Part shown: positions 1-64,000 of the stretch, one piece after another
Numbering within the stretch: the stretch's first letter is position 1
Layout: each line of letters opens with the position of its first letter
DNA from: Gemmatimonadota bacterium
Lineage (GTDB): Bacteria > Gemmatimonadota > Gemmatimonadetes > Gemmatimonadales > Gemmatimonadaceae
Assembly (NCBI GenBank): GCA_028287305.1
Contig: JAQBPX010000014.1
Location: forward strand, 62,001-126,000
DNA: 64,000 bases
Direction of reading: 5' to 3'
Translations under genes and position numbers: made by a program
Notes under the pieces: model-generated
Seen by the model: the letters and a program-made list of their open reading frames with translations, nothing else
The model's database searches: none
What the model was told of the DNA's origin: nothing

Positions 1-491
1 GCGCCGAGGAAGCGGGCGTCGCCTTCCTTCTTGTCGTGCAGCGCGACACTCGCCAGCAGCGCGAACGCCGCGCGCTTCTCGAACTCCGCCTTGCGCGAGG
101 ACCACTTCGCGATGCGTCCCCAGGCGTGCGGCGTCTTGTCGAAGAGGTGAAAGCAGGGCGTGTCGCAGATGGCCCAGTTGTCGAAGTCGCGGCACCAGTC
201 ATCCATCTGTCGCACGGTCACCTGCCCGGGGTCGTCCACGAAGCTGGCCATCATCCGCGCCTCGTAGCGGCCGGACTCCCAGAGCGCGAGGGCCACGTCG
301 TGATTGCGTCCCACCTTCTTCGCATGCGCGCGAATGTCCGCCACGCTCACGCCAAAGGCGCTGTCGGTGGTGATCGCGTAGCGCGCGAGGCCGTCCCGGT
401 TCTTCTTCGTGCCTGTGCGCTCCAGCCAGGCCAGCGCCTCCTTCACGATGACCGCTGTCGTGGCCTTCGGGGACCTGGGTTCGGGTGGCAT
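1..491 (-). CDS. DNA alkylation repair protein (AlkD-like), partial
   Basis: The frame is open to the left edge, so the C-terminus is missing; about 163 residues are visible. It starts MPPEPRSPKATTAV and contains the stretches KNRDGLARYAITT, FGVSVADIRAHAKKVG, LALWESGRYEARMMA, MDDWCRDFDNWAICD and WSSRKAEFEKRAAFALLA. These are the HEAT-like helical repeats typical of the AlkC/AlkD DNA glycosylase family, which removes bulky alkylated bases in the cytoplasm. The ATG at 489-491 is the first in frame. It is divergent from the SecY-like gene, with 68 bp between them that would hold both promoters. Family assignment is by remembered motif similarity and I am fairly sure of it. Confidence 0.85.
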   Translation of the reverse strand, partial: MPPEPRSPKATTAVIVKEALAWLERTGTKKNRDGLARYAITTDSAFGVSVADIRAHAKKVGRNHDVALALWESGRYEARMMASFVDDPGQVTVRQMDDWCRDFDNWAICDTPCFHLFDKTPHAWGRIAKWSSRKAEFEKRAAFALLASVALHDKKEGDARFLG

Positions 492-559
492 GCGGCAATC
501 GTCGCGCCCCAACCGCCCTCGGTCAAGCGGGATTGCCCGAGGCGCTGCATATTCTCGCG

Positions 560-1144
560 ATGAGCCGCTTCTCCATACCAGGGCCCTGGCGACGCGTGGG
601 CCTCGCGCTCGGCGGGCTGCTGTTCCTCGACCTCGGCACCCGCGTGGCCATGCCTCGCATCGATGGTCGCGTGCTCGCCGAGTGGTTCAACGGCGGCCAC
701 GGAGGATGGCTTCTCGGCCTCTACGATCGGTTGACCGCCGGCGGATTGTCGCACGGCGGATGGCTGGCGCTGGGGATCATGCCGTACGTGTCGGCGCGCA
801 TCTTGATGCGACTCGCGGGACTGCAGCATCGCATCCGCGCCACGCGCGTGCTGACGCTGGTGCTTGCAGCCACGCAGTCCTATGGATTCGCGCGCTGGGC
901 GGAGCACGTCCCAGGCGCAGTCGCAACTCCGGGCGACGCGTTCGTGCGCGCCACCGTGGTGACGCTCACCGCCGGCACGCTGGTGCTGATGTGGATGCAC
1001 GAGAAGCTCACGGGGCGCGGCACTGCATCCCCCGATGCGCGCGGAGCTTCACCGCAGTTGAATGAGGGCCTTCCCCAGGCGCAGCCGATCGCGCGGCCGG
1101 AGAACGTCTCCCAGCCGCACCGACCAGTCCCCACCCCAGTCTGA
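560..1144 (+). CDS. SecY-like N-terminal half protein (TM1-4 only)
   Basis: 194 residues that follow the order of the first half of the SecY translocon channel. TM1 with the start of the plug region is at about residues 12-45 (LGTRVAMPRIDGRVLAEWF). The glycine-rich loop and TM2 follow at 50-88, with ALGIMPYVSARILMRL matching the SecY hallmark ALGIMPYISASI. TM3 is about 95-112 (TRVLTLVLAATQSYGFA) and TM4 about 128-154 (VVTLTAGTLVLMWMHEKLTGRG, matching the SecY block that ends LGEQITERG). The protein then stops after a 40-residue proline-rich tail, where SecY would have six more helices. The cytoplasmic loop between TM2 and TM3 is also shortened. The ATG at 560 is preferred because SecY similarity begins right after it. 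The next gene starts 8 bp downstream. Function unknown. Confidence 0.8.
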   Translation: MSRFSIPGPWRRVGLALGGLLFLDLGTRVAMPRIDGRVLAEWFNGGHGGWLLGLYDRLTAGGLSHGGWLALGIMPYVSARILMRLAGLQHRIRATRVLTLVLAATQSYGFARWAEHVPGAVATPGDAFVRATVVTLTAGTLVLMWMHEKLTGRGTASPDARGASPQLNEGLPQAQPIARPENVSQPHRPVPTPV

Positions 1145-1152
1145 TCTTCCTC

Positions 1153-4100
1153 ATGCTCAAGCTCGTTCGTCCCGCCCTCGCACTCCTCCTGCTCGGCGCC
1201 TCGGCTCACGCCCAGCAATACGACCAGCTCAAGTACCGCTACATCGGGCCGGAGGGAAACCGCGTGACCTCGGTGGCGGGCGTGGGCGGCGACGTCATGA
1301 CGTATTACGCCGGCGCGGCGTCGGGCGGACTCTGGAAGACCACCGACGGCGGCGTGCACTGGGCCCCGATGTTCGACAAGGAGGTCGTGTCGTCCATCGG
1401 CTCAGTGACGGTCGCACCGAGCGACCCGAACGTCGTGTGGGTGGGCACGGGCGAGCCGTTCATCCGCTCGCACGTCTCGATCGGCTGGGGGATGTACAAG
1501 TCCACCGACGCCGGCCGCAGCTGGACGCGCTCGGGACTCGACAACACGGGCCGCATCTCGCGCATCGTGGTGCACCCCACGAATCCCGACATCGTCTACG
1601 TCGCCGCGCTCGGCACCGCCTACGGTCCGCAGCCGGACCGCGGGATCTTTCGCACGACGGACGGTGGCAAGTCGTGGGAGAAGGTGCTCTTCGTCAACGA
1701 CTCGACGGGCGCCGCGGACATCATCATGGATCCCAACAACCCGCGCATCCTCTACGCGGGGATGTGGCAGGTGGAAGTGCACACCTGGGGTCGCACCTCC
1801 GGTGGCGCCGGCAGCGGCATCTGGAAGTCGCTCGACGGTGGCACCACCTGGAAGCGCCTCACCGCGCACGGCCTGCCCGAGAAGCCGATCGGCAAGATCG
1901 GGCTCGGCATGAGCAGGGCGAACTCCGACCGCATCTACGCGCTCATCGAGACCGGCGACGGCATTCCGTCGGTGGTGTCGCCGGATCCTGCCACGGGGCG
2001 GCTCTTTCGCTCGGATGACGCAGGCGCCACCTGGAAGGTGATGAGCTCCGACCTCCAGCTCGCCGGCCGCACCGCGTACTACAACCGCTTCGGCGTGACG
2101 CCGGACAACGCAGACGAGGCCTACTTCCTCAGCGCGAACTGGGCGAAGACGCTCGATGGCGGCAAGACGATCATCGACCCGCCCATCCAGGAAATTGCCG
2201 GCGGGGATCACCACGACATCTGGTTCGACCCCACCAATGGCAACCGGGCGATCGTCAGCCATGACGGCGGCATCTCGATCACGCAGAACCGCGGCAGGAG
2301 CTGGCTGCGACGCGAGCTTCCCATCGCGCAGATGTACCACGCGACCACCGACACCCGCATCCCCTACACCGTCTGCGGCAACCGGCAGGACGGACCCAGC
2401 GCGTGCGGCCCGAGCAACACGCGCACCCGCGCGCAGCTGTTCGGCGACGCGGGACAGGGCGTGATCTCACGCGGCGCATGGGTCTCCGTTGGAGGCGGCG
2501 AGAGCGGCTGGGCCACCCCCGACCCCACCGACAATGACCTCATCTGGTCGAGCGCCTCCGGCTACGGCTCGGAGGGCGGCGTCGTCTCCCGCTACGACGT
2601 GAAGACAGGCATCGCGACCTACTCGGACGTATGGCCGCTGTCGACCATCGGCTGGTCGGCCGACTCGCTGAAGTACCGCTTCGTCTGGACCTTTCCGCTC
2701 ACGATCAGCCCGCACGACCACAATCGCGTTTACGTCGGGTCGCAGTACGTGATGGCGACGAGTGACGGGGGCCGCTCCTGGCAGGAGATCTCGCCTGACC
2801 TCACGCGCAACGACAAGTCGCGCCAGGTGCGCTCGGGCGGCCTCACGCCCGACAACATCGGCGTCGAGTACGCCGGCGTGGTGTTCGCCATCGCCGAGTC
2901 GAGGCTCGAGAAGGGGCTGATCTGGGCGGGCACGAACGACGGGCTGGTGCAGCTCACGCGCGACGATGGCAGGACGTGGACGAACGTCACGAAGAACATC
3001 CCGGGCATGCCGGAGTGGGGCACGGTGTCGAACATCGAACCGAGTCGCTACGCGGCCGGCACGGCGTACCTCACGGTGGACGCGCACCAGGTGAACAACC
3101 GCGACCCGTGGATCTACAGGACCACCGATTACGGCCGCACCTTCACGCTGATCGTGAACGGTATCCCGAAGTCGCCGCTCTCGTACGCGCACGTGGTGCG
3201 CGAGGATCCCGTGCGCCGCGGGTTGCTCTACGCCGGCACCGAGAACGGCTTGTACGCGTCCTGGGATGATGGCGCCAGCTGGCAGCCGCTGCAGGGCAAC
3301 CTGCCGCATGCGCCGGTCTACTGGATCACGGTGCAGGAACACTTCTCGGACCTGGTGGTGGCCACGTATGGCCGTGGCTTCTGGATCCTGGACGACATCA
3401 CGCCCCTGCGCACCGTCCGCGATGTCGCGGCGAAGGACGTGCACCTCTTCGCCCCGCGCTTCGCCTATCGCTACAAGACCGCCGAGGCGCGGTGGATGCC
3501 CATCGAGGACATGACCGCCGGCGATGACCCGCCGTATGGAGCCGCCCTGCACTTCTGGCTCAAGGCCGACGCGAAGGACTCGGTGACCTTTACCTTCACC
3601 GACGCGGCAGGCTACAACTGGCGCACGATGAAGGTGTCCGGCAAGGCGGGTCTCAACCGCGCCTGGTGGGACCTGGAGTCGGACCGCACGCGGGTGAGCA
3701 AGGTTCGCACGACGCCGCTCTATGCGCAGTCCAGCGGCATCGGCTTCGATGCGAAGCCCGCATCGTGGCTCGAGCGCCTGTCGATGATCGTGCCGCCCGG
3801 TACGTATACGATGAAGATGAACGCCAACGGGCAGGACTTCACCGAGAAGCTCGAGGTTCGCAAGGACCCGAACTACCCGGCGACGGACGCCGACATCGCG
3901 CAGAACATCGCTCGCACGCGGCTCGTGCTCGCCGACGTGGATTCCGCCGTGGCCACCATCAACACGGTGCAGGGCGTGCGCATCCAGCTCGTGGCGCTGC
4001 GCGAACTGCTCAAGGATGACCCGAAGGCGGCCGACCTGCGCGCCGCGGCCGATTCCCTGGAGAAGAAGTTCATCGCGCAGGAGGAGTTCCTCCGCCAGCT

Positions 4101-4347
4101 GCGCTACACGGGCCGCGGACAGGATGACGTGCGCTGGCCGATGCGCATCTCCGAGCAGCTCGTGTTCCTCGGCGGCACGCTGAGGGGCGCCGACCAGGCG
4201 CCCACCACGCAGCAGGTGACGGTCGCCAACCTGCTGCACGCGCAGCTCGGCGAGGTGAAGGGGCGCATCGACGTGCTGCTGGACAAGGACCTCGCCGCCT
4301 TCAACGAGCGCCTCCGGCAGCGCAAGCTGGCGAGCGTGATCTTCTAG
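1153..4347 (+). CDS. Exported BNR/Asp-box repeat protein (sortilin/VPS10-like propeller)
   Basis: 1064 residues. A Sec signal peptide (MLKLVRPALALLLLGASAHA, cleavage near AHA-QQ) is followed by a long beta-propeller region. It holds at least eight Asp-box motifs of the form S/T-x-D-x-G-x-x-W/F, for example TTDGGVHW, STDAGRSW, TTDGGKSW, SLDGGTTW, SDDAGATW, TSDGGRSW, TRDDGRTW and SWDDGASW. The last propeller motif, YGRGFWILDDITPL (about residue 745), is followed by a beta-rich domain and an alpha-helical C-terminus. Proteins of this architecture are usually annotated as glycosyl hydrolase or sortilin-like. No catalytic residues can be assigned, so binding or secreted hydrolase activity is open. 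The gene lies 8 bp after the SecY-like gene, suggesting cotranscription. Its stop overlaps the convergent kinase gene by 4 bp. Confidence 0.9.
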   Translation: MLKLVRPALALLLLGASAHAQQYDQLKYRYIGPEGNRVTSVAGVGGDVMTYYAGAASGGLWKTTDGGVHWAPMFDKEVVSSIGSVTVAPSDPNVVWVGTGEPFIRSHVSIGWGMYKSTDAGRSWTRSGLDNTGRISRIVVHPTNPDIVYVAALGTAYGPQPDRGIFRTTDGGKSWEKVLFVNDSTGAADIIMDPNNPRILYAGMWQVEVHTWGRTSGGAGSGIWKSLDGGTTWKRLTAHGLPEKPIGKIGLGMSRANSDRIYALIETGDGIPSVVSPDPATGRLFRSDDAGATWKVMSSDLQLAGRTAYYNRFGVTPDNADEAYFLSANWAKTLDGGKTIIDPPIQEIAGGDHHDIWFDPTNGNRAIVSHDGGISITQNRGRSWLRRELPIAQMYHATTDTRIPYTVCGNRQDGPSACGPSNTRTRAQLFGDAGQGVISRGAWVSVGGGESGWATPDPTDNDLIWSSASGYGSEGGVVSRYDVKTGIATYSDVWPLSTIGWSADSLKYRFVWTFPLTISPHDHNRVYVGSQYVMATSDGGRSWQEISPDLTRNDKSRQVRSGGLTPDNIGVEYAGVVFAIAESRLEKGLIWAGTNDGLVQLTRDDGRTWTNVTKNIPGMPEWGTVSNIEPSRYAAGTAYLTVDAHQVNNRDPWIYRTTDYGRTFTLIVNGIPKSPLSYAHVVREDPVRRGLLYAGTENGLYASWDDGASWQPLQGNLPHAPVYWITVQEHFSDLVVATYGRGFWILDDITPLRTVRDVAAKDVHLFAPRFAYRYKTAEARWMPIEDMTAGDDPPYGAALHFWLKADAKDSVTFTFTDAAGYNWRTMKVSGKAGLNRAWWDLESDRTRVSKVRTTPLYAQSSGIGFDAKPASWLERLSMIVPPGTYTMKMNANGQDFTEKLEVRKDPNYPATDADIAQNIARTRLVLADVDSAVATINTVQGVRIQLVALRELLKDDPKAADLRAAADSLEKKFIAQEEFLRQLRYTGRGQDDVRWPMRISEQLVFLGGTLRGADQAPTTQQVTVANLLHAQLGEVKGRIDVLLDKDLAAFNERLRQRKLASVIF

Positions 4348-6608
4348 GACTCCGCCCGCAGTACACGGTCGAGCATTGCGAGCATCGTCTCGGCCGTGTA
4401 CGGCTTGGGAATGAAGTCGGTGACGCCGGCGTCCACGGCGCCGAGGATGCTGGCGTTCGAGGCGAAGCCGCTGGAGGCGATGATCTTCACCCGCGGGTCG
4501 ATGGACTTGAGCGCGACGATGGTCGCGGGACCGTCCATCACCGGCATCGCCATGTCCGTGAGCACCACGGCGATCTCCGCGCGGTGTTGCGCGTACTTCG
4601 CGATGGCTTCCGCGCCATTCGAGGCGAGCATGGTGCGATAGCCGAAGCGCTCGAGCGTGGCCCTGGTGATGGTGCGGATTGCTTCCTCGTCATCCACCAC
4701 CAGCACCAGGGCACCGTTGCCGCGAAATACCGGCGTTGCGGCTGCTTCCCCCGGCACCTGTCCGGCGTCGCCGGTGATGGCCGGCAGGTACACCCTGAAG
4801 GTGGTGCCGTGGCCCGGCTCGCTGTACACGTGCACGAAGCCACCGTGGCTCTTGAGGATGGCGAGCGAGGTGGACAGGCCAAGGCCCGTGCCCTTCCCCA
4901 CCTCCTTGGTGGTGAAGAACGGCTCGAAGATGCGCTCGCGCAGCTCCGGTGGGATTCCGGTGCCGCTGTCGGCGATCGTGATGCAGACGTGGGCGGCCGG
5001 CCTGGCGTCGATGTTCATCGAGGCGTACGTCTCGTCGAGCACCTTGTTCTCCATGGTGACGGTGAGCGTTCCACCGTCGGGCATGGCATCACGCGCATTC
5101 ACGCAGAGGTTCATGAAGACCTGGTGCAGCTGCGTCGCGTCGCCCTTCGCCTTCCACAGCCCTTCCGCCGCGCTGAAGCGGACCTCGATCGACTTGGGGA
5201 AGGTTTCGCGCATGACCTTCAGCAGGTCGCGCATCACGACGGCGGGATCGAGCGATGCCTGCTTGCCCGTGACACCTCGCGCAAACGAAAGGACCTGCTG
5301 CACCAGCGCGGCGCCCCGCACCGCGCTGTCGTGCATGGTCTGCAGGAACGAGAGGTGCTCCGGGTCGGTGATCTCCTCCTGCAGCACGCCGGTGGCCATG
5401 AGGATGGGCGCGAGCACGTTGTTGAGGTCGTGCGCGATCCCGCCCGCCAGCGTGCCGATGCTCTCCATGCGCTGCACGCGAAGGAACTGCTGCTCGAGCT
5501 TCTTGCGCTCGGTCAGGTCCACCACGAAGGCCACGCCCTCCCGGTCGCCATTGAGCGTGGCCGATCCCACGAGCACGGGAATGCGCGTGCCGTCCTTGCG
5601 CAGGTATTCCTTCTCGTACGGGGTGCTCACGCCCCGCTCGAGCATCTCGGCGCCGCGCCGCGCGGTGACCTCGGCATACTCGGGCGGCGTGATGTTGTTC
5701 CAGTCGACGCGGCCGGCGACGAGGTCCTCGCGCGTGTAGCCGAGCATGTCGAGGAACGCATCGTTGGCATCGGTCACGCCGCCATCCCTGCTCCAGAACA
5801 TCACGCCCTGCAGCCGCGAGTCCACCATCAGGCGGAAGCGCTTCGTCGCCTGCTTCTGCTGTGTGATGTCGCGCGCAACCTTTGACGCGCCGATGATCGT
5901 GCCCGTCGCGTCGCGAATGGGGGATGACGTCACCGACACGTCGAGCAGGCTCCCGTCCTTGCGGCGGCGCACCGTCTCGAAGTGCCGCACTCCCTCGCCT
6001 CGGCGAATCCGGTCGAGGATCTCATCCGCCTCATGCTGCCGCTCCGGTGGAATCAGCCTCCGGATCGATTGCCCAACCATCTCATCCTCGACGTAGCCGA
6101 AGATGCGCTGCGCTCCCGCATTCCACGATGTCACGATCCCGTCGAGCGTCTTGCCGATGATCGCGTCATCCGACGACTCCACGATCGCGGCCAGCCTGCT
6201 GGCGGCCGCCTCCGCCTGCTTGCGCGCGGTGATGTCCACGAACGTCGAGATGATGTGCGGCTCGCCCCACAGCTCCACGATCTCGGACGCGAGCAGCACC
6301 GAGCGCAGCTCGCCGTGCGACGTCGCCAGCTGCACCTCGTTGTCGCGGAGCCGGCCCGCGCGCTCCAGGTGGGCGCGAAGGGACTGGGCCGTCATGGAAT
6401 CGATGATGCCAAGGGACGCCGTGCTCTGGCCGACGGCCTCCCGCCGAGTCCAGCCAAAGAGCTCGGTGAAGGCGTCGTTGACGTCGACGATCACGCGGTC
6501 GCTCGAGCGAAGGATGGCCATGCCAACGGGACAGCTCGCGAACACGCGCAGGAGCGCCTCGTGCCCACCTTCAGGGTGCTCCTGCGGCCCTCCGTGGGGC
6601 GGTCTCAT
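4344..6608 (-). CDS. Hybrid sensor histidine kinase with three PAS domains and a receiver
   Basis: 754 residues with no membrane segment, so probably a cytoplasmic sensor. Three PAS/PAC units occupy about 18-130, 140-252 and 258-370; typical PAC ends are FVDITARKQAE, VARDITQQKQA and VVDLTERKKLE. HisKA carries the phospho-acceptor H393 in GGIAHDLNNVLAPI. The ATPase domain (about 440-625) shows the N box (NLCVNARDAMPDGG), G1 (DSGTGIP) and G2 (GKGTGLGLS). A C-terminal receiver domain (about 637-752) has the acidic pair DDEE, the phospho-acceptor D685 (VVLTDMAMP) and K in IPKPY. It would autophosphorylate and pass phosphate to its own receiver and then to an unidentified partner. No response regulator gene is adjacent. 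Confidence 0.95.
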   Translation of the reverse strand: MRPPHGGPQEHPEGGHEALLRVFASCPVGMAILRSSDRVIVDVNDAFTELFGWTRREAVGQSTASLGIIDSMTAQSLRAHLERAGRLRDNEVQLATSHGELRSVLLASEIVELWGEPHIISTFVDITARKQAEAAASRLAAIVESSDDAIIGKTLDGIVTSWNAGAQRIFGYVEDEMVGQSIRRLIPPERQHEADEILDRIRRGEGVRHFETVRRRKDGSLLDVSVTSSPIRDATGTIIGASKVARDITQQKQATKRFRLMVDSRLQGVMFWSRDGGVTDANDAFLDMLGYTREDLVAGRVDWNNITPPEYAEVTARRGAEMLERGVSTPYEKEYLRKDGTRIPVLVGSATLNGDREGVAFVVDLTERKKLEQQFLRVQRMESIGTLAGGIAHDLNNVLAPILMATGVLQEEITDPEHLSFLQTMHDSAVRGAALVQQVLSFARGVTGKQASLDPAVVMRDLLKVMRETFPKSIEVRFSAAEGLWKAKGDATQLHQVFMNLCVNARDAMPDGGTLTVTMENKVLDETYASMNIDARPAAHVCITIADSGTGIPPELRERIFEPFFTTKEVGKGTGLGLSTSLAILKSHGGFVHVYSEPGHGTTFRVYLPAITGDAGQVPGEAAATPVFRGNGALVLVVDDEEAIRTITRATLERFGYRTMLASNGAEAIAKYAQHRAEIAVVLTDMAMPVMDGPATIVALKSIDPRVKIIASSGFASNASILGAVDAGVTDFIPKPYTAETMLAMLDRVLRAES

Positions 6609-6797
6609 GGAATTCTCGAGCGCCTGGGGAAGAGGCAGGGACGCACTGCACGGTTCGTCCCACGATCCCGTACCATTCGCCCCGCCTGTTTATAACGCAA
6701 GAGTTTTTATGTACGGTGGGACGGCTGATCTCCATTGCTGCGCAGAGCCCTCCCGGGGCACCTTCTCTCCGTGAGCCAGACCCTCCTCGACTCGCTG

Positions 6798-7367
6798 ATG
6801 CCCACCTTCGACGTGGTCGAGCGCCACGGGCGGACGGTGCGCGCGCCGATCGACGCGACCTGGGCCGCGCTTTTCACCACCGATTTCGCCTCGAGCGGGA
6901 TCCTCCGGGCGCTCCTGGGCCTTCGCGCGCTTCCCGGTGTCCTGCTGCAGGGGCCCGCCGGATGGAACGCCCTCCGCGCACGCTCCGCAAAGCCAATCAC
7001 CCTCTCCACCCTGGAGTCCAGCGGGTTCACGCGCATTGCCGAACGGCCGCCAACGGAGCTGGTGTTCGGCGTCCAGGGAAAATTCTGGACGATCTCCGCC
7101 GCGCGCTGCACGCTCTCCGCCACCGACTTTCTCGACACACCGCCCCACGCCGGCACCGCACGCGCCGCGTGGAACTTCGAGCTCTCCAGCGAGTCGCCCG
7201 GCGTCACGCGCGTCACGACCGAGACCCGCGTGCTCTGCGCCGACGCACACGCGCGCCGTCGCTTCCTTCCGTACTGGGCGGTGGTCCGGCCCGGCAGCGG
7301 CATCATCCGCCACGCCATGCTCAACCGGCTGCGGGAGCACGCAGAAGACCTTAATTTTCGGCAATGA
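6798..7367 (+). CDS. SRPBCC-like hypothetical protein
   Basis: About 189 residues from the ATG at 6798 (MPTFDVVERHGRTVRAPIDA). An in-frame GTG at 6771 and a TTG at 6735 are alternative starts, and no strong ribosome site separates them. The pattern of an N-terminal PIDATWAAL segment, strands around ELVFGVQGKFWTI, a central AWNFELSSESPG strand pair and a long C-terminal helix is compatible with the helix-grip SRPBCC/polyketide-cyclase fold. It carries no diagnostic catalytic motif. Its stop overlaps the start of the carbonic anhydrase gene (ATGA at 7364-7367), so the two are translationally coupled. Existence as a gene is well supported by this overlap; the fold is only an inference. Confidence 0.7.
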   Translation: MPTFDVVERHGRTVRAPIDATWAALFTTDFASSGILRALLGLRALPGVLLQGPAGWNALRARSAKPITLSTLESSGFTRIAERPPTELVFGVQGKFWTISAARCTLSATDFLDTPPHAGTARAAWNFELSSESPGVTRVTTETRVLCADAHARRRFLPYWAVVRPGSGIIRHAMLNRLREHAEDLNFRQ

Positions 7368-7981
7368 TTCCTGCGCTCGAAGCACTCGATCGGCTCAAGG
7401 CCGGCAACCTCCGGTTTGCCAAGAACGCGCGAGGTGAAACGTTCGTCAGTCACTCCCAGCTCGCCGAACTCGCCAGCGGCCAGGAGCCATTCGCCATCAT
7501 CCTGGGATGCTCCGACTCGCGCGTGCCTGCCGAGATCGTGTTCGACCAGGGACTCGGCGACCTTTTCGTGATACGAGTGGCCGGCAACATCGTGGCGCCG
7601 TCGCAGGTGGGGAGCGTGGAGTTCGGCGCCGAGCGCTTCAAGGTTCGCCTGGTGGTGGTGCTGGGGCACTCGGGGTGCGGGGCCATCACCGCCACGCTGG
7701 AGGCCATGCAGCGCCCCGATGAGAACCAGAGCCACAACCTCCGCAGCATCGTGGACCGCGTTCGTCCCTCAATCGCGGGGCTCCTCAAGACCGAGCTGCG
7801 CAACGACCTCGACGCGCTCATGGCCGAGGCCGTGCGCGCCAACATTCGCACGTCGGTGGATCACCTGCGCCACGGCTCGGAGCTGCTCGAGCAGTTGATC
7901 CAGCGCGAAGGCCTGCTCATCGTGGGCGCCGAATACTCCCTGGAAACGGGGATCGTGGACTTTTTCGAAGTGGGCGCGTAG
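7364..7981 (+). CDS. Beta-class carbonic anhydrase
   Basis: 205 residues, a normal length for a bacterial beta-carbonic anhydrase, which interconverts CO2 and bicarbonate in the cytoplasm. All zinc-site and active-site residues are present: C49 with D51/R53 in GCSDSRVP, then H102 and C105 in LGHSGCGA. The flanking blocks FVIRVAGNIV and GSVEFGAE also fit the family. The ATG at 7364 overlaps the stop of the preceding SRPBCC-like gene by ATGA, which fixes the start and implies coupled translation. The gene ends 14 bp before the convergent ABC permease gene. Confidence 0.95.
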   Translation: MIPALEALDRLKAGNLRFAKNARGETFVSHSQLAELASGQEPFAIILGCSDSRVPAEIVFDQGLGDLFVIRVAGNIVAPSQVGSVEFGAERFKVRLVVVLGHSGCGAITATLEAMQRPDENQSHNLRSIVDRVRPSIAGLLKTELRNDLDALMAEAVRANIRTSVDHLRHGSELLEQLIQREGLLIVGAEYSLETGIVDFFEVGA

Positions 7982-7995
7982 GCCGTTCCCTCTCG

Positions 7996-8742
7996 CTACT
8001 CCCAGCGAAACACGCGGGAGGAGATCGCGATGCACACCACGAAGGTGACGACCAGCGCGCCCACGTCGCCCAGGTGCGCGAGCCAGCCCTCGTTGCGCCA
8101 GATCCCCTCGAGCAGGTTGACGACGTAGGTGAGCGGCAGCACGCGCGCGAGGGCGCGCAGTGCCGGCGGCAGCTGCGCCAGCGGGACGAAGATCCCCGAG
8201 AGGCCGATCATCGGGTAGAGGACCAGCGCACCCACCGGCTGCGCGAAGCGCGCCGTGGGGACGATGCTCGCGATCACGAAGCCGAGCGAGAGGATGCTCC
8301 ACGCGCTGAGCAGCAGCGCGAGCGCAAAGCTGAACAGCGGCACGTGCGCATCGGTGGTGAAGTAGCGCTTCCCCGCCAGGATCATCAGCGCCATGGTGAA
8401 CGCCGTGAGCAGCAGCTTCACCAGCACGTGCGCGGTGAGGATCGTGGGCGGCCGCAGCGGCGTGGCGCGCAGCCGCTTGAGGATGCCGCCCTCCCGATAG
8501 ATCGAGATGATCGTCACCAGCGAGAGCACGGCGCTGATGGCGATCAGCATGGATACGAGCACCGGAACGCCGCCCGGGCTGAGCACTCCGTCGCCCGGCA
8601 GCGCGCTCGTCGCGCTGACCCGCGGCAGCGACCTGCCGAGGAGCACGAACACGGCCACGGGAATGAACGTCCCGATGGCGCCGAGCGGCTCGCGCAGGAA
8701 GATCTTCGTCTCCAGCCAGGTCAGTTCCCAGAGTCCGCGCAT
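7996..8742 (-). CDS. ABC-2 type transporter permease
   Basis: 248 residues with about six hydrophobic segments: near 20-38, 58-78, 105-125, 138-160, 168-190 and 222-242. This is the layout of the ABC-2 permease family (drug, polysaccharide or lipid exporters). It starts MRGLWELTWLETKIFLREP, a typical N-terminal amphipathic helix of this family, and carries the usual IYREGGILKRLRATPLRP coupling-helix region. It lies 6 bp downstream of its ATPase gene (8749-9669) and certainly forms one exporter with it. The substrate cannot be told from sequence. Confidence 0.9.
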   Translation of the reverse strand: MRGLWELTWLETKIFLREPLGAIGTFIPVAVFVLLGRSLPRVSATSALPGDGVLSPGGVPVLVSMLIAISAVLSLVTIISIYREGGILKRLRATPLRPPTILTAHVLVKLLLTAFTMALMILAGKRYFTTDAHVPLFSFALALLLSAWSILSLGFVIASIVPTARFAQPVGALVLYPMIGLSGIFVPLAQLPPALRALARVLPLTYVVNLLEGIWRNEGWLAHLGDVGALVVTFVVCIAISSRVFRWE

Positions 8743-8748
8743 GGGGCC

Positions 8749-9669
8749 TCAGTCGCGAATGGAGTGACCGGTGAGCTTGAGGAAGACGTCCTCGAGGCTC
8801 GGCAGCACGGTGCGGAAGTCCTTCACGTGAATGCGACTCTCCGACAGGCACTCGATCACGCTGCTCACGAACTGCTCGCCGCTGCCGTGAAGCGTGTAGC
8901 GCGAGCCATCGCGCGTCATCGAGCTGGCGCGGGCGACGTTCGCGAGCTGGTCGCCAGCGTGTTCGTCGTCGGTCACGAGCACCACGCTGCGCTCGGGCAC
9001 GTGGCGATCCACCAGCTCGGCCGGGCTGCCGACGTCGATGATGCGGCCGTACTCGATGATCGCGACGCGATCGCAGAGCTTCTCCGCTTCTTCCATGAGG
9101 TGCGTGGTGAGGAACACCGTCTTTCCGCGCTCGCGAATGCCGCGCACCAGCTCCCAGATGGCGCGCCGCGCCTGCGGGTCGAGGCCGGTGGTGAGCTCGT
9201 CGAGGAACACGACCTCGGGATCGTTGATGAGCGCGAGCGCGATGAAGAGCCGCTGCTTCTGCCCACCGGAGAGCGTCATGAACCAGGCATCGCGCTTCTC
9301 GACCAGCCCGAGCTGCTCGAGGAGCTGCTCGCCGATCTTCGGCTGCTTGCGATAGAGCGACGCCCAGAGCTGCACCGCCTCCCACACCTTGATGCGCTTC
9401 TGCAGCTGCGCCTGCTGCAGCTGCACGCCGATGCGCTCCTGCAGCTGGTAGACGTCGCGAAAGGGATCGAGCCCCAGCACGGAGATCGTGCCGCTGTCGG
9501 GGGTGCGGATGCCCTCCACGCACTCCATGGTGGTCGTCTTGCCGGCGCCGTTCGGGCCGATGAGCCCGAAGATCTCGCCGTCGCGCACCTCCAGCGACAC
9601 GTCGTGAACGGCCACGAGCGAGCCATACGTCTTGCGAATGCCGGACACGCGGATGGCGGGGGGAGACAT
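8749..9669 (-). CDS. ABC transporter ATP-binding protein
   Basis: 306 residues. Nucleotide-binding motifs are complete: Walker A GPNGAGKTTT near residue 40, the signature LSGGQKQRL near 135, Walker B VVFLDELTTGLDP near 155, and the H-loop histidine in FLTTHLME. A C-terminal extension of about 85 residues (LVTDDEHAGDQL onward, ending LPSLEDVFLKLTGHSIRD) is typical of exporter ATPases of the CcmA/DrrA class. The gene precedes its permease on the minus strand. The start ATG at 9667-9669 is the only plausible one; an 82-bp gap separates it from the small membrane-protein gene on the other strand. Confidence 0.95.
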   Translation of the reverse strand: MSPPAIRVSGIRKTYGSLVAVHDVSLEVRDGEIFGLIGPNGAGKTTTMECVEGIRTPDSGTISVLGLDPFRDVYQLQERIGVQLQQAQLQKRIKVWEAVQLWASLYRKQPKIGEQLLEQLGLVEKRDAWFMTLSGGQKQRLFIALALINDPEVVFLDELTTGLDPQARRAIWELVRGIRERGKTVFLTTHLMEEAEKLCDRVAIIEYGRIIDVGSPAELVDRHVPERSVVLVTDDEHAGDQLANVARASSMTRDGSRYTLHGSGEQFVSSVIECLSESRIHVKDFRTVLPSLEDVFLKLTGHSIRD

Positions 9670-9751
9670 CCCGCATAGTAGCGCACTATTCCCGACAACG
9701 CCCGATTCGCAACGGGGCTAGCGTGAGGGCATTCACTTCAGCGAGCAGCCC

Positions 9752-9907
9752 ATGAAAGCCATTCCCGGCACCAACATCACGATCTTCCTGCTCTTCTTCG
9801 GCCTGGCGGCCCTCGAGGCGGTCCAGTCGCGGAACTGGATTCGCGTGGCCCTCTGGGCAGCGCTCGCCCTCGTATTCCTGCGGGCGGACGGCCTGAAGCT
9901 GCGATAG
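9752..9907 (+). CDS. Small two-helix membrane protein (51 aa)
   Basis: A short gene beginning MKAIPGTNITIFLLFFGLAA and ending DGLKLR. Two hydrophobic stretches (residues 9-21 and 30-44) are separated by EAVQSRNW, suggesting a helical hairpin. Codon use is host-like and it lies 47 bp upstream of the amine-oxidase gene on the same strand, so it could be cotranscribed. No family is recognised and there is no strong Shine-Dalgarno sequence, so its existence is moderately supported. Confidence 0.5.
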   Translation: MKAIPGTNITIFLLFFGLAALEAVQSRNWIRVALWAALALVFLRADGLKLR

Positions 9908-9954
9908 CGGCGACGGCGGCGGTGACGGCGCAGCCATTGCGTCGTCGCCGGTCC

Positions 9955-11319
9955 ATGGGAAAACGGGAATCGCTCCGGCGGGTGGACGTCGCCATCGTCG
10001 GCGCCGGGGTCGCGGGCCTCGCCGCCGCGCGTGACCTGGCCGAGCACGGATTCACCGTGGAGGTGCTCGAGGCACGCGACCGCATCGGCGGTCGCGTATT
10101 CACGACCTGGACGGATGCCATCGCGCACCCGATCGAGCTCGGCGCCGAGTTCCTGCACGGCGACACGCCCGAGACGGATCGAATCTCGCGCGAGGCCGGC
10201 GCGACCATCCTGGACATCGAGGGCGACCGCTGGTACAGCGAGCGCACGCGCTTCCGGCCGAGCCCCGACGACTTCTTCGAGAAGCTCGACATCATCATGA
10301 AGCGGCTGAAGAAGCTGAAGGGCCCGGACGTGAGCTTTGGCGAGTTCCTCGACACCATGCCCGGCGGCCGTCGCTTCGCGCGCGAGCGCGCGCTGGCGAG
10401 GCAGTGGGTGCAGGGCTTTCACGCGGCGGAGCCGGCGCTGGCCAGCGCGCGCGCGCTGGCCGACGGCGGCAGCCCCGGCGATGACGAGGAGGAGCAACGG
10501 CAGGCGCGGCTCGCCGACGGCTACTCGGCGATCCCCGATCACCTGGCGAGCGCGCTGCCACGTGCGCCGAGGCTCGGCACCGTGGTGACGGAGGTGGCAT
10601 GGTCGCGTGGAGACGTTGAGCTCACGTTGCGCTCGACGAGCGGCCGGGCGCTGCCCTCGCTGGCCGCTCGAGCGGTGGTCGTCACCGTGCCGTTGTCGGT
10701 GCTCAAGGCCCCGCGCGACGTGGAGGGGTCCATCGTGTTCGCGCCGGAGTTGCCGGTTGCGCGGCGGGAGGAGATGGGCAGGCTCGAGATGGGGCATGTC
10801 TTGCGCCTGTCGGTGGTGCTCGATGAGCGCGTGTGGATCACGGACCCGCCGCGCGTGATGAAGGCCGGCGAAAAGAGCCTGCGAAGCATGGCCTTCCTGC
10901 ATCCGGCGCGCGGCGGGATGCCGGTGGTGTGGACCACGTACCCGGTGGAGGCGCCGATGCTGATCGCATGGATGGGCGGCCCTGCGGCGGTGGCGCTGCA
11001 GCGCGAGGGCCGCCCGGCGATCGAGCAGCGCATCGTGCGCGCGCTGGCGGAAACCCTGCACATGACGCCGCGCCGCTTCGACAAGCACGTCGTCGCGTGT
11101 CACCTGCATGATTGGACGGCCGACCCGTACTCGCAGGGCGCCTACAGCTACGTGGGAGTGGGCGGAACCGAGTCCGCAGTGGCGCTAGCGCGCCCGGTAC
11201 AGGGCACGCTCTTCTTCGCGGGCGAGGCGTACGACTCCGAGGGGCGGAACGGCACGGTGGAGGGTGCGCTCGGCTCCGGACGGAAGGCCGCGAGGCAGGT
11301 GAGGCGAGTGCTCGGTTGA
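9955..11319 (+). CDS. FAD-dependent amine oxidase
   Basis: 454 residues from the ATG at 9955; an in-frame GTG at 9922 would add eleven residues. The N-terminal dinucleotide-binding fold reads VAIVGAGVAGLAAARDLAEHG followed by VEVLEARDRIGGRVFT, the FAD-binding signature of flavin monoamine oxidases. The C-terminal FAD block is FAGEAYDSEGRNGTVEGAL. The middle contains the substrate domain (about 60-300). No signal peptide is seen, so it is probably cytoplasmic. It would oxidise a primary or polyamine-type substrate to the imine with release of peroxide; the exact substrate is unknown. Confidence 0.9.
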   Translation: MGKRESLRRVDVAIVGAGVAGLAAARDLAEHGFTVEVLEARDRIGGRVFTTWTDAIAHPIELGAEFLHGDTPETDRISREAGATILDIEGDRWYSERTRFRPSPDDFFEKLDIIMKRLKKLKGPDVSFGEFLDTMPGGRRFARERALARQWVQGFHAAEPALASARALADGGSPGDDEEEQRQARLADGYSAIPDHLASALPRAPRLGTVVTEVAWSRGDVELTLRSTSGRALPSLAARAVVVTVPLSVLKAPRDVEGSIVFAPELPVARREEMGRLEMGHVLRLSVVLDERVWITDPPRVMKAGEKSLRSMAFLHPARGGMPVVWTTYPVEAPMLIAWMGGPAAVALQREGRPAIEQRIVRALAETLHMTPRRFDKHVVACHLHDWTADPYSQGAYSYVGVGGTESAVALARPVQGTLFFAGEAYDSEGRNGTVEGALGSGRKAARQVRRVLG

Positions 11320-11367
11320 GACGCTGCGTGACTTCCGGCCACGCTGGAGGTTGCGCACCATTCGGGC

Positions 11368-11505
11368 ATGGACTCTCCAGACGAACGCGTTGCGGCTGCG
11401 CGGCAGCCCCGGTTTTCGAAGTGGGCGCTGCGTTACCTGAAGCTATTCCTCGTGTTCCTCGTGATCCTGATGATCCCAATCCTCGTGATCCAGTTCATGC
11501 CTTGA
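11368..11505 (+). CDS. Small single-helix membrane protein (45 aa)
   Basis: Reads MDSPDERVAAARQPRFSKWA and then a leucine/isoleucine-rich helix (about residues 22-43) ending QFMP. The charged N-terminus and single transmembrane segment suggest a small inner-membrane protein. It starts 48 bp after the amine-oxidase gene, and a nested inverted repeat begins 19 bp after its stop, in the same polarity that element has downstream of other genes. No family recognised. Confidence 0.45.
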   Translation: MDSPDERVAAARQPRFSKWALRYLKLFLVFLVILMIPILVIQFMP

Positions 11506-11524
11506 GCCGCTCGCGCCGCGGCCG

Positions 11525-11636
11525 AACAGCTTGAGACACGGATTTCACGGGGCGCGCGGTTGGCGCGCCACACGGGTACTGCATCAGATCGGTGTGCCGC
11601 CGCAGGCGGCCAGTGAAATCCGTGTCGAAAGCTGTT
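11525..11636 (+). repeat. Nested inverted repeat, copy 1 (short-core form)
   Basis: Outer arms AACAGCTTGAGACACGG and its complement CCGTGTCGAAAGCTGTT enclose two side hairpins: GGCGCGC/GCGCGCC on the left, CCGCC/GGCGG on the right. The core here is only about 20 nt. It begins 19 bp after a plus-strand stop with the GCGCGCC hairpin nearest that gene. Confidence 0.85.
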
Positions 11637-11665
11637 GCCGTTGAGGCAGTTTCAGTGAAGACCAC

Positions 11666-11694
11666 GGCAGATCCTTCGCGTTGCTCAGGATGAC
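11666..11694 (-). repeat. 30-nt dispersed repeat, copy 1
   Basis: Minus-strand match to GTCATCCTGAGC..GCGAAGGATCTGCC. It sits 30 nt past copy 1 of the nested inverted repeat, the same order as at 11871, 16950, 24003 and 37789. Confidence 0.8.
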
Positions 11695-11789
11695 AACGGG
11701 CCTCGCGCGCCATCCAGGTCCATCCACCCACGACCCAAGGAAATTCCAATCATCCCGGCCGAGAGCTCGTACACGAGCGCGCAACTGCC

Positions 11790-11840
11790 GTACCCGTGTG
11801 CCGCCGCAGGCGGCCAGTGAAATCCGTGTCGAAAGCTGTT
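11790..11840 (+). repeat. Nested inverted repeat, copy 2 (3' half only)
   Basis: Only the second half is present: CCCGTGTG, the CCGCC/GGCGG hairpin and CAGTGAAATCCGTGTC. No partner arm exists upstream, so this is a truncated copy or the scar of a tandem duplication; the flanking GTTGCCGTTGAGGCA matches copy 1. Confidence 0.75.
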
Positions 11841-11870
11841 GCCGTTGAGGCACTTTCAGTGACGGCGAAC

Positions 11871-11900
11871 GGCAGATCCCTCGCTGTCGCTCAGGATGAC
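11871..11900 (-). repeat. 30-nt dispersed repeat, copy 2
   Basis: Minus-strand match to the GTCATCCTGAGC family, again just after a nested inverted repeat (11790-11840). It duplicates the arrangement at 11525-11694. Confidence 0.8.
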
Positions 11901-11938
11901 CACCGGCCACGGCGCAACGATTGCACTGCCCCACCCCG

Positions 11939-12385
11939 ATGAAATCCTTCCCCGGATGGCTCATCGCACTCGCCCTGGCGAGCGCCTGCCAGCACGCGAC
12001 CCCTGCCTCCACGCTGCCCGCCGACACGGAAGCGCCGTGGAACTGCGCGCCATCGCGCGGTGACATCGCCGCCCGCCTGATCACCTGGACCCGCCAGATC
12101 GTCTCTGACACCGGCGCCGCCGCCGCGGAGCGTCGCACCACCTACCAGCTGCCGCAGATCCCGCGCAGCGAAGTTCGGCCCGTCGCCGAGCGCGAGACCT
12201 GCGCGCGCGCCGGCCTCGCCTACGGCACCATCGCAAAGCCCGGCGTCCCCAACAGCGTGGTCGTCATCCTCGCCGGCGATCGCTACCTCGCGATCAACCT
12301 CAGCGCCATCATGACCAGCGGCGAGTACCTCACCGCCGTGATCCTCGACCGGAACTTCAAGCCGATCGCCTGGCTCACGATCTAG
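11939..12385 (+). CDS. Putative lipoprotein of unknown function
   Basis: 148 residues from ATG 11939. A signal peptide (MKSFPGWLIALALASAC) ends in a lipobox-like cysteine at residue 17, so it is probably a membrane-anchored periplasmic lipoprotein. The mature part has an alpha-helical start (RGDIAARLITWTRQIVSD) and a beta-rich end (NSVVVILAGDRYLAINLS, LDRNFKPIAWLTI). No family is recognised. Its stop overlaps the convergent gene at 12382 by 4 bp. The two composite repeats upstream separate it from the amine-oxidase operon. Confidence 0.7.
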   Translation: MKSFPGWLIALALASACQHATPASTLPADTEAPWNCAPSRGDIAARLITWTRQIVSDTGAAAAERRTTYQLPQIPRSEVRPVAERETCARAGLAYGTIAKPGVPNSVVVILAGDRYLAINLSAIMTSGEYLTAVILDRNFKPIAWLTI

Positions 12386-12975
12386 GGTTCCGGCTCGTCG
12401 TGGGGCGGGCAATCGGGCAACTCCCGCGGCGTCGTATCGGGATACCGCGCCCGCTGCACACTGTCGTAGCAGGCCACCAGGCGCAGCGAATCAGGCACCG
12501 CCCCCTCGATCGTCCGGAAATAGAGGAGGGAGTCTCCCGTGCCGTGCTGTGACCAATACCGCAGCAGGCCCCCCTCGGCCAGTTGATACTCGATCCGGAT
12601 GGGGCGCGCCGACAGCGCATCTACCCGGAACGCCAGCACCGCATGGTCCGACTGCACCTCGCTCAGCCAGAAAAACCAGGATTGCCGGTCCTCGTGCGCC
12701 ATCTCCACCCACGCCTCCAGCACGCGCAGCTTCCGCTTGCCCACGGGGACCAGTCCTGGCGCGAGGGGCACGCGCTGCATCAGTCTTCCGTGCGCCTCGG
12801 CGTCCGCGGAGTTCCAGTGCGGAACGCCCCGGCTGGTCATGTTCGCCCGGGAGCCGGTCACCATGCACTGCCCCAGCGCCACGAACAGCAGGAAGCCGAG
12901 CACGATCGCCAGGGCAAGCTGCTTCGCCGAGTGCACCCAGCCGGACTTGCGAGACGTACCCGTCGACATGGCCAT
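12382..12975 (-). CDS. Membrane-anchored hypothetical protein
   Basis: 197 residues. One transmembrane helix (about 19-38, LALAIVLGFLLFVALGQCMV) is followed by a roughly 160-residue soluble domain with strands around KRKLRVLEAWVEMAH, SWFFWLSEVQSDHAVLAFRV and IRIEYQLAEGGLLRYW. It ends in a proline- and acid-rich tail. The topology suggests a periplasmic domain. The start is ATG 12975 with a second ATG two codons in. It is divergent from the M20 peptidase gene (54 bp apart). Family not recognised. Confidence 0.65.
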   Translation of the reverse strand: MAMSTGTSRKSGWVHSAKQLALAIVLGFLLFVALGQCMVTGSRANMTSRGVPHWNSADAEAHGRLMQRVPLAPGLVPVGKRKLRVLEAWVEMAHEDRQSWFFWLSEVQSDHAVLAFRVDALSARPIRIEYQLAEGGLLRYWSQHGTGDSLLYFRTIEGAVPDSLRLVACYDSVQRARYPDTTPRELPDCPPHDEPEP

Positions 12976-13029
12976 CCCCGAAGCTTTTCCCGCATTGCCA
13001 ACTCGTCAAGCGGGGCGGTATCGTACTCC

Positions 13030-14480
13030 ATGATCCGCCCCTCCCTCCGCGCCCTGGCTGGCCTCCTGCTCGCCGCCCCCTCCGTCGCATTCGCCCAGGC
13101 CCGCGCCCCGCGCGACAACACGGCCTCGCTCCTCACTTCCCTCGACGCACGCGCCCCGCACTACGCCGGCATCGCGAAGCAGATCTGGGGCTTCGCCGAG
13201 CTCGGCTTCCTCGAGACGAAGAGCAGCGCGCTCCTCCAGTCGGAGCTGCAGTCCTCGGGCTTCCGGGTGAATGCGGGAATCGCCGGCATCCCCACCGCCT
13301 TCACCGCTGAATACGGAAGCGGCAAGCCGGTGATCGCGATCATCGGCGAGTTCGACGCGCTTCCCGGCCTCTCGCAGGACACGCTCCCCGAGCGTCACGC
13401 GCTCATCGAGAACGGCTCGGGTCACGGCTGCGGGCACAACCTCTTCGGCACCGCCGCCGCCGCATCCGCCATCGCGATCCGCGAATGGATGATCGCCAAC
13501 AAGGTGCAAGGCACGGTGCGCTTCTATGGCGCGCCCGCCGAGGAGGGCGGATCAGGCAAGGTGTACATGGTGCGCGACGGCCTGTTCAACGACGTCGACG
13601 CAGCCGTCACCTGGCACCCGGGCGACGCGAACGCCGTCTCCGGCACGAGCTCACTCGCCAACATCTCCGGCAAGTTCCGCTTTCACGGCGTGAGCTCGCA
13701 CGCAGCGATGAGTCCCGAGAACGGTCGCTCCGCGCTCGACGCCGTGGAGATCATGGACGTGATGACCAACTTCATGCGCGAGCACGTGCCGCAGGAAGCG
13801 CGCATCCACTACGTGATCACGAACGGCGGCCGCGCACCCAACGTCGTACCGGACTTCGCGGAGGTGTACTACTACGTCCGCCATCCGCAGATGAAGAACG
13901 TGTCCGAGATCTGGGCGCGCGTGGAGGACGCCGCGAAGGGCGCCGCGCTCGGTACCGGCACCACGTATGACGTCGCCATCATCGGCTCCGCCTACAACCT
14001 GCTGATCAACGAAACACTCGCGAAGGTGCAGCAGCGCGCGCTCGAGCGCGTGGGCGGCTATACCTACTCGGCCAGCGAGCGCGCATGGGCCGACAAGCTG
14101 CGCACCACGCTGCCACCGTCAGCGATCCCGCTCGAGGCGACGAACACGGTGTCGCCGCTCGACCTCACCTCGCCCGCAGGCGGTGGCTCGACCGACGTGG
14201 GCGACGTGAGCTGGGTCGTCCCCACCGTGCAGCTCACGTCGGCAACGTGGGTGCCGGGCACCAGCGCGCACTCCTGGCAGGCGGTTGCCGCGGGCGGCAT
14301 GTCCATCGGCAGCAAGGGGATGATGGTCGCGGCAAAGACCATCGCGCTCACCGTGGCCGACCTCTTCCAGTCGCCAGCCACGCTCACCGCCGCGCGCGCG
14401 GAGCTCGAGCGGCAGCGGGGGCCGAACTTCCACTACGCCACGAAGCTCGGCTCGCAGAAGCCGGCGCTGGATTACAGAAA

Positions 14481-14484
<4 letters not shown>
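13030..14484 (+). CDS. Exported M20-family metallopeptidase/amidohydrolase
   Basis: 484 residues. A signal peptide (MIRPSLRALAGLLLAAPSVAFA) precedes a dinuclear metallohydrolase of the M20/AbgB-like amidohydrolase group. Visible markers are the IIGEFDALPG block, HGCGHN (metal ligands), PAEEGGSGKVYM (catalytic acid region), AVTWHPGDAN and the dimerisation domain starting about residue 210 (SGKFRFHGVSSHAAM). It would hydrolyse an N-acyl or dipeptide bond in the periplasm. The start is fixed by the signal peptide. The stop overlaps the GTG of the Ser/Thr kinase gene (GTGA), so the two are co-translated. Confidence 0.9.
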
Positions 14485-16385
<1,901 letters not shown>

Positions 16386-16428
16386 TTCACGCAATCATGG
16401 ATTGAAACGACCCTTTCCCCCGGACCAC

Positions 16429-16950
16429 ATGCATTGTCGCTTTCTCGTGCTCGCCCTCTTCGCGTCGTCGGTGGCCCACGCACAGGCGGACACCGCCGCC
16501 TCGCATCGCGCGGCGGCCGAGCAACTGCTGGCGGTCACGAAGGCCGAGAAGATGGCGACGGACATGCAGTCGTCGATCTTCAAGACCATGCCGGCGATGG
16601 GCTCCGACTCCGCGGTCACGCGGCGGATGCAGGAACCGCTGCGCCAGTTCATGGCCGAGGAGATGAGCTTCGCGAAGATGAAGCCCGAGATGCTCGACGT
16701 GTACACGCAGGTGTTCACGGAGGCCGAGCTGCGGCAGATGGTGGACTTCTACGGCACGCCGCTGGGGCAGCTGATGCTGGACCGCATGCCGCTGGTGTTG
16801 CAGCGGTCGCAGGAGGTGGCGATGAAGCGCATCACCGCGGCGATGCCGAAGTTGCAGGTGATGATCCGGCAGTCGGTGCAGGATGAAGTCGCGCGGAGCC
16901 GGGCGGTGGCGAAGGACAAGCAGAAGGCACCCCCGAAGCCGCCCGCCTAG
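16429..16950 (+). CDS. Exported DUF2059 protein
   Basis: 173 residues from ATG 16429 (a TTG lies nine codons upstream). The signal peptide is MHCRFLVLALFASSVAHA. The mature protein is all-helical: AEQLLAVTKAEKMATDMQ, YTQVFTEAELRQMVDFYGTPLGQ and a long C-terminal helix. The E-L-x-x-M-V-x-F-Y-x-T/S-P-x-G motif is the hallmark of DUF2059, a periplasmic family of unknown biochemical role. The tail is Lys/Pro-rich. Its TAG stop (16948-16950) touches the first base of a dispersed repeat. Confidence 0.85.
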   Translation: MHCRFLVLALFASSVAHAQADTAASHRAAAEQLLAVTKAEKMATDMQSSIFKTMPAMGSDSAVTRRMQEPLRQFMAEEMSFAKMKPEMLDVYTQVFTEAELRQMVDFYGTPLGQLMLDRMPLVLQRSQEVAMKRITAAMPKLQVMIRQSVQDEVARSRAVAKDKQKAPPKPPA

Positions 16951-16979
16951 TCATCCAGAGCGCAGCGAAGGATCTGCAG
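16950..16979 (+). repeat. 30-nt dispersed repeat, copy 3
   Basis: Begins GTCATCCAGAGCGCAGCG and ends GGATCTGCAG. It starts on the last base of the DUF2059 stop codon and lies 7 nt before nested inverted repeat copy 3. Confidence 0.85.
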
Positions 16980-16985
16980 TACTGC

Positions 16986-17161
16986 AACTGCCTCGACACG
17001 GATTTCACTGGCCGCCTGCGGCGGCACACGGGTACGGCGATCGTGGCAGCAAAAGAATCGGCCCCGCTGGGCCGGGACGGGTTTTTTCGCTCTCTTGTCG
17101 TTGGCTGTACCCGTGTGGCGCGCCAAAGGCGCGCCCCGTGAAATCCGTGTCTCAAGCAGTT
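16986..17161 (-). repeat. Nested inverted repeat, copy 3 (full length)
   Basis: Arms AACTGCCTCGACACGG and CCGTGTCTCAAGCAGTT enclose the side hairpins CCGCC/GGCGG and GCGCGCC/GGCGCGC, an inner stem CACACGGGTAC/GTACCCGTGTG, and a core of about 70 nt. The core has a G+C hairpin followed by a run of six T on the plus strand (about 17066-17091), like an intrinsic terminator. It lies between convergent genes; the minus-strand DinB stop is inside its right end. Confidence 0.9.
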
Positions 17162-17670
17162 CGCCCCTGCGCTCGGGGCGACGGCCGATTGACGATCAAC
17201 GCCTCACTCGGCAGCCCGAAGATCGGCGGCGTGGGCACGCCGCGCAGGCCGAGGATCATGTACATCTGCCCGCGGTGATGCGCCTCGTGCTCGAACAGCG
17301 CGCGCAGCCACTTCCAGACCGGAATTTTCGCGTCGCCCGGCGTGAGGCACCGCTCCCCCATTCGCTCGTCGGTGAGCAGCGCGAACTGCGCGCGACTCTC
17401 GGCGTGCAGCGTGTCGTAATACTCGAGCGTGGCCTGCGCACCGGGCGCGAGGTTCGCGTCGTGCCCAGGATACTTGTTCGGCCGGTCGTGCACGGTCTCG
17501 GCGTACATCCAGCGCTCGATGCCGGCCAGGTGGCGCACCGAGTCGCCGAACGTGAACCTACCTGGACCCGGCAGCCACTCGAGGTCGTCCTCACCCGCCA
17601 GCAGCACGATGCGACGCGTCCGCGCGTGCACCTTGTCCAGGTAGTCGAGGAATTCCGTAACTGACGTCAT
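17152..17670 (-). CDS. DinB-family protein
   Basis: 172 residues from ATG 17670. It fits the DinB/YfiT four-helix-bundle metal-binding family: first helix EFLDYLDKVHARTRRIV, then the conserved histidine in DSVRHLAGIERWMY, and the paired histidines in FEHEAHHRGQMYMILGL. That arrangement is the usual H...HxxxH metal site. It is cytoplasmic and members act in thiol- or metal-dependent transfer reactions. The ATG overlaps the stop of the upstream membrane-protein gene (ATGA) and lies within a dispersed 30-nt repeat. Its stop is within a nested inverted repeat. Confidence 0.85.
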   Translation of the reverse strand: MTSVTEFLDYLDKVHARTRRIVLLAGEDDLEWLPGPGRFTFGDSVRHLAGIERWMYAETVHDRPNKYPGHDANLAPGAQATLEYYDTLHAESRAQFALLTDERMGERCLTPGDAKIPVWKWLRALFEHEAHHRGQMYMILGLRGVPTPPIFGLPSEALIVNRPSPRAQGRTA

Positions 17671-17697
17671 CCTGAGCGAAGCGAGGGATCTGCCGTT
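17666..17697 (+). repeat. 30-nt dispersed repeat, copy 4 (carries a start/stop overlap)
   Basis: Standard copy GTCATCCTGAGCGAAGCG..GATCTGCCGTT. On the minus strand it encodes the last residues (ADPSLRSG) and stop of the membrane-protein gene and the ATG of the DinB gene. Confidence 0.85.
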
Positions 17698-18032
17698 ACG
17701 CGACGAGTCACTCCCTCCACGAACGCCGCCGCACTCCACGCCAGCAATCCCGCGAACAGCACCGAGACCACCATCAGCACCGGTCCCGGCACCTGGATCG
17801 CGCCGCCGACCATCTGCGACACCGCGCCCAGTCGCCCACCGGCCGCGTCCCATAATAGCAGCAGCACCCACGCCCCCATGGCGCACCACGCGAGCGTGCT
17901 CGCCTTCCAGCGTGCACCGGCGGGCCACGCCGCTTGCGCCGCGACCAGCGGCACCGTCCACCAGCCGAACAGCCACGTCGTGAGCGCGAAGGCGATCACC
18001 GGCAACACGAACAGCAACGGGCGCGCGCGCAT
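17667..18032 (-). CDS. Three-helix membrane protein of unknown function
   Basis: 121 residues: MRARPLLFVLPVIAFALTTW begins the first of three or four hydrophobic helices (about 5-25, 27-37, 45-65 and 80-103). The C-terminal eight residues (ADPSLRSG) are encoded by a dispersed 30-nt repeat, so the natural end of this protein has been replaced or extended by the repeat. The start lies 1 bp from the penicillin acylase stop and the stop overlaps DinB, forming a three-gene minus-strand operon. No family recognised. Confidence 0.7.
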   Translation of the reverse strand: MRARPLLFVLPVIAFALTTWLFGWWTVPLVAAQAAWPAGARWKASTLAWCAMGAWVLLLLWDAAGGRLGAVSQMVGGAIQVPGPVLMVVSVLFAGLLAWSAAAFVEGVTRRVTADPSLRSG

Positions 18033-18033
18033 C

Positions 18034-20523
18034 TCAGTTCCCTCCCGTGAGCGTCAACGTCGACCGGTGCTTCGTCGCCGCCTCGGCCGCCGTCTTGGGC
18101 GCGAACAGCGGCAGCAGCTCTCCCCTGCTCCACCCATCGATGCGATCGTGGTAGCGGTCGCTCGCGACGTTCCCCGACTGCCCGCCGGGATAGGTGCCCC
18201 ACGCCTTGAGCTCCGGGCCCAGGTCCACCACCATGCGCCAGCTGGAACCAATCCCGCTGCGCCCGCCACTCGGATTCAGCGTGCTCGGCCCACCCTGCAA
18301 CGACACCGGCGCCGACGCGAACGCCTTGATCGGCAGCAGGTGCTTGACGCTCAGCGTCTGGATCTTCTCCCAGCGCCATCCGTCACCCGGCTCGCCGTAC
18401 TGGTGCCGCACCGAGTCGAGCCCCGCCGCGAGCGCCGCGTCGATGATGTCGTCGCGCCGCTCCACGCGCTGCGCCGTGCGACGGTCATCCCACCACGTGT
18501 TCGACGAATCCTTCGTCAGCGTCCACAGCACCTCCTCGTCGGGCGTAGCGACGCGGCGACGCAGCGAACCGTGCGGGTCCACCGCCAGCTCATCCCACGC
18601 GCGGTCGCGCAACTCGCGCATCACCGCCTCGAACAGCACCGCGCGGGTGTTGTCGCGCGTGTACTCGCGATTCCATTCGCCGAGCAGCATCGCCGACTGT
18701 CGTGAGCGCTCGTCGTTGCTCGCCATCCCCACGCGCACGAGCAGCGGCGCGAAGCGCTCGGCCCGCTCACTCCCCGGGTCCGTCTGGAAGCGACGCATGG
18801 CGTCCACCGTGACCGATGAATCCGCGCGCAGCAGCCTGTTGATGCGCAGCGCGCGCCACGCGAAGAAGAGCCCGCCCCAGTATCCGCCCGTCGCCTTCAC
18901 GTCCACCGGCTGCTGGTTGGCGCTCGCCACGTACCCCTGGGCGGGATCTTTCGCCTGTGGCATCTGCTCGAGTGGAACGTACCCCTTCCATTCATTGGCG
19001 CTCGACGTGCCGTCGCGCAGCACGTTGCCGCTGCCGTCGCCGGCGCGTATCGGGAAGCGCCCCGTGGAACGAATCGAGATGTGCCCGCCGCGATCGGCCA
19101 CGAGCATGTTCTGCGCGGGCGCCATGTAATGCGCGCCCATCGCCGCCTGGAACTCGTCCACGTTCTTCGCGGTCGAGATCCCCTGGAACGCCGCGAGCTC
19201 GTCGCTCACTTCGTTCACCGTCCAGCGCATCGAGATCCACTCGCCGTGCTCGCGGCGCATCGGCCCGCGATGCGTGAACAGCAGCGTGTCCGTCGCGATC
19301 ACCTCGCCGAAGCGCCCCCTGTACTGCTCGATGCGCCGCTCGAGCGGGCGCCACGCGCCGTCCACCTGGTACTTCGCCGGCATCGCGTCATCATCCACCT
19401 TCTCGCGCCAGAAGTCGATGACGTCGGTCTCCGAGTTCGTGAACGTCCATGCGATGTCGCGGTTGAAGCCGATCACGATTTCGTTGCTCCCGGGAATCGT
19501 GACGCCGTAGACGTCGAGCGCGTTCGGCACCACCATGTGCGCCTCGTACCAGATGCTCGGGAGCGTGAGGTCGAGATGCGGATCACCCGCGAGCAGCGCG
19601 TGGTGGTCGGCGCTGCGCGATGGTGACACCGCCCAGTTGTTGCTCGCGAAGCCGCGCGCGCTGCTTGCGTCCAGCTCCTGCAGCTCGAGCGCCCGCTCGC
19701 GCGCCGGCATCAGCCCACGCAGCAGCGACGCGAGCGTCGCATTGTTGGTCTCGGGCGCTCCCGGCGCGACGAAGGCGATCATGTCCTCGCGCGGCGCCTT
19801 CTGCCCGTTCGGCTGGATGGGTTCGACGATCGGCGAGACGTCCGGAAAGATCGACGCCGCCGCCGCATTCCCCACGCGCGTCGCCGCCGCGGCGCGCTTC
19901 TCCTCGGGGATGATGTACGAGAGCGTCCACCCCATGCGGTTGAGCAGGTGCATCGCGTTGATCGGCGTCCACCGCTCCGGCTTCTTGCGGATCAGCCGGA
20001 ACTCGAGCGGCATGTCCTCGCGCGCCATCCCGTCGATGTATGCGTTGACGCCCTGCGAGTATTGCTCGATCGACGTCATCGTCGGCGTCCCCTTCAGCGC
20101 CTCGAGCTTGCGCTCGGCGGTGCGCGGGAGGCCGAGTCGTCGCATCTCGCGATCGAGCGGCAGCGCCGCCGCCCCCGCAACCTCGGTAAGACGCCCACTC
20201 GCCGCCATCGTCTGCAGGTACATCTGGAAGAGCCGGTCGCGCGCGACGACGTACCCCAGCGCGCGATACGCGTCCCCCGTGGTGGGGGCGAAGATGTGTG
20301 GCACGGCGCGGTCGTCGTACTCGACTTTCGTCTCGGCGCTCAGTCCCGGAATGTGCGCGCTGCTGTGGTCGGGCAGGCTCGACGTGCGACCCAGCGCCCA
20401 CACGCCGCGCGCCGGCTCGAGGAAGGGTCCGAGCGCGGGAGCGGGGCCGATTGGCTTGGAGCCTACATAGGCGCCGGCGGCGAGGACTACGGCGGCCAGG
20501 GCGGTTCGGAGGGGGGAAGGCAT
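18034..20523 (-). CDS. Penicillin acylase family N-terminal nucleophile hydrolase
   Basis: 829 residues from ATG 20523. An N-terminal hydrophobic segment (MPSPLRTALAAVVLAAGAYVG) suggests export. It follows S45 peptidase order: alpha-chain blocks VPHIFAPTTGDAYRALGYVVARDRLF and GRLTEVAG, a spacer, then the autocatalytic Ser (residue 294) starting the beta chain in ASNNWAVSP. Later blocks are LAGDPHLDLTLPSIWYEAH, IGFNRDIAWTFTN, ASANQQPV and a C-terminal GYWGGLFFAWRALRI segment. It would be cleaved in the periplasm to alpha and beta chains and hydrolyse an amide such as an acyl-homoserine lactone or beta-lactam side chain. The substrate is unknown. Confidence 0.93.
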   Translation of the reverse strand: MPSPLRTALAAVVLAAGAYVGSKPIGPAPALGPFLEPARGVWALGRTSSLPDHSSAHIPGLSAETKVEYDDRAVPHIFAPTTGDAYRALGYVVARDRLFQMYLQTMAASGRLTEVAGAAALPLDREMRRLGLPRTAERKLEALKGTPTMTSIEQYSQGVNAYIDGMAREDMPLEFRLIRKKPERWTPINAMHLLNRMGWTLSYIIPEEKRAAAATRVGNAAAASIFPDVSPIVEPIQPNGQKAPREDMIAFVAPGAPETNNATLASLLRGLMPARERALELQELDASSARGFASNNWAVSPSRSADHHALLAGDPHLDLTLPSIWYEAHMVVPNALDVYGVTIPGSNEIVIGFNRDIAWTFTNSETDVIDFWREKVDDDAMPAKYQVDGAWRPLERRIEQYRGRFGEVIATDTLLFTHRGPMRREHGEWISMRWTVNEVSDELAAFQGISTAKNVDEFQAAMGAHYMAPAQNMLVADRGGHISIRSTGRFPIRAGDGSGNVLRDGTSSANEWKGYVPLEQMPQAKDPAQGYVASANQQPVDVKATGGYWGGLFFAWRALRINRLLRADSSVTVDAMRRFQTDPGSERAERFAPLLVRVGMASNDERSRQSAMLLGEWNREYTRDNTRAVLFEAVMRELRDRAWDELAVDPHGSLRRRVATPDEEVLWTLTKDSSNTWWDDRRTAQRVERRDDIIDAALAAGLDSVRHQYGEPGDGWRWEKIQTLSVKHLLPIKAFASAPVSLQGGPSTLNPSGGRSGIGSSWRMVVDLGPELKAWGTYPGGQSGNVASDRYHDRIDGWSRGELLPLFAPKTAAEAATKHRSTLTLTGGN

Positions 20524-20570
20524 TGGGGGCAAAGGTGGGCCTCGGAGAGAGGGCGTGCAACGGCGGGGCT

Positions 20571-20601
20571 GTCATCCTGGGCGCAGCGAGGGATCTGCCG
20601 T
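20571..20601 (+). repeat. 30-nt dispersed repeat, copy 5
   Basis: GTCATCCTGGGCGCAGCG..GATCTGCCGT, 47 bp upstream of the penicillin acylase start and next to the nested repeat region at 20623-21060. Confidence 0.8.
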
Positions 20602-20622
20602 CGTAGTCTGCCGCTCTATCGT

Positions 20623-21060
20623 TCCGGCAGGACGGTGGTCTGTGGTCTGTGGCTCGGACAGGATGCAGTAGGCGGGCGCCTGCAGGCGCCCGCCTTCGTC
20701 ATTTGTTCGCGGTCCACATGTTCGAGGGCGCGGCGTGCATGCCGATACCCCGGGTACGCTTGCCAGAAGCCTGAAGCCGGAAGCTCGAGCACCGACAAGG
20801 AAAGCGCTGCGCGCTTCGTCATGCGTTCGCCGTGAACATGTCCACGGATAACGAGGCGGCGGCCGCAGGCCGCCGCGTACCGCATCAGTGTTCGAGCTTC
20901 AGGCGCCAGGCTTCAGGCAACCCGAACTCGGTATCGGCCAGCCGACCGCGAACTCGAAACGATCAACACAAAACCCAACGACAAAGGCGGGCGCCCACAG
21001 GCGCCCGCCTTCCGCATCATGTCCGGGCCACAGACCACAGGCCACAGACCTGCAGGACCG
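20623..21060. repeat. Large imperfect inverted-repeat element with internal palindromes
   Basis: A 438-nt stretch with no coding sign. Its ends (20623-20694 and 20986-21060) are imperfect inverted copies of each other; each carries a GC-rich palindrome (20671-20694 is a perfect 24-bp palindrome around CTGCAG; 20986-21009 is its near copy). Inside are two direct copies of TTCGTCATN2GTTCGC..ACATGT (about 20695 and 20815), a further palindrome at 20851-20876, and an inverted pair around GCCTGAAGCCGGAAGCTCGAG (20769-20791 / 20889-20918). With the flanking 30-nt repeats it fills the 576-bp gap between penicillin acylase and the gene at 21100. Confidence 0.7.
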
Positions 21061-21086
21061 ATAAAGGGGCCAACCACAACGACCAA

Positions 21087-21112
21087 CCCCTCGCGCCGCT
21101 CAGGATGACGGC
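21087..21112 (-). repeat. 30-nt dispersed repeat, copy 6
   Basis: Minus-strand copy (TCGCGCCGCTCAGGATGACG on plus). It supplies the TGA stop and the last residues of the gene at 21100-21489. Confidence 0.7.
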
Positions 21113-21489
21113 ACTCCCTCATACCCCACCCCCTCCAGCGCCCCCGCCCCGCTCACCGCCCACCCCGCACCCTCGACAGCCAGCACCGTCCCATCCCCGA
21201 ACTCCACCGACAGCCGCCTTTCCACAGTCAACACAGTAACACTCCGCATCTCCGCCCCCACAAAGCCCAACAAGGCCGCCAACGTCTCCGGCCTCCCCGC
21301 CTCGATCGTCCGCGAGCCCCCCGTCACCGTGCGCAGCGAAGCCGCCCCCGAAACCAGAACCTCGAGCGAAGAATCCAGAGACCACGTCTGGATCCGGAAG
21401 TTCCGCCGCTCCACCACCAGCCCCGAGATGCGATGATCGAGCAGCACCCAGTGGTGCTCTCCCTCCGACTCGATCAGCTGCGCGCGCAC
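21100..21489 (-). CDS. Hypothetical protein downstream of diguanylate cyclase
   Basis: 129 residues beginning MRAQLIESEGEHHWVLLDHR. Alternating strands (ISGLVVERRNFRIQTWSLD, SLEVLVSGAASLRT, SVTVLTVERRLSVEFGDG, LAVEGAGWAV) suggest an all-beta fold similar to small DUF6188-type proteins, but I would not assign that family firmly. It lies 11 bp after the GGDEF gene on the same strand. The last residues and the stop come from a dispersed 30-nt repeat, so the C-terminus is probably not ancestral. Confidence 0.6.
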   Translation of the reverse strand: MRAQLIESEGEHHWVLLDHRISGLVVERRNFRIQTWSLDSSLEVLVSGAASLRTVTGGSRTIEAGRPETLAALLGFVGAEMRSVTVLTVERRLSVEFGDGTVLAVEGAGWAVSGAGALEGVGYEGVPSS

Positions 21490-21500
21490 CGGCTACCGGC

Positions 21501-22310
21501 TCAACGCGCGGCGACCAGCTTCTCGGCGGAAGGCCACTCACCGCCCGGAAGGGCACGCTCGCCCGACACGCGATTCCGGCCGCCGCGCTTCGCGGCGTAC
21601 ATCGCATGGTCCGCCTGGCGGAGCAGCTCTTCCAGCCGCTCGACGCTCGGGTCCCACGTGGCCACGCCCACGCTCGCGGTGATGCGGATGGTCTGCCCGC
21701 CCTCCCACAGCATCGCGATCCCCGCGACCTTGCGACGCAGGCGCTCGCCGCTCTCCAGCGCGCCGTCGGTGTCGGTGAACGGCAGCAGCACCACGAACTC
21801 CTCACCACCCAGCCGGGCAATCAGGTCGGGCGTGCGCGTCGCGCCCCTGAGGGCGTCGCCCACCTCGCGGAGCATCGCGTCGCCGGCAGCATGGCCGAAC
21901 TGGTCGTTCAGCGCCTTGAAGCCGTCGAGGTCGAGCACCGCCAGCGAGAAGATCCCGCCATAGCGACGCACGCGCGCCATCTCGCTGCTCCCCATTTCCA
22001 TGAAGTGCCGGCGATTGGCGATCTGCATCAGCTCGTCCGTGATGGACAGGCGACGAAGCTCTTCCTGCGCCACCTGCAGCTGCGTCACCAGCCGGCAGAA
22101 CGCGAGGAACAGCCAGGGCGCCGTGACGGCAGGCACGAGGGCGCTGAGCAGGACACCCCTTCCGTAGAAGCCGCCCAGCGTCAGCCACATCAGCGGGAGG
22201 GACACCGCCACCGACAGCCCCACGGCGCCCAGCGTGAGCAGAGCGGTGGACCGGCCGGGGCCGAAGCGGGAGACGAGGCGGGACAGCATCCCGACCAATA
22301 GGGCGCCCAT
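21501..22310 (-). CDS. Membrane diguanylate cyclase (GGDEF domain)
   Basis: 269 residues from ATG 22310; a TTG at 22325 is possible. Two predicted helices (about 18-42 and 45-70) are followed by a coiled linker (VAQEELRRLSITDELMQIANRRHF) and a GGDEF domain. The active-site motif is GGEEF in LIARLGGEEFVVLL, and the inhibitory I-site RxxD (RTPD) lies five residues upstream. DLDGFKALNDQFGHAAGD gives the metal and nucleotide contacts. It should make cyclic di-GMP with product inhibition. It is divergent from the GAF-PAS kinase gene at 22416, a plausible signalling pair. Confidence 0.93.
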   Translation of the reverse strand: MGALLVGMLSRLVSRFGPGRSTALLTLGAVGLSVAVSLPLMWLTLGGFYGRGVLLSALVPAVTAPWLFLAFCRLVTQLQVAQEELRRLSITDELMQIANRRHFMEMGSSEMARVRRYGGIFSLAVLDLDGFKALNDQFGHAAGDAMLREVGDALRGATRTPDLIARLGGEEFVVLLPFTDTDGALESGERLRRKVAGIAMLWEGGQTIRITASVGVATWDPSVERLEELLRQADHAMYAAKRGGRNRVSGERALPGGEWPSAEKLVAAR

Positions 22311-22415
22311 TCCGTGACGCGTCAAGGGTAAACAGTTGCAGGACGTACCCGCATGACGCAGCCTTCATGATTCATGGGTGGAAACACCCGGCGCCGCGTG
22401 ACATCTTGTGCACCG

Positions 22416-23996
22416 ATGCCAAACGTCGCCCCCGAGAAGCTGCGCTCCAGCACTCGCCTCGCTGCCCTGCGCGCGACTGGCCTGCTGGACGCCCCCGCAG
22501 AGCAGGCACTCGACCGCCTCACGCGCCTCGCCGCCCGCCTGGTCGGCGTCCCGATCGCCCTCGTCTCGCTGGTGGACGACAAGCGCCAGTTCTTCGCGAG
22601 CGAGGTCGGCGTCGGCGAGCCCTGGCGCACCGAGCGCGGCACCGACCTCAGTCACTCCTTCTGCCAGCACGTCGTGGCCACGAGCGAGGCGCTGGTGGTG
22701 GACGACGCACGCATCAACGCGCTCGTCGCCGACAATCTCGCGATCCCGGACCTCGGCGTGATCGCCTACGCGGGCATCCCGCTCAAGGACGACTCCGGCG
22801 AGGTGCTCGGCAGCTTCTGCGCGATCGACACGGCGCCTCGGCACTGGACGCCGGAGAACGTCGGCGTCCTCGAGGACCTCGCGCACGCCGCCATGTCGGA
22901 AATCCAGCTGCGCCAGGCGTCACGCCTGCTGTCCGACCGGCAGGCGTTCCTCGCCGACATGCTCGACCACACGAGTGAGCTCGTGTGCGCCACCGACGAG
23001 CAGGGGTTCATCGGTTACGCCAACGTCGCGATGCTCGACTGCACGGGCTACTCGGCCGAAGAGTTGGGGACCATGCGCGCCATCGACCTGATCGCCGAGG
23101 ATTGCTGGCCGTCGTTCCTGGACGCGGCCAACCGCGTGCGCGCGGGCGAGGTCGTTCCCGGGCTGGAGACCATCCTCCTCACCAAGTCGGGGCAGCGCCT
23201 CATCTGCAAGGGACGCGGCACGCCGGTGCGCGACCAGGCCGGCAACGTGGTCGGGGTGCGCGTGATCTTCCGCGACCTCACGCGCGAGCGGCAGGCGCAG
23301 CGGTTGAAGGACGAGCTGATCGCGCTCGTGAGCCATGAGCTGCGCACGCCCGTCGGCGCCATTCGCGGCGCGCTCAAGATCCTCGTGCCGCACGTCGCGC
23401 ACTTCGAGGGCAAGCCGAGACAGCTGTTCGAGATGGCGACCCGAAACGCCGACCGCCTGCTGCTGCTCGTGAACGACCTGCTCGACATCGAGCGCCTCGA
23501 GTCGGGCAGCGCGCAGCTCAAGCGCGCTCCGATCTCGGCGCACACGCTGCTCGAGCTCAGCCGTGAGGCGACGCAGCCGCTGGCCGACAACGCGAACATC
23601 ACGCTGGCGCTCGAGGCGCCGGACACCGCGGTGGACGTGGACTCGTCGCGCGTCCAGCAGGTGGTGGTGAACCTGGTCGAGAATGCGCTCAAGTTCTCGC
23701 CGGCGGAATCGACGATCACGCTGCGCGCCGCGCCCACGACACTGGAAGACGGACGCGCCGCGATGCTGTTGAGCGTCTCGGACCAGGGACGCGGCATCCC
23801 CGCCGACAAGATCGACCGCGTCTTCGAGCGCTTCGAGCAGGTGATGCCGAGCGACGCTTCGGAGAAGGGCGGCGCCGGCCTCGGCCTGGCGATCTCGCGA
23901 GCGATCGTCGAGCAGCACGGCGGCAAGATCTGGGTGGAGTCGGCGCCGGGCGTTGGCTCGACGTTCTACTTCACCGTGCCCCTCGCGTCATCCTGA
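22416..23996 (+). CDS. GAF-PAS sensor histidine kinase
   Basis: 526 residues, no membrane helix. A GAF domain (about 25-165: LVSLVDDKRQFFASEVG, SFCQHVV, YAGIPLKDDSGEVLGSFCAID) is followed by a PAS domain (about 178-290, ending VIFRDLTRERQAQR). HisKA has phospho-acceptor H307 in ALVSHELRTPVGAI. The ATPase domain (about 410-523) has NLVENALKFSP, DQGRGIP and GGAGLGLAISR. It would sense a small ligand or redox state and phosphorylate a regulator that is not in the window. The last residues (LASS) and TGA are encoded by a partial copy of the GTCATCCTGA repeat. Start ATG 22416. Confidence 0.94.
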   Translation: MPNVAPEKLRSSTRLAALRATGLLDAPAEQALDRLTRLAARLVGVPIALVSLVDDKRQFFASEVGVGEPWRTERGTDLSHSFCQHVVATSEALVVDDARINALVADNLAIPDLGVIAYAGIPLKDDSGEVLGSFCAIDTAPRHWTPENVGVLEDLAHAAMSEIQLRQASRLLSDRQAFLADMLDHTSELVCATDEQGFIGYANVAMLDCTGYSAEELGTMRAIDLIAEDCWPSFLDAANRVRAGEVVPGLETILLTKSGQRLICKGRGTPVRDQAGNVVGVRVIFRDLTRERQAQRLKDELIALVSHELRTPVGAIRGALKILVPHVAHFEGKPRQLFEMATRNADRLLLLVNDLLDIERLESGSAQLKRAPISAHTLLELSREATQPLADNANITLALEAPDTAVDVDSSRVQQVVVNLVENALKFSPAESTITLRAAPTTLEDGRAAMLLSVSDQGRGIPADKIDRVFERFEQVMPSDASEKGGAGLGLAISRAIVEQHGGKIWVESAPGVGSTFYFTVPLASS

Positions 23997-24002
23997 CTTG
24001 CA

Positions 24003-24034
24003 GTCATCCTGAGCGCAGCGAGGGATCTGCCGTT
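24003..24034 (+). repeat. 30-nt dispersed repeat, copy 7
   Basis: GTCATCCTGAGCGCAGCG..GGATCTGCCGTTG, immediately after a partial second copy (GTCATCCTGA at 23987-23996) that forms the kinase stop, and 25 nt before nested inverted repeat copy 4. Confidence 0.85.
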
Positions 24035-24058
24035 GCCGTCACTGAAACGACCAAACAG

Positions 24059-24235
24059 CAACTGCTTTCGACACGGATTCCACTGGCCGCCTGCGGCGGC
24101 TCACCGATACGGCGCTCGTGGCAGCAAAAGCTTCATCCTGCGGGGCGAGGATGACTTTTTCTTTTTACGTGGATGGCTGGACCCGTGTGGCGCGCCGAAG
24201 GCGCGCCCCGTGAAATCCGTGTCTCAATGCAGTTG
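24059..24235 (-). repeat. Nested inverted repeat, copy 4 (full length)
   Basis: Same plan as copy 3: outer arms, CCGCC/GGCGG and GCGCGCC/GGCGCGC side hairpins, inner stem weakened by changes (CACCGATAC opposite ACCCGTGTG). The core has CATCC..GGATG followed by T-rich sequence (about 24135-24169), terminator-like on the plus strand. It ends 3 bp before the minus-strand DUF1569 stop, between convergent genes. Confidence 0.9.
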
Positions 24236-24238
24236 CCG

Positions 24239-24682
24239 CTACAGCCCAAACTGCCTCAAATGATGATCCGCGTGCTTGTACCCCAGCGCGCCCCATCCCT
24301 TGGCCCCGATCTTCCCGAACACGGGATGCTCCGGCCACTCGCGCGTCGGCTTCTCCGTGCCGAAGCGCTCCACTGACTTCACGCAGTCGTGCAGCGCGTT
24401 GATGAACTCGCCCTGCCCCTGGTGCACGAGCTGCGGCGCGGTGGGCGCGCCCTTCGGAAAGGGCAGGACGTAGATGATCAGCTGCTTGAGGGGAAAGAAG
24501 CGGATCGGCAGCTTCTTGCCCGGCACGCGCAGCTCGCCGAACGCCATGTCGTAGTTGCGGGCCATGTGCCACGCCATCCCGCTCGCATTCATCTTGCCCC
24601 ACCGCGCCGGCGTGTCCGGGGTCAGCTTCTCGAAGCGCGCCACGATCTCCTGCCGCGCCTCACGGTGCCAGAGCGACTTCAT
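24239..24682 (-). CDS. DUF1569 protein
   Basis: 147 residues beginning MKSLWHREARQEIVARFEKL. The layout matches the DUF1569 branch of the DinB-like superfamily: a helical bundle with histidine in ASGMAWHMARNYDMAFGE, the segment PQLVHQGQGEFINALHDCV, and a C-terminal HADHHLRQFGL histidine cluster likely to bind metal. Its ATG overlaps the stop of the upstream ferric-reductase-like gene (ATGA, 24679-24682). Biochemical function unknown. Confidence 0.82.
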   Translation of the reverse strand: MKSLWHREARQEIVARFEKLTPDTPARWGKMNASGMAWHMARNYDMAFGELRVPGKKLPIRFFPLKQLIIYVLPFPKGAPTAPQLVHQGQGEFINALHDCVKSVERFGTEKPTREWPEHPVFGKIGAKGWGALGYKHADHHLRQFGL

Positions 24683-25251
24683 GACGCTGCCCTCCGTGCC
24701 CGCAGTTGAAGCCGCCACCGCACTCGATACGCCGTCGCGACCACGATGATCAGCGCGCACACCTCGACGCTCACCTTCTCCGCATCGATGTAGTCGATCG
24801 CATGGTCCTTGAGGCTCGGGTCGGCGAGCAGCCCGTGAATCATCGCCAGCACCGCCACCGCATACGCGGAGAAGTGGATCAGCTTCCACTTGCGCCGGTT
24901 CATCGTCTTGCGGAAGTAGCTCGTGACCACCACGACGATCAGCACCCAGAGGCACACGCCACCCACCATGTTCACCACGGGCTGCTTGGGTCCCGCCAGG
25001 GGCCACACAATCTCCCACAGGCCGAACTTGAGCGACCGGTCGAACAGCAGCAGCACCGGATGCAGCAGCGCCAGCGCGAGCGCGGTATAGCCCGTCCAGT
25101 TGTGGATCCGGAAGTAGTTGATCCGCACGTGCGGCCACTGCTTCCACGGGTTGTACTTCATCCCCAGCAGCAACCCGAGCAGCAGGTTGGCCGTGAGGAC
25201 GTACGCCGAGATCAGGCCGATGGTGCTTGACGCGTCGAGCGCAGTTGGCAT
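24679..25251 (-). CDS. Ferric-reductase-like transmembrane protein
   Basis: 190 residues with about five membrane helices (14-30, 52-68, 90-112, 128-145 and 163-180). Histidines sit at helix ends in the pattern expected for haem-b ligation: FRIHNWTGYTALALALLHPVLL, then KWKLIHFSAYAVAVLAMIHGLL. This is the ferric-reductase/YedZ-like membrane domain, without a flavin or NAD domain. It would pass electrons across the inner membrane to an unknown partner. Translationally coupled to the DUF1569 gene downstream. No flavoprotein gene is adjacent. Confidence 0.8.
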   Translation of the reverse strand: MPTALDASSTIGLISAYVLTANLLLGLLLGMKYNPWKQWPHVRINYFRIHNWTGYTALALALLHPVLLLFDRSLKFGLWEIVWPLAGPKQPVVNMVGGVCLWVLIVVVVTSYFRKTMNRRKWKLIHFSAYAVAVLAMIHGLLADPSLKDHAIDYIDAEKVSVEVCALIIVVATAYRVRWRLQLRARRAAS

Positions 25252-25349
25252 CGGGCAAAGATAATTGAGGAGTCGCGCGATGGCCTGTCTCCTCGGATTC
25301 CGCAGGCGCGCCGCTTCGCGCCGCGAGCGGAACCGGGCACGGAGCCAAC

Positions 25350-25391
25350 AAAAAAGCTCCCCTTAACCGGCAGAGAGGAGCCCTGTTTTTT
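25350..25391. terminator. Bidirectional intrinsic terminator
   Basis: AAAAAAGCTCCCCT ... AGAGGAGCCCTGTTTTTT: an 8-bp stem with one G-U pair, with A-run on one side and T-run on the other, so it can act on both strands. It lies 78 bp past the tolC-like stop on the minus strand. Confidence 0.75.
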
Positions 25392-25468
25392 GCAACAGCC
25401 CCTCCGCGAAAGTCCGCCCTTCAGTCCGCGGAAGTCCGAGGAGACCGGCCCCCGCGCGACGAACCCAG

Positions 25469-26938
25469 CTACTTGATCGCCGCCCCCGCCTCGAAGTCGT
25501 ACAGCGTCACCTTCCTCAACCGGTAATACGCCGCCCAGTACGACCGCAGCGCGGAGACGTACTGCTGCACCGCGCCATCCTTCTCGGTCTGCGCCAGGTA
25601 CAGGTTGTCCATCCCGATCTTGCCGATCACGTAGCGGTTGTAGGCCACCTCATACCGCTTCTGCGCCACGGTGTCCGCCGTGGCCGAGATCTCCACGTTG
25701 CGCCGCGCCTGCGTCAGCTGCAGCGCGCCGAAGTGCGCGTCCTGCATGGTCTGCTCCTTCGTCGCGCGGGCGTTGCTCTCCACGCGCTCGCGGTCCGCCC
25801 GCGCCGCCTCGATGTCCGAGCTGCGCGCGCCCCACTGCGCGATCGGGATCTGCACGCCGAGCGAGAAGCGCTGCGCCTGCAGCAGGTCCTTGTAGACCCC
25901 GTTCACCTCGGGCGACGTCTGGTTGAACCCGATGCTCCCGTTGATCGTCGCGCCCAGCCCATTGTTCAGCCGCGCCGCATTGATCGCGCGGTCAGCGCGC
26001 ACGCGCTGCAGGTCCAGGTCCAGCTGGCTCGCGCGGTTCGCGAGCGCCTGCGCCACCGCGATCGTCGTGTCGGCCTCGAACGTCGGCATCGCGTACGGCA
26101 CCACGATCTCGAGCGGCGCCCCACTGGGCAGGTTGAGCGCCAGCCGCAGCGCCGCCGCAGCGCGATCGAACTCGAGCTTCGCCCCATCCAGGCTCGCGCG
26201 CGACCGCAGCAGCGCCAGCTGGCTCTGGAGCAGGTCGTTCTCGCCGATCTTGCCGACCTCGAAACGCCCCTTGTTCAGCGTGTACAGCGTGTCGTTCACC
26301 AGCGCGTTGGCCTGCGCGTTCTTCAGCGCGATGTTGGCCGAGTGGTAATCGAAGAAGCTGGTCGTCGTCTGCGCCGCGATGTCCTCGCGCGCCTCCAGGT
26401 ACTGCCGCTCGGCCAGGTCCAGCCCGATGTCCTGCTCGCGCGTGTCCCACTTGATCGTGTTGGGACGCATGATCCCCTGCGACAGCGACAGCGACACCGG
26501 CGTGCTGGACCAGGTCTGGCGGCTCTGCGCGCCGGAGATCTGCACGCGATCCAGCTGGCTCGTGATCCCGAAGATGCCCCCCGTGAACGGCAGCCGCTGC
26601 GACAGGGTCATCGCGGCGGTGGAGCGCGTCTGCTGCAGCGGCGTGTAGAGGGTGCTGCCATCCGGCTGGATCACGGGAATGATGGACCGGTCGTAGCTCG
26701 GCGCCGTGCCGCTCAGCGTCAGCTGCGGCATCAGCCGCGCGCCGAACGAACGGTCGCGCGCGCGCGCTGCGTCACGCGTCGACATCGCCGCCCGCGCGGG
26801 CATGCCCTGCCGCTGCGCCATGGCCACCGCTTCCTTGAGCGTCAGCGGCTGCTGCTGCGCCGACGCCCTTTCCGTCACGACCGAAACCAGCCAAAGCGCG
26901 GCAATCCCCACGCGCGAAATCTTCATCATGTTGCTCAC
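25469..26938 (-). CDS. TolC-family outer-membrane efflux protein
   Basis: 489 residues if GTG 26938 is used; ATGs at 26929 or 26926 would start with MMKISRVGIAALWLVSVVTE, a better-looking signal peptide (cleavage near SAQ). The mature protein has the duplicated outer-membrane-factor layout: helical hairpins rich in A/Q/R/L (LKEAVAMAQRQGMP, ARAQADRAINAARL-type helices) and beta parts such as ITSQLDRVQISG and GATINGSIGFNQTSP. It forms the outer-membrane channel of the export system whose permease and adaptor lie upstream (26957-29762) in the same operon. The ribosome-binding stretch before it is tandemly duplicated. Confidence 0.9.
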   Translation of the reverse strand: MSNMMKISRVGIAALWLVSVVTERASAQQQPLTLKEAVAMAQRQGMPARAAMSTRDAARARDRSFGARLMPQLTLSGTAPSYDRSIIPVIQPDGSTLYTPLQQTRSTAAMTLSQRLPFTGGIFGITSQLDRVQISGAQSRQTWSSTPVSLSLSQGIMRPNTIKWDTREQDIGLDLAERQYLEAREDIAAQTTTSFFDYHSANIALKNAQANALVNDTLYTLNKGRFEVGKIGENDLLQSQLALLRSRASLDGAKLEFDRAAAALRLALNLPSGAPLEIVVPYAMPTFEADTTIAVAQALANRASQLDLDLQRVRADRAINAARLNNGLGATINGSIGFNQTSPEVNGVYKDLLQAQRFSLGVQIPIAQWGARSSDIEAARADRERVESNARATKEQTMQDAHFGALQLTQARRNVEISATADTVAQKRYEVAYNRYVIGKIGMDNLYLAQTEKDGAVQQYVSALRSYWAAYYRLRKVTLYDFEAGAAIK

Positions 26939-26954
26939 CTGTTGCTCACCTGGA
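26930..26954 (-). repeat. Tandemly duplicated ribosome-binding/start segment
   Basis: The unit CAGGTGAGCAA occurs twice head to tail on the minus strand just before the tolC-like gene, duplicating the AGGTGAG ribosome-binding sequence and the GTG of the longer start. It makes the exact start ambiguous. Confidence 0.65.
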
Positions 26955-26956
26955 AA

Positions 26957-28354
26957 TCACTCGTAACGAAGGCAATGAACCGGGTCCTGCTGCGCGGCGC
27001 GATACGCGGGAACGATCCCGAACACCACGCCCACGCTGAACGACACGCCGAACGCCACCGCGATCGACATGAACGACACGATCGTATGGATCCCCGCGGT
27101 CTTCTCGATGCCGAAGCTCAGGCCGCCCCCCACCATGATCCCGGCAATGCCACCGGCCACGGAGATCAGCACCGCTTCGGCCAGGAACTGGTAGAGGATG
27201 TTCTTCTGCGTGGCGCCCATCGCGCGGCGCACGCCGATCTCGCGAATGCGCTCGAGGATCGAGGCCAGCATGATGTTCATGATCCCGATGCCGCCCACCA
27301 CCAGCGAGATGCTCGCGATGGCGCCGAGCACCACGTTGAAGATCGTCTTGGTGCGCTGCTCCTGCTTCAGCAGCAGCTCGGGCACGGTGATCTCGTAGTC
27401 CACCACCGTGTTGTGGCGGCGCTCGAGCATCCGTCGCACCACGGCCGCCACCGCTGGCACGTCCTTCGAGTCGCGCACGCGCACGATGATGCGGTCGAGC
27501 TGGTTGCGGTTGTTCTTCTCCTGCCGCGCTTCCTCGTCCTCGGTGCTCGCGTTGTCGGGCGTCACCACCTGCGAGCGGCTCGCGAGCTCGATGTCGTGCT
27601 GCGTGATCTGCGCGCGGTTGCGCAGCCGCAGCAGCATGGTGTTCACCGGGATGTAGACGTCCATGTTGGCGTCGCGAATGCCGAGCTTCGCTGCATTGTC
27701 ACCGAGCATCCGGCGATCCGCCAGCACGCCGACCACCGTCACCCAGCTCTCGCCCACCTTGAGCGGCTTGCCGATGGGATCCTCGGTCGTGAAGAAGCGC
27801 GTGCGCACGCCATTGCCGATGATCGCCACCGGCCGGCCGAGCGACACCTGCTCCCTGGTGTACCAGGCGCCGCGCTCGAGCTGCAGGTTCATCAGGCGGA
27901 AGTACGTAGTGTCCACGCCCACCACCTTGCCGGTGCGGCGCTTCCCCTCGCGCGTGATGCTCGAGTTGAGCACGATCTCGGCGGTCGTCGCATCCACGTC
28001 GGGCACGAACTGGCGGATCGCCTCGGCGTCCGCATAGGTGAGCCCGGGGCTGAACTTCTTCGGCCCCTTGTCCGACTCGTCCTTGCTGTTGCCTTCCTTC
28101 TGCTCGACGAACGGCTGGATGAGGATGTTGTTCGACCCCAGCAGCCGCATCTGTTCCAGGATCTCCTGCTCGGCGCCCTTGCCGATGGCGAGCATCGCGA
28201 TCACGCTCGCCACGCCGAACAGGATGCCGAGCGACGTGAGCCCGGCGCGCAGCTTGTTGTGCCCGAGCGCCTCGATGGCCGCGCGCATGCTGAACACCAC
28301 GTGCCCCGAGACCTGCCGGCGAAGCAGGCTGAGACTTTCCCGATCGAACCGCAT
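26957..28354 (-). CDS. MacB-type ABC transporter permease (FtsX-like)
   Basis: 465 residues. An N-terminal helix (about 30-52, LRAGLTSLGILFGVASVIAMLAIGKG) precedes a large periplasmic MacB_PCD domain (about 55-330), and three C-terminal helices (about 335-360, 385-410 and 420-445) form the FtsX domain. GIMNIMLASILERIREIGVRRAMGA is the classic conserved block after the first FtsX helix. The protein is only the permease half of MacB: no ATPase is fused or adjacent. It lies between adaptor (4 bp upstream) and TolC genes (18 bp downstream). It should couple ATP hydrolysis by a partner to export through TolC. Substrate unknown. Confidence 0.92.
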   Translation of the reverse strand: MRFDRESLSLLRRQVSGHVVFSMRAAIEALGHNKLRAGLTSLGILFGVASVIAMLAIGKGAEQEILEQMRLLGSNNILIQPFVEQKEGNSKDESDKGPKKFSPGLTYADAEAIRQFVPDVDATTAEIVLNSSITREGKRRTGKVVGVDTTYFRLMNLQLERGAWYTREQVSLGRPVAIIGNGVRTRFFTTEDPIGKPLKVGESWVTVVGVLADRRMLGDNAAKLGIRDANMDVYIPVNTMLLRLRNRAQITQHDIELASRSQVVTPDNASTEDEEARQEKNNRNQLDRIIVRVRDSKDVPAVAAVVRRMLERRHNTVVDYEITVPELLLKQEQRTKTIFNVVLGAIASISLVVGGIGIMNIMLASILERIREIGVRRAMGATQKNILYQFLAEAVLISVAGGIAGIMVGGGLSFGIEKTAGIHTIVSFMSIAVAFGVSFSVGVVFGIVPAYRAAQQDPVHCLRYE

Positions 28355-28358
28355 CGGG

Positions 28359-29762
28359 CTAGTTCTTCTTCGGGGCCGGCATCGGGGCGACCATCATGGC
28401 CGGCTTCCCCTGCTGCTTCGCGGCGGCCGCGGTGTCGCCGCCGATCGGCAGCTTCACCTTGGCCGCGGTGTCGGTCGGACCTTCAGCCGGCGCCTTGGGA
28501 CGCGGGCCGGTGAGGCGTGAGACGTCGAGCTTGTCCTTGTTCGCCGGCGGCACCAGGAGCACCTCGTCTCCCTCGTGCAGCCCGCGCATCACGACCACCT
28601 CGTTGTCGCTCATCGCGCCTGTCTCGATTTCCTGGCGCGTGACCTTGTGCCCCTGCTGCCGGAAGACGTAGGCGATGCCGCTGTCGCTGTTCACCGCTTC
28701 GAGCGGGATCGAGAGGACGTTCTTCGTGGTGTACGTCTCCACCGCGTTGCTGGTCGTCATGCCGGGGCGGAGCGTGGTGTCGGCCTGCGCGATGTCCACG
28801 TGCACCTCGAACACCTTCGCATCCTGGTTGGGGCGCTGCTCGCCCACGTTCGCGACCTGCGTCACCGTGCCGGTGAGCCGCTTGCTCGGGTCGCTGTCCA
28901 GCGTGAGCGCGACGTGCTGCCCCACCGCGATCTTGCGGATGTCGATCTCGTTCACGTAGGTGATGGACTCCATCTTCGTGAGGTCCGGCAGCGTAGCGAC
29001 GCCCGGGTCCCAGGCCGAGACCTGCGAGCCCACCGTGCGCTTCTTGCCGCTCCATTCCTTGACGTAGATGACCATGCCCGGCGCGGGCGCCTTGATGGTG
29101 AAGTTGCCCATCACCTCCTGGACGACGCCGAGCTTGTTCTTCTGCCGGTCGAGGTCAGCGCCGACTTCGCGCATCTTGGCCTTCGCCTGCTCGGTGCGCG
29201 TCTTGTAGTCGAGCTTCGCCTGCGCGAGCGCGCGCTGCGCCTTCTCGAGGTCGATCGCCGCCTGCCGCTTGATGGTCGGCGCCTCGAACTTCGCCTGCTC
29301 CTCGGCCAGCCTCTTTTCCTCGAGGCCCAGCTCCATGGTGCGCATGTCCTCGCGCGCCTTGGAGAGGTTGAGCGTGGAGTCGAGCATCGCCTGCTCGTAC
29401 TGCGCCTGCGCCTTCTGCATGGCGAGCGTGACTTCCTGCATGGTGCTCGCGAGCGTCGAGCGATCGAGCTCGGCGACCACCTGCCCCTGCTGCACCACCG
29501 TGCCCTCGGGCACGATGGAGGAAATCTTCATCTGGTAGGCGCCGGCCTGCTGCGCGTTGGTGGGCGCGGTGATCTGCACGAACTTCTTGGCGCGCAGCTC
29601 GCCGGCGGTGGTGACGGTGGCCTTGAAGTCGCCCTTCTTGACCTTGGCGACGAGTGCCGCATCAGCGACGGCGGTGGGCTTGAAGATCATCCAGGCGCCC
29701 GTGCCGAGAACGAGGGCAACGGCAAGGACGATGGTCCACCGGGAGCGGAGGAGGCGGCGCAT
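28359..29762 (-). CDS. HlyD/MacA-type periplasmic adaptor protein
   Basis: 467 residues. An N-terminal anchor helix (MRRLLRSRWTIVLAVALVLGTGAWMI) is followed by a first beta strand block (VKKGDFKATVTTAGELRAKK) and a long alpha-helical hairpin/coiled coil (about 85-215). Lipoyl-like and barrel domains come next (APAPGMVIYVKEW, GQHVALTLDSDPSKRLTGTV), then a membrane-proximal domain (about 330-400). The C-terminal tail is Pro/Ala/Lys-rich. It bridges the MacB-type permease and the TolC channel encoded next to it. First gene of the operon. Confidence 0.92.
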   Translation of the reverse strand: MRRLLRSRWTIVLAVALVLGTGAWMIFKPTAVADAALVAKVKKGDFKATVTTAGELRAKKFVQITAPTNAQQAGAYQMKISSIVPEGTVVQQGQVVAELDRSTLASTMQEVTLAMQKAQAQYEQAMLDSTLNLSKAREDMRTMELGLEEKRLAEEQAKFEAPTIKRQAAIDLEKAQRALAQAKLDYKTRTEQAKAKMREVGADLDRQKNKLGVVQEVMGNFTIKAPAPGMVIYVKEWSGKKRTVGSQVSAWDPGVATLPDLTKMESITYVNEIDIRKIAVGQHVALTLDSDPSKRLTGTVTQVANVGEQRPNQDAKVFEVHVDIAQADTTLRPGMTTSNAVETYTTKNVLSIPLEAVNSDSGIAYVFRQQGHKVTRQEIETGAMSDNEVVVMRGLHEGDEVLLVPPANKDKLDVSRLTGPRPKAPAEGPTDTAAKVKLPIGGDTAAAAKQQGKPAMMVAPMPAPKKN

Positions 29763-29883
29763 TGGGGATCCGAGGCAGGGGGGAGCGCGGGGGAAGGAAC
29801 CCGCTGATACTCAGACGAGTGAACCCTTCATTGGGTTGGCTCGGAACTCGTATGCGTCTTGTAAGGACAAGGTCCAAAGCAAC

Positions 29884-30081
29884 TGCGGCTAGCGGCTAGC
29901 GGTTGCCTGCCACTGCGGCGACTGCGGAACGGAGCAGAGGGGCGGGGTAGTGCGGCCACTGCAGCTAGCGGCCGAATGCGCCGCGGACCAACTAGCCGCT
30001 AGCCGCAGTGGCCGACCTGGCCGCGGTGAGCCGCTGTCGAGCCGCCGCTGCAGTTGTCAGTCCCGCTAGCCGCTAGCCGCA
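29884..30081. repeat. CTAGCCGC-rich element with perfect terminal inverted repeats
   Basis: The two ends are perfect inverted copies (GCGGCTAGCGGCTAGCGG and its complement, about 29886 and 30064), and further GCTAGCGGC units lie inside (29971, 29992). There is no reading frame. It fills most of the 339-bp gap between the adaptor start and the protease stop. A GCGGCTAGCG unit also occurs at 41055. Its origin is unknown. Confidence 0.65.
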
Positions 30082-30101
30082 CTCAGCCGTACTTGGCCGT
30101 A

Positions 30102-31652
30102 TCACGGTGCTCTGACCAACTCGGCCGCCGTTTTAGCCGAGCCGCCCAACAGAACAGCCCGCTGCATCACAGGATCCCGTGAGAGTCTCCGCCTCAGCTC
30201 CTCCTCCGGCCCGGATACATACCGCGCGACGACATCCCCAATCAGCTGGTCGAGCGCGACCCCGCCCTTCCCGAGTGCACCCGCATCCAGCACGATCCCG
30301 CGCGCCTTGAGCCGCACCAGCACCGAATCCCTCATCGGCACCGGAGCTCCCCCGCGCGCCTTGAGAGCAAGCGCATACGACGTAAGCACGTCACGAAACA
30401 CCCCGACCCTCGTGCCAAGCGCGTGCACCAGGTCGAGCTGCGCCTGCGAGTATGCGGAATCTTTCACGACAACGTCCGGCACGATGCCGCCCCCGCCGAG
30501 TACCGTGCGGCCGCCGCTGGTCTTGAACTTCGGCCGAGCGCTGTCCGTCGCGGCACCCGTCGCCACGCTGTCGCCCGCGTCATCGCTCGACGCGTGCTTC
30601 CGATCGATGCTCCGGCCACTCGGCGTGTACCAGCGCGCGGTGGTGAGCTTGAGCGCCCCGCCCGCGATGTTGAACACGTTCTGCGCGCTTCCCTTCCCGT
30701 ACGTCGTGCCACCAACGAGCAGCGCGCGATCGTGATCCTGCAGCGCGCCGGCCACGATCTCGCTCGCGCTCGCGCTGCCGCTGTCCACCAGCACCACGAG
30801 CGGCATCGTCGCCCACTGCTGCGGCGCCTTGTCGCTGTAGCTCACGCCACTCGCCGCGTCGCGGCCGCGCATGCTCACGATCCTGTCGCCGGCGTTCAGG
30901 AACAGGTCGGCGACCTTCACGCCCTGGTCGAGCAGTCCACCCGGGTCGCCGCGCAGGTCGAGCACCAGCGAGCGCATCCCCGCGCGGGAGAGCGAGTCCA
31001 CCGCCTTCGCGAGCTCGTCGCCGGAGTTCTCGCTGAACACCGTGAGGTCGACGTAACCCACTCCATTGCCGACGAGCATCGCGTGCTGCACGCCGCCGAA
31101 GTGGATCTCGCGGCGCGCGAGCGTGAACGGGATCGGCTTCTCGACGCCGGGGCGCTCGACGTCGAGGGTCACGCTCGACCCGGCCGAGCCGCGCATGACG
31201 TGCAGCGCCTCGTCGCTCGTCATGCCGTGCGTGGGCTTCCCGTCGATTTTCGTCACGCGATCGCCCAGCTGGATCCCGGCATCGCGCGCCGCGCCGCCGG
31301 GAAGCACCTGCACGATGGTGATCCATCCGTCGCGAATGTCGATCTGGATGCCGACGCCGGCGTAGTGTCCGCTGGTCGTCTCATCCAGCCGGCGCAGGCG
31401 ATCGCCCGTGAGGTACACGCTGTACGGGTCGTGCAGCTCCGACAACATGCCGTCGACCGTCTTGCGGTAGAGTGCGCTGTCGCTGACGGTGTCCACGTAC
31501 CGCTCGCGCACGAGCTGCGTGACCTGCTCGTAGAGCTTCGCCCCGGCGACGCTCTGCTCCCCCGCGGCGCGAGCCGGCTTCTGCAAAAACAGCCCGCCCG
31601 CCATGACGCATGCCGTGAACAGCGCCCCGGCGGTGATCGTGCGCGATTTCAT
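30102..31652 (-). CDS. C-terminal processing peptidase (S41 family, PDZ)
   Basis: 516 residues from ATG 31652, which gives the signal peptide MKSRTITAGALFTACVMAG; a longer in-frame start would run into repeat DNA. An N-terminal helical part (YEQVTQLVRERYVDT) is followed by a PDZ domain (about 95-165: VGIQIDIRDGWITIVQVLPGG) and the S41 protease core. That core has the strand LVLDLRGDPGGLLDQ, nucleophile Ser in VDSGSASASEIVAGAL and general-base Lys in GTTYGKGSAQ. It would trim or degrade periplasmic proteins. It is the last gene of the tmk block, after a divergent nested inverted repeat. Confidence 0.93.
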   Translation of the reverse strand: MKSRTITAGALFTACVMAGGLFLQKPARAAGEQSVAGAKLYEQVTQLVRERYVDTVSDSALYRKTVDGMLSELHDPYSVYLTGDRLRRLDETTSGHYAGVGIQIDIRDGWITIVQVLPGGAARDAGIQLGDRVTKIDGKPTHGMTSDEALHVMRGSAGSSVTLDVERPGVEKPIPFTLARREIHFGGVQHAMLVGNGVGYVDLTVFSENSGDELAKAVDSLSRAGMRSLVLDLRGDPGGLLDQGVKVADLFLNAGDRIVSMRGRDAASGVSYSDKAPQQWATMPLVVLVDSGSASASEIVAGALQDHDRALLVGGTTYGKGSAQNVFNIAGGALKLTTARWYTPSGRSIDRKHASSDDAGDSVATGAATDSARPKFKTSGGRTVLGGGGIVPDVVVKDSAYSQAQLDLVHALGTRVGVFRDVLTSYALALKARGGAPVPMRDSVLVRLKARGIVLDAGALGKGGVALDQLIGDVVARYVSGPEEELRRRLSRDPVMQRAVLLGGSAKTAAELVRAP

Positions 31653-31712
31653 GCTTCCCCAACTAGGAAGAAGCGCGCCAAGGGGTTCTCTCGGCGGGCA
31701 CTGGAAAAAACC

Positions 31713-31831
31713 CAACTGCAACAGACTTGAGCCACGGGTTTCACTGCGCCGCTGCGCGGCGAACACCGTTAAAGCTCTTGCCAGCAGTGTCGCGGCGAAG
31801 CCGCCCGTGTAACCCGTGGCAAAGGCAGTTG
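31713..31831 (-). repeat. Nested inverted repeat, copy 5 (divergent)
   Basis: Outer arms CAACTGCAACAGACTTGAG..GGGTTTCAC and TAACCCGTGGCAAAGGCAGTTG, with side hairpins GCCGC/GCGGC and CGCGGC/GCCGC. The sequence differs from copies 3/4/6/7 but compensating changes keep the arms paired. It lies within the minus-strand operon between tmk and the protease. Confidence 0.7.
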
Positions 31832-31857
31832 CTTTTTGGTTTTTTCAGTGCCCGGCG

Positions 31858-32505
31858 CTACAGAGCGAAGTGCCCCTCGACGGCACTAGCCACTCGCGCC
31901 TGCACATCTTCTACCGAACCTGAAGCATCCACCAGCACGATCGGGCCGCATTCCGGGTGCTCCGCCTGCCACTCCGGCGCCACGAACGACTCGAATGCAC
32001 GCGTCACTCGCGCATGGAACGCGTCATCCGCCCGCTCCATGCGGTCGCGCACGCCACGCGCGTCCGCGCGATCGAGTCCCTCCCCCACCGGCAGCGACAG
32101 CAGCAGCGTGACGCCCGGCACCAGCCCGCCCGTCGCGAAGCCGTTCGCCTGGCGCACGTCGGCCTCGCTCAGCCCACGGCCCGCCACCTGGTACGCGTAC
32201 GTCGACAGGAAGTAGCGGTCCATCAGTACCCACTTGCCGTCGGCCATCGCGGGCTTGATCACGCGGTCCACCAGCTGCGCGCGGCTCGCCATGAACAGCA
32301 GCGCCTCGGCGCGCGGCACCACGTCCATCGTCACGACGTCGAGCACCAGGCGCCGCACTTCGTTGCCGAGTGGCGTGCCCCCCGGCTCGCGCACCATCAC
32401 CACGTGATCGGGGCCGCCGAGTCGCTCCGCGAGGCGCGCGAGCTGCGTCGACTTGCCGACGCCCTCCGCTCCCTCGAACACGATCAGGCGAGCCGGCGCG
32501 CTCAT
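31858..32505 (-). CDS. tmk: Thymidylate kinase
   Basis: 215 residues, the usual length. P-loop FEGAEGVGKSTQL at about 9-20, dTMP-binding REPGGTPLGNEVR, the DR(Y/F) motif MDRYFLSTYAYQ, and LID segment LDRADARGVRDRMERAD. It phosphorylates dTMP to dTDP with ATP in the cytoplasm, essential for DNA synthesis. It starts 8 bp after the ylbF-like gene and belongs to the rpmE-prfA-prmC-ylbF-tmk block. Confidence 0.95.
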   Translation of the reverse strand: MSAPARLIVFEGAEGVGKSTQLARLAERLGGPDHVVMVREPGGTPLGNEVRRLVLDVVTMDVVPRAEALLFMASRAQLVDRVIKPAMADGKWVLMDRYFLSTYAYQVAGRGLSEADVRQANGFATGGLVPGVTLLLSLPVGEGLDRADARGVRDRMERADDAFHARVTRAFESFVAPEWQAEHPECGPIVLVDASGSVEDVQARVASAVEGHFAL

Positions 32506-32513
32506 CGCGGCAG

Positions 32514-32867
32514 TTATCCGAGCGTGATGATCGGGCTCGCGGCGCCCTTCTCGATCCCGTCCAGGATCCAGTCGTTCACCTTGCCCATCACCTTGTCGAA
32601 GTTCGCCTGCGCGCTGATCAGCCGCTGATAGGTGGCGTTCTGCTGGATCTTGCCGAGCATCGCGTCCAGCTGCTGCTCCATCTCGGTGGTGGGGCGCTCG
32701 CCGCGCTGGATCATCTGCTGCGCGTCGGTGCGGATCTGCTCCATCTGCTTCAGCAGCTCGAGCGCGTCCTTGTCGTCGCCCAGGGCGTCGTTGCTGCGCT
32801 TGAGCGCCTTGTACTCGGGGCTCTGGCCGATCAGGCGGCCCAGTTCCTTCGCCTTGTCCTCGATCAT
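32514..32867 (-). CDS. YlbF/YmcA-family regulator
   Basis: 117 residues, all-helical: EDKAKELGRLIGQSPEYKALKRSNDAL, DALELLKQMEQIRTDAQQMI and PTTEMEQQLDAMLGKIQQN. The opening E-x-A-x-E-L-G-x-x-I-x-x-S-P-E-Y is the hallmark of the YlbF/YmcA (Com_YlbF) family. In Bacillus these proteins form a complex that guides RNase Y-dependent RNA processing. The gene directly abuts prmC (stop at 32868), so it is part of a translation-linked operon here. Which partner it has in this organism is unknown. Confidence 0.85.
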   Translation of the reverse strand: MIEDKAKELGRLIGQSPEYKALKRSNDALGDDKDALELLKQMEQIRTDAQQMIQRGERPTTEMEQQLDAMLGKIQQNATYQRLISAQANFDKVMGKVNDWILDGIEKGAASPIITLG

Positions 32868-33782
32868 CTATCGCTCCTGTCTGTTGGCGACCACGAACCG
32901 CTCGCGACCGGTGAGGTCGAGGCGCATGGCCACATTCTCGAATCGCCCGTCCTGCGCCACCAGCTCGGCGGCAAGGCTCGCGCGGCGGGCATCCACTTCC
33001 AGCGCCAGTATCCCACCGTCATCCAGCGCTTCCCCCGCCTGACGGATGAGCTGTCGCGTGACGTCCATCCCCTCTCCACCCGAGAATAATGCCGGGAACG
33101 GCTCCCAATCGCGAACGTTCGCCGGCAGCTGCGAGGCTTCGCTCAACGCGATGTACGGCGGGTTCGAAACCACGAGGCAGGGGCGCGGGGCGTGAGGAGC
33201 TGGGGAGCTGAGGACTGGCGAGAGCAGGCTCCCGTGCATGAACTCCACGGGTGCGTTGAGCACCGCCGCGCAGCGCCCGGCGTTCTGCCGCGCGACCGCA
33301 ATGGCATCCAGCGACACGTCCGTCCCGATCACCCGGTCGAAGTTCCCCTCCGCGCCCAGCGACAGCGCGATGCATCCCGACCCGGTGCCCACGTCCACGG
33401 CAATGCCGCCGGACCTTCCACGGCGCATCTCGAGCACGATGTCCACCAGCAGCTCGGTCTCGGGGCGCGGGATCAGCACACGCTCATCCACGTCCAGCGT
33501 CAGCGCGCGAAACGCCGCCGTGCCCACCGCGTATTGCAGCGGCGCGCCGCGCGAGATCATGTCCATCGCGCGCATCGCGCGCTCGTGCATCACGTCATCC
33601 ACCGGCGCGTTCGGCTCGAGCTTCACCCACGACTTGGGCACGTCGTAGAGCGCCGAGATGATCTCGGTGGCCGTCTCGGGAGAAAGCCGCCCTGAAAGCG
33701 ATGCGAAGAGCTCCGCCACACTCGCCGCTGTGGCAGTCCCCGCGTCCCTCACTTCCTCAGCCCCCGAGCCCCCGCTACTCAC
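32868..33782 (-). CDS. prmC: Release factor glutamine methyltransferase
   Basis: 304 residues from GTG 33782, which overlaps prfA by 8 bp. An N-terminal helical domain (about 1-90, with [21 protein letters not shown]) precedes the SAM-dependent methyltransferase fold: [14 protein letters not shown], glycine loop [14 protein letters not shown], and catalytic NPPY in [12 protein letters not shown]. It methylates the glutamine of the GGQ motif in release factors; its substrate RF1 is encoded immediately upstream. A stretch around residues 175-190 ([14 protein letters not shown]) is an unusual insert of low complexity. Confidence 0.93.
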
Positions 33783-34839
33783 CCAGCAGCTCCTCCACCT
33801 GCGCGACCTTGAGAGCCTCCATCAACGGCTCGATCCCACCTTCCATCACGCCACTGAGGTCATGCGTCGTGAACCCGATGCGATGGTCGGTGATGCGGCT
33901 CTGCGGAAAGTTGTAGGTGCGGATCTTGGCCGAGCGGTCGCCCGTGCCCACCTGCGTCTTGCGGAGGCGCGCACGTTCCGCCTCACGCTCCGACAACCGC
34001 AGGTCGAGCAGGCGCGCGCGCAGCACGTCCATCGCCTTTGCCTTGTTCTGGATCTGCGAGCGCTGGTCCTGCTGGCTCACCACGATTCCCGTAGGCAGGT
34101 GCGTGATGCGCACGGCGCTGTCGGTGGTGTTCACGCCCTGGCCGCCCGGGCCCGAGGCGCGGAACACGTCCACGCGCAGCTCCTTCTCGGAGATGGACAC
34201 GTCCACCTCCTCGGCTTCCGGCAGCACGGCGACGGTGGCGGCGGAGGTGTGGATGCGACCCTGCGTCTCGGTGGCAGGCACACGCTGCACGCGGTGCACG
34301 CCACTCTCCCAGCGCATCGCGCCAAAGGCGCCGTCGCCGGCCAGCTTGAAGACGGCTTCCTTCACGCCGCCCAGCGAGCCCTCGGAGTACGACATCATCT
34401 CGACCTTCCAGCGACGCCGCTCGATGTAGCGCGTGTACATGCGCAGCAGGTCGCCGGCGAAGAGGGCGGCTTCGTCGCCACCCGTGCCCGCGCGAATCTC
34501 GACGATCGCGTTGCGGTCGTCGAGCGGGTCGTGCGGGATGAGGGCAGGCTTGAGCTGCGCCTCCAGCTCGGCGATGCCGGCCTCGAGACGCGTGAGCTCC
34601 GAGCGCGCTTCCGCCGCCATCTCCGGGTCGTCAACGGAAACGAGCTCGCGGACTTCCGCGAGCTCGTCTTCGTGCTTTCGGAGCCTGGCGGCCAGCTCGA
34701 CGATCGGAGCCAGCCGTCGGTGTTCTCGCCCGAGCTCGGCGAACCGGGTGGGGTCCTTCAGCGTGTCGGGATTCGACAGCTGCCGTTCCACCTCCCCGGC
34801 TCGCTCGACCTGCTCGAGGAGCCGGTCGCGAAGGCTCAG
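33775..34839 (-). CDS. prfA: Peptide chain release factor 1
   Basis: 354 residues if the CTG at 34837-34839 is used. That codon overlaps the rpmE stop (CTGA), and the frame then begins [20 protein letters not shown], matching the normal RF1 N-terminus in position and length. No ATG, GTG or TTG lies in that upstream part; the first standard start is GTG 34791, which would remove 16 residues. Domain markers: [22 protein letters not shown], codon-recognition block [14 protein letters not shown] and the catalytic GGQ in [16 protein letters not shown]. It terminates translation at UAA/UAG. It is the substrate of the adjacent prmC product. Confidence 0.9.
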
Positions 34840-35084
34840 GCCTCCGTCTCCGCCACTGCGGTGGTGACGCCCGCCGGAGTGCCGGCACCCGTGCCGTACT
34901 TCGTGCGGAAGCGGTCGATGCGGCCCGCGGTGTCAACGAGGCGCTGCTTGCCCGTGTAGAACGGGTGGCACTGCGCACACACGTCGGTGTGGATCTCGGA
35001 CACGGTCGAGCGCGTCTGGAACGTGTTGCCGCAGCCGCACTTCACGGTCGCGACGGCGTACTCGGGATGGATATCGGTCTTCAT
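34836..35084 (-). CDS. rpmE: 50S ribosomal protein L31
   Basis: 82 residues beginning [20 protein letters not shown]. Zinc-binding cysteines are present (CGCGN early and [12 protein letters not shown] later), so this is the C+ zinc-containing form. The C-terminus has a 15-residue extension ([15 protein letters not shown]) beyond the usual end, and its last codons overlap the probable prfA start. First gene of the operon; a 135-bp gap upstream separates it from the divergent Crp/Fnr gene and should contain the promoter. Confidence 0.95.
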
Positions 35085-35219
35085 GGCAACCTCGCATTTT
35101 CTGAAAGACGTACAGCTTTCAAATATACCCAGAACCCCACCTAAAAGACAAGCTGGCAAGGCATTAACCCGTTTGACAGCGCGCTCCTGAGCCCGTAAGT
35201 TCGCCTCTCCCCACCTCCC

Positions 35220-35906
35220 TTGCCAATCTTGCAAAGCGTCGCGGACTTCCTGGCCACGGTCCCGCTCTTCAGCGGCCTCGACCGGGCCGAGCTCGAGGGC
35301 TTCGCCAGCCTCACGCGCGAGAAGACGTACCCGAAGGGTTCCGTCATCCTCTTCGAACACGACCCGGGCGACTCCCTCTACGTCGTCCGGGCCGGTCGCG
35401 TGAAGGTCGTCCTCATCGGCGAGGATGGACGCGAGGTCATCCTTGGCGTCCTCGGCGTCGGTGAGCACTTCGGTGAGCTGTCGCTCATCGACGACCGCCC
35501 CCGCTCCGCCCACGTCATCGCCATGGAAGACGCGCAGCTGCTGGTGCTGCGACGCGATGACTTCCGTCGCAGGGTGGAGGCTTCGCCGCGCGTGGCCTGG
35601 TCACTCCTCACGGAGCTGTCGCGTCGCCTGAGAAGGGCCGACGAGAAGATCGGGGGCCTCGTGCTCCTCGACGTACCCGGCCGGATCGCGCGCCTGCTCC
35701 TCGACATGTCCCAGGAAGCGGGTGGCGACACCATCGAGAAGGCGCTCACGCACCAGACCATCGCCCAGATGATCGGGGCCAGCCGGGAGACCGTCTCCCG
35801 GGCCATGAAGGACTTCCAGGACGCCACGTGGATCGCCGTGGAGCGCCGCCGGATCACCCTGTCCAACCGCCCCGCGCTGGAACAGCGGGCTCAGGTGCGC
35901 ATGTGA
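35220..35906 (+). CDS. Crp/Fnr-family transcriptional regulator
   Basis: 228 residues from TTG 35220. A cyclic-nucleotide-binding-like domain (about 12-130, [34 protein letters not shown]) precedes the dimer helix and a winged helix-turn-helix (about 160-220: [21 protein letters not shown]). There are no N-terminal cysteines for an Fe-S cluster. The phosphate-binding arginine of true cAMP receptors could be R in DDRPRSA. It may therefore sense cAMP, c-di-GMP or another ligand. It is divergent from rpmE and 103 bp before the MBL-fold gene. Confidence 0.92.
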
Positions 35907-36009
35907 GCGGTGGGACCCTGTGTGACAATTGTCACGGTGGCGTCGTGACGGTTTTCCTAGCGTGTCAGGCGATGGTTTCCAATATTGGGAGCGTCACTGG
36001 GGCGCTTTC

Positions 36010-36882
36010 ATGAGCCTGCGCATCCGCTTCTGGGGGACACGGGGATCCATCCCGAGTCCGGGTCTGGCAACGGTGCGCTACGGGGGGAACACTCCCTGTG
36101 TGGAAGTCCGCACGTCGGAGGACTGGCTGGTCATCCTCGACGCGGGCACCGGGCTCAGGGAACTCGGTCGATCGCTGATCGAGCGCGCCAAGGGACAGCC
36201 CATCCAGGGCGACGTCTTTCTCACGCACGCGCATTGGGATCACATCCAGGGGATTCCCTTCTTTGCCCCGATCTTCCAGGGCGGGAATCACTTCACGATC
36301 TGCGGGGCGCGCTCGCTGGAAGGGAGCTTCGACCGGGTGGTGCGGGACCAGATGTCGCCGGTGGTGTTTCCGGTCACATTCGAGCAGCTGGATGCGACGA
36401 TCGACTTTGCCTCGATAGCCGAGGAGACCAGGGTCGGGCAGGGATATGAGGTGAGGGCGTTCCAGGTTCGGCACCCCGGCGGCGCGCTGGGGTATCGCTT
36501 CTCGGAACCGAAGGGACAAGGCAGCTTCGTGTACGTGTCGGACAACGAGCTGGGCGCGCCGGAGAAGTACGAGCCGGCCGACGGTGCATGGCGGGATCGG
36601 ATGGTGGAGTTCGCGCGGGGCGCCACGGTGATGGTGCACGACACGACGTACACCGCCGAGGAGTACCCGCGGTATCGCGGCTGGGGTCATTCGACGTACG
36701 ACGATGCAGTGTCGCTGGCGCTGGATGCGGGGGTGGGCACGCTGGTGCTCTTCCATCACAAGCCGGAGCGGAGCGACGATGAAGTGGACCAGTGCGTGGC
36801 GCATTGTCGCGAGCTGGTGCAGCAGCGGGGCGGGACGCTGGACGTGGTCGCTGCCGCAGAGGGGATGACGTTGACGGTGTAG
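36010..36882 (+). CDS. Metallo-beta-lactamase-fold hydrolase
   Basis: 290 residues starting at ATG 36010 (MSLRIRFWGTRGSIPSPG). Opening F-W-G-T-R-G-S plus YGGNTPCVEV and ILDAGTGLRELG are typical of the cyclic-nucleotide phosphodiesterase-like/lactonase branch. The metal motif is THAHWDHIQG; further ligands are H in VRHPGG, D in YVSDNE and H in GWGHSTYDDAV. The motif FHHKPERSDDEVD is conserved in this branch. Cytoplasmic, substrate unknown. It is downstream of a Crp/Fnr gene, which is suggestive for a cyclic-nucleotide role but not proof. Confidence 0.88.
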   Translation: MSLRIRFWGTRGSIPSPGLATVRYGGNTPCVEVRTSEDWLVILDAGTGLRELGRSLIERAKGQPIQGDVFLTHAHWDHIQGIPFFAPIFQGGNHFTICGARSLEGSFDRVVRDQMSPVVFPVTFEQLDATIDFASIAEETRVGQGYEVRAFQVRHPGGALGYRFSEPKGQGSFVYVSDNELGAPEKYEPADGAWRDRMVEFARGATVMVHDTTYTAEEYPRYRGWGHSTYDDAVSLALDAGVGTLVLFHHKPERSDDEVDQCVAHCRELVQQRGGTLDVVAAAEGMTLTV

Positions 36883-36950
36883 TGGTTGTTGCGGTGGTTC
36901 GTGGAGTGGGATGAGGGCGCAGTATAAAAAGTGAGTCTCAGGAGGAGACG

Positions 36951-37712
36951 ATGAAGCGTGTCATGAGTGGGATCCTGGCGCTGGCTGCGATGGTCGCGGT
37001 CGCGCAGCCGATGCAGGCGCAGGCGAAGCCGGTGGTCGCCGTGCTGAACTTCGACAACAATGCGATCGGGGCCGGCCATGCCGACTTCGACGGGCTCGGA
37101 CGCGGCATCGCGGACATGCTCATGACGGACCTCGCATCGAGCAGCAGCGTGAAGCTTGTCGATCGCGCGCAGATCAACAAGATCATGGAAGAACAGGGCA
37201 TGACGAAGTCGGGGGCGATCGACGCCGCGACGGCCGTCAAGCTCGGCAAGCTGATCGGCGCGCAGTACATGATCACGGGTGGCTTCATGACCGACGGGAA
37301 GACCCGTGCGGTGATGACGGCTCGCGCGATCAACGTGTCGACGAGCGAAGTGGTCGCTCCGCAGCGCGTAAACGGGTCCACGGGTGACGTGCTCGGCCTC
37401 ATCGCCGACCTCTCGGCCAAGGTGTCGAGCGGGATGCACCTCGCGCCGCTGTCGGTCGGCATGAACGCGCCGGCCCCCAGCCAGAACGTCGGCGCCGCGC
37501 AGCAGTCGAAGGCCGCACCGGCCGAGCGTGTCGCGACGAACAAGATCGCAGGCAAGATGGACATCCGCAGCGCGCTGCTCTACAGCAAGGCGCTCGAGGC
37601 GAGTGATTCCGGCAACAACACGAAGGCCGTGGAGCTCTATCGCCAGGTGCTGGCGAAGTTCCCGGACTACGAGCCGGCGCAGCAGAACCTGAGGAAGGTC
37701 CAGGGCACGTAG
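36951..37712 (+). CDS. Exported CsgG/FlgO-like protein with C-terminal TPR-like segment
   Basis: 253 residues. A strong Shine-Dalgarno (AGGAGGAG) sits before ATG 36951. The signal peptide (MKRVMSGILALAAMVAVAQPMQAQA) lacks a lipobox cysteine. The CsgG-like domain (about 26-160) has VVAVLNFDNN, LGRGIADMLMTDLAS, VDRAQINKIMEEQGM and GAQYMITGGFM. A linker and a C-terminal helical pair (ALLYSKALEASDSGNNTKAVELYRQVLAKFPDYEPAQ) resemble a TPR. It is probably a periplasmic assembly or envelope protein. It is followed by an intrinsic terminator. Confidence 0.88.
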   Translation: MKRVMSGILALAAMVAVAQPMQAQAKPVVAVLNFDNNAIGAGHADFDGLGRGIADMLMTDLASSSSVKLVDRAQINKIMEEQGMTKSGAIDAATAVKLGKLIGAQYMITGGFMTDGKTRAVMTARAINVSTSEVVAPQRVNGSTGDVLGLIADLSAKVSSGMHLAPLSVGMNAPAPSQNVGAAQQSKAAPAERVATNKIAGKMDIRSALLYSKALEASDSGNNTKAVELYRQVLAKFPDYEPAQQNLRKVQGT

Positions 37713-37750
37713 ATCTACCCGCGAAAGAAGAAATAGCGGATGGACAAAGA

Positions 37751-37783
37751 AAGGCCCCGCCGAATCGGCGGGGCCTTTTTTTT
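37751..37783 (+). terminator. Strong intrinsic terminator
   Basis: A perfect stem AAGGCCCCGCCG/CGGCGGGGCCTT with a 4-nt loop, followed by eight T. It lies 38 bp past the CsgG-like stop. Confidence 0.92.
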
Positions 37784-37788
37784 CTGTT

Positions 37789-37820
37789 GTACTCCTGAGC
37801 GAAGCGAGGGATCTGCCGTT
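37789..37820 (+). repeat. 30-nt dispersed repeat, copy 8
   Basis: GTACTCCTGAGCGAAGCG..GATCTGCCGTT, between the terminator and nested inverted repeat copy 6. Confidence 0.8.
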
Positions 37821-37849
37821 GCCCCACAGCACTGAAACTGCCTTAACTG

Positions 37850-38022
37850 CAACTGCCTTAGACACGGATTTCACTGGCCGCCTGCGGCGGCACACGGGTA
37901 CGGCGATCGTGGCAGCAAAAGCTTCACTTGCTGGGCCACAATGATTTTTCCTTTTTGTGGATGGTTAGATCAGTGTGGCGCGCCGCAGGCGCGCCCCGTG
38001 AAATCCGTGTCACAAGCAGTTG
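37850..38022 (-). repeat. Nested inverted repeat, copy 6 (full length)
   Basis: Outer arms CAACTGCCTTAGACACGG and CCGTGTCACAAGCAGTTG; CCGCC/GGCGG and GCGCGCC/GGCGCGC side hairpins; inner stem CACACGGGTAC partly decayed on the right. The core holds GTGGCAGCAA..TTGCTGGGCCAC and a T-rich run. It ends 3 bp before the minus-strand stop at 38026; convergent neighbours. Confidence 0.9.
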
Positions 38023-38025
38023 CAG

Positions 38026-39348
38026 TTACTGCCCCATCCCTGCCCCACTCCGGAACGGGCGCACGCGCAGGAACACCATCGCGCCCAACGGCGTGCGCGA
38101 TCCATACGCCGAGACCAGTGCCTGCGGCACCATGTCAACGGTGCCCATCGCGCCGATGCCGAGCGTCCCCTTGCCGAAGCGCGCCAGCTCCCGGATCACG
38201 CCGAGCGAGGCAGCGCCCACGTCGTAGGTCGCATCCCCGGCCACCGACAGGTCTTCCCCGCTCTTCTGCACCCACTCGGCCCTCGTGAACACCGTGTTGC
38301 GCGCATCCAGCACCGCTTCGCTCTCACCAAGCAGCGAGTGCGACATCCCGGGTTGCGTCGAGTGAGTGTTGGCTCCCCAGATCAGCGCCGACGACCACTG
38401 TCCCTGCTCACCTATCGCGCGCCCATAGAGTGCCGACGCCGTGACGCGATGCATGGACTCGCCTGGATTGAGCGCCTCCGGGCTCTTCAGGAATCCATAC
38501 CCACCCGTGAAGCTCCAGTTCGCCGACGGATTGTACGTCGCGCGCCCCGAGTACGAGTCGAGCCTGATGGGATCGAAGTTCCACCGGTGCTGGTCCGGCT
38601 CGCGCCCGTTGAACACCGACCCCTCGAGCTTGAACGTGTGCGTGAACAGTCCCGCGCTGAGCACGCCGAAGGAGATGTGCGTCGCGTCCTGCCAGTGATG
38701 CGTGATCGGCGCCGCGGGATTGTCCATCGCGCTCGGCCGGTGCATGAACGCCACGGGGCCGAGTGCGGGCTCGCCTGAGGGTGCCGCGTAGAGCATGACG
38801 CCAAGCGAGCTGGTGATCGGTCGCTCGTAGAGCGCGCTCAGCTCCATGAAGAAGTCGTGCGGGTGCTGGCGGTCGTGGAGTGGCTGGCCGTCGTACGCCT
38901 CCCCCGATTGCAGCAGGAGCGGATATCCCTTCGGCGTGACGGTCAGCGCGTCGAGGCTGAGCATGGTGCGCGCCTGCACGCGTCCACCCGCGAGCGCGTG
39001 CGACGCCATGAGCATCATCCAGTTGAGCGAACCCACCTGGCTGTCGCCGCGCGGCCCGCCCTGATGGTCGTACTGCAGGAACGCGAAGCCGTGGCCCGTG
39101 ACGTCCCAACCCTTCGGCGCGTGGAAGTAGAGCGACGGAATCGGCGCGGCGTCGGGCACCCACGTCGTGCCGGAGCCCATGCGATCCATGGAAACGCCGA
39201 GTGGGTCCGGCGCCTGCATCCGCATGCCGGACATGTCGCCCATGCCGGGCATGTCCTTCATTGACGTATCCTGCTGCGCGCGCGCCGGGCGAATGGGCGC
39301 CAGGGGCACGAGCGCGACGAGCGCGATCGTGATCGATCGAAACTTCAT
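38026..39348 (-). CDS. Outer-membrane-like protein with Met-rich N-terminus
   Basis: 440 residues. The signal peptide (MKFRSITIALVALVPLAPIRPARA) is followed by a methionine-rich segment (MKDMPGMGDMSGMRM) of the sort that binds copper or silver. The remainder is rich in aromatic beta strands (GFAFLQYDHQGGPRG, NWSFTGGYGFLKSPEAL, AMVFLRVRPF), consistent with an outer-membrane beta barrel. HDRQHPHDFFMEL and ITHHWQDATHISFG add histidines. It follows the small Cys/Met/His protein gene (77 bp away) on the same strand. A role in metal efflux or handling is inferred, not shown. Confidence 0.7.
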   Translation of the reverse strand: MKFRSITIALVALVPLAPIRPARAQQDTSMKDMPGMGDMSGMRMQAPDPLGVSMDRMGSGTTWVPDAAPIPSLYFHAPKGWDVTGHGFAFLQYDHQGGPRGDSQVGSLNWMMLMASHALAGGRVQARTMLSLDALTVTPKGYPLLLQSGEAYDGQPLHDRQHPHDFFMELSALYERPITSSLGVMLYAAPSGEPALGPVAFMHRPSAMDNPAAPITHHWQDATHISFGVLSAGLFTHTFKLEGSVFNGREPDQHRWNFDPIRLDSYSGRATYNPSANWSFTGGYGFLKSPEALNPGESMHRVTASALYGRAIGEQGQWSSALIWGANTHSTQPGMSHSLLGESEAVLDARNTVFTRAEWVQKSGEDLSVAGDATYDVGAASLGVIRELARFGKGTLGIGAMGTVDMVPQALVSAYGSRTPLGAMVFLRVRPFRSGAGMGQ

Positions 39349-39425
39349 TGTGTGTGTTGGACGAATGACCTGTCATGCGCGCGCATCCCTTCGCGCGCGC
39401 GGCGAACACCGGTGAGTGGTGTCGC

Positions 39426-39818
39426 TCAGGCCTTCGGTGGCGGCGGCTCGGGTGCCGCGGCGAATGACTCGGGTGCGTGGTAGTGGGCGGCGATTACTCG
39501 CGTCGCCTGCGTCGCCGGCTGCTCGGTGACAGCGACTTGGTCAGCGACCACGGTCGCGCCGCCGCATCCAGCCATTGCCTCGCAGCAGCTCGACTGCGCG
39601 GGATGCTCGCACCGCTCGGGCGCAGCCTGTGCGGCCGACCCAGCCTTCTGCGACGCATTCGCTGGCACCGCCATGTGCATGCCATGCGCGCCCATCGAGC
39701 CCGCCTGCGAGGCGCTGGCCGGCGCCGATTCGCACGCCGCGGCCTTCGCTGCGCCCACCGAGAGGTGGAGCATCGAAATCATCGAAAGCAGCGCGAAAAC
39801 GGGCCGGAAGCGACGCAT
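39426..39818 (-). CDS. Small exported Cys/Met/His-rich protein
   Basis: 130 residues from ATG 39818. The signal peptide is MRRFRPVFALLSMISMLHLS...AKA. The mature part has MGAHGMHM and cysteines in CEHPAQSSCCEAMAGCGG, a plausible soft-metal site, then a Pro-rich tail (PESFAAAPEPPPPKA). It is upstream of and codirectional with the Met-rich outer-membrane-like protein, which supports a joint metal-handling role. Longer in-frame starts upstream exist but would lose the signal peptide. Confidence 0.6.
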   Translation of the reverse strand: MRRFRPVFALLSMISMLHLSVGAAKAAACESAPASASQAGSMGAHGMHMAVPANASQKAGSAAQAAPERCEHPAQSSCCEAMAGCGGATVVADQVAVTEQPATQATRVIAAHYHAPESFAAAPEPPPPKA

Positions 39819-39954
39819 GAGTCGAGAATAGTACCCTGATTCAGCTGGTTCCGCCCCCTTTTTGGCGTTGCGAAGCGGTTCAGGCCGCCTCGGGACACCC
39901 TCTTGCATTGGAAGGGTCGAGCAACGCCGCACCATCCCTCCGTAAAAGGTCCAT

Positions 39955-40974
39955 ATGTACAGCCCCATCGCACGCGCTTCCCTGGCCGCCGCCGGCCTGG
40001 TCGCCGCCGCCTGCCTGATCCCCGCCACGAGCTTCGCCCAGCGCGCCCCTGCGCGCGTCGCCAACCTGACCCTGGCCGATGGACGTCGCCTCGAGGTCAT
40101 CGGCCTTCGCAGCTGGACGCCCGCGATGATCCAGGATTCCCTCGCGCGGTACGCACCGGGCGAGTCGCTGCAGAGCGCCGGGAGCGCCGACGCGCTGCGC
40201 TTCCAGCTCGGCTTCGCCGACGCCACCATGACGGCGACCGCCGATCGCGTGGTGCTCAGCGTGCGCGAGCCGCAGGATTCGTCGCTGGTGCACTATCGCA
40301 GGATGTCGCTCGACACGACCGCCGGCCGGCGTGACTGGAGTGCGGTGTCCGACATGATCCTGCAGCGCGACCCTGCCTTCTGGGCGATGCTCTCCACGCT
40401 CGGCCAGTCGAGTGCAGCGGGCGACCTGCAGATTACGCAGGCGGGCAACAGCCGCGCGACCACCCGCGCGCTCACGCGCCTTCGCGAGCTGCGCGGCGAT
40501 GCGGACTACAGGGAGGCGCGCTCGGTGCTGACGTCGAGCCCCAACATGTTCGACCGCTCGGTGGCCGTGCTCATCGTGGGCCAGCATCCCGAGCGCGACG
40601 ACGCCTGGCGCCAGCTCGCCGAGACGGCGCGCGAGAGCGACGGGATGGTCAAGTCGGTGGCGAGCGAAGTGCTTGCGAGCTGGGCTCTCCGGGCTCCGCG
40701 GACTGTGGATTGGACGCCGGTGAGCGCTGGCATCAATGCGATGCTCAATGGGACGTCGGTTGGAGAACTGCCGAACATGATCTCGGTGCTCAATCGGACC
40801 GGTGTCGGGCCGGCGAATGCTTCGGCGTTCCTGAAGAACGGCGGGGACATGCTCGTGACGTTCCTGGATTCGCGGTTGTATGCCCAGGAGTCGCGGGCGT
40901 TGCTCGTTCGGCTGCGTGGCGCGGATCTCGGGTCCAGTCAGGCGGCTTGGCGGGCGTGGATTTCCACGCTGTAG
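39955..40974 (+). CDS. Exported hypothetical protein, helical repeats
   Basis: 339 residues. Signal peptide MYSPIARASLAAAGLVAAACLIPATSFA. The N-terminal part (about 35-130) is beta-rich (LADGRRLEVIGLRSW, ADRVVLSVREPQDSS). The rest is helical with repeats that may be HEAT-like (ARSVLTSSPNMFDRSVAVLIVGQ, WRQLAETARESDGMVKSVASEVLASWALR, LPNMISVLNRTGVGPANASAFLKN). No catalytic motif or known family. A terminator follows. Confidence 0.65.
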   Translation: MYSPIARASLAAAGLVAAACLIPATSFAQRAPARVANLTLADGRRLEVIGLRSWTPAMIQDSLARYAPGESLQSAGSADALRFQLGFADATMTATADRVVLSVREPQDSSLVHYRRMSLDTTAGRRDWSAVSDMILQRDPAFWAMLSTLGQSSAAGDLQITQAGNSRATTRALTRLRELRGDADYREARSVLTSSPNMFDRSVAVLIVGQHPERDDAWRQLAETARESDGMVKSVASEVLASWALRAPRTVDWTPVSAGINAMLNGTSVGELPNMISVLNRTGVGPANASAFLKNGGDMLVTFLDSRLYAQESRALLVRLRGADLGSSQAAWRAWISTL

Positions 40975-40998
40975 TTTCTTGAGGGAGATTGGTGAGAA

Positions 40999-41029
40999 GG
41001 CCCTGCGCGGGTGCGCGGGGCCTGCTTTT
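40999..41029 (+). terminator. Intrinsic terminator
   Basis: GGCCCTGCGC / GCGCGGGGCC stem (one G-U pair) with a short loop, then TGCTTTTC. It lies 24 bp past the stop of the preceding plus-strand gene. Confidence 0.7.
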
Positions 41030-41084
41030 CGTGCAACAGCGGGAGAAGCGGCTGGCGGCTAGCGCTGAGATACTGCCACGACGG

Positions 41085-41174
41085 CCACTGCGGCTACCGC
41101 GGCTACTGCGGCTACTGCGGCTACTGCGGCTACTGCGGCCACCCCTGCCACCCCTGCCACCCCTGCCACCCCTG
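41085..41174. repeat. Two adjoining 9-bp tandem arrays
   Basis: About four to five units of CTGCGGCTA followed by four units of CCACCCCTG, meeting at CTGCGGCCA. Pure 9-bp period, no frame. Probably a slippage-prone minisatellite; the unit count may vary between strains. Confidence 0.85.
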
Positions 41175-41176
41175 CA

Positions 41177-41209
41177 GTCACCCTGAGCGAAGCGAGGGGC
41201 CTGCCGTTG
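41177..41209 (+). repeat. 30-nt dispersed repeat, copy 9
   Basis: GTCACCCTGAGCGAAGCG..GCCTGCCGTTG, immediately after the 9-bp arrays. Confidence 0.8.
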
Positions 41210-41249
41210 AGCCGGCTTGCAGAGCACGCGAGTTGCAATTCGCGATCGC

Positions 41250-41603
41250 ATGCTCCTCCGGTTCCCTATCATCCTGGCCGCGCTGACACTGGCCCTGCTG
41301 TCCATGAGTTGTAGCGGCAGCAGCCCAACGGCCTGCACGCTCGAGCTCATCGTGGGGATCTCGCCTCGAGACACCACCCTCAGCGTTGGTGAATCGTTCA
41401 TCCCGAAAGTCGAGACTGGTGGCGGCTGCACGAAGGTCGCGCCGACGCCGTTCTCACTCTCCACGCCCGACCCCAACACCGCCCAGGTGGACAACTTCCT
41501 TCACACCGTGAAGGCGGTGCGCAGCGGCATCGCTGTTGTCGCCGTGTCCGATGCGACGGGGCGGTACGGCTCGCTGGGCCAGATCACCGTTCACGTCCGA
41601 TAG
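41250..41603 (+). CDS. Small lipoprotein with one Ig-like (BIG2-type) domain
   Basis: 117 residues from ATG 41250. Signal peptide and lipobox MLLRFPIILAALTLALLSMSC. The mature domain reads ISPRDTTLSVGESFIP, then FSLSTPDPNTAQVD, VKAVRSGIAVVAVSDATG and QITVHVR. This is the strand order of a bacterial Ig-like BIG2 domain. A cysteine pair (C in TACTLE and GGGCTK) may form a disulfide. It is followed 5 bp later by another lipoprotein gene. Probably surface or periplasmic; binding partner unknown. Confidence 0.7.
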   Translation: MLLRFPIILAALTLALLSMSCSGSSPTACTLELIVGISPRDTTLSVGESFIPKVETGGGCTKVAPTPFSLSTPDPNTAQVDNFLHTVKAVRSGIAVVAVSDATGRYGSLGQITVHVR

Positions 41604-41608
41604 CGCCC

Positions 41609-42163
41609 ATGTCTCTTCATTACCGGTTACTCGCAGTTACCGCCGCGCTCGTCCTCGCCGCTTGCTCACTCACCGCGCCGAAGGACACTACCACGCTGCA
41701 GGAGATCGACGCCGACAGCGTGTCGTACACCATTCCCGGCGCCGAGGGGCCCACGCGATGGGCGCGGCTGGTGATGCGCAATTCGTCGGACGTCGCCGTT
41801 CGCTACTACTCGTGCGGCGACGGCATGTCGGGGTGGGTCCAGTACCACGCGGGCAAGAACTGGGAGGACGGCCCTGCCCTGCGCTGCACCGTGAACGGGA
41901 CGCTACGCGTGATTGCCGCGCACGACAGCCGTCGCGACTCGATCCCGCTGGTGGTGAGCGGCGTGTCGGGCGGCGAGTATCGCGTCGCGATCCACTACCT
42001 CAGCACGGGCATCGACAAGCCCAACGCGCCGAACGAGTGCAGCGGCCAGCTCGCCGTGTCGCAGTCGTTTCGCGTGAGATGGTCTTCGCGCGCGGCGTAT
42101 GACACGACCCAGGTGCAAACCCAGCTGAATCGAGTGTTCGGGACGTCGAGGGATCGGTGCTGA
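41609..42163 (+). CDS. Lipoprotein (family A, member 1)
   Basis: 184 residues. Lipobox MSLHYRLLAVTAALVLAAC. The mature part is beta-rich: VSYTIPGAEG, LVMRNSSDVAVRYYSCGDG, LRVIAAHDSRRDSIPLVVSG and EYRVAIHYLSTG, with four cysteines including one near the C-terminus (RDRC). It is a paralogue of the gene at 42765-43337 by order: ID/YTIP start, one N-terminal CG motif, HDSRRDS/ESRRDS, then a C-terminal cysteine. A membrane-anchored extracytoplasmic protein of unknown function. Confidence 0.7.
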   Translation: MSLHYRLLAVTAALVLAACSLTAPKDTTTLQEIDADSVSYTIPGAEGPTRWARLVMRNSSDVAVRYYSCGDGMSGWVQYHAGKNWEDGPALRCTVNGTLRVIAAHDSRRDSIPLVVSGVSGGEYRVAIHYLSTGIDKPNAPNECSGQLAVSQSFRVRWSSRAAYDTTQVQTQLNRVFGTSRDRC

Positions 42164-42170
42164 ACGACTG

Positions 42171-42203
42171 GTCGCCCTGAGCGCAGCGAGGGGCCTGCCG
42201 TTG
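42171..42203 (+). repeat. 30-nt dispersed repeat, copy 10
   Basis: GTCGCCCTGAGCGCAGCG..GCCTGCCGTTGG, between convergent genes at 42163 and 42214. Confidence 0.75.
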
Positions 42204-42213
42204 GCCGATCCCC

Positions 42214-42723
42214 TCACCCCTCCCGGCAATCCCTGGGCGGCCCATAGGTGTCCATGAACTTCCCGACGACGTTCCCCTGCTCACTCCCGTCCGGCATCGA
42301 GATCATCCAGTCGACGATCTCCGTCTCGGGAAACTCGATGCGCTGGCGTAGCTGGTAGCCGGCGACCGATTCGATGTCGCTCCAGATCCGCCCGACAATG
42401 CGGGTACCCACGATGGAATCGACGGCGACGAATACCTGCTCATGGTGCATCAGCGAGTCTGCGAGGCGCACCGTGACGAAGAAGGTCTGGCGCGCGGGAA
42501 GTCCGGCGAGGTATCGCTGGCGCGCCTCTGGGTAGCTGGCGCGGGCCTGCGCGACGTAGGGCTCCTGGGCCTGGACCATCATGCGCCACTGACACTCACG
42601 GGCAATGGCGACGGAATTGTCGCGAGGCGCGTTGGGAGCCAGCTCGACGGGGCGCTGCGCTGCGAGCGCGAAAGGCGCCATCATCAGCAGGCAGAACAGG
42701 AAGGCAGCGGCGGGGCGCATCAT
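42214..42723 (-). CDS. Exported DUF2314 protein
   Basis: 169 residues. Signal peptide MMRPAAAFLFCLLMMAPFALA. An N-terminal helical part (YVAQARASYPEARQRYLAGLP) is followed by the DUF2314 core: FFVTVRLADSLMHHEQVFV, DSIVGTRIVGRIWSD, RIEFPETEIVDWMISMPDGS and a glycine-containing end (NVVGKFMDTYG). The D-W-M/Y motif is diagnostic. Most DUF2314 proteins are cytoplasmic, so this exported form is unusual. Divergent from the lipoprotein at 42765 (41 bp). Confidence 0.8.
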   Translation of the reverse strand: MMRPAAAFLFCLLMMAPFALAAQRPVELAPNAPRDNSVAIARECQWRMMVQAQEPYVAQARASYPEARQRYLAGLPARQTFFVTVRLADSLMHHEQVFVAVDSIVGTRIVGRIWSDIESVAGYQLRQRIEFPETEIVDWMISMPDGSEQGNVVGKFMDTYGPPRDCREG

Positions 42724-42764
42724 CTCACCGGTCAGCGGGAACGGATATCGCGAGGCGATTTCAC

Positions 42765-43337
42765 ATGCGCTCTCCGTTCAACTACCATGCCCTGCGATGC
42801 GCGAAAGCGCTGCTGGTGCTCGCCCTCGCCGCCTGTGTCGACATGAGCCCCGACGTCCCGACTCCACTCGCGACGATCGTGATGGACAGCACCACCTACA
42901 CCATTCCGCCCAACCCGCCAGCGGCCGTGTATGGCGGGTTCACGCTCACGAACACGTCCAGCGCGCCCATCGCACTCGCGACCTGCGGCGGAATGTCGCT
43001 GCCAGACTTCGAGGTGCGCTACCAGGGAACCTGGCGGCTTCCGATGCAATGGGGATGCGTGCAGAACACCATCACGTACACGCTGCAGCCAGGCGAGTCG
43101 CGAAGGGATTCCGTGTATCTCCTCTTCGTCGACTCGGCCGTGACAGCCAGCCGCGTCACGCTGCGCGTTTCCACACTCGGTGAGCAGGTGATCGCGGGCA
43201 ACTGTCCACCCGGGCTGATCCACTCGCCCGACTTCACGGTGCACGGGACGCCTGCGCCGCCAGGCAGCCAGGAACAGCAAGACTTTGCGGAGTCGTTTCG
43301 AAGGCAGTGGATGCAGGGCGTCGTGCGCTGCCAGTAG
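42765..43337 (+). CDS. Lipoprotein (family A, member 2)
   Basis: 190 residues with a longer N-region (MRSPFNYHALRCAKALLVLALAAC, lipobox LAAC). The mature part mirrors the protein at 41609: DSTTYTIPPNPPA, FTLTNTSSAPIALATCGG, LQPGESRRDSVYLLF, RVTLRVSTLG, and a C-terminal WMQGVVRC. That correspondence supports a duplicated lipoprotein family. Function unknown; likely anchored in the outer or inner membrane. Confidence 0.7.
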   Translation: MRSPFNYHALRCAKALLVLALAACVDMSPDVPTPLATIVMDSTTYTIPPNPPAAVYGGFTLTNTSSAPIALATCGGMSLPDFEVRYQGTWRLPMQWGCVQNTITYTLQPGESRRDSVYLLFVDSAVTASRVTLRVSTLGEQVIAGNCPPGLIHSPDFTVHGTPAPPGSQEQQDFAESFRRQWMQGVVRCQ

Positions 43338-43344
43338 CTGCTGC

Positions 43345-43752
43345 CTACGACGTCGGCTGCAGCTTCGCGTTCAGGAACACCGTCTTCGGGTGGCACTTGA
43401 TGTCGTCGGCAGACTCGATCGAAACACCCCTCGCCTCCCACGCGCGATAGCCCGGCCGCTCGACGATCACGTCGTACGTCGCCGGATAATCGAGCGCCAC
43501 CATCACCGGATTGAAGTTCGAGGTGACCGTGTCCTTGCGCACCACCATGCCGAGGCTGAGATAGGTCAGGATGCTTTGCGCTGGGATCGCCGCGCCCGAT
43601 ACGGAGTCGGTGATGGTCACGTGTATTCCGCGGATGAAAATCGCGGTGCAGACCTTCTTGTCCGATCCGGTGAACGGGGACCCCGAACAGCTCGCGCCCA
43701 TTAGGCAGGTAGCGAGCAGGAGGATTAGGTCGAAAGGCCGCGGCATTCGCAT
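43345..43752 (-). CDS. Small lipoprotein with carboxypeptidase-regulatory-like domain (family B)
   Basis: 135 residues. Lipobox MRMPRPFDLILLLATCLMGASC. The mature domain (CTAIFIRGIHVTITDSVSG, then PATYDVIVERPGYRAWEARG, ending FLNAKLQP) has the beta-sandwich pattern of CarboxypepD_reg-like domains. It is a paralogue of the genes at 61139 (VCTANYVAPLVISINDSVTG, TYDVFVDRGGYRTWSALG) and, more distantly, 45817. Ends convergently 8 bp from the gene at 42765. Confidence 0.75.
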   Translation of the reverse strand: MRMPRPFDLILLLATCLMGASCSGSPFTGSDKKVCTAIFIRGIHVTITDSVSGAAIPAQSILTYLSLGMVVRKDTVTSNFNPVMVALDYPATYDVIVERPGYRAWEARGVSIESADDIKCHPKTVFLNAKLQPTS

Positions 43753-43765
43753 CCTGCAACCTACC

Positions 43766-45580
43766 CTACTCCTTCCCCAGCGCCGCCACCTGGAGCCCTA
43801 CCATCCGCAAGTCATTCGTCTTCCCGAACGGCGCCGCCCCGCGCTCATCGAGCACGAAATACTCCGGCGTCCCCGTCGAGCTGAAGTGCCGCCTCAGCTC
43901 CGCGAACTCGTCGTGATAGATCGCGAGCTTCCCCGCCTTCGGCGTCACGTACGAGACGAGCTCCGGCGACGCTGCCTCTGCGGTCGCGACGATCACCCTG
44001 CCCTGCGCATCCTGCATTCGCGCGCGCAGCTGATCGAGCGGGCCCAGCTCGTCCCGCGACGCGCGACACAGCCGCGACCAGAACGCGATCACGGTGGCGC
44101 CGCTGCCGCGCAGCGACACGACACTCGCGGCCGAGTCCCCGAGTGTCGCGAGCCGTGCGGTCGAGAGCGCCGTCACCGGCTGTTGGCCCTTCGCAAGAAG
44201 TAGGCGCAGTTCGCGCCTGGCATCCGCCCTGAACGCGCGCCACGCGGCCTCGCTCGCGAGTGCCGGCGAGAGCGCGCGAACTGAATCGACGAATCCGCTC
44301 GTAGACGCCGGATCGATCACGAGCGGGGCGAGCACCCGCAGCGCCTGCGCGGTGTCATGGCGCGCCAGCGACACTCGGCCGAGACGCCGGGCCGTCGCCC
44401 ACTGCCAGTTTGCCGCGAGCGCGCCATTCCACGCGCGCATCGCCGCCACTGTGTCGCCGGCGCTGAGCAGCGACTGTGCGAAGTTGCCCTGCAGTTGCGC
44501 GACGGCCGCCCTCACTCTCGCCTCCCGCGCTACCCTCGTATCCCCAACGTCCTCGGCCATCCTCCAGCGCGTCGGTTCGGCGATCATCGAGTCCAATCGA
44601 GCCTTTGCGACAGCACGAGAGCCGCGCTGCAACTCCGCGTTCGCGAGGGTCGCCTCGCGTTCCCATGCGGTTGCGAGTGCGCGATCCATCCAGCGCAGTG
44701 ACCTCGCCCAATCCCCGCGCGCGAGTGCGAGGCGTGAGCCGAGCCCTGTGAGCGGACTCGCGGGCGCCGCGCCGGACGCGAACCATGCCTCGAGCGAGTC
44801 GAGCATCGCACTGCTGTCGCCGCCGGCGCGCGAGAGCTGCATCACGCGCTCGTTCACCGCGAGCGGATGGTTGGGAGCGTCGTGGATCAGGCGGGAGCGC
44901 CAGTACTGCACACGCGACGTATCCGCCATCTGCGCCAGGAACATCATCGAGGCGACGTCGTCGGCATCCGGTGATGACGCCGCTCGCAGCGAGGCATCCG
45001 TCGCCGCAAAGCCGGCCTTCAGGGAATCGAACGCCGGCTTGGCGCCAACGGGGCCGAGCGCCGACTGCTCGACGAACAGGCGGACGTACCAGCCGAGCGG
45101 TCGCGACGGATACGTCGCCGTGATTGTGCGCGCGGTGAGGAGGGCGTTGTCCCAGTCGTTGCGCTGCGTCTGTTCCCAGAGCAATGCGACCATGCCGCGC
45201 AGTCCGGGTGCGTCGCTGCGTTCGCGCGCGACCACGTTCCACCCGCCATCGCTGCCGCGATCCACGATTGATTCTGCCGAGTCGGTGACGGCGAGCAGCG
45301 CGAGGTCGCCGTCGCTCGCGAATCGGAACGTCGCGACGTATGCGCCGTCGCGCGACCGCGTCATTGATGTCGCGTTCACGGGCGCCGTGGCCCAGGCCGA
45401 GGGGCCGAGCATGAGGTCAGTGCTGCGGCGGAACTGGAAGCGCAGTCGCAGGTGGCTGCGTGTCGCGAGAGCCCCCGCGGGCACGTAGCGGACGCGCACC
45501 TCGTCGCCGGGCCGAGGGTGGGCGGGCTGGACCGTGAGCGTGGACACGGTGGCGACGAGCAACAGGCCGGCAGTCAGCAT
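43766..45580 (-). CDS. Exported thioredoxin-fold protein with degenerate CxxC and helical repeats
   Basis: 604 residues. Signal peptide MLTAGLLLVATVSTLT. An N-terminal beta domain (about 20-115) is followed by an alpha-helical repeat region (about 120-440, TPR-like, for example WYVRLFVEQSALG and RLALARGDWARSLRWMDRALATA). A thioredoxin-like C-terminal domain (about 455-600) follows: TVIAFWSRLCRASRDELGPL in place of the usual FWATWCPPC, and GTPEYFVLDERG with cis-Pro context (STGTPEYF). Only one of the two redox cysteines remains (C-R-A-S), so disulfide exchange would be of a monothiol type or lost. Confidence 0.75.
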   Translation of the reverse strand: MLTAGLLLVATVSTLTVQPAHPRPGDEVRVRYVPAGALATRSHLRLRFQFRRSTDLMLGPSAWATAPVNATSMTRSRDGAYVATFRFASDGDLALLAVTDSAESIVDRGSDGGWNVVARERSDAPGLRGMVALLWEQTQRNDWDNALLTARTITATYPSRPLGWYVRLFVEQSALGPVGAKPAFDSLKAGFAATDASLRAASSPDADDVASMMFLAQMADTSRVQYWRSRLIHDAPNHPLAVNERVMQLSRAGGDSSAMLDSLEAWFASGAAPASPLTGLGSRLALARGDWARSLRWMDRALATAWEREATLANAELQRGSRAVAKARLDSMIAEPTRWRMAEDVGDTRVAREARVRAAVAQLQGNFAQSLLSAGDTVAAMRAWNGALAANWQWATARRLGRVSLARHDTAQALRVLAPLVIDPASTSGFVDSVRALSPALASEAAWRAFRADARRELRLLLAKGQQPVTALSTARLATLGDSAASVVSLRGSGATVIAFWSRLCRASRDELGPLDQLRARMQDAQGRVIVATAEAASPELVSYVTPKAGKLAIYHDEFAELRRHFSSTGTPEYFVLDERGAAPFGKTNDLRMVGLQVAALGKE

Positions 45581-45670
45581 CTGCGTCTCCTGGATCGGGT
45601 CATCGATTGTAGGAGCGCCGGATTAAGGCGGCGTGTGCGGAAGATTAGGGGATGATTAAGCGCATCCGGT

Positions 45671-45702
45671 GTCATCCTGAGCAAAGCGAAGGATCTGCCG
45701 TT
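45671..45702 (+). repeat. 30-nt dispersed repeat, copy 11
   Basis: GTCATCCTGAGCAAAGCG..GGATCTGCCGTTC, first of two copies 44 bp apart. Confidence 0.8.
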
Positions 45703-45714
45703 CGCCCCTCCGCC

Positions 45715-45754
45715 GTCATCCAGAGCGAAGCGAAGGATCTGCAGACTGCCGTTA
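45715..45754 (+). repeat. 30-nt dispersed repeat, copy 12 (long form)
   Basis: GTCATCCAGAGCGAAGCG..GATCTGCAGACTGCCGTTA, continuing into CGCAGCGTCTCA. The same long form recurs at 46771, and CACGTAGCGTCTCAATCT alone at about 61632. Confidence 0.8.
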
Positions 45755-45816
45755 CGCAGCGTCTCAATCTGGCAATGGTGATTGCATGGGGCATGGGCGC
45801 GGGAGTATGCTGACTC

Positions 45817-46224
45817 ATGTCCCTGACCTCGACCGTGCAAGGGTGCGTGCTTGCCTCGACGCTCCTCGCCGCGACCTCCTGCGGCCTGCTGCCGAGCGGC
45901 GACTGTGCCCTTTCAGCAGTCTCGTCGATCATCGCGCGAACCGTGGACCAATCCACTGGAGCAGCGATCACTTCGCGTCTTACGCTGGTGACGAAGATCA
46001 ACAACGTCATCGTTGATTCGGTTTCGGTCGAGGCGCCGTCGAATGGGACGATCGCAAGCCACCGGATCGACTCTGGCACCGGCTATGTCGTGTTCATCAG
46101 TGCCGCCGGATATACGACCGAGACGCGCGGAGGCGTCGAAGTAACGGGCACGCGGTGTGGCGGAGCGACAACCTATTTCGTCGTGCCGATGCGACGGTCG
46201 GCGGTTGCCAGCAGGGTACCTTGA
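45817..46224 (+). CDS. Small lipoprotein, carboxypeptidase-regulatory-like (family B, distant)
   Basis: 135 residues. Signal MSLTSTVQGCVLASTLLAATSC with a lipobox-like end. Two cysteines follow (GLLPSGDC). The domain IIARTVDQSTGAAITSRLTL, IASHRIDSGTGYVVFISAAGYTTETRGGVEV and CGGATTYFVVPMRR follows the same order as the lipoproteins at 43345 and 61139. It marks the left side of the region of small plus-strand genes. Confidence 0.65.
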   Translation: MSLTSTVQGCVLASTLLAATSCGLLPSGDCALSAVSSIIARTVDQSTGAAITSRLTLVTKINNVIVDSVSVEAPSNGTIASHRIDSGTGYVVFISAAGYTTETRGGVEVTGTRCGGATTYFVVPMRRSAVASRVP

Positions 46225-46243
46225 TGGCGCCGTAGCAACCTCG

Positions 46244-46678
46244 ATGTATGTCATGAAGTGGATCGGCTGGATGGGCACCTTGCACCGGAGCGATCAGGCG
46301 CTGATTCTAGGCGCCATTCTCCTCTTCTGTGTGCTTGCGCCGGCGTCGCTCCAGCGAGGTGGTCGCCGGGCACTCGCGGCGCTCTGGCTTTTCGTGCTTG
46401 CGCCCCTGGTAGTCGTTGGCTGGCGACGCTGGGCGATTAGCCACTCTCCGGAAAGCGCACGACTGCCCCTGGCTGACATCGCCTTCTACGTGCTACCGGT
46501 GGGTGGCGCGCTTGCCCTTGCGACAATCGCGCTGGTGTGGGCAGCAGGACAGGGGCGGTCGCGTACGGTCCAACACGTGGCTACGCTCGTCTCCGCGTAT
46601 GCACCGTTGCCCATCGTGTTCGCAGTATCCGCGTGGCTCGTCCTCGATATCTACATGGTGACCGGGGGCTTTATCTAG
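46244..46678 (+). CDS. Four-helix membrane protein
   Basis: 144 residues from ATG 46244 (MYVMKWIGWMGTLHRSDQA). Four hydrophobic helices: about 17-35, 43-60, 78-98 and 116-140. There are few charges in the helices and no motif. It is 20 bp downstream of the family B lipoprotein and could be cotranscribed with it. No family recognised. Topology suggests an inner-membrane protein. Confidence 0.6.
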   Translation: MYVMKWIGWMGTLHRSDQALILGAILLFCVLAPASLQRGGRRALAALWLFVLAPLVVVGWRRWAISHSPESARLPLADIAFYVLPVGGALALATIALVWAAGQGRSRTVQHVATLVSAYAPLPIVFAVSAWLVLDIYMVTGGFI

Positions 46679-46721
46679 AGATCTTCCTGGGCACCAGAGC
46701 GAGTTGACCGACAACTTCATC

Positions 46722-46751
46722 CTTCTGCCCGTCGGTTCTGGCGGGCAGAAG
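46722..46751. other. Perfect 10-bp hairpin
   Basis: CTTCTGCCCG and its exact complement CGGGCAGAAG flank a 10-nt loop. No T-run follows, so it is not a classic terminator. It lies in the 218-bp non-coding gap before the first cassette-like gene. Confidence 0.6.
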
Positions 46752-46770
46752 AACCCGCCGTTTGTTCGCC

Positions 46771-46810
46771 GTCCTGCTGAGCAAGGCGAAGGATCTGCGG
46801 TCTGCCGTTA
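46771..46810 (+). repeat. 30-nt dispersed repeat, copy 13 (long form)
   Basis: GTCCTGCTGAGCAAGGCG..GGATCTGCGGTCTGCCGTTA, continuing CGTAGCGTCTCACA as at 45754. It is the last copy before the cassette region; none is seen from 46811 to the right edge. Confidence 0.75.
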
Positions 46811-46896
46811 CGTAGCGTCTCACACTTGCGGAGGCGATTGCATCAGACGCAGCCTGAAGAGTATTCTGGAATGCGGTGTTACCACGAGGAGAACGA

Positions 46897-47115
46897 ATGA
46901 ACGAGGCCAGTCGTGCGCGCGGTATCAAGATAGCATTCGTCCTGAGCGTAATTCTTCTCGTGAGTCAGCTGGCATTTACAGCCATGGGCGATGGCAGTTG
47001 GAAGCGATGGCTGCTCTTAGGGAGTCCTCTTTGCAACGCGACGCTCTTTGGCCTGCTGCTCCGAGACCGCGCGTCGGGTGAACGCGACGCTGCCAGTGAT
47101 GCACCGGCTGTCTAA
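46897..47115 (+). CDS. Small membrane protein (72 aa), cassette-like
   Basis: Starts at ATG 46897 behind a good ribosome site (CGAGGAGAACGA). It has two hydrophobic helices (about 11-28 and 37-52, IKIAFVLSVILLVSQLAFT and WLLLGSPLCNATLFGLLL) and a charged tail. No family recognised. First small gene after the last dispersed 30-nt repeat. Its stop is followed by TTCGCAATTGCTAAC, which has attC-like words but no clear site. Confidence 0.6.
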   Translation: MNEASRARGIKIAFVLSVILLVSQLAFTAMGDGSWKRWLLLGSPLCNATLFGLLLRDRASGERDAASDAPAV

Positions 47116-47153
47116 TTCGCAATTGCTAACTCCCGAAGCATAGTTCAGCGAAA

Positions 47154-47687
47154 ATGGAATTCGACTTCGAGTACGAGAATACTCCCGCGCTTCACGGCCG
47201 GGTCGTCGCTGCGATATCCAGGCACGCCAGGGTCACGCGTCGGCTCTGGTGGCTGGTTTTCGGGCTCCCGGTCGTCATGACGCTCTCGAAGGCTCTCGTA
47301 GAGGGCAACCGAACGAGCGTCGCTGTCTTTCTTGGCGTCGTCGCGCCGTGGTGGATCATTTATCCTGCGCTATTCTGGCTGTTCCTCAAATGGTCTACGC
47401 GTCGCGTGGCGGCGCGCTCGATTCAGCAGGATGCGACCCATCAAGGCCTGCAGAGCCGGCGCCTCGATGACGCCGGGTTGCATATCAGGAATGCGGTGCT
47501 CAGCGCTGACGTCTCGTGGGGTGCGCTGCAGAGTGCAGTTGAGACGCCGGAATTCTTCCTGATCTTCCAGAATCCAGGGTGCGGCTACGCGCTTCCGAAG
47601 GCAGCACTAGTTGGAGCCGAGCCTGCGGATGTACGATCGTTCCTTGCGTCGAAGTTGCACGACAAGGCCAAGCTCGGGGCCGATTGA
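47154..47687 (+). CDS. YcxB-like membrane protein
   Basis: 177 residues. Opening MEFDFEYENTPALHGRVVAA is followed by two helices (about 30-48 and 56-78, LWWLVFGLPVVMTLSKAL and VFLGVVAPWWIIYPALFWLF). The cytoplasmic C-terminal domain has SWGALQSAVETPEFFLIFQNPGCGYALPKAALV, the signature of the YcxB-like C-terminal domain. Function unknown. Such genes are frequent in mobile or variable regions. Confidence 0.75.
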   Translation: MEFDFEYENTPALHGRVVAAISRHARVTRRLWWLVFGLPVVMTLSKALVEGNRTSVAVFLGVVAPWWIIYPALFWLFLKWSTRRVAARSIQQDATHQGLQSRRLDDAGLHIRNAVLSADVSWGALQSAVETPEFFLIFQNPGCGYALPKAALVGAEPADVRSFLASKLHDKAKLGAD

Positions 47688-47756
47688 GTGGGTCGTCCGT
47701 TCGACTTCACGCGTTGCAACAGCTCTTCAGTATTTCTTGCATCCGAGGAAGTGTCC

Positions 47757-47987
47757 ATGACCAAGCGCCTATTCCGCTGCATCGTACTCCTCAATGCGTG
47801 GGCACTCGTATCGTTTGGGATGCATGTTTCCAGGGCAACGAGCATTCATGATGCGGGTGGCACCCTGCAGGCGATTGACTGGCTCACGCTCGCCTGGTTG
47901 ACCGTATTGAGCATTTGCGGAACGGTGGCACTGCTTCAAGCTCCACGATTGGATGTCGAGAGCGATATGCATGCGCCTGCTGCATAA
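47757..47987 (+). CDS. Small two-helix membrane protein (76 aa), cassette-like
   Basis: From ATG 47757 (MTKRLFRCIVLLNAWALVSF). Helices about 5-22 and 40-60, with an acidic tail (DVESDMHAPAA). Its TAA stop lies in GCATAAC, directly followed by AAGC and GTTAGAT, which read as fused R boxes of an attC lacking its hairpin. No family recognised. Confidence 0.6.
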   Translation: MTKRLFRCIVLLNAWALVSFGMHVSRATSIHDAGGTLQAIDWLTLAWLTVLSICGTVALLQAPRLDVESDMHAPAA

Positions 47988-47999
47988 CAAGCGTTAGAT
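47982..47999 (+). other. Collapsed attC-like site
   Basis: GCATAAC (R'' form RYYYAAC with one mismatch) is separated by only AAGC from GTTAGAT (R' form GTTRRRY). AAGCGTTAGAT equals the 3' end of classical cassettes. The palindromic middle is missing. Confidence 0.4.
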
Positions 48000-48012
48000 A
48001 GCCACGGTCTTC

Positions 48013-48264
48013 ATGAGTATAGAAGAGTCGACCTTCAAAGCCCTGGAGCGTGAGTACGAGCGAGTGTTCGGGTCGGCCCCCGAAGGCGCCAAACACTTCC
48101 TCCTTCTTCCTCTCGTTGGTCCTGAGGATGCGCTCGCTTTTTTCCGCACGGTGCCGAGCGAGACCCCGTTCGACCAGCTGCTGCCGTTAGCCTCTGCCTA
48201 TCGAAGAGAGCATCCGGTGAATGTCCACGCGCTCGAGAGTGCAGACCCCGAAGCGGCTATCTAA
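48013..48264 (+). CDS. Small soluble protein (83 aa), cassette-like
   Basis: Starts MSIEESTFKALEREYERVFG. A first helix rich in acidic and aromatic residues, then LPLVGPEDALAFFRTVP and FDQLLPLASAYRREHP. No membrane segment. Its stop codon (48262-48264) is inside the R'' box of the best attC site, the standard arrangement for an integron cassette. Family not recognised. Confidence 0.65.
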   Translation: MSIEESTFKALEREYERVFGSAPEGAKHFLLLPLVGPEDALAFFRTVPSETPFDQLLPLASAYRREHPVNVHALESADPEAAI

Positions 48265-48359
48265 CGTGCGCTGCAGCAGACGAAGGATCGCTGTTGATTG
48301 GTGGTCGCTTCGCGACCACTCTTATGAGAATCCTTCGCAGCTGAGCTCGGGCGATAGAT
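48259..48359 (+). other. attC site (best-formed)
   Basis: R'' ATCTAAC, then L'' GCTGCAGC pairing with L' GCTGAGC and leaving one extrahelical G, as in known attC hairpins. An outer stem GACGAAGGAT/ATCCTTCGC and a terminal hairpin GTGGTCG/CGACCAC follow. R' is GATAGAT, one base off GTTRRRY. It contains the stop of the preceding gene. Confidence 0.75.
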
Positions 48360-48387
48360 TCCCACAACCATCTCCGAACACATCCCA

Positions 48388-48678
48388 GTGGCTTCGTCTT
48401 TAGACGACCTGCGTTTGCTCCTGGATGACTTCGTCGCGGGCGCGCCGTTCTGGCCATTCTGGAACGCATTCATGGACCTTTTGGACGAATTCGAGCCGGA
48501 GCGCGAACTCTCGAGCGCGGGACAGCAAGCCTACGACGACCTCTGTGACCTCGTCTACATGGGCGCGGCGAACCCCGTCTCGGCGGCGGAGCGGGCGGAC
48601 GGGATTATTCCGGAGGACGAGCTTCGGAAGCGAATCAGTCAGATCCGACTTGAGACCGCCAATGGGAGGATGATCTAG
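48388..48678 (+). CDS. Small acidic soluble protein (96 aa), cassette-borne
   Basis: From GTG 48388, 28 bp after the attC. MASSLDDLRLLLDDFVAGAP begins a helical acidic protein (SAGQQAYDDLCDLVYMGAANP and AADRI-like ending ELRKRISQIRLETANG). No membrane segment and no motif I know. It ends in the R'' box of the next attC-like site (ATCTAGC). Confidence 0.65.
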   Translation: MASSLDDLRLLLDDFVAGAPFWPFWNAFMDLLDEFEPERELSSAGQQAYDDLCDLVYMGAANPVSAAERADGIIPEDELRKRISQIRLETANGRMI

Positions 48679-48766
48679 CGGGCGCTGCAGCAGACGAACG
48701 ATCGCCATTGGTTGGGGGCGACCGCGCCGCTTTTCCTCTTGGTACCCTTCGCAACTGGACTTAAAC
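48673..48766 (+). other. attC-like site
   Basis: Starts ATCTAGC and shares GCGCTGCAGCAGACGAA with 48259 and 49713; ends CTTCGCAACTGGACTTAAAC. The R' form is CTTAAAC, so one position of the G^TT cleavage triplet is changed. Pairing is looser than in the first site. Confidence 0.55.
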
Positions 48767-48806
48767 GACGTGCCGCAACAGGGCATTCCTGATTAACCCG
48801 CGTAGA

Positions 48807-49277
48807 ATGCGACCTATCGCCATCGTAGCTGCCATCGCGTTCCTATCGTCACTACGCTCGGACACTCCATCAGTCCGCCTGGTCAGTATGCTCATCGCGA
48901 CGTGCTTGGTCGCGGGAACAGCTACTCTCTGGCGCCGTCGGCGGTCGGCTCCCGCTATCCCTCACTCCGTTTCATTTGGTGAAGATGAGATCACGCACAG
49001 GGGACCTGACGGCGTCGAGTCTATCTCATGGAGCGATCTGTCGGGCATTGATGTAGTCACCACGTCCGACGGCCCGTGGAGTGAGGATGTGTTTCTCCTG
49101 CTCCTCGATCAAGCAACTCGGGTACGATGCACCATTCCACAAGGAAGCTTGGGCTTTCAGCCGCTGATTGAACGGGCTCTGTCACTTCCGCAGTTTGATT
49201 CTCCCTCCTTCACCCGAGCGATGGGAAGCACCTCGAACCGTCGCTTCACGTGCTGGCGCCGCTCGCCAGTGGTATAA
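48807..49277 (+). CDS. Membrane-anchored protein with PH-like domain, cassette-borne
   Basis: 156 residues. One or two N-terminal helices (about 3-18 and 26-42) precede a domain reading SVSFGEDEITHRGPDGVESISWSDL, VVTTSDGPWSEDVFLLLLD and PQGSLGFQPLIERALSLPQFDS, then AMGSTSNRRFTCWRR. This order (G-P-W/F..EDVF..L, then F..AM.ST.N..F.CW) recurs in small bacterial proteins of unknown function. The fold may be PH-like. No adjacent toxin gene is visible. Confidence 0.7.
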   Translation: MRPIAIVAAIAFLSSLRSDTPSVRLVSMLIATCLVAGTATLWRRRRSAPAIPHSVSFGEDEITHRGPDGVESISWSDLSGIDVVTTSDGPWSEDVFLLLLDQATRVRCTIPQGSLGFQPLIERALSLPQFDSPSFTRAMGSTSNRRFTCWRRSPVV

Positions 49278-49305
49278 CGTTCGTCAGGCGGCGCATCAGG
49301 ATGAA

Positions 49306-49719
49306 ATGACGATTTGGCGGAGGGTGATGTGGGGCGTACAGCAGACGCTGTGGGGGGCAGCCGCCGCGTCGTTATTTGCTGCTGTGGCGTATCGTGCCGA
49401 CGACAAGCCAGCATCCGGACAACCAGCGCTGAGCACCGTGTGCCTCTGGTATGTTCTCAGCGCTGTCGCGGGCGGCGTCATGCTCGGCATTCTCAGGCCG
49501 CTGGCAAGTTCCCCGCTCGGCTTGGGCCTCGTTGGATTCGTGACTGCACTCCCTATCATTGCGGGTTTACTCTTTCTCTCACCGTTTGGTGCTCCGATCC
49601 AGATTGATGTGGTCTCAGTGTGGGCCGTGATTGGCCTCTCGGCGGTATTCGGCCCTGCGACCGCGGCGTATGTCACGATTCGCAATCGGCAGCGAAACTC
49701 CTTCCACGGCGACGCCTAG
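49306..49719 (+). CDS. Four-helix membrane protein, cassette-borne
   Basis: 137 residues from ATG 49306 (MTIWRRVMWGVQQTLWGAAA). An earlier ATG at 49301 is out of frame and followed by a stop. Helices about 15-30, 42-62, 72-92 and 98-120. No family recognised. Its stop is in the R'' box (GCCTAGC) of the next attC-like site. Confidence 0.65.
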   Translation: MTIWRRVMWGVQQTLWGAAAASLFAAVAYRADDKPASGQPALSTVCLWYVLSAVAGGVMLGILRPLASSPLGLGLVGFVTALPIIAGLLFLSPFGAPIQIDVVSVWAVIGLSAVFGPATAAYVTIRNRQRNSFHGDA

Positions 49720-49814
49720 CGTGCGCTGCAGCAGACGAACGTTCGCTATTGATTGGAGGCCGCTGCGCGGCCACTCCCATTTGATTCCTTCGCAGCTCCG
49801 CTTGGGCATTCGGT
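49713..49814 (+). other. attC-like site
   Basis: GCCTAGC R'' box, shared 5' stretch GCGCTGCAGCAGACGAA, a central hairpin GAGGCCGC/GCGGCC and 3' part CTTCGCAGCTCCGCTTGGGC with R' ATTCGGT, which is degraded. Same 5' end as 48259. Confidence 0.6.
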
Positions 49815-49835
49815 CACCGCAGCGTGAGGCGTAGT

Positions 49836-50990
49836 ATGCATTTGCGCGCGACTGTACGACTCGCGCAGACACTTGCGATTGTCGTCCCCTCGCTTTTTGT
49901 GGGCGGACCGAGCAAGCTGCGCGCGCAGAATTGGCGGCCAGTCGACCGAGTGTTGTCGCGGATGGTTGACAGCGGTGTTGAGTCGATTTCCCCCCGTCGA
50001 GTTACGCGCCTTTGGATCGCGTTTGATGGTGCGATCACAGCTGCGTTGAATGCGCCGATGTCACTTGACTCGCTTAACCGCATTTTGATCGACCGGCCTG
50101 GCTATGAAGGACCTTCGCCCGGGCAAGCCACGCTCCGGTTGCCGAACGCGACGTTCTGGCGTGAGCTGCCGCGCGACGCGCCAGACTACTTCATCGCAGC
50201 CATCGATAGCTCCGCGACGACACTGTTATCTGTCGTGCACAGCCCGTCAGTGAACGGTCCAAGCCACCTGAGCGTGTTTCAGCGGCGACATGGCCGGTGG
50301 ACTCGAACCGGTAGCCTTTCATCGCCGCGGTCGCTGTCAGCGAATCGGATATCGATCAAGGATGGCCGCATCCTCCTGATAACGCTGGAAACGTGGACCC
50401 GAGCCGACGGCAGCGAGAGTTGGGTGAAGCTGTGGCGACTGAGCGGAGGACAGCTGGCCCGTATTGAGCGCAATGACACCACTCAGCTGCAGGACGCGGA
50501 TGTCGAACCGAAAGACGGCGCTGTCGTGATCCGTGTCTCGCAGTTTCCTCGATACGTGGGCGCCTGCACGATGTGCACGCGACTGTATTATGAGTATTCG
50601 TTTAGCGCCTTGGGAACCGGTATCCGCGAACGCCGGGAATCCCTCAATCCCTGGGCCTCTCTGGTTGATTCGCTCTATTCGCTAACAGCCAAAGGCAACA
50701 TGAGCGAGGCCAAGGCGCTTTTGCTCCCGCGAGTCTCGCTCAGTTCGGTGTTAGGGAAGACTCCCCAGTTTGCGTCGGACACCGGCGATTTTCGCGCAGG
50801 TACCGGGCACGCGGACATTGCAGTCGGAGCATTACAGGACTGCGCGCGATACTGGCGATTCCGCTCTGTACGACAGCCAAACGGTCAATGGCGAATCGCA
50901 GGGGTGCGCCCCGGACGGTGGACCGGTGACTCCATCGTCTTCGATCAACAGGCATCACCGATCCGGCAACCCAAGGGTCGATGCAGCTGA
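49836..50990 (+). CDS. Exported hypothetical protein (384 aa), cassette-borne
   Basis: From ATG 49836 (MHLRATVRLAQTLAIVVPSL); a GTG at 49824 adds four residues. A signal peptide likely ends near LRAQ. The mature protein is beta-rich with repeated strand pairs (APDYFIAAIDSSATTLLSVVHS, LSVFQRRHGRWTRTGSL, GRILLITLETWTRAD). The C-terminal FRSVRQPNGQWRIAGV resembles the W-rich strands of exported sensor-like proteins. Unusually long for a cassette protein. No family recognised. Confidence 0.65.
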   Translation: MHLRATVRLAQTLAIVVPSLFVGGPSKLRAQNWRPVDRVLSRMVDSGVESISPRRVTRLWIAFDGAITAALNAPMSLDSLNRILIDRPGYEGPSPGQATLRLPNATFWRELPRDAPDYFIAAIDSSATTLLSVVHSPSVNGPSHLSVFQRRHGRWTRTGSLSSPRSLSANRISIKDGRILLITLETWTRADGSESWVKLWRLSGGQLARIERNDTTQLQDADVEPKDGAVVIRVSQFPRYVGACTMCTRLYYEYSFSALGTGIRERRESLNPWASLVDSLYSLTAKGNMSEAKALLLPRVSLSSVLGKTPQFASDTGDFRAGTGHADIAVGALQDCARYWRFRSVRQPNGQWRIAGVRPGRWTGDSIVFDQQASPIRQPKGRCS

Positions 50991-51067
50991 CAGCCGAGCT
51001 GAGGATGGCGGGCCGCTTCGCCGCGCGCTCGTATTGCTTCGGTTGCAATTGGATATGGGCCTTAGTG
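50985..51067 (+). other. attC-like site (degraded)
   Basis: Begins AGCTGAC at the stop of the preceding gene; central hairpin GCGGGCCGC/GCCGCGCGC region; ends TTGCAATTGGATATGGGC-CTTAGTG. That end is nearly the same as at 51557-51583 (TTGCAACTGGGATTGGGC-GTTAGTT). Confidence 0.5.
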
Positions 51068-51081
51068 TGCTGCACAAATCA

Positions 51082-51513
51082 ATGCGATTTCAACTTCTAG
51101 CAATCGTCGTAGTCGTGCTTTGCTCGTCCAATGTCGCTGAGGCGCAGCAGTCGGCCGACACTTCTCTCTCGCGGCTGCGGGCGTTGTTGGCCGCGCGGGC
51201 TGACTCACTTCGGCATCTTGATCCAGCCAGAGAAGTCACTGCCGCACTGCGCCGCGGGGACCACCGCCTCATCGGCGTGCAGGGCTACATCATCCAGGCC
51301 GCAGGTCTGAAGCTGAGCGACCCTCGGTACCCGAAGCAGGATGCGATGCACGTCGTTGAGGGCACCAGCGACGGCCAGTGGGCGCCTGAGGTCGTCGCAC
51401 TCAACAAGGCTGCCTTCCATTATGGTAGCCGATACAACCGCCTTCTCCTCGCGCGGCTCGCACAACGGCATCGGCGGAATTCGCGACCGGTACCCAACGA
51501 ACGCAGCAGTTGA
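51082..51513 (+). CDS. Exported small protein (143 aa), cassette-borne
   Basis: From ATG 51082, giving a signal peptide (MRFQLLAIVVVVLCSSNVAEA) that fits the start better than the longer in-frame ones. The mature part has DPAREVTAALRRGDHRLIGVQGYII, VVEGTSDGQWAPE and FHYGSRYNRLLLARL, an order I associate with a widespread small periplasmic family of unknown function. Ends next to an attC-like site. Confidence 0.65.
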   Translation: MRFQLLAIVVVVLCSSNVAEAQQSADTSLSRLRALLAARADSLRHLDPAREVTAALRRGDHRLIGVQGYIIQAAGLKLSDPRYPKQDAMHVVEGTSDGQWAPEVVALNKAAFHYGSRYNRLLLARLAQRHRRNSRPVPNERSS

Positions 51514-51583
51514 GAAGCACGCTAAGGAAGCGGCCTCGCCGCAATGCGGGTAGTGTGCTTGCAACTGGGATTGGGCGTTAGTT
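51514..51583 (+). other. attC-like site
   Basis: Stem AAGCACGCTA/TAGTGTGCTT around a GCGGCC/GCCGC tip, then TTGCAACTGGGATTGGGC and R' GTTAGTT. The 5' R box is not recognisable. Confidence 0.5.
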
Positions 51584-51827
51584 GGCCACCATTTTGCGGG
51601 CACATCGTGGGTTGCGAGGCCTCGTTCGACTGACCGTCGTGCTTGCCGTCCTCTACCTCGCCTCTCTGGCTGCCTGGCAAATCCCGGGGGCAAGCGAAGC
51701 TCTGGGGGGCCGAGTCGCCATCGCACTGGTTAGCATTGGTTACTTCACGGCCATTGCGGCGATAGTCTCGCTCGCGCTAATGGCAATCCTTGGAGGGGTC
51801 GAGTATTGGCGCCGACGCACTTTCTAG
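51582..51827 (+). CDS. Small two-helix membrane protein (81 aa), cassette-borne
   Basis: From TTG 51582 that overlaps the end of the attC-like R' box. The protein begins MATILRAHRGLRGLVRLTVV; helices about 15-33 and 45-70, then a charged end (VEYWRRRTF). No family recognised. Starting right on the recombination point is typical for tightly packed cassettes. Confidence 0.55.
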   Translation: MATILRAHRGLRGLVRLTVVLAVLYLASLAAWQIPGASEALGGRVAIALVSIGYFTAIAAIVSLALMAILGGVEYWRRRTF

Positions 51828-51833
51828 CGCGCG

Positions 51834-51925
51834 GTCTAGCGTGCGCTGGACGCAGACGAGCGATCCCTGAAAGCCCGCTCCGCCGCATTTCTTGACTCGC
51901 CCGAAGCTGAGCTTGGACGTTAGCC
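51834..51925 (+). other. attC-like site with intact R' box
   Basis: R'' GTCTAGC, then GTGCGCTGGACGCAGACGAGC, and 3' end CCCGAAGCTGAGCTTGGAC-GTTAGCC with a canonical GTTRRRY box. The middle contains AGCCCGCTCCGCC, less palindromic than 48259. Confidence 0.6.
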
Positions 51926-51941
51926 TGCAATAGAGGGTCTC

Positions 51942-52484
51942 TTGATCCCAGCAATCGCGGAAGCGCTGGCTCCTCTTCGCGGACTTCCGCTTTGGTCGGC
52001 GGGGCGTGCCGTGGACATCTTTTGGTTCCACTTCGGCGAGCGGCGTCTCGCGCCGACAGACCGGGATCCCCGCCGGGAGGTGGGCGAATGGGCGCTCCAT
52101 GTCCAATGCCCTTGGCGCCTCTCCCGCGAAAGTGGAGTGCTCACAGGGACGAGCGACATGTACGTCCCTCAGAATCCAGACTTGGAGGCGAGTTTTCAGT
52201 GGGATCGGCCGGGACAGGCTGTTGTTGACTCGCAGCTTCTCCGATGGCTGAGTTCGAATGGTGCACAAGCGCGGACAGTTCTGCACATTGAGGTGGATAG
52301 GTGCGCTGGGTTGAGACTACTCTTTGACTCGGCTCAGGCTTTCGAGGTCTTCCCCAATGCCTCTATGATGCCGCATGAGATTCGCGAGCAGTGGCGGCTC
52401 TTTGAGCCTGGCCGTGACACATCCCATTTCGTCGTGGAGAACCAGAGATGGGGATGGTCCGACGTGTCCGGACAGCCGGAATGA
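51942..52484 (+). CDS. Uncharacterised soluble protein (180 aa), cassette-like
   Basis: From TTG 51942, 16 bp after the attC-like R' box. MIPAIAEALAPLRGLPLWSA is followed by DIFWFHFGERR, GEWALHVQCPWRLS and FEVFPNASMMPHEIREQWRLF. The block A-L-H-V-Q-C-P-W-R and the E-V-F-P..S...EQWRLF ending belong to a widespread uncharacterised family. No membrane segment. It ends just before a separate palindrome at 52486-52530. Confidence 0.7.
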   Translation: MIPAIAEALAPLRGLPLWSAGRAVDIFWFHFGERRLAPTDRDPRREVGEWALHVQCPWRLSRESGVLTGTSDMYVPQNPDLEASFQWDRPGQAVVDSQLLRWLSSNGAQARTVLHIEVDRCAGLRLLFDSAQAFEVFPNASMMPHEIREQWRLFEPGRDTSHFVVENQRWGWSDVSGQPE

Positions 52485-52485
52485 T

Positions 52486-52530
52486 GGTTAGACCAGTTGT
52501 CCGGCATATTTGGACAGCACCGGCTAAACC
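52486..52530. other. 45-bp imperfect palindrome
   Basis: GGTTAG...CTAAACC ends with an internal TGTCC/GGACA hairpin. R-box-like words are present but in the inverse order to an attC, so it is not a normal site; it may be the edge of the array or a terminator without T-run. Confidence 0.5.
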
Positions 52531-52545
52531 TTCGATACTCGAGCC

Positions 52546-52761
52546 ATGAGCAACTATCTCATCGTGATCGAGGCGTCCGGTACCGGCTTCTCGGCCTACT
52601 CGCCAGACATCTCGGGATGCGTCTCCACGGGCAAGTCGCGCGAGGAGTTAGAGAGTCAGATGCGAGAGGCAATTGAGCTCCACGTCGACGGCCTGCGCGA
52701 AGATGGGCAGCCGGTCCCTGCTCCCAGCAGCTCGGCGGCGTACGTGGTCGTTGCCGCGTAG
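52546..52761 (+). CDS. HicB-like antitoxin (orphan)
   Basis: 71 residues: MSNYLIVIEASGTGFSAYSP, DISGCVSTGKSREELESQMREAIELHVDGL. The F-S-A-Y-x-P-D-I-S/P-G-C-V-S-x-G core and the helix rich in E/L are the RNase-H-like HicB fold. No HicA-type (dsRNA-binding) toxin is found next to it on either strand within 1 kb. Probably an orphan antitoxin or a repurposed member. Follows the cassette array directly. Confidence 0.8.
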   Translation: MSNYLIVIEASGTGFSAYSPDISGCVSTGKSREELESQMREAIELHVDGLREDGQPVPAPSSSAAYVVVAA

Positions 52762-52771
52762 GAGACGCTAC

Positions 52772-53260
52772 TTGCGCCGGTCACTCCTCGCCAGATTGAT
52801 AGTCATCGCAGCGCTGGGCGCCTCCCTCGCATGTTCGGTGCGAGGGGAGTCCGGCACGATTCGGTTCGACTCAGCTACCAGTGCAGGCGGCGGCTACCGT
52901 ACCACTCGAGTCGGGGCCCTCTCGGACACCATCATCGATGTCGCGGGTGGTGATTCAGTCGAATTGCAGTCTGCCGGCACCGTCACGGTCAAGAACCAGC
53001 CGGACGGGCTGATGGTGACCTATTACCCATTTTTCGACCTCGCCGACACGACTCGCGTGCGGACGACGGCACTGGCCGTGTTCGACGTGCTGCGCCGGAG
53101 ATTCGAGAACGGCGGACCACCGTGGATCGTGCTGCGCGCGGTCAATCGCCCGGCCGTGCAACGCGACAGCGGCGGCCAGGATCATTTCTTCGGGATCGTC
53201 CTCGAAAAGCGCGCAGACGGACGTTGGTACACGCTTCATGGCGCCTCGCCGGTCCGGTGA
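52772..53260 (+). CDS. Putative lipoprotein
   Basis: 162 residues from TTG 52772 (LRRSLLARLIVIAALGASLAC), which gives a signal with a weak lipobox. Upstream in-frame codons overlap the HicB gene and give no signal. The mature part is beta-rich (GTIRFDSATSAGGGYRTTRVGAL, SVELQSAGTVTVKNQPDGLMVTYYPF). No family recognised. Codon use is closer to the host than the cassettes before it. Confidence 0.6.
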   Translation: MRRSLLARLIVIAALGASLACSVRGESGTIRFDSATSAGGGYRTTRVGALSDTIIDVAGGDSVELQSAGTVTVKNQPDGLMVTYYPFFDLADTTRVRTTALAVFDVLRRRFENGGPPWIVLRAVNRPAVQRDSGGQDHFFGIVLEKRADGRWYTLHGASPVR

Positions 53261-53354
53261 CCGACATCTGAGAAAAAGGCGACAGCTCCACACTTCAACA
53301 ACTCGAGCGACGTTCAACGGCGACGGGGCCGTCCTACACTTCGACTACGGACAA

Positions 53355-53627
53355 ATGGGCCACTACACCAAACTCGGCGTTCTCGTCATGCGCAGCATGG
53401 GGCTGATGATCCTCTTCTACGCCGTGCCCATCGTGTTGTACGGCGTAGCCCGCGCCGCGATGGTACCGACGGCCGCGCCCGATGGCAGCATGTGGGCGCT
53501 GCTCGTATGGGCCGTCTACGCGCTCGCCGGGGTGCTCCTCCTGCTCCTCGCCCAGCCATTGGCGCGCATCGCGGCACGGGGGCTCGACCAGCCGACGTCC
53601 GTCCCGTCTGCGCCTGAAGCGCCGTAG
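53355..53627 (+). CDS. Two-helix membrane protein (90 aa)
   Basis: From ATG 53355 (MGHYTKLGVLVMRSMGLMIL); an upstream in-frame ATG at 53238 adds 39 basic residues that are out of keeping. Helices about 10-32 and 45-68 with a polar loop (PTAAPDG). The C-terminus is proline-rich. No family recognised. Confidence 0.55.
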   Translation: MGHYTKLGVLVMRSMGLMILFYAVPIVLYGVARAAMVPTAAPDGSMWALLVWAVYALAGVLLLLLAQPLARIAARGLDQPTSVPSAPEAP

Positions 53628-53720
53628 GCCGCTGGCAATACTCGATGCGTGGCGATGCGAGCGTGAAAGGCCGAGTACTGAAATGATCGACGCGATCCGC
53701 TTCCTCACACCGGACGCTGA

Positions 53721-54128
53721 ATGCTTCTAGATCGCGCGAGCCGGCGGACGCTCCTCACCGTGTGGGCGGTCGGCATGCTCGCGCAAGCCGCGTTGATCGG
53801 CTTGGCCGTCGCAGCCAATCGCAGGAGCGACGCAGCCTGGGAGCGCAAATGGGGCCGGTTCACGGAATCCACGCCTTCCGCTCGACGAATGAAGGTAGAT
53901 TCGCTGCCCTTGCCGATGAACGGGGTCCGCCGGAACGATTCTGCGATCGCCGCAAGTGAGTCCGACACAACACCAAGTCCCAGCCGTGAAGCCGCGGGGA
54001 CCATCTACGGCGGCGTGCTTGTGGTCGTTATCGTAACAGTCGCGACGTACCTCGCCATTCCACTCGCGCTTCTGGTCTTCACCGCACTCTGGTATCGCGC
54101 GCACCGGCGCGCCAGTACAACTTCCTAG
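53721..54128 (+). CDS. Membrane protein with two separated helices (135 aa)
   Basis: MLLDRASRRTLLTVWAVGML begins helix 1 (about 9-30). A polar middle (ERKWGRFTESTPSARRMKVD, SLPLPMNG, ESDTTPSPSREAAG) follows, then helix 2 (about 95-120). The loop is likely periplasmic. Begins 93 bp after the preceding gene; no motif. Confidence 0.55.
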   Translation: MLLDRASRRTLLTVWAVGMLAQAALIGLAVAANRRSDAAWERKWGRFTESTPSARRMKVDSLPLPMNGVRRNDSAIAASESDTTPSPSREAAGTIYGGVLVVVIVTVATYLAIPLALLVFTALWYRAHRRASTTS

Positions 54129-54159
54129 ATACTGCTCGTCATCGACTTTCCCAGCTGTC

Positions 54160-54606
54160 ATGCTCAGTCGCGCTTCCTGCCGGACGCACGCCATCATCCT
54201 CGTATCGCTCTTCCTCCCGAGCCGACTCGCCGCCCAGGAGGTAGTTCCGGAATCTCCGAGGTGCACCATGCCGGATACGAGCGTACATCGACTGCCCTTC
54301 AGCGCCGAGGCGAACTCGGATGGCGCTCGATTCGTCTGGTTCGCTAACTGTCGAGCAGGACTGCCCTACGCCTACGTACGAACGGTCGACGTTCCAGGAA
54401 GTCGATCCTTCACCGAGATTGACTCGGCGCCGCAGTCGGGCGGACCTCGTGGAGGCGACATCGCGTGGTGGCCAACGTTCATGGGCACGCTGGTGGGACG
54501 CACGGGACCGGTGGTGACACCCGAGGGTCCACTCGATCTCGTGGAATTGCGGAAGCGACTCGGGGCGCCTCGGTTCTTTCGCCGCATCGTTGTAAGCGCA
54601 CCATGA
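54160..54606 (+). CDS. Exported hypothetical protein (148 aa)
   Basis: Signal peptide MLSRASCRTHAIILVSLFLPSRLAAQ. The mature part has two cysteines (SPRCTMP and NCRAGL) likely to form a disulfide, then AYVRTVDVPGSRSF and GGDIAWWPTFMGTLVG. No known family. Plausible periplasmic protein. Confidence 0.55.
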   Translation: MLSRASCRTHAIILVSLFLPSRLAAQEVVPESPRCTMPDTSVHRLPFSAEANSDGARFVWFANCRAGLPYAYVRTVDVPGSRSFTEIDSAPQSGGPRGGDIAWWPTFMGTLVGRTGPVVTPEGPLDLVELRKRLGAPRFFRRIVVSAP

Positions 54607-54671
54607 TGCCTGCGGTCCGCATGAGTACTGAATCCGCAATCGGCGCCGCGCCTAGACCGACGAGCAGCTAA

Positions 54672-54956
54672 ATGCCCCACTCCCCACGATTCAGCCTCGG
54701 CGCGCGAGTTCGCATCGAGGATCCACGCTTCCCGAAATTCTGGGCCAACGGCGCCCAAGGTACGATCAGCGCGCCACCGGGTGCCGTGATTGATCTTGCC
54801 GGAGGCTGGACCGGTCACGTGCGGATGGTCAACACCGTCGCAGGCCTGCAGCCGTATTACTGGGTCGTCCTCGACGAGGCGCGAATCGATGGAGACGGCG
54901 ACGGACCCTATCACGAGGCCGAAATCGCTGAAGCGGCCCTGCGTGCCATCGGCTGA
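54672..54956 (+). CDS. Small soluble protein with SH3-like pattern (94 aa)
   Basis: MPHSPRFSLGARVRIEDPRF, then FWANGAQGTISAPPGAVIDL, MVNTVAGLQPYYWVVLDEAR and EAEIAEAALRAIG. The pattern of short strands (ARVRIED, QGTIS, YYWVVLD) resembles a KOW/SH3-like domain. No signal peptide. Similar short proteins are found widely but I cannot name the family. Confidence 0.6.
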   Translation: MPHSPRFSLGARVRIEDPRFPKFWANGAQGTISAPPGAVIDLAGGWTGHVRMVNTVAGLQPYYWVVLDEARIDGDGDGPYHEAEIAEAALRAIG

Positions 54957-55061
54957 TTCGCGCTAGTTAGAAGCGGTTCGCCGCGGGCTCACCCTCGATT
55001 CTTACCCCACCCCCACAACCCCGATCTATTCCCCCCTCGCGAACCGCCCTACGTTCGCCGG

Positions 55062-55637
55062 ATGATCACTAGAATCGCCACCGCCCTCCGCGCCGCCTCC
55101 CTCGCCACCCTCCTCGCCCTCCCGCCGTCCCTCCACGCCCAGTCCCCCGGACCCTTCGTCGTCGTCCCTCACGCCGTCATCAGCGAAACCTCCGAACGCC
55201 TCACGGGCACCGACCTCGGTTTCGGACTCGGCGCCGCCGCAGGATGGTCGTTCTCCGGCTCATCGAGCGCCATGATCGCCGGCGACATCTCCTGGATGAA
55301 CGTCGATCGCACGAGCCACGGCACCCTGCTGTTCACCACTGCCCTGCTCCTCCGCCAGCGCTCGGGCATGCTCGGCGCCACTCCGGTCAGCGTCTTCGCG
55401 GGCCCGCTCTATTGGGAAGGCGACAATAGCGGCGTCGGCGTGATGGCCGGCCTCGACCTCGATGCCGCATGGTGGACCCGCACGCGCGCGCTGATCGGAC
55501 TCGACGTGCTCTTCTTCGCGGCCTCGCGCTGGCCCGGACAGGATCCCGCCACCTCGCTCCCCAACTCCACGACGCACGACCCTCGACTCTCCCTCCGGCT
55601 ACGATTCGGCGGGTTGCGCGAGCTGCGCGCGCACTGA
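55062..55637 (+). CDS. Exported outer-membrane-like protein
   Basis: 191 residues with signal peptide MITRIATALRAASLATLLAL...LHA. The mature part has alternating beta strands (DLGFGLGAAAGWSF, SSAMIAGDISWMNVD, GVMAGLDLDAAWWTRTRALIGLDVLF) and an R-L-R-F end (LSLRLRFGGL). That pattern is an eight-strand outer-membrane beta barrel. Its 3' end overlaps the convergent gene by 39 bp. Confidence 0.6.
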   Translation: MITRIATALRAASLATLLALPPSLHAQSPGPFVVVPHAVISETSERLTGTDLGFGLGAAAGWSFSGSSSAMIAGDISWMNVDRTSHGTLLFTTALLLRQRSGMLGATPVSVFAGPLYWEGDNSGVGVMAGLDLDAAWWTRTRALIGLDVLFFAASRWPGQDPATSLPNSTTHDPRLSLRLRFGGLRELRAH

Positions 55638-56147
55638 GCTCGCCGCCACGCGCGACAGCGCGAGCAGCACCAGTCCCACAACCGCCACCTGGAGCGCGCG
55701 ACGGCGCGCGTGCGCCGACGTCGTGGTCGCAGGCACCAGTCGCTCGAGTCCCCAGATGGCGCTGTCCGACGCGAGCGACTGCCGCAGCTCGAGCGTGCTC
55801 CCGCGCTGATGCTCACTCACCCATTCGTCGTACGGCGTCGCGCTCCCGATGTATCCCGCCGTGACGGTCGCCTTCACAGGCGCACCGCCCTCACGCGACA
55901 CGTCGCACCGAAGCTCGTGCGACGTCACCGCATCGCGCCCACCCGTCTTCTGCGCGACCACCACGCACGACTCGATCACCACAGCCACAGGCCGCGACGC
56001 TGCCAGCCGATCGCGTTCCCTCAAGCCCCGCACCACCGCGACGGACGCGAACGCCAGCGCCGCAAGACCACAGCAGTACGCGCCGAGCAGGTGCAGTCCG
56101 TCGAGCTTTCCCGCGGTTCCAGGCTTCCGAACGACACCCAGTCTCAC
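55599..56147 (-). CDS. DUF3592-like membrane protein
   Basis: 182 residues from GTG 56147. Helix 1 about 20-42 and helix 2 about 155-172, with a central beta domain (AVVIESCVVVAQKTGGRDAV, HELRCDVSREG, VKATVTAGYIGSATPYDEWV). That layout (two helices around an extracytoplasmic SH3-like domain with an ESC/ATV pattern) matches DUF3592. The start overlaps the preceding gene's stop (GTGA). Function unknown. Confidence 0.65.
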   Translation of the reverse strand: MRLGVVRKPGTAGKLDGLHLLGAYCCGLAALAFASVAVVRGLRERDRLAASRPVAVVIESCVVVAQKTGGRDAVTSHELRCDVSREGGAPVKATVTAGYIGSATPYDEWVSEHQRGSTLELRQSLASDSAIWGLERLVPATTTSAHARRRALQVAVVGLVLLALSRVAASSVRAQLAQPAES

Positions 56148-56440
56148 CGTCGCTTCACCGCAACGCTGATCCCAACGCCGAGCGCAGCACCCAGCAGACC
56201 ATACATCACCGTCGCCGCGAGCACGCCGCCCACACCGTTCGGTATCACCCCGAACTCGTGCGCCGGGAACAGTCGCTCACCCATCACCGCGCGCGCGCCA
56301 CGGTAGTAGGCGTCCGAGATCGAGAGGTACGCCAGGAAGCCGGGCTTCCCCGCCTTGAGCAGCGGCAGCGCATACAACGGGAGCAGGGCGAGCACCGCGG
56401 CGCCGATGGCAGCGGCGCGAAGCCTGGGGATCGGGGTCAT
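56144..56440 (-). CDS. Two- to three-helix membrane protein (98 aa)
   Basis: From ATG 56440 (MTPIPRLRAAAIGAAVLALL). Helices about 9-28 and 70-92, plus a shorter hydrophobic stretch around GFLAYLSIS. Translationally coupled to the DUF3592-like gene. Divergent from the lipoprotein at 56483 by 42 bp. No family recognised. Confidence 0.55.
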   Translation of the reverse strand: MTPIPRLRAAAIGAAVLALLPLYALPLLKAGKPGFLAYLSISDAYYRGARAVMGERLFPAHEFGVIPNGVGGVLAATVMYGLLGAALGVGISVAVKRR

Positions 56441-56482
56441 GCACAACGTAGTCGATGAATCGCCCGGCTGGTAAGCTCCACC

Positions 56483-57256
56483 ATGCACTCGTCGCGACAA
56501 TCTTCCGCGCGCGCACTGGCTCTAGTGGCCTTGCTCGCCTGCTCGCCCGACAACGCCGACACGAATGCGACGCATGCGTCGTCGTCGCCCCGCGAGCAAC
56601 TCGGCTGCACGCAGACCGCTGGCGAGCGTCCCGACACGAGCCGCGCGATCGGCGACACCGCCGCAACCTCCGCCTGGCGCCGCCGCTGGGCGAAGGGCGT
56701 GGAGTATCGCTGCGTCGTGAACGATTCCCTGCCTCCCTTCCGGATCCTGGCCATCGGTGACGGCGTGTGGAGCATGGACTCGCTGCGCATCATCTCATCC
56801 ACCGCGGGCGCAGCCGCCACGCAATCGATCCCGCTCGGCGCCGACTTCGAACCGCCCTCGCCGGACGAGCAACGCTTCCTGCAGGTGCAGGACCTGGACG
56901 CCGACGGATACGCCGACCTCCTCGTCGGCAAGTCGTGGGGCGCCACCGGAAACACCGACTACGCGCTGTGGATGTTCGACCCATCCTCGCGTCGCTTCGT
57001 GACGGATACGTCGCTCGCGACGGTGCCATTCACCCACGTGGTCGCCGGACAGCCGTGCATCTGGACGTCGTGGAACACCAGCGCGTTCGACGACTGCCGC
57101 GCGATGTACTGCCGGCGCGCGGCGCGCTGGGTGGTCGACTCCACCATCGAACACGCGCTCGACCGTGCGAAGCGCCAGCTGATCACGACGTTCACGGCGC
57201 GTCGCCACGATTCACTCGTCGTCACGAGCCGCAAGGTCGAGCGCGACACCACCTGA
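56483..57256 (+). CDS. Lipoprotein with VCBS/XAC2610-like domain
   Basis: 257 residues. Signal and lipobox MHSSRQSSARALALVALLAC. The region LQVQDLDADGYADLLVGKSWG with YALWMFDPSSRRFV is the XAC2610-like/FG-GAP calcium-binding D-x-D-x-D-G loop context. Earlier beta strands include EYRCVVNDSLPPFRI. The protein would be anchored in the envelope. Function unknown; ends near the convergent GNAT gene (28 bp). Confidence 0.7.
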   Translation: MHSSRQSSARALALVALLACSPDNADTNATHASSSPREQLGCTQTAGERPDTSRAIGDTAATSAWRRRWAKGVEYRCVVNDSLPPFRILAIGDGVWSMDSLRIISSTAGAAATQSIPLGADFEPPSPDEQRFLQVQDLDADGYADLLVGKSWGATGNTDYALWMFDPSSRRFVTDTSLATVPFTHVVAGQPCIWTSWNTSAFDDCRAMYCRRAARWVVDSTIEHALDRAKRQLITTFTARRHDSLVVTSRKVERDTT

Positions 57257-57284
57257 TCTCGCCGGTCACACTCGCACGACGCGT

Positions 57285-57785
57285 TCATCGCGCCCGCTCG
57301 GCCAGCACCACAGACACCTCGGCCTGCCGCTCCGGCACCGACCAGTAGCGCCGCAGCAGTACCGGCGTCTCGGCGGCCGGCACCAGCGCGAACCCGTTGC
57401 GTTCGTAGAAGCGGATCGCCCACGTCGCGGCCGCCCACGTGCCCACGAGGATCGGTCGCGCACTCACGCTTCGCAGGTGCGCGATGAGAGCCGCACCCAC
57501 GCCGCCGCGCTGCACGTCGGGACTCACATACGCGTGGCGGATGAGGTCCACGTCATCCACGCCCTGGATGCCCATGATGCCGGCGAGCCGTCCATCCATC
57601 TCGAGACCCCAGAACGCGACGCCGGCGGCGATGTCGCGCTCGAGCTGTGCGCGGCTCATGTAGGGCTCGTGCCAGCAGTCGGCCGGGATCGCGCCGCGAT
57701 ACGCCTCGGCCGCCGAGTTGATGATCGCGAGCATGGCGTCGTGATCGCCGGAGTGACACGCGCGGATGCTGAGGGTGCTCGTCAT
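57285..57785 (-). CDS. GNAT-family N-acetyltransferase
   Basis: 166 residues from ATG 57785 (MTSTLSIRACHSGDHDAMLA). GNAT markers: AGIMGIQGVDDVDLIRHAYVSPDVQRGGVGAAL, the acetyl-CoA pyrophosphate loop Q-R-G-G-V-G-A-A, and FYERNGF near the end. It transfers an acetyl group from acetyl-CoA to an amine; the substrate is unknown. 76 bp downstream of the AraC-type regulator on the same strand. Confidence 0.9.
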   Translation of the reverse strand: MTSTLSIRACHSGDHDAMLAIINSAAEAYRGAIPADCWHEPYMSRAQLERDIAAGVAFWGLEMDGRLAGIMGIQGVDDVDLIRHAYVSPDVQRGGVGAALIAHLRSVSARPILVGTWAAATWAIRFYERNGFALVPAAETPVLLRRYWSVPERQAEVSVVLAERAR

Positions 57786-57861
57786 GCACAGCCTGCCGAG
57801 TGGGTGAGGCACGACGTTCGCACCGCGGCGGCACGCGGGTCTTGCACGAAATTTCAGCCCG

Positions 57862-58686
57862 TCATCCCAGGCGCGACAGGTATCTCCCTGGCGTGACTCC
57901 GAACTGCCGCACGAAGCAGCGCGTGAGGTGCGGCTGGTCGTGGAATCCCGCGCGCACCGCCGCCTCGGCAATCCCGCAGCGGGCGCACAGCAGCTGTCGC
58001 GCGAGCTCGATCCGGCGCTGCAGGATGTACGCGTGCGGCGTGACGCCCAGCTCCCGCGCGAACGCGCGCAGCAGCTGATAGCGGCTGAGCCCTTCCTCGC
58101 TCGCGAGCTCGGCCAGGGTGACCGGGAGCGCCGGATCGGCATCGATCCTCTGCTTCGCCCGGCGGATGGACGCGACGTTCGCGCTGGCGCGGTCGCGTCG
58201 CGAAGTCGAGTGCAGCTGGAGCTGCGCCATAAGCTCGAGCATGGCGGTCTCGCCGAGCATGGCGTGTGGCGTGTCGGTCGCGCGGTGCGCGTGCGCGAAG
58301 GCGCGGTCGAACAGCTCGCGCGAGCGATGGCAGGAGAAAACCGGCGCCTGAAAGGTGAACTCGGCGCCGGCACTCTCTGTGACGTCTGCGCAGAGCTCGC
58401 GCATCGGCTCCGGCTCCAGGTAGAGCATGCGCCAGGTGCGAGGCGCGCCTCCACCCGCGCGTCCGTCGGTGACCTCGCCCGGGTTGCAGCAGATCATCTG
58501 CCCCGGCCCGGCCTCCACCTGCCCGCGCCCGCTCCATGAGGAATGACCGCCGTGATCGATCACGCCGATGCCGTACTGGTCGTGCGAGTGCCGAGGATAC
58601 GAGCGCGCGGTATGGGCGCGCATGGCGTCGATGCCGGGGCGCGGGAAGGCGAGGTACTGGATGGATTCTGGTTGGGGGTGGGTCAT
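57862..58686 (-). CDS. AraC-family transcriptional regulator
   Basis: 274 residues from ATG 58686 (MTHPQPESIQYLAFPRPG); a longer frame runs upstream into the neighbouring repeat. An N-terminal cupin sensor (about 10-160, with RHSHDQYGIGVIDHGG and GQMICCNPGEVTDG) precedes the C-terminal pair of HTH motifs (about 180-272: TLAELASEEGLSRYQLLRAF and IAEAAVRAGFHDQPHLTRCF), ending FGVTPGRYLSRLG. Probably controls the downstream GNAT gene or itself. Confidence 0.92.
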   Translation of the reverse strand: MTHPQPESIQYLAFPRPGIDAMRAHTARSYPRHSHDQYGIGVIDHGGHSSWSGRGQVEAGPGQMICCNPGEVTDGRAGGGAPRTWRMLYLEPEPMRELCADVTESAGAEFTFQAPVFSCHRSRELFDRAFAHAHRATDTPHAMLGETAMLELMAQLQLHSTSRRDRASANVASIRRAKQRIDADPALPVTLAELASEEGLSRYQLLRAFARELGVTPHAYILQRRIELARQLLCARCGIAEAAVRAGFHDQPHLTRCFVRQFGVTPGRYLSRLG

Positions 58687-58713
58687 GGGTTCATGGGAAC
58701 GGTGCCTCAACTG

Positions 58714-58885
58714 CAACTGCTTGAGACACGGATTTCACGGGCCGCCTGTGGCGGCACACGGGTACGGCGATAGTGGCAACAAGAGCTTCGCCCTGACCGC
58801 CCGGACTGACTTTTCTGATTCCTCAATGCCCTACCCGTGTGTCGCGCCCAAGGCGCGACCAGTGAAATCCGTGTCTCAAGCAGTT
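58714..58885 (-). repeat. Nested inverted repeat, copy 7 (full length)
   Basis: Outer arms CAACTGCTTGAGACACGG and CCGTGTCTCAAGCAGTT pair over more than 20 bp; side hairpins CCGCC/GGCGG and GCGC/GCGC; inner stem CACACGGGTA/TACCCGTGTG. Core about 75 nt. It ends 4 bp before the metallophosphoesterase stop, GCGCGC-type hairpin side nearest. No 30-nt repeat accompanies it. Confidence 0.9.
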
Positions 58886-58889
58886 CGCA

Positions 58890-60701
58890 CTACCGACCGA
58901 TCACTAAGGGTTCCTCGATCAGCCTCACCGGGATCACGTCGCGATCGTCAGGCGTAACCCGCGCCAAATCACCAGCCCGCACGACAGGCTGCCACCCATG
59001 ATACGCCTTGTCCATGCACAACGGATGAATGGTGAGCGCCCCGTCCGACCCGATGCGCATCCGCAGGAATCCCTTGTAGTCGCGAATCGCCTGCACCGAG
59101 AACACCTCGTTCTCGTGCAGCCCCCAGAGGCGATAGCTCGCGTAGAGGTAGAGTCCCATGAGCAAGCCGCCGAGCGCGCCACCGACGAGCATGGTCTCGA
59201 CTGCATACGCCGCGAGACGCACGATCACCGTGAGCGCGGGATGCCCCTCGATCATGATCAGCGCGTTGAGCCGGGTGAAGCCGAGCATGAGCCCCACGGC
59301 CAGGGCGACATGCGACGCTCCATGCAGTCCGCCCACCACCCACGCCCACTTCCGCGAGATGCGACAGGGCGCCGGTGGCGCGCCGGGCGCCGCGTCTTCT
59401 GCGTCAGGCTCGCGCAGTGGCAGTGCGAACGCGCCCATCGCGACGATGATTGCGACGGAGAAGATCACGACCGCGGGGTCGAAGCTGAACACCGAGCGCG
59501 AGCTCTGCAGCAGCCAGGCGAACATCAGGTAGAGCACGCCGAGCATTCGGGCGAAGCTCGCGTTCTGCCAATAGCTGCCATCCTCGGAGTTCGGCTTGCG
59601 ACGGAAGATGAAGCTCCGCACGGGCTCACTTTCCTCGCGCGACACCTCGGCGCTCGGGTAGATGCACTCGCGCTCGTAGCGTCGGCGGCTGACGGGCGCT
59701 GAGTGTCCCTGGTCGGCGCAGAACTCGAGTGTGCCGGGGAGGCTGTGCGTCGCGTAGGTGTAGGCGCCGCCGAGTCCGCAGGTGATGAGGTGGCGGGGGG
59801 CGGCGGGCGTGTCGGCGCCGTGCGTCAGTGAGTAGCGCGAGTAGTGGTGGAGGTCGCCGGTGATCACGACGGGCACCGTGGCGCCCGAGGGAGCGATGAC
59901 GTCCCGCTCGAAGAATGCGACGCGATCGTATGCGTCGCGTCGGATGAGCCACGTCTGCACCCATGCGGGCTCGGGCACGCAGAGGATGATGCGATCGCCC
60001 TGCTTCACGCTCTCGGCGATCTTCCGGAAGTATGCGAGCTGCGGTGCGTCGATGTCGCTCTCGAGCTGGAAGTCGACGCCCCAGAGCCACCACCCGTGCG
60101 GCAGCTGCACCGACCAGTAGCTGCGGTGCTGCTGCGTGCGCCAGCGCCCGATGGAGCGCTGCTGGCAGAAGAGGCGGATGAAGCTCGTGAGGCCGTCGTA
60201 CCAGTCGTGGTTGCCGGGGATGGCGAAGAGGTGCGGATCGTTGTCGGTGGGCGCCCCGGGCGTGGAGGGGAGCGCGGCCTCGTAGGGACCGTAGGTGCGA
60301 TGGTGGTATTCGTCTCGGCTCGCGCGCGGGTACACCTCGTCGCCGCCCATCACGAGCAGGTTGCCGCGCGGGAGTGGCGCGGGCTCGCCGGGAATGGTGA
60401 GCGACTCGCGCGAGAGCTGGTAGGCGACCGTGTAGGTGGAGTCGAAGCCGTCGCCGAGGTCGGGGACGTAGTCGATCCAGAAGTCGCCGGAAATAGGGTC
60501 AGGCTCGTAGGGCCCGTAGCAGCGGGGAGTGGGGTCGAGCGCCGCCTGCATCTCGCGCTTGTCGGCGAAGCTGCCGAACAGCGAGGAGAGGACGACCTGC
60601 ATCCCGGTGCGCGCGAGCTGTCCGGGGTCGAACCATCCGACCATGCGCTCGCGCCGGAAGCGGAGGGCGTCCCAGCCGGTGGGGGTGGGGGTGACGGGCA
60701 T
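58890..60701 (-). CDS. Membrane metallophosphoesterase
   Basis: 603 residues. Metallophosphatase blocks: YVPDLGDGFDSTY, LLVMGGDEVYPRASRDEY, IPGNHDWYDGL, and ITGDLHHYSRY with later histidines. These give the two-metal site (D, D/N, H residues). After about residue 360 come several hydrophobic helices (about 375-400, 408-430, 455-475, 488-510 and 515-535) and a C-terminal soluble tail (YKGFLRMRIGSDGALTIHP). Such proteins hydrolyse phosphate esters at the membrane; the substrate is unknown. Start ATG 60701. Confidence 0.85.
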   Translation of the reverse strand: MPVTPTPTGWDALRFRRERMVGWFDPGQLARTGMQVVLSSLFGSFADKREMQAALDPTPRCYGPYEPDPISGDFWIDYVPDLGDGFDSTYTVAYQLSRESLTIPGEPAPLPRGNLLVMGGDEVYPRASRDEYHHRTYGPYEAALPSTPGAPTDNDPHLFAIPGNHDWYDGLTSFIRLFCQQRSIGRWRTQQHRSYWSVQLPHGWWLWGVDFQLESDIDAPQLAYFRKIAESVKQGDRIILCVPEPAWVQTWLIRRDAYDRVAFFERDVIAPSGATVPVVITGDLHHYSRYSLTHGADTPAAPRHLITCGLGGAYTYATHSLPGTLEFCADQGHSAPVSRRRYERECIYPSAEVSREESEPVRSFIFRRKPNSEDGSYWQNASFARMLGVLYLMFAWLLQSSRSVFSFDPAVVIFSVAIIVAMGAFALPLREPDAEDAAPGAPPAPCRISRKWAWVVGGLHGASHVALAVGLMLGFTRLNALIMIEGHPALTVIVRLAAYAVETMLVGGALGGLLMGLYLYASYRLWGLHENEVFSVQAIRDYKGFLRMRIGSDGALTIHPLCMDKAYHGWQPVVRAGDLARVTPDDRDVIPVRLIEEPLVIGR

Positions 60702-60829
60702 GGCGGGAAAGTGCGGCGAGGGTTGGTGCTATGGAAGGGCGATGGAGTTTACGATTATTGCAGCGGGCGGGCCTCGTGGCGAGGAGCCGGCCGGATCTCG
60801 CGCCACTCAACAATGCGACCAGGCATGCG

Positions 60830-61117
60830 ATGACAGGCGACGCATTCGACGTCGAGGTCCAGTACAAGCTGGTGCGCTATCGCGAAGGCGCTCGAGTGCT
60901 CGACTTCGATCGTGAGCCGAGCGGGAGCGACCCGGTCGCGGTGGTGTGGTTTCCCAGCCCGAAGCGCTGGCGTGAGACCGTACCTGCGTGGGCGCAGGAG
61001 CGTCGCCGGGAGATCCTGTCGCGGGTGAGGGCGGCTGTGCGGGGTGATGAATGGCGGGTGTTCTATGCTGATGTCGACAGCGTTTGCGTGGACGATCTCG
61101 AGTGCGATTCCGCCTGA
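60830..61117 (+). CDS. Small hypothetical protein (95 aa)
   Basis: From ATG 60830 (MTGDAFDVEVQYKLVRYREG); an upstream in-frame ATG at 60731 would add 33 residues without structure. DREPSGSDPVAVVWFPSPKRW, ILSRVRAAVRGDEWRVFYAD suggest an alpha/beta domain. Ends 21 bp from the convergent lipoprotein. No family recognised. Confidence 0.55.
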   Translation: MTGDAFDVEVQYKLVRYREGARVLDFDREPSGSDPVAVVWFPSPKRWRETVPAWAQERRREILSRVRAAVRGDEWRVFYADVDSVCVDDLECDSA

Positions 61118-61138
61118 AGCAGGTCGCTCACAACCAGA

Positions 61139-61516
61139 TCAGAAGTTCGGCTGGAGCCTGACGAACAAGTGCACCTGCTCGGCATGGCATCCAGAGTTGT
61201 CACGCTTGGTGTGAACGCCGAGCGCGCTCCACGTTCGGTAGCCGCCCCGGTCGACGAAGACATCATAGGTCCCGGGGACTGCCAGGTCGTATGCGCCGAC
61301 CGGCACCGTGTCTCGCTGGACGACCTGATCGCCGGCCTTGATGGTGACGATGGTCCCCTGGATGAGCGATGCGCCGGTGACCGAGTCGTTGATCGAGATA
61401 ACGAGCGGTGCGACGTAGTTTGCGGTGCACACCTTTTCGCCGGAAACCAGCCCGCAGGCTGAGGCGAACAGCAGGACCGCGACGGAGAGCGCGGGGAGGA
61501 TCTTTGGTCGACGCAT
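61139..61516 (-). CDS. Small lipoprotein with carboxypeptidase-regulatory-like domain (family B)
   Basis: 125 residues from ATG 61516, placing MRRPKILPALSVAVLLFASAC as signal and lipobox. The mature domain KVCTANYVAPLVISINDSVTG, GTYDVFVDRGGYRTWSALG and VHLFVRLQPNF is a clear paralogue of the protein at 43345. The longer frame to 61558 lacks signal properties. The AT-rich second cassette area begins after it. Confidence 0.75.
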   Translation of the reverse strand: MRRPKILPALSVAVLLFASACGLVSGEKVCTANYVAPLVISINDSVTGASLIQGTIVTIKAGDQVVQRDTVPVGAYDLAVPGTYDVFVDRGGYRTWSALGVHTKRDNSGCHAEQVHLFVRLQPNF

Positions 61517-61701
61517 GACACCTCGAGATACTGGGGAGCGTGACTGCCGCTCCCGCACATGGACTGTGAATCAATCTAGGTCTCAGCGCGAGCGAACCGA
61601 GCCGTCGAGCGGTAAGGGCTGCAGCTGAGGGTCACGTAGCGTCTCAATCTGCGCTGCACCGCTTGCCTCAAGGATCACGGAAGTTCATTCTGAGCCAACT
61701 C

Positions 61702-61902
61702 ATGAAATCCAATACTTCCGGTCGGTTCCTGGTCACGGTGGTTGGACACCTGGCAATCGTGGCCGGCGCCGCGTTTGTCGCCCTGTGGCTAAAGGGCGGC
61801 GCCAACCTGCGCCTCCTTGTAGGTGGAATCGCGTCTCTGGTATTGGGAGCTGGGCTTGTCGCGTTGATGGCTCGTGCTTCACTGCCGCCTAATTCTCGTT
61901 AG
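61702..61902 (+). CDS. Two-helix membrane protein (66 aa), cassette-like
   Basis: From ATG 61702 (MKSNTSGRFLVTVVGHLAIV). Helices about 8-28 and 37-57. Its TAG stop lies in CGTTAGCC, an R'-type word, with CCTAAT nine nt upstream, so the gene ends inside a collapsed attC-like site. No family recognised. Confidence 0.55.
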   Translation: MKSNTSGRFLVTVVGHLAIVAGAAFVALWLKGGANLRLLVGGIASLVLGAGLVALMARASLPPNSR

Positions 61903-61904
61903 CC
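61887..61904 (+). other. Collapsed attC-like site
   Basis: GCCTAAT, TCTC and GTTAGCC: 5' and 3' R-box words with no hairpin between, like 47982-47999. Confidence 0.3.
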
Positions 61905-61929
61905 AGCATCTCGGCATTAAGCCGCGCGT

Positions 61930-62289
61930 ATGATGAAGCCATTCAGAATCGCACTCGCGATCGCGTTGGTGGTACAACTCGTGTTCGTCGCAGACTACTA
62001 TCGGCTTACCGATGGTTGTTTCTGCGCCGTTCTGGCCGCGGGCCGGCCAGTGCATCGTGTTCTTCCCGGTGAGCTTCTTTTCCTCCGCGCCGTGTCGTTT
62101 CCAAGCCAGGTGCTCCCGGTCTCCTTCCCTCAAGGGATCCGGGATACGCCCAGGACAGTTCTCTATACGGTCCTCAACACAATCGTGTGGTTCAGCATGA
62201 TTTGCATTGCCGCCCTCGCTATGCGCCATCTGCGTCGACCAGGCAAGCAGGATGGCCCGAGTTCACATACGTCAGTGAATGCTGGCTAA
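61930..62289 (+). CDS. Two-helix membrane protein (119 aa), cassette-like
   Basis: MMKPFRIALAIALVVQLVFV begins helix 1 (about 6-22); helix 2 is about 76-97. The loop DYYRLTDGCFCAVLAAGRPVH holds two cysteines. The tail is hydrophilic. Its TAA stop is in GGCTAAC, the R'' box of a small attC-like hairpin. Confidence 0.6.
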   Translation: MMKPFRIALAIALVVQLVFVADYYRLTDGCFCAVLAAGRPVHRVLPGELLFLRAVSFPSQVLPVSFPQGIRDTPRTVLYTVLNTIVWFSMICIAALAMRHLRRPGKQDGPSSHTSVNAG

Positions 62290-62329
62290 CGAACGCTGAA
62301 GCTGCCGAACGATCAGCGGTTCCTTAACT
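62284..62329 (+). other. Short attC-like hairpin
   Basis: GGCTAAC, then GAACGCTGA pairing with TCAGCGGTTC around a 13-nt loop, then CTTAACT. It contains the stop of the preceding gene. Small but has the right order R''-stem-R'. Confidence 0.5.
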
Positions 62330-62338
62330 CGTCGCCAC

Positions 62339-62629
62339 ATGTCAAAGGCCTCACGGGGACAGCTCTGGCGCGACAGCATGACAGGCCTCTCACCGACGAC
62401 CGTGGCCAGCCTGATTGTGTTTGGCCTCGTTGTGCTCACCGGCGCCGTTCTTATCGCGCGGCGTGGCGCGGAGCTACCGACTCGCCAAACGGATATCTGC
62501 GTCCACGCATACTCGCGTGCTCGCACGGCAATGGACACGTCTGTGGCCGACCAGCGAATCATTGGCGGATCGCGCTCCCCGGCGCCATGGACATGTGGCA
62601 ACGAGCGAGCGGTGCTGCGACATCGCTAA
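62339..62629 (+). CDS. Single-helix membrane protein (96 aa), cassette-like
   Basis: MSKASRGQLWRDSMTGLSPT, then a helix (about 22-41, TVASLIVFGLVVLTGAVLIA) and a polar, Cys-containing tail (TDICVHAYSRARTAMD, PAPWTCGNER). 10 bp after the preceding attC-like hairpin. No family recognised. Confidence 0.5.
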   Translation: MSKASRGQLWRDSMTGLSPTTVASLIVFGLVVLTGAVLIARRGAELPTRQTDICVHAYSRARTAMDTSVADQRIIGGSRSPAPWTCGNERAVLRHR

Positions 62630-62735
62630 GAAGAGACGACTCGTTACCCCGATAGCAGGCGCCGTACAATAGACTTGCTCACGGAATCCAGGAAACGATA
62701 ACCAAGCAACCTAGCGAAGTGTTGCAGCCGACATC

Positions 62736-63482
62736 ATGTCAGCAGTCATCAAACCCGTTAAGATCGCGCTCGCACTCATCGTCTGGGGATATGGTCTATA
62801 CTGTATCCTCAAGGCGGGCCAGTTCCGCACGGGCCACCCCCGCTCGCGGGTGTCTCAACGAATCGTCTGGAGCGAGTTGACTCCGCTCGGCCGGCAATGG
62901 GCTCTCCGCGCCATCAGCGCGTGGGTCACGTTCGCGCTCCTCATCTTTGCACTGACGGCGTGCGGTCGCGTCGATCGTTCCACCCGTTCAGACTCAACGA
63001 TCACGAATGGTGGCAGCGCCGACTCAATCGCCTGGCTGCCTTTTTCGTTCGGTCCGGTGCGCGGTCAGCGGCCCAGCGGTGGGGTTATCGATTCTCTACC
63101 GACGGATTACCGTGGAACGAAGACACTGGTGATTCGCGCCTTCGATGCGCTCCCGGAAGGGAAATATTCGGCAGCTTTGTCGCTGTGGACGAAACGAAGG
63201 GGGGAGAGCCTGGCGCATCTGATCGCACGCGTCTCTGAAGATGACGTAGACGACCCTTGCACAGTGGATGGCTCTCCACCGCCCCTCGCGTTGCCTCGCG
63301 TGCGTTGGATCGGACATCGTTCCCGGTGCCCCGGCAGCCTCACGGTGGACTACTGGATTGACCTCGACACGTTGGCCCTAGGGATTGCCTACGAGGTGGA
63401 CTCTGCGGCCGGTCCTTCCTCGATGTCCCGTAAGGTCCCTGCGCACATTATTTCAAGCTTGCGCGTTCGAGATTCGCGCTAG
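62736..63482 (+). CDS. Membrane protein with C-terminal extracytoplasmic domain (248 aa), cassette-like
   Basis: From ATG 62736. Helix 1 about 8-26 and helix 2 about 57-74 (ISAWVTFALLIFALTACG, possibly a late lipobox). Then about 170 residues with strands DYRGTKTLVIRAFDAL, LPRVRWIGHRSRCP, GSLTVDYWIDLDTL and a cysteine pair. The mixture of a first helix plus a second signal-like segment might be two fused or adjoining reading frames. Ends in an attC-like site (GCTAGC). Confidence 0.55.
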   Translation: MSAVIKPVKIALALIVWGYGLYCILKAGQFRTGHPRSRVSQRIVWSELTPLGRQWALRAISAWVTFALLIFALTACGRVDRSTRSDSTITNGGSADSIAWLPFSFGPVRGQRPSGGVIDSLPTDYRGTKTLVIRAFDALPEGKYSAALSLWTKRRGESLAHLIARVSEDDVDDPCTVDGSPPPLALPRVRWIGHRSRCPGSLTVDYWIDLDTLALGIAYEVDSAAGPSSMSRKVPAHIISSLRVRDSR

Positions 63483-63509
63483 CTCCGCAACTGGGCTTTG
63501 GCGTTGACC
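63477..63509 (+). other. Short attC-like site
   Basis: GCTAGC at the stop, then CTCCGCAACTGGGCTTTGGC and GTTGACC. The CGCAACTGGGCTTNGGC stretch matches the 3' half consensus of the first array's sites. No hairpin arm on the 5' side. Confidence 0.45.
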
Positions 63510-63522
63510 ACACGAGACTCTC

Positions 63523-64000
63523 ATGAGACACCTCCTTAGCAATCGCGACCGCACGTTCTCCTATGCCCGCGTTGGCGCGTCGGAAGAAGTCCCAGCACTC
63601 CTGGTCCCGCAAGGCACGTTCGGTTGCCTACTCTGGGACAGTGCGGGCGACTGGTCCATCGAGCAGCGCGAAGCGTTAGTTTCGCATTTGATCCAGTCGG
63701 GCTGTCGAACGCTTGCATGTGGTGGTCATGACTGCGAAGTGTGGCATGATCTGGCTGACGAGACCCTCGCGTTCCTGAACGCTACCCAGTGGCGCACAGC
63801 GGAGCAGGAGGTCATGACCACCTGGCACACAGAGGAGACGGCGCAGGAGGTCGTATTCTTCGTGACCACCACGGCGGAGGTCGAAGAGCCGTCGTTCGGC
63901 GAGTATCTAATCCTGGAAGTTGGCCCGGCCCCCCATTTCGCAGGCGAGCTGACTGACGCGCTCAAGCGCTATGGCGGCGAAGCCTCCGATACTGCCGCGG
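63523..64000 (+). CDS. Uncharacterised soluble protein, partial (right edge)
   Basis: Open to the edge; at least 159 residues are visible from ATG 63523 (MRHLLSNRDRTFSYARVGAS), 13 bp after the attC-like GTTGACC. Conserved-looking blocks: TFGCLLWDSAGDWSIEQREAL, HLIQSGCRTLACGGHDCEVWHD, MTTWHTEETAQEVVFFVTTT and GEYLILEVGPAPHFAGEL. The pattern resembles a family of small cassette or phage-neighbourhood proteins of unknown function. No membrane segment. Confidence 0.7.
   Translation, partial: MRHLLSNRDRTFSYARVGASEEVPALLVPQGTFGCLLWDSAGDWSIEQREALVSHLIQSGCRTLACGGHDCEVWHDLADETLAFLNATQWRTAEQEVMTTWHTEETAQEVVFFVTTTAEVEEPSFGEYLILEVGPAPHFAGELTDALKRYGGEASDTAA

Follow-up and report, generated by a model that had tools for sequence, protein, structure and literature searches.

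Palindromic elements dispersed in a Gemmatimonadota genome and the GxxExxY genes carried by some of their copies

We found that the inverted repeats of the 64-kb window (the whole stretch of DNA analysed, i.e., bases 62001-126000 of contig 12 in a 4.37-Mb genome of 39 contigs and 100% completeness) belong to a structured family with fixed ends, which is dispersed between genes and in which one gene-bearing copy has the two distinct ends that also mark gene-less copies. The repeats of the window are probably non-autonomous, MITE/REPIN-like copies of a palindromic element whose coding form carries a GxxExxY gene, the product of which would mobilise them. GxxExxY as the mover appears the most economical reading, because the gene lies inside the element, is flanked by motif arrays throughout the phylum, and motif type and protein clade segregate together.

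Anatomy and genomic distribution of the family

Within the window we counted 13 occurrences of the arm motif GMCACGGRTNNCAC, where shuffles predict 0.07 (Table 1). All copies listed by the first-pass annotation are present in the sequence, and its description of copy 16986-17161 is accurate, with outer arms, two hairpins (CCGCC-TGC-GGCGG and GCGCGCC-TTT... type) and an inner CACACGGGTAC/GTACCCGTGTG stem. Other parts of that description needed adjustment. The five copies regarded as full all exist, but the one at 11525 is short (92 bp between motif ends), and only four are of the long type; the inner stem said to be shared is perfect in 16986-17161, yet the inner arms differ in the copies at 24059 and 37850. 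The copy at 31713, taken for a divergent one, belongs to a second subfamily and has kept both its termini. Copy 16981-17161 has lost its outermost CACTGAAAC ends and is flanked by convergent genes encoding a DUF2059 protein (16402-16950, +) and a DinB-like protein (17152-17670, -). As for the half copy, its portion 11796-11862 duplicates 11592-11658 (99%).

Table 1. Coordinates of palindromic copies and their parts in the window
Feature	Position	Strand	Remarks
Arm-motif pairs	11535/11626, 16995/17151, 24070/24223, 31731/31820, 37861/38011, 58725/58875		plus lone half 11817-11830
Short-type copy, subfamily GACACGGATT	11524-11657	-	motifs 11535-11626; right terminus GTTTCAGTG kept
Half copy	11783-11862	-	long-type centre remnants upstream
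Long-type copy (first-pass annotation: 16986-17161)	16981-17161	+	motif-to-motif 16995-17151
Left arm motif GACACGGATTTCAC of copy 16981-17161	16995-17008	+
Left hairpin GCCGCC-TGC-GGCGGC of copy 16981-17161	17011-17025	+	position read from sequence
Left inner motif ACACGGGTACG of copy 16981-17161	17026-17036	+	pairs with right inner arm
Variable centre of copy 16981-17161	17059-17091	.	terminator-like hairpin on - strand (CGGCCCAGCGGGGCCG ATTCTTTT); T-run on + strand
Right arm motif GACACGGATTTCAC of copy 16981-17161	17138-17151	-
Long-type copy	24040-24250	+	motifs 24070-24223; left terminus CACTGAAAC; convergent genes around; right end approximate
Short-type copy, subfamily GCCACGGGTT	31699-31850	.	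152 bp; motifs 31731-31820; both termini kept
Long-type copy	37830-38035	+	motifs 37861-38011; left terminus CACTGAAAC; convergent genes around; right end approximate
Long-type copy	58701-58887	+	motifs 58725-58875; two - strand genes around

Genome-wide, the arm motif has 106 exact matches vs. 8 for the reversed pattern, and nearly always a match on the + strand is followed by one on the - strand, forming convergent pairs. We estimate the family at about 50 inverted-pair copies, from which 47 distinct pairs were extracted, along with 11 lone halves. The motif-to-motif distances fall into classes of 83-100 bp (mostly 91), 140-174 bp (about 150) and 561-562 bp, and no arm-motif pair enclosing more than approximately 565 bp was seen in the genome. 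The pair of about 565 bp (L214) consists of two adjoining copies, one of which has decayed in the way that dead mobile DNA would. The family falls into two main subfamilies, GACACGGATT and GCCACGGGTT, with few mixed copies; the commonest class is that of the 91-bp GCCACGGGTT copies, and the copy at 31713 belongs to this subfamily. Among 17 copies sharing the 91-bp core, the median identity over the core is 91% and the best pair reaches 98%. Similarity among these 17 copies ends abruptly, with CACTGAAAC at one terminus and GTTTCAGTG at the opposite terminus, beyond which the flanks differ.

The unit thus delimited by CACTGAAAC...GTTTCAGTG measures 152-155 bp in gene-less copies retaining both ends, or 213-221 bp in two long ones. 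The outer repeat continues past the arm via AACTGCAACTGC-type sequence up to the terminal CACTGAAAC/GTTTCAGTG, and the two ends are regularly distinct, end A being CACTGAAACTGCCTCAACTGCAACTGCCTTGA and end B CACTGAAACAACCAAACAGCAACAGCCTTGA. In each half-unit, the GMCACGGRTTTCAC motif is accompanied by a local hairpin and by a motif similar to CACGGGTAC. Target-site duplications are absent, as flanks of 2-9 nt in 14 both-ended pairs show no excess identity over permuted flanks. A DNA search with a whole 191-bp copy matched only the copy's own genome among the relatives searched, which included no second species of the genus in which an empty site might show; a word search across genome contigs returned ten scattered single matches in unrelated taxa, of which the one inspected resembled coding sequence matched by chance.

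A second dispersed repeat, GTCATCCTGAGCGAAGCGAGGGATCTGCCGT, has 10 copies in the window (16945, 17661, 20566, 23998, 37784, 41172, 42166, 45666, 45710 and 46766) and often lies a few bases beyond the CACTGAAAC end of a palindromic element, on either side. This repeat may be a site that the palindromic element prefers as a target, or else an element in its own right that frequently neighbours the palindromic one.

Hairpins, arms and gene context

The hairpin of each half-unit sits directly behind the arm motif and has a loop that is mostly TGC or TTC, while 92 half-units comprise 30 distinct stem sequences. Since the hairpins vary in both length and sequence, pairing was tested directly by arm shuffling, in which the 3' hairpin arms were redistributed within length classes. 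The 34 distinct hairpins have 97% Watson-Crick pairs vs. 60% (sd 4%) after shuffling; therefore, the hairpins are kept as structures. The outer arms behave differently: within-copy agreement amounts to 14.86 of 16 matches vs. 15.01 expected from between-copy comparisons in one subfamily (p = 0.93), and to 14.13 vs. 14.58 in the other (p = 1.0). The outer motif is thus conserved as a sequence, like a candidate binding site. Selection on structure, which the first-pass annotation deduced from the arms, is not supported for the long outer arms; it is the local hairpins that covary strongly. The inner arms agree within copies only weakly (p = 0.09 and 0.55 in the two subfamilies). The two-sided arm change in the copy at 31713, which had been read as compensatory, is the GCCACGGGTT signature common to at least 17 closely similar copies; this copy is no compensatory mutant, because the outer arms do not covary beyond the subfamily difference.

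With RNAalifold, only the outer 13 pairs were recovered from 29 full copies, and the two-sided changes at two of these pairs were rejected as covariation, being differences between the subfamilies. The ability of the nested inverted repeats to form a four-way junction was borne out, in that the minimum-energy DNA fold is four-way in 23/44 copies; it is a single long hairpin in 18/44. A supposed rule that the two hairpins of one copy must differ was also dropped, as none of 24 distinct combinations is identical where 0.9 would be expected, which is not significant. The Rfam search suggested in the first-pass annotation gave no match above the gathering score.

With genes assigned by a simple hexamer gene caller around 44 copies, the flanking genes are convergent for 23 copies, tandem for 19 and divergent for 2, and no copy falls within a called gene. 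Neighbouring genes of the window with no element between them, a small background, are convergent in 7/62 cases and divergent in 11/62 (p = 5e-6 and 0.04, respectively, vs. the copies). Long copies occupy convergent positions more often than short ones (14/19 vs. 9/25, p = 0.017), and the centres of several long copies (window 24133-24154, L043, L048, L056) are composed of an A-run, a strong hairpin and a T-run, i.e., they are terminator-like on both strands. Perhaps some copies are used as bidirectional 3'-end structures. REPs prefer the same gene gaps (PMC3733652), so the gene-gap bias alone is no proof of function.

GxxExxY genes inside the element and in the phylum

The two pairs of 561-562 bp (C4:628463-629023, L054; C12:190281-190842, L050) each contain one GxxExxY gene, matching TIGR04256 with 99.8 and 109.8 bits (cut-off 35). 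A GACACGGATT pair encloses one of these genes and a GCCACGGGTT pair the other; their products are sisters on the protein tree (support 100/99). The L050 copy retains both termini, totals 624 bp, and has one end A and one end B as in the short copies. The dN/dS of 0.19 between the two genes indicates purifying selection, and both retain the conserved G-x-x-E-x-x-Y, D and E-x-K; in an alignment of 12 GxxExxY sequences, the invariant residues include E89, D128, E138, K140, Q152 and Y156. An E, D, E-x-K, Q pattern is expected of RecB-type PD-(D/E)XK nucleases. Given this pattern of invariant residues and its Pfam name, PDDEXK_3, GxxExxY would be a PD-(D/E)XK-like putative nuclease; no solved structure was findable by sequence, and no report of nuclease or transposition activity was found in the literature searched. 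The gene is carried by only 2 of about 48 pairs, and of the seven GxxExxY genes in the genome, five are not part of the palindrome family. Two of these five, at G000:C28:10224-10547 (L124) and G000:C4:607445-607765 (L125), have other inverted repeats (CGCGGACGAACTGAAGCGGA and GCCGCGGACTAGCGCGGACTAG, respectively) and are possibly low-copy elements of the same class.

Across the genome and its phylum, an inverted repeat spanning the gene with a score of at least 14 was detected at 29/45 GxxExxY loci, vs. 6/225 permuted upstream/downstream pairs and 0/26 P-II loci of the same relatives at score 14; the remaining 16 of the 45 genes lack a flanking repeat above the threshold. Only the observed P-II values served as a control, because permuted P-II scores were inflated, probably by orthologous flanks in opposite orientations. 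The flanking repeats are mostly arrays of 8-10-bp CRCGGA-type motifs (CACGGAGA, CACAGAGG, CGCGGAGG, CGCGGACTA, CACGGATGTT). That of G200, GCCACGGGTTTTCACGGGTTTTCACGGGTAC, aligns with the GCCACGGGTTTCACTG-hairpin-CACGGGTAC of the window, which suggests that the window half-unit may be the same three-motif array with a hairpin inserted between motifs two and three. In G143, CACGGAT motifs directly flank the GxxExxY gene (C15:30715 and 31193 around 30798-31130); certain genomes of genera g12, g19 and g49 likewise have tandem CACGGAT motifs in multiple copies. Within the Gemmatimonadaceae, the family of the genome under study, G015 carries GxxExxY at C3:437285-437614. At two loci (L137 and L146, in G063 and G064), the inverted arms flanking GxxExxY are approximately 160 nt long and each arm looks like a full palindrome, as if the gene were placed between two gene-less copies. 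On the viral contig IMGVR_UViG_3300032770_000220 (L239), too, the words CATTCACCACAA and CACGAAGGAA are found in inverted orientation on the two sides of a gene for a GxxExxY relative.

Facing motif pairs are multicopy in 12/78 relatives, and 11 of those 12 possess GxxExxY (Fisher p = 0.0004); within the family, GxxExxY is present in 11/11 genomes with multicopy motif palindromes vs. 20/35 others (p = 0.006). G056, from the same order, has about 55 matches to the CACGGAGG motif, many as facing pairs, with no GxxExxY match; its gene-bearing copy was possibly lost or is missing from the assembly. The base following CRCGGA is a pyrimidine in 7/8 cases in the protein clade of the genome under study and a purine in 14/15 in the other clade (p = 0.0002, the motif classes having been assigned after looking at the repeats and not blind), with three changes of motif type on the protein tree.

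Many bacterial genomes have genes annotated as GxxExxY, a family on which we found next to no literature, and palindromes of the CACGGAG/CACAGAG type are multicopy in several relatives, so far without explanation. The two are tied to each other: genes lie within palindromes, motif type follows the clade, and gene-less copies abound in several gene-bearing genomes. Tentatively, with a probability that we would place slightly short of even, GxxExxY proteins are the mobilising nucleases of a widespread, unnamed class of miniature mobile elements. Such elements would be bounded by 8-10-bp CRCGGA-type motifs in inverted arrays and would disperse as palindromes lacking the gene, and the window family would be a Gemmatimonadaceae variant with a sequence-variable hairpin in each end. 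If GxxExxY does move the palindromes, miniature mobile DNA could arise via a PD-(D/E)XK-like protein, with no DDE or Y1 transposase involved, and the palindromes would offer a direct test of GxxExxY function.

As for the mechanism, the gene-carrying form of approximately 624 bp would consist of one GxxExxY gene between two inverted half-units. The protein may recognise the motifs and hairpins, probably when the DNA is extruded as a cruciform or single strand, and cut at these sites, and copying would then proceed via repair or replication without target duplication; the palindromic anatomy, the missing target duplication and the nuclease-like residues are the reasons for proposing cutting and repair. 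Copies, which lie between genes and for the most part not near promoters, would be retained chiefly downstream of genes, where the long type could serve as a bidirectional terminator or 3'-end structure.

Known systems, rival explanations and neighbouring repeats

ERIC and NEMIS (Correia) are palindromic, dispersed, intergenic repeats. With these, as with MITEs and IRU, the window family has in common its palindromic, dispersed and intergenic copies of 100-220 bp, terminal inverted repeats, subfamilies and the lack of a long reading frame, but it differs in having no target duplication and two sequence-variable local hairpins, and its coding relatives hold GxxExxY and not a DDE transposase. 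A MITE with defined ends, named by the first-pass annotation as the contrary case, is thus close to what we find, except that the coding relative has GxxExxY and no recognised transposase. We consider it unlikely, though worth serious attention, that the family is an ordinary MITE whose CACTGAAAC ends are recognised by the DDE-type transposase of an insertion sequence, GxxExxY being a passenger in two copies. Sharp terminal inverted repeats, fixed size and high-identity copies would be accounted for in this way, as would the location of five of seven GxxExxY genes outside the family; yet a target duplication is lacking, no arm-motif pair enclosing more than about 565 bp was seen, and a passenger would neither be expected between related motif arrays in genus after genus nor give any reason for motif type tracking protein clade. 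Even if GxxExxY is only a passenger, the repeats of the window would still be accounted for as a mobile family and not as a new riboregulator. A functional RNA, i.e., a bidirectional terminator or mRNA 3'-end stabiliser under selection with dispersal as a secondary matter, appears improbable. Such an RNA would suit the 23 convergent and 2 divergent positions among 44 copies, the more frequent convergence of long copies, the A-run/hairpin/T-run layout, in both directions, of several centres and the covarying hairpins. However, Rfam gave no match, the outer arms do not covary within subfamilies, promoter avoidance yields the same gene-gap bias, and defined ends, sequence subfamilies, and truncated or decayed and gene-bearing copies fit a mobile element.

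The statement of the first-pass annotation that no named element has this plan was too strong, since a REPIN, too, is made of two hairpin-bearing units in inverted orientation, with two alternative folds, a long hairpin and a "clover," proposed for it (PMC3116915). Given this REPIN-like plan, the palindrome family is not categorically new. Both consist of two conserved units in inverted orientation, separated by a spacer and with one hairpin apiece; both have a predicted clover or long-hairpin fold, are extragenic and often 3' of genes, leave lone halves as remnants and have a putative mobiliser gene in the same genome. It is nevertheless highly improbable that this is a true REP/REPIN system, in which the half-unit would be a REP moved as single-stranded DNA by a RAYT (Y1 transposase), even though inverted hairpin-bearing pairs, clover fold, extragenic location, lack of target duplication (PMC3116915, PMC3733652) and a predominance of tandem or convergent gene gaps would all agree with it. 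The Y1_Tnp profile (PF01797) has no match in the 4.37-Mb genome, which thus lacks a RAYT/Y1 gene, while the same profile finds matches in 5 control genomes. The hairpins of the window are flanked by CAC(T/G)G and ACACGG/GACACTG, without the GTAG or CGTC tag defined for the hairpin foot of REPs (PMC3733652). Furthermore, the outer ends of the window family are defined and located about 31 bp beyond each unit, and the linked protein, carried within the gene-bearing copies, is GxxExxY (PD-(D/E)XK-like).

Another comparison concerns the intervening sequences of 23S rRNA, which differ from the window family in being located in 23S rRNA and in encoding a protein unrelated to GxxExxY, and which, to our knowledge, are not known to be dispersed as gene-less palindromes. 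In turn, they are described as selfish elements of a few hundred bp whose sole gene, S23p, codes for a small four-helix-bundle protein (PMC4990558), which parallels the coding form described here. The genes within two copies are members of the GxxExxY family (TIGR04256/PF13366 PDDEXK_3), but this family is annotated as proteins only. In the papers searched, we met no statement that places GxxExxY within a mobile element bounded by motif arrays. Nor did we find, in the open-access papers searched, this putative mobiliser, such termini or a link between GxxExxY and palindromes.

Other repeats of the window include a 136-nt inverted repeat (20568-20703 and 20977-21112, 80% complementary, with 273 nt between the arms), which is positioned just outside a penicillin-amidase gene (18034-20523) and is not a copy of the palindrome family. 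In the region 46100-57300, three repeats of about 92 nt (CTAGCGTGCGCTGCAGCAGACGAACG...CCTTCGCAGCTCCGCTTGGGC), at 48261-48352, 48675-48766 and 49716-49807, separate small, mostly same-strand ORFs and look like the attC sites of a chromosomal integron cassette array, which we note as a resemblance only.

Follow-up and report, generated by a model that had tools for sequence, protein, structure and literature searches.

The 545-nt sequence at positions 20568–21112 of the window (the whole 64,000-nt stretch of DNA analysed here) is a composite, REP-like extragenic fold-back element, a member of a multicopy family whose copies lie mostly at the 3' ends of genes. We propose, with a probability that we would put at roughly 45%, that these elements are modular fold-backs of gene ends which have been spread and remodelled mainly by recombination, and which perhaps act as a two-way barrier at the ends of transcripts.

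Inverted-repeat analysis identified the element as a single long imperfect palindrome (I1), the arms of which (20568–20703 and 20977–21112) are 136 nt each and complementary at 80%. The earlier note had described 438 nt of this sequence (20623–21060) as a fold-back element with inverted ends of approximately 72 nt; the element is real and these ends fall inside the 136-nt arms, but the element extends some 55 nt beyond the stated borders in either direction. Folding of the region 20560–21120 as DNA gave −204.5 kcal/mol (z = −15.2), and folding as RNA gave a z of −18.0, with none of 100 shuffled sequences equalling the native fold in either case.

The window copy consists of two four-way-junction (cruciform) modules, the inner one being placed within the central hairpin of the outer one, and both types of module are also found singly elsewhere in the genome. 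The outer module is capped on the left by a REP-like motif of the TGTCATCCTGRGCGCAGCGARGGATCTGC type (20568–20598, + strand), which is found alone too, and on the right by an inverted REP-like motif (21087–21112, − strand), whose CCTGA provides a neighbouring ORF with its TGA stop. Inside the caps are an outer stem in which the 7-nt word GGTCTGT is repeated (20637–20652, + strand, with its complementary arm at 21035–21050, − strand; I6) and two lateral hairpins, the first of which (20671–20694; I4 and D1) is a perfect GC-rich palindrome, self-complementary at 24 of 24 nt, while its partner (20984–21011; I8 and D1) is self-complementary at 24 of 28. The inner module has a stem made of the words GAAGCCT and GAAGCCG, with GAAGCTC at its end (20760–20786, + strand, with its complementary arm at 20895–20920, − strand; I2), and a core at 20780–20897, the dispersed module for which we built a covariance model (R1), with a small hairpin at 20802–20816 and a GC-rich hairpin at 20856–20876. 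The inverted ends, the 24-nt GC-rich palindromes and the small direct and inverted words of the interior which had been seen in the letters are all present.

Smaller relatives of the element follow one building plan, in which a closing stem of a 7–8-nt word (GGCCCGCA, GGTCTGT or GAAGCCT), or a REP-like cap, opens into a junction from which a central stem (CTTCGTCAT..ATGACGAAG) and two lateral hairpins, both GC-rich, branch off. This layout, with its word stems and its nested or shared modules, fits the suggestion of the earlier note that the element was built by repeated copying of words, but does not demonstrate this as the origin of the window copy. No transposase lies inside, as was claimed; the ORFs that run through the element in the ORF list overlap the palindrome and are not gene-like. 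No Rfam RNA family matched the window at its gathering score.

The window copy occupies a co-directional gap. It is faced by the 5' end of a gene for a penicillin amidase family protein (18034–20523, − strand; PF01804, E = 2.5e-186), and its right end overlaps the 3' end of the upstream ORF (21100–21489, − strand), which has its stop codon within the element and a weak similarity to DUF6188 (22.6 bits against a cut-off of 27.1), and which was called in some runs of our home-made gene finder, based on codon scores, and missed in one. We examined the context of 31 other copies (window copy excluded), whose borders were set by hand from BLAST matches and folds: 20 lie in convergent gaps and ten in tandem gaps, no copy lies in a divergent gap, and one is unresolved, so that two thirds of the resolved copies sit between convergent genes. 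Twenty-eight of the 31, as counted by eye, are no more than 25 nt from the 3' end of a called gene, the exceptions being L039, L048 and L058. Donation of a stop codon by the end motif was rejected as a general rule, as it was seen for just three motif copies out of 51, one of them in the window, and TAACTGC was rejected as a border word because it is not enriched (2 of 428 stops).

A search of the element's own genome (39 contigs, 4.37 Mb), in which 40 of 157 candidates were scored, yielded 97 matches, many of them being the two strands of one place. Genome search, alignment and junction model all bear out a fold-back element that is multicopy rather than unique in its genome. Four copies are full length, namely that in the window and those at C29:9886, C4:100054 and C4:595826, the remaining copies being partial. 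These four have both ends in common, lie in unrelated flanks and are 82–89% identical to each other, whereas one half of the window copy is 71% like the other, and the halves within single copies of this family are 71–78% alike. Because the halves (71%) are less alike than the copies, the 545-nt unit must have been copied whole after the palindrome had formed. Growth in place, in which fold-back synthesis or a template switch would put a copy of a word into each of the arms, could explain why tandem-word stems vary from site to site and yet are mirrored in the two arms, but the lower likeness of halves than of whole copies argues against it; since the halves of one copy differ more than whole copies do, the arms are not now being corrected against each other. 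We regard such an origin as highly improbable.

The pattern of the end motif (GTCATYCYGAGCGNAGCGARGRATCT) has 56 matches in the genome, within elements or alone, and in the window lone REP-like end motifs lie outside the 545-nt element at 11869–11900, 17666–17696 and 24000–24040. The outer module occurs without the inner one at L047 and L053–L055, and inner-type cores occur on other stems at L048, L050, L056–L058 and L061. At L107:863–1012 the junction sequence of the inner core (GAGCACTGACAGGGAAGG) is combined with a GGGCTTT stem word and a different hairpin, a case of module exchange. The covariance model of the inner junction, built from 16 inner cores, produced 61 hits across the genome when 150 of 7261 candidates were scored. 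Most sites were hit on both strands, and the hits correspond to 32–33 non-overlapping sites; 16 of these sites had built the model and outer-type junctions are included among them. Of the pair cells in the 16 cores, 91.2% are paired, and two-sided changes are not commoner than in shuffled sequences. The copies of the inner core decay and do not covary, and covariation in the core, which is not above that of shuffles, gives no sign of selection on structure since dispersal.

These results bear on an explanation in which the elements are bidirectional terminators or stabilisers of 3' RNA ends, selected by the host, with a sequence that drifts in place and a dispersal that is incidental. Placement behind stop codons would be expected of such structures, as would the presence of some hairpin at all five orthologous sites compared between two sister species (see below). 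Nevertheless, the kinship of whole 545-nt copies at unrelated loci needs copying, compensatory changes are not in excess in the core, and a scan of 20400–21300, which covered the site of the window copy only, found no U-tract terminator. We consider this explanation quite improbable.

Beyond its own genome the layout recurs with other sequence. A search of relatives, of the kind that the earlier note had suggested, matched the end motif of approximately 30 nt in 5 of 39, but the 545-nt sequence in none of them, and a pattern search detected the end motif in 11 of 59 genomes of the family, which were drawn from a larger group. The junction model gave five weak hits in the 58 other family genomes, one in each of five genomes, under stricter filters which lose weak matches. 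Plasmids and phages gave no match to the element, in collections from which records near the window's genome are possibly missing. Five single exact-pattern hits in contigs of GTDB species (Verrucomicrobiales, Methylococcaceae, Bacteroidetes, Nitrosomonas and one further bacterium) were rejected and are read as chance, because the rest of the element is missing there. Hairpins of relatives have a similar layout with different short words; for example, L074 (in G072) and L176 (in G041) have a word stem and two lateral GC hairpins, in a sequence different from that of the window element.

Intergenic inverted repeats were also sought without bias, by scanning samples of the own genome (464 kb) and of three others (376 kb of G068, 400 kb of G021 and 320 kb of G015, the 952-base L159 being left out of the last). 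At a score of 26 the scan gave 143 intergenic repeats, as opposed to 391 that lay for the most part within called genes, and the analysis used only the 89 intergenic repeats with a score of at least 32 (27 in the own genome, 20 in G068, 14 in G021 and 28 in G015). Fifty-five of these 89 pooled repeats lie no more than 25 nt from a gene 3' end, against 8.5 upon random placement (maximum 17 in 500 runs), an expectation which is lowered because random placement favours long gaps; for gene 5' ends the corresponding number is 12 of 89, against 12.1 upon random placement. Their contexts are convergent in 24 cases, tandem in 51, divergent in nine and unresolved in five, where the samples contain 172 convergent, 913 tandem and 177 divergent called gene pairs (76, 394 and 168, respectively, when gaps shorter than 60 nt are excluded); in G015 only 2 of 28 repeats are convergent. 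Some of the stems consist of tandem words, which differ by genome, with GGGAGAC and GAAGACGA in G068 and GAGGGCAG, GCTCCAC and GCTGCGTG in G015. Significant short-word periodicity was found in 20 of 87 fold-back arms (two of the 89 were too short) and in 39 of 600 control 45-mers, and in none of the 14 arms of G021. As only 20 of 87 arms are significantly periodic, stems of repeated words make up the smaller part of this unbiased sample.

Other fold-backs were observed alongside. The window holds a second family (11525–11840, 24058–24236, 37844–38028 and 58715–58885, with related words at 31692–31857), whose stem is AACTGC/AACAGC..GACACGGATTTCAC; GGCCGCCTGCGGCGGC and GGCGCGCC..GGCGCGCC are examples of its lateral hairpins, and ACACGGGTACGG is often the central stem. 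Its layout is similar to that of the 545-nt element and its sequence is another. A long hairpin with the tandem stem word GCGGCTA lies in a co-directional gene gap at 29884–30081 of the window, and a 414-nt fold-back with tandem words of the ACGGCGGGACG type lies in such a gap in G015 (L164:2219–2632). Word arrays of GACGAGA/GTCTTCTC are highly multicopy in G041, where they occupy several dozen places, often on both strands. In G046 the end motif occurs at several sites in inverted pairs approximately 100 nt apart, in the manner of REPINs, and that genome gave no Y1_Tnp match.

Orthologous sites could be compared in other genera, as no second species of the window genus was among the genomes searched. 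Between G068 and G041, which belong to one genus, five sites were comparable (a sixth, L133:17866, lies at a contig end and was left out), and at all five both species have a hairpin of some kind: one with an inverted interior, one with another interior and three with another structure. The inversion is that at the rplL 3' end (the gene for ribosomal protein L7/L12, as identified by Pfam), where both species have GGAGACG-type stems and the interiors align with a score of 34 in reverse and 16 in forward orientation, values which were reached by 0 and 70 of 2000 shuffles, respectively. At L133:11267 the words are identical and the interior differs. At L130:4733, where both flanks are conserved, the structure is a GACGAGAG hairpin in G068 and a GGGAGACG cruciform in G041, and at L124:13424 and L127:4497, where one flank is conserved, the hairpin of G041 is different and weaker (scores 23 and 31). 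At their orthologous sites the two sister species keep a hairpin, while its interior flips or its words are exchanged.

The usual agent of REP dispersal is a Y1/RAYT transposase. Our transposase search was limited to this family (Y1_Tnp), and gave no hits in the own genome, while five of 14 control genomes gave matches to the family in the same search. Across the 59 family genomes Y1_Tnp is present in 14, and among the 11 that carry the end motif only in G014 and G043. RAYT was rejected as the spreading agent, being missing from the own genome and not associated with the motif across the family. Target-site duplications had been proposed at 20622 and 21061, which is inapplicable because those positions are not element ends; in the flanks of five copies bounded by end motifs, no consistent duplication was evident by eye. 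Terminal inverted repeats, a feature of MITEs, are present in the element. A non-autonomous transposon (a MITE, or one that is REPIN-like) which some transposase with a preference for transcript ends or hairpins moves in trans would account for the full-length copies that have both ends in common but lie in unrelated flanks, for the nesting of one module in another, and for L146:2550 of G021, an element (score 73) with no comparable counterpart in its congener G063 (largest score 27; a second site, L146:19420, was not comparable and was left out). Against it speak the distribution of Y1_Tnp, the lack of an evident target duplication in the five copies inspected and the different elements that the same sites hold in sister species, and we consider it possible but somewhat unlikely.

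We favour instead remodelling by recombination. Copies would be spread and altered mainly through recombination or gene conversion between word-repeat stems which are common to many sites: recombination between inverted stems would flip the interior, and exchange with another copy would replace or nest it. We infer this because such events would be expected to leave stem words in common between sites, to invert interiors, to swap occupants and to nest modules, as is seen here. The position of the hairpin at the transcript end suggests that it probably acts as a barrier in both directions, for definition or protection of 3' ends, so that a site could tolerate many different fold-back sequences. 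A bolder reading, which we hold to be distinctly unlikely, is that gene 3' ends in this bacterial family are standing docking sites where a large hairpin is needed, its words are replaceable, and fold-back cassettes are inverted, swapped or nested without a transposase, through recombination between the short-word stems that they share; if true, each lineage would come to have words of its own on a four-way-junction layout that is retained. Dispersal of the REP type is often credited to a dedicated transposase, and the large modular palindrome family described here thrives in a genome that lacks the known one. If this is confirmed, conservation of structure at gene ends would be separable from conservation of sequence, and both the spread of a repeat family without a dedicated transposase and the way in which transcript ends are marked in the convergent gene gaps of such GC-rich bacteria would become testable.

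Being multicopy, palindromic, extragenic and near 3' ends, the element is a REP in the broad sense. Its end motif presumably resembles the CGTC-tagged REP superfamily, to judge by the pattern CGTCAT..ATCC. The double-hairpin elements of mitochondria are also dispersed, multi-hairpin and gene-free, and are organelle elements smaller than that of the window. Our literature search, in which coverage of subscription journals was poor, found no publication that treats these words or elements for this group, a result from which we do not claim absence from print, and no description either of a nested four-way-junction build or of flipping or replacement at fixed gene ends. In Geobacter metallireducens, paired tandem octa- and heptanucleotide repeats lie on opposite strands of one locus, with tens of sequences per class, and were proposed by the authors to be IHF/HU binding sites (PMC2700814). 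These share with our stems the use of tandem 7–8-nt words; the words and the bacterial group are others, and nested junctions or flipping are not described in the accessible part of that report (PMC2700814). REPINs have two inverted REP-type ends which pair as one hairpin and are dispersed as non-coding copies, as is the case here, but according to the available portion of their description they are associated with a RAYT, have a short spacer and show compensatory changes (PMC3116915), whereas the genome of our element has no RAYT, the full copies have approximately 480 nt of modular sequence between their end motifs, and such changes are not in excess in the core. CGTC-tagged REPs are, from the available text, short palindromes of 20–40 nt which occur in inverted pairs near 3' ends, mostly in convergent or co-directional gaps, and which, according to the authors, apparently have no dedicated transposase (PMC3733652); they resemble our element in placement, but here the motif merely caps a 545-nt composite built of two nested junctions.
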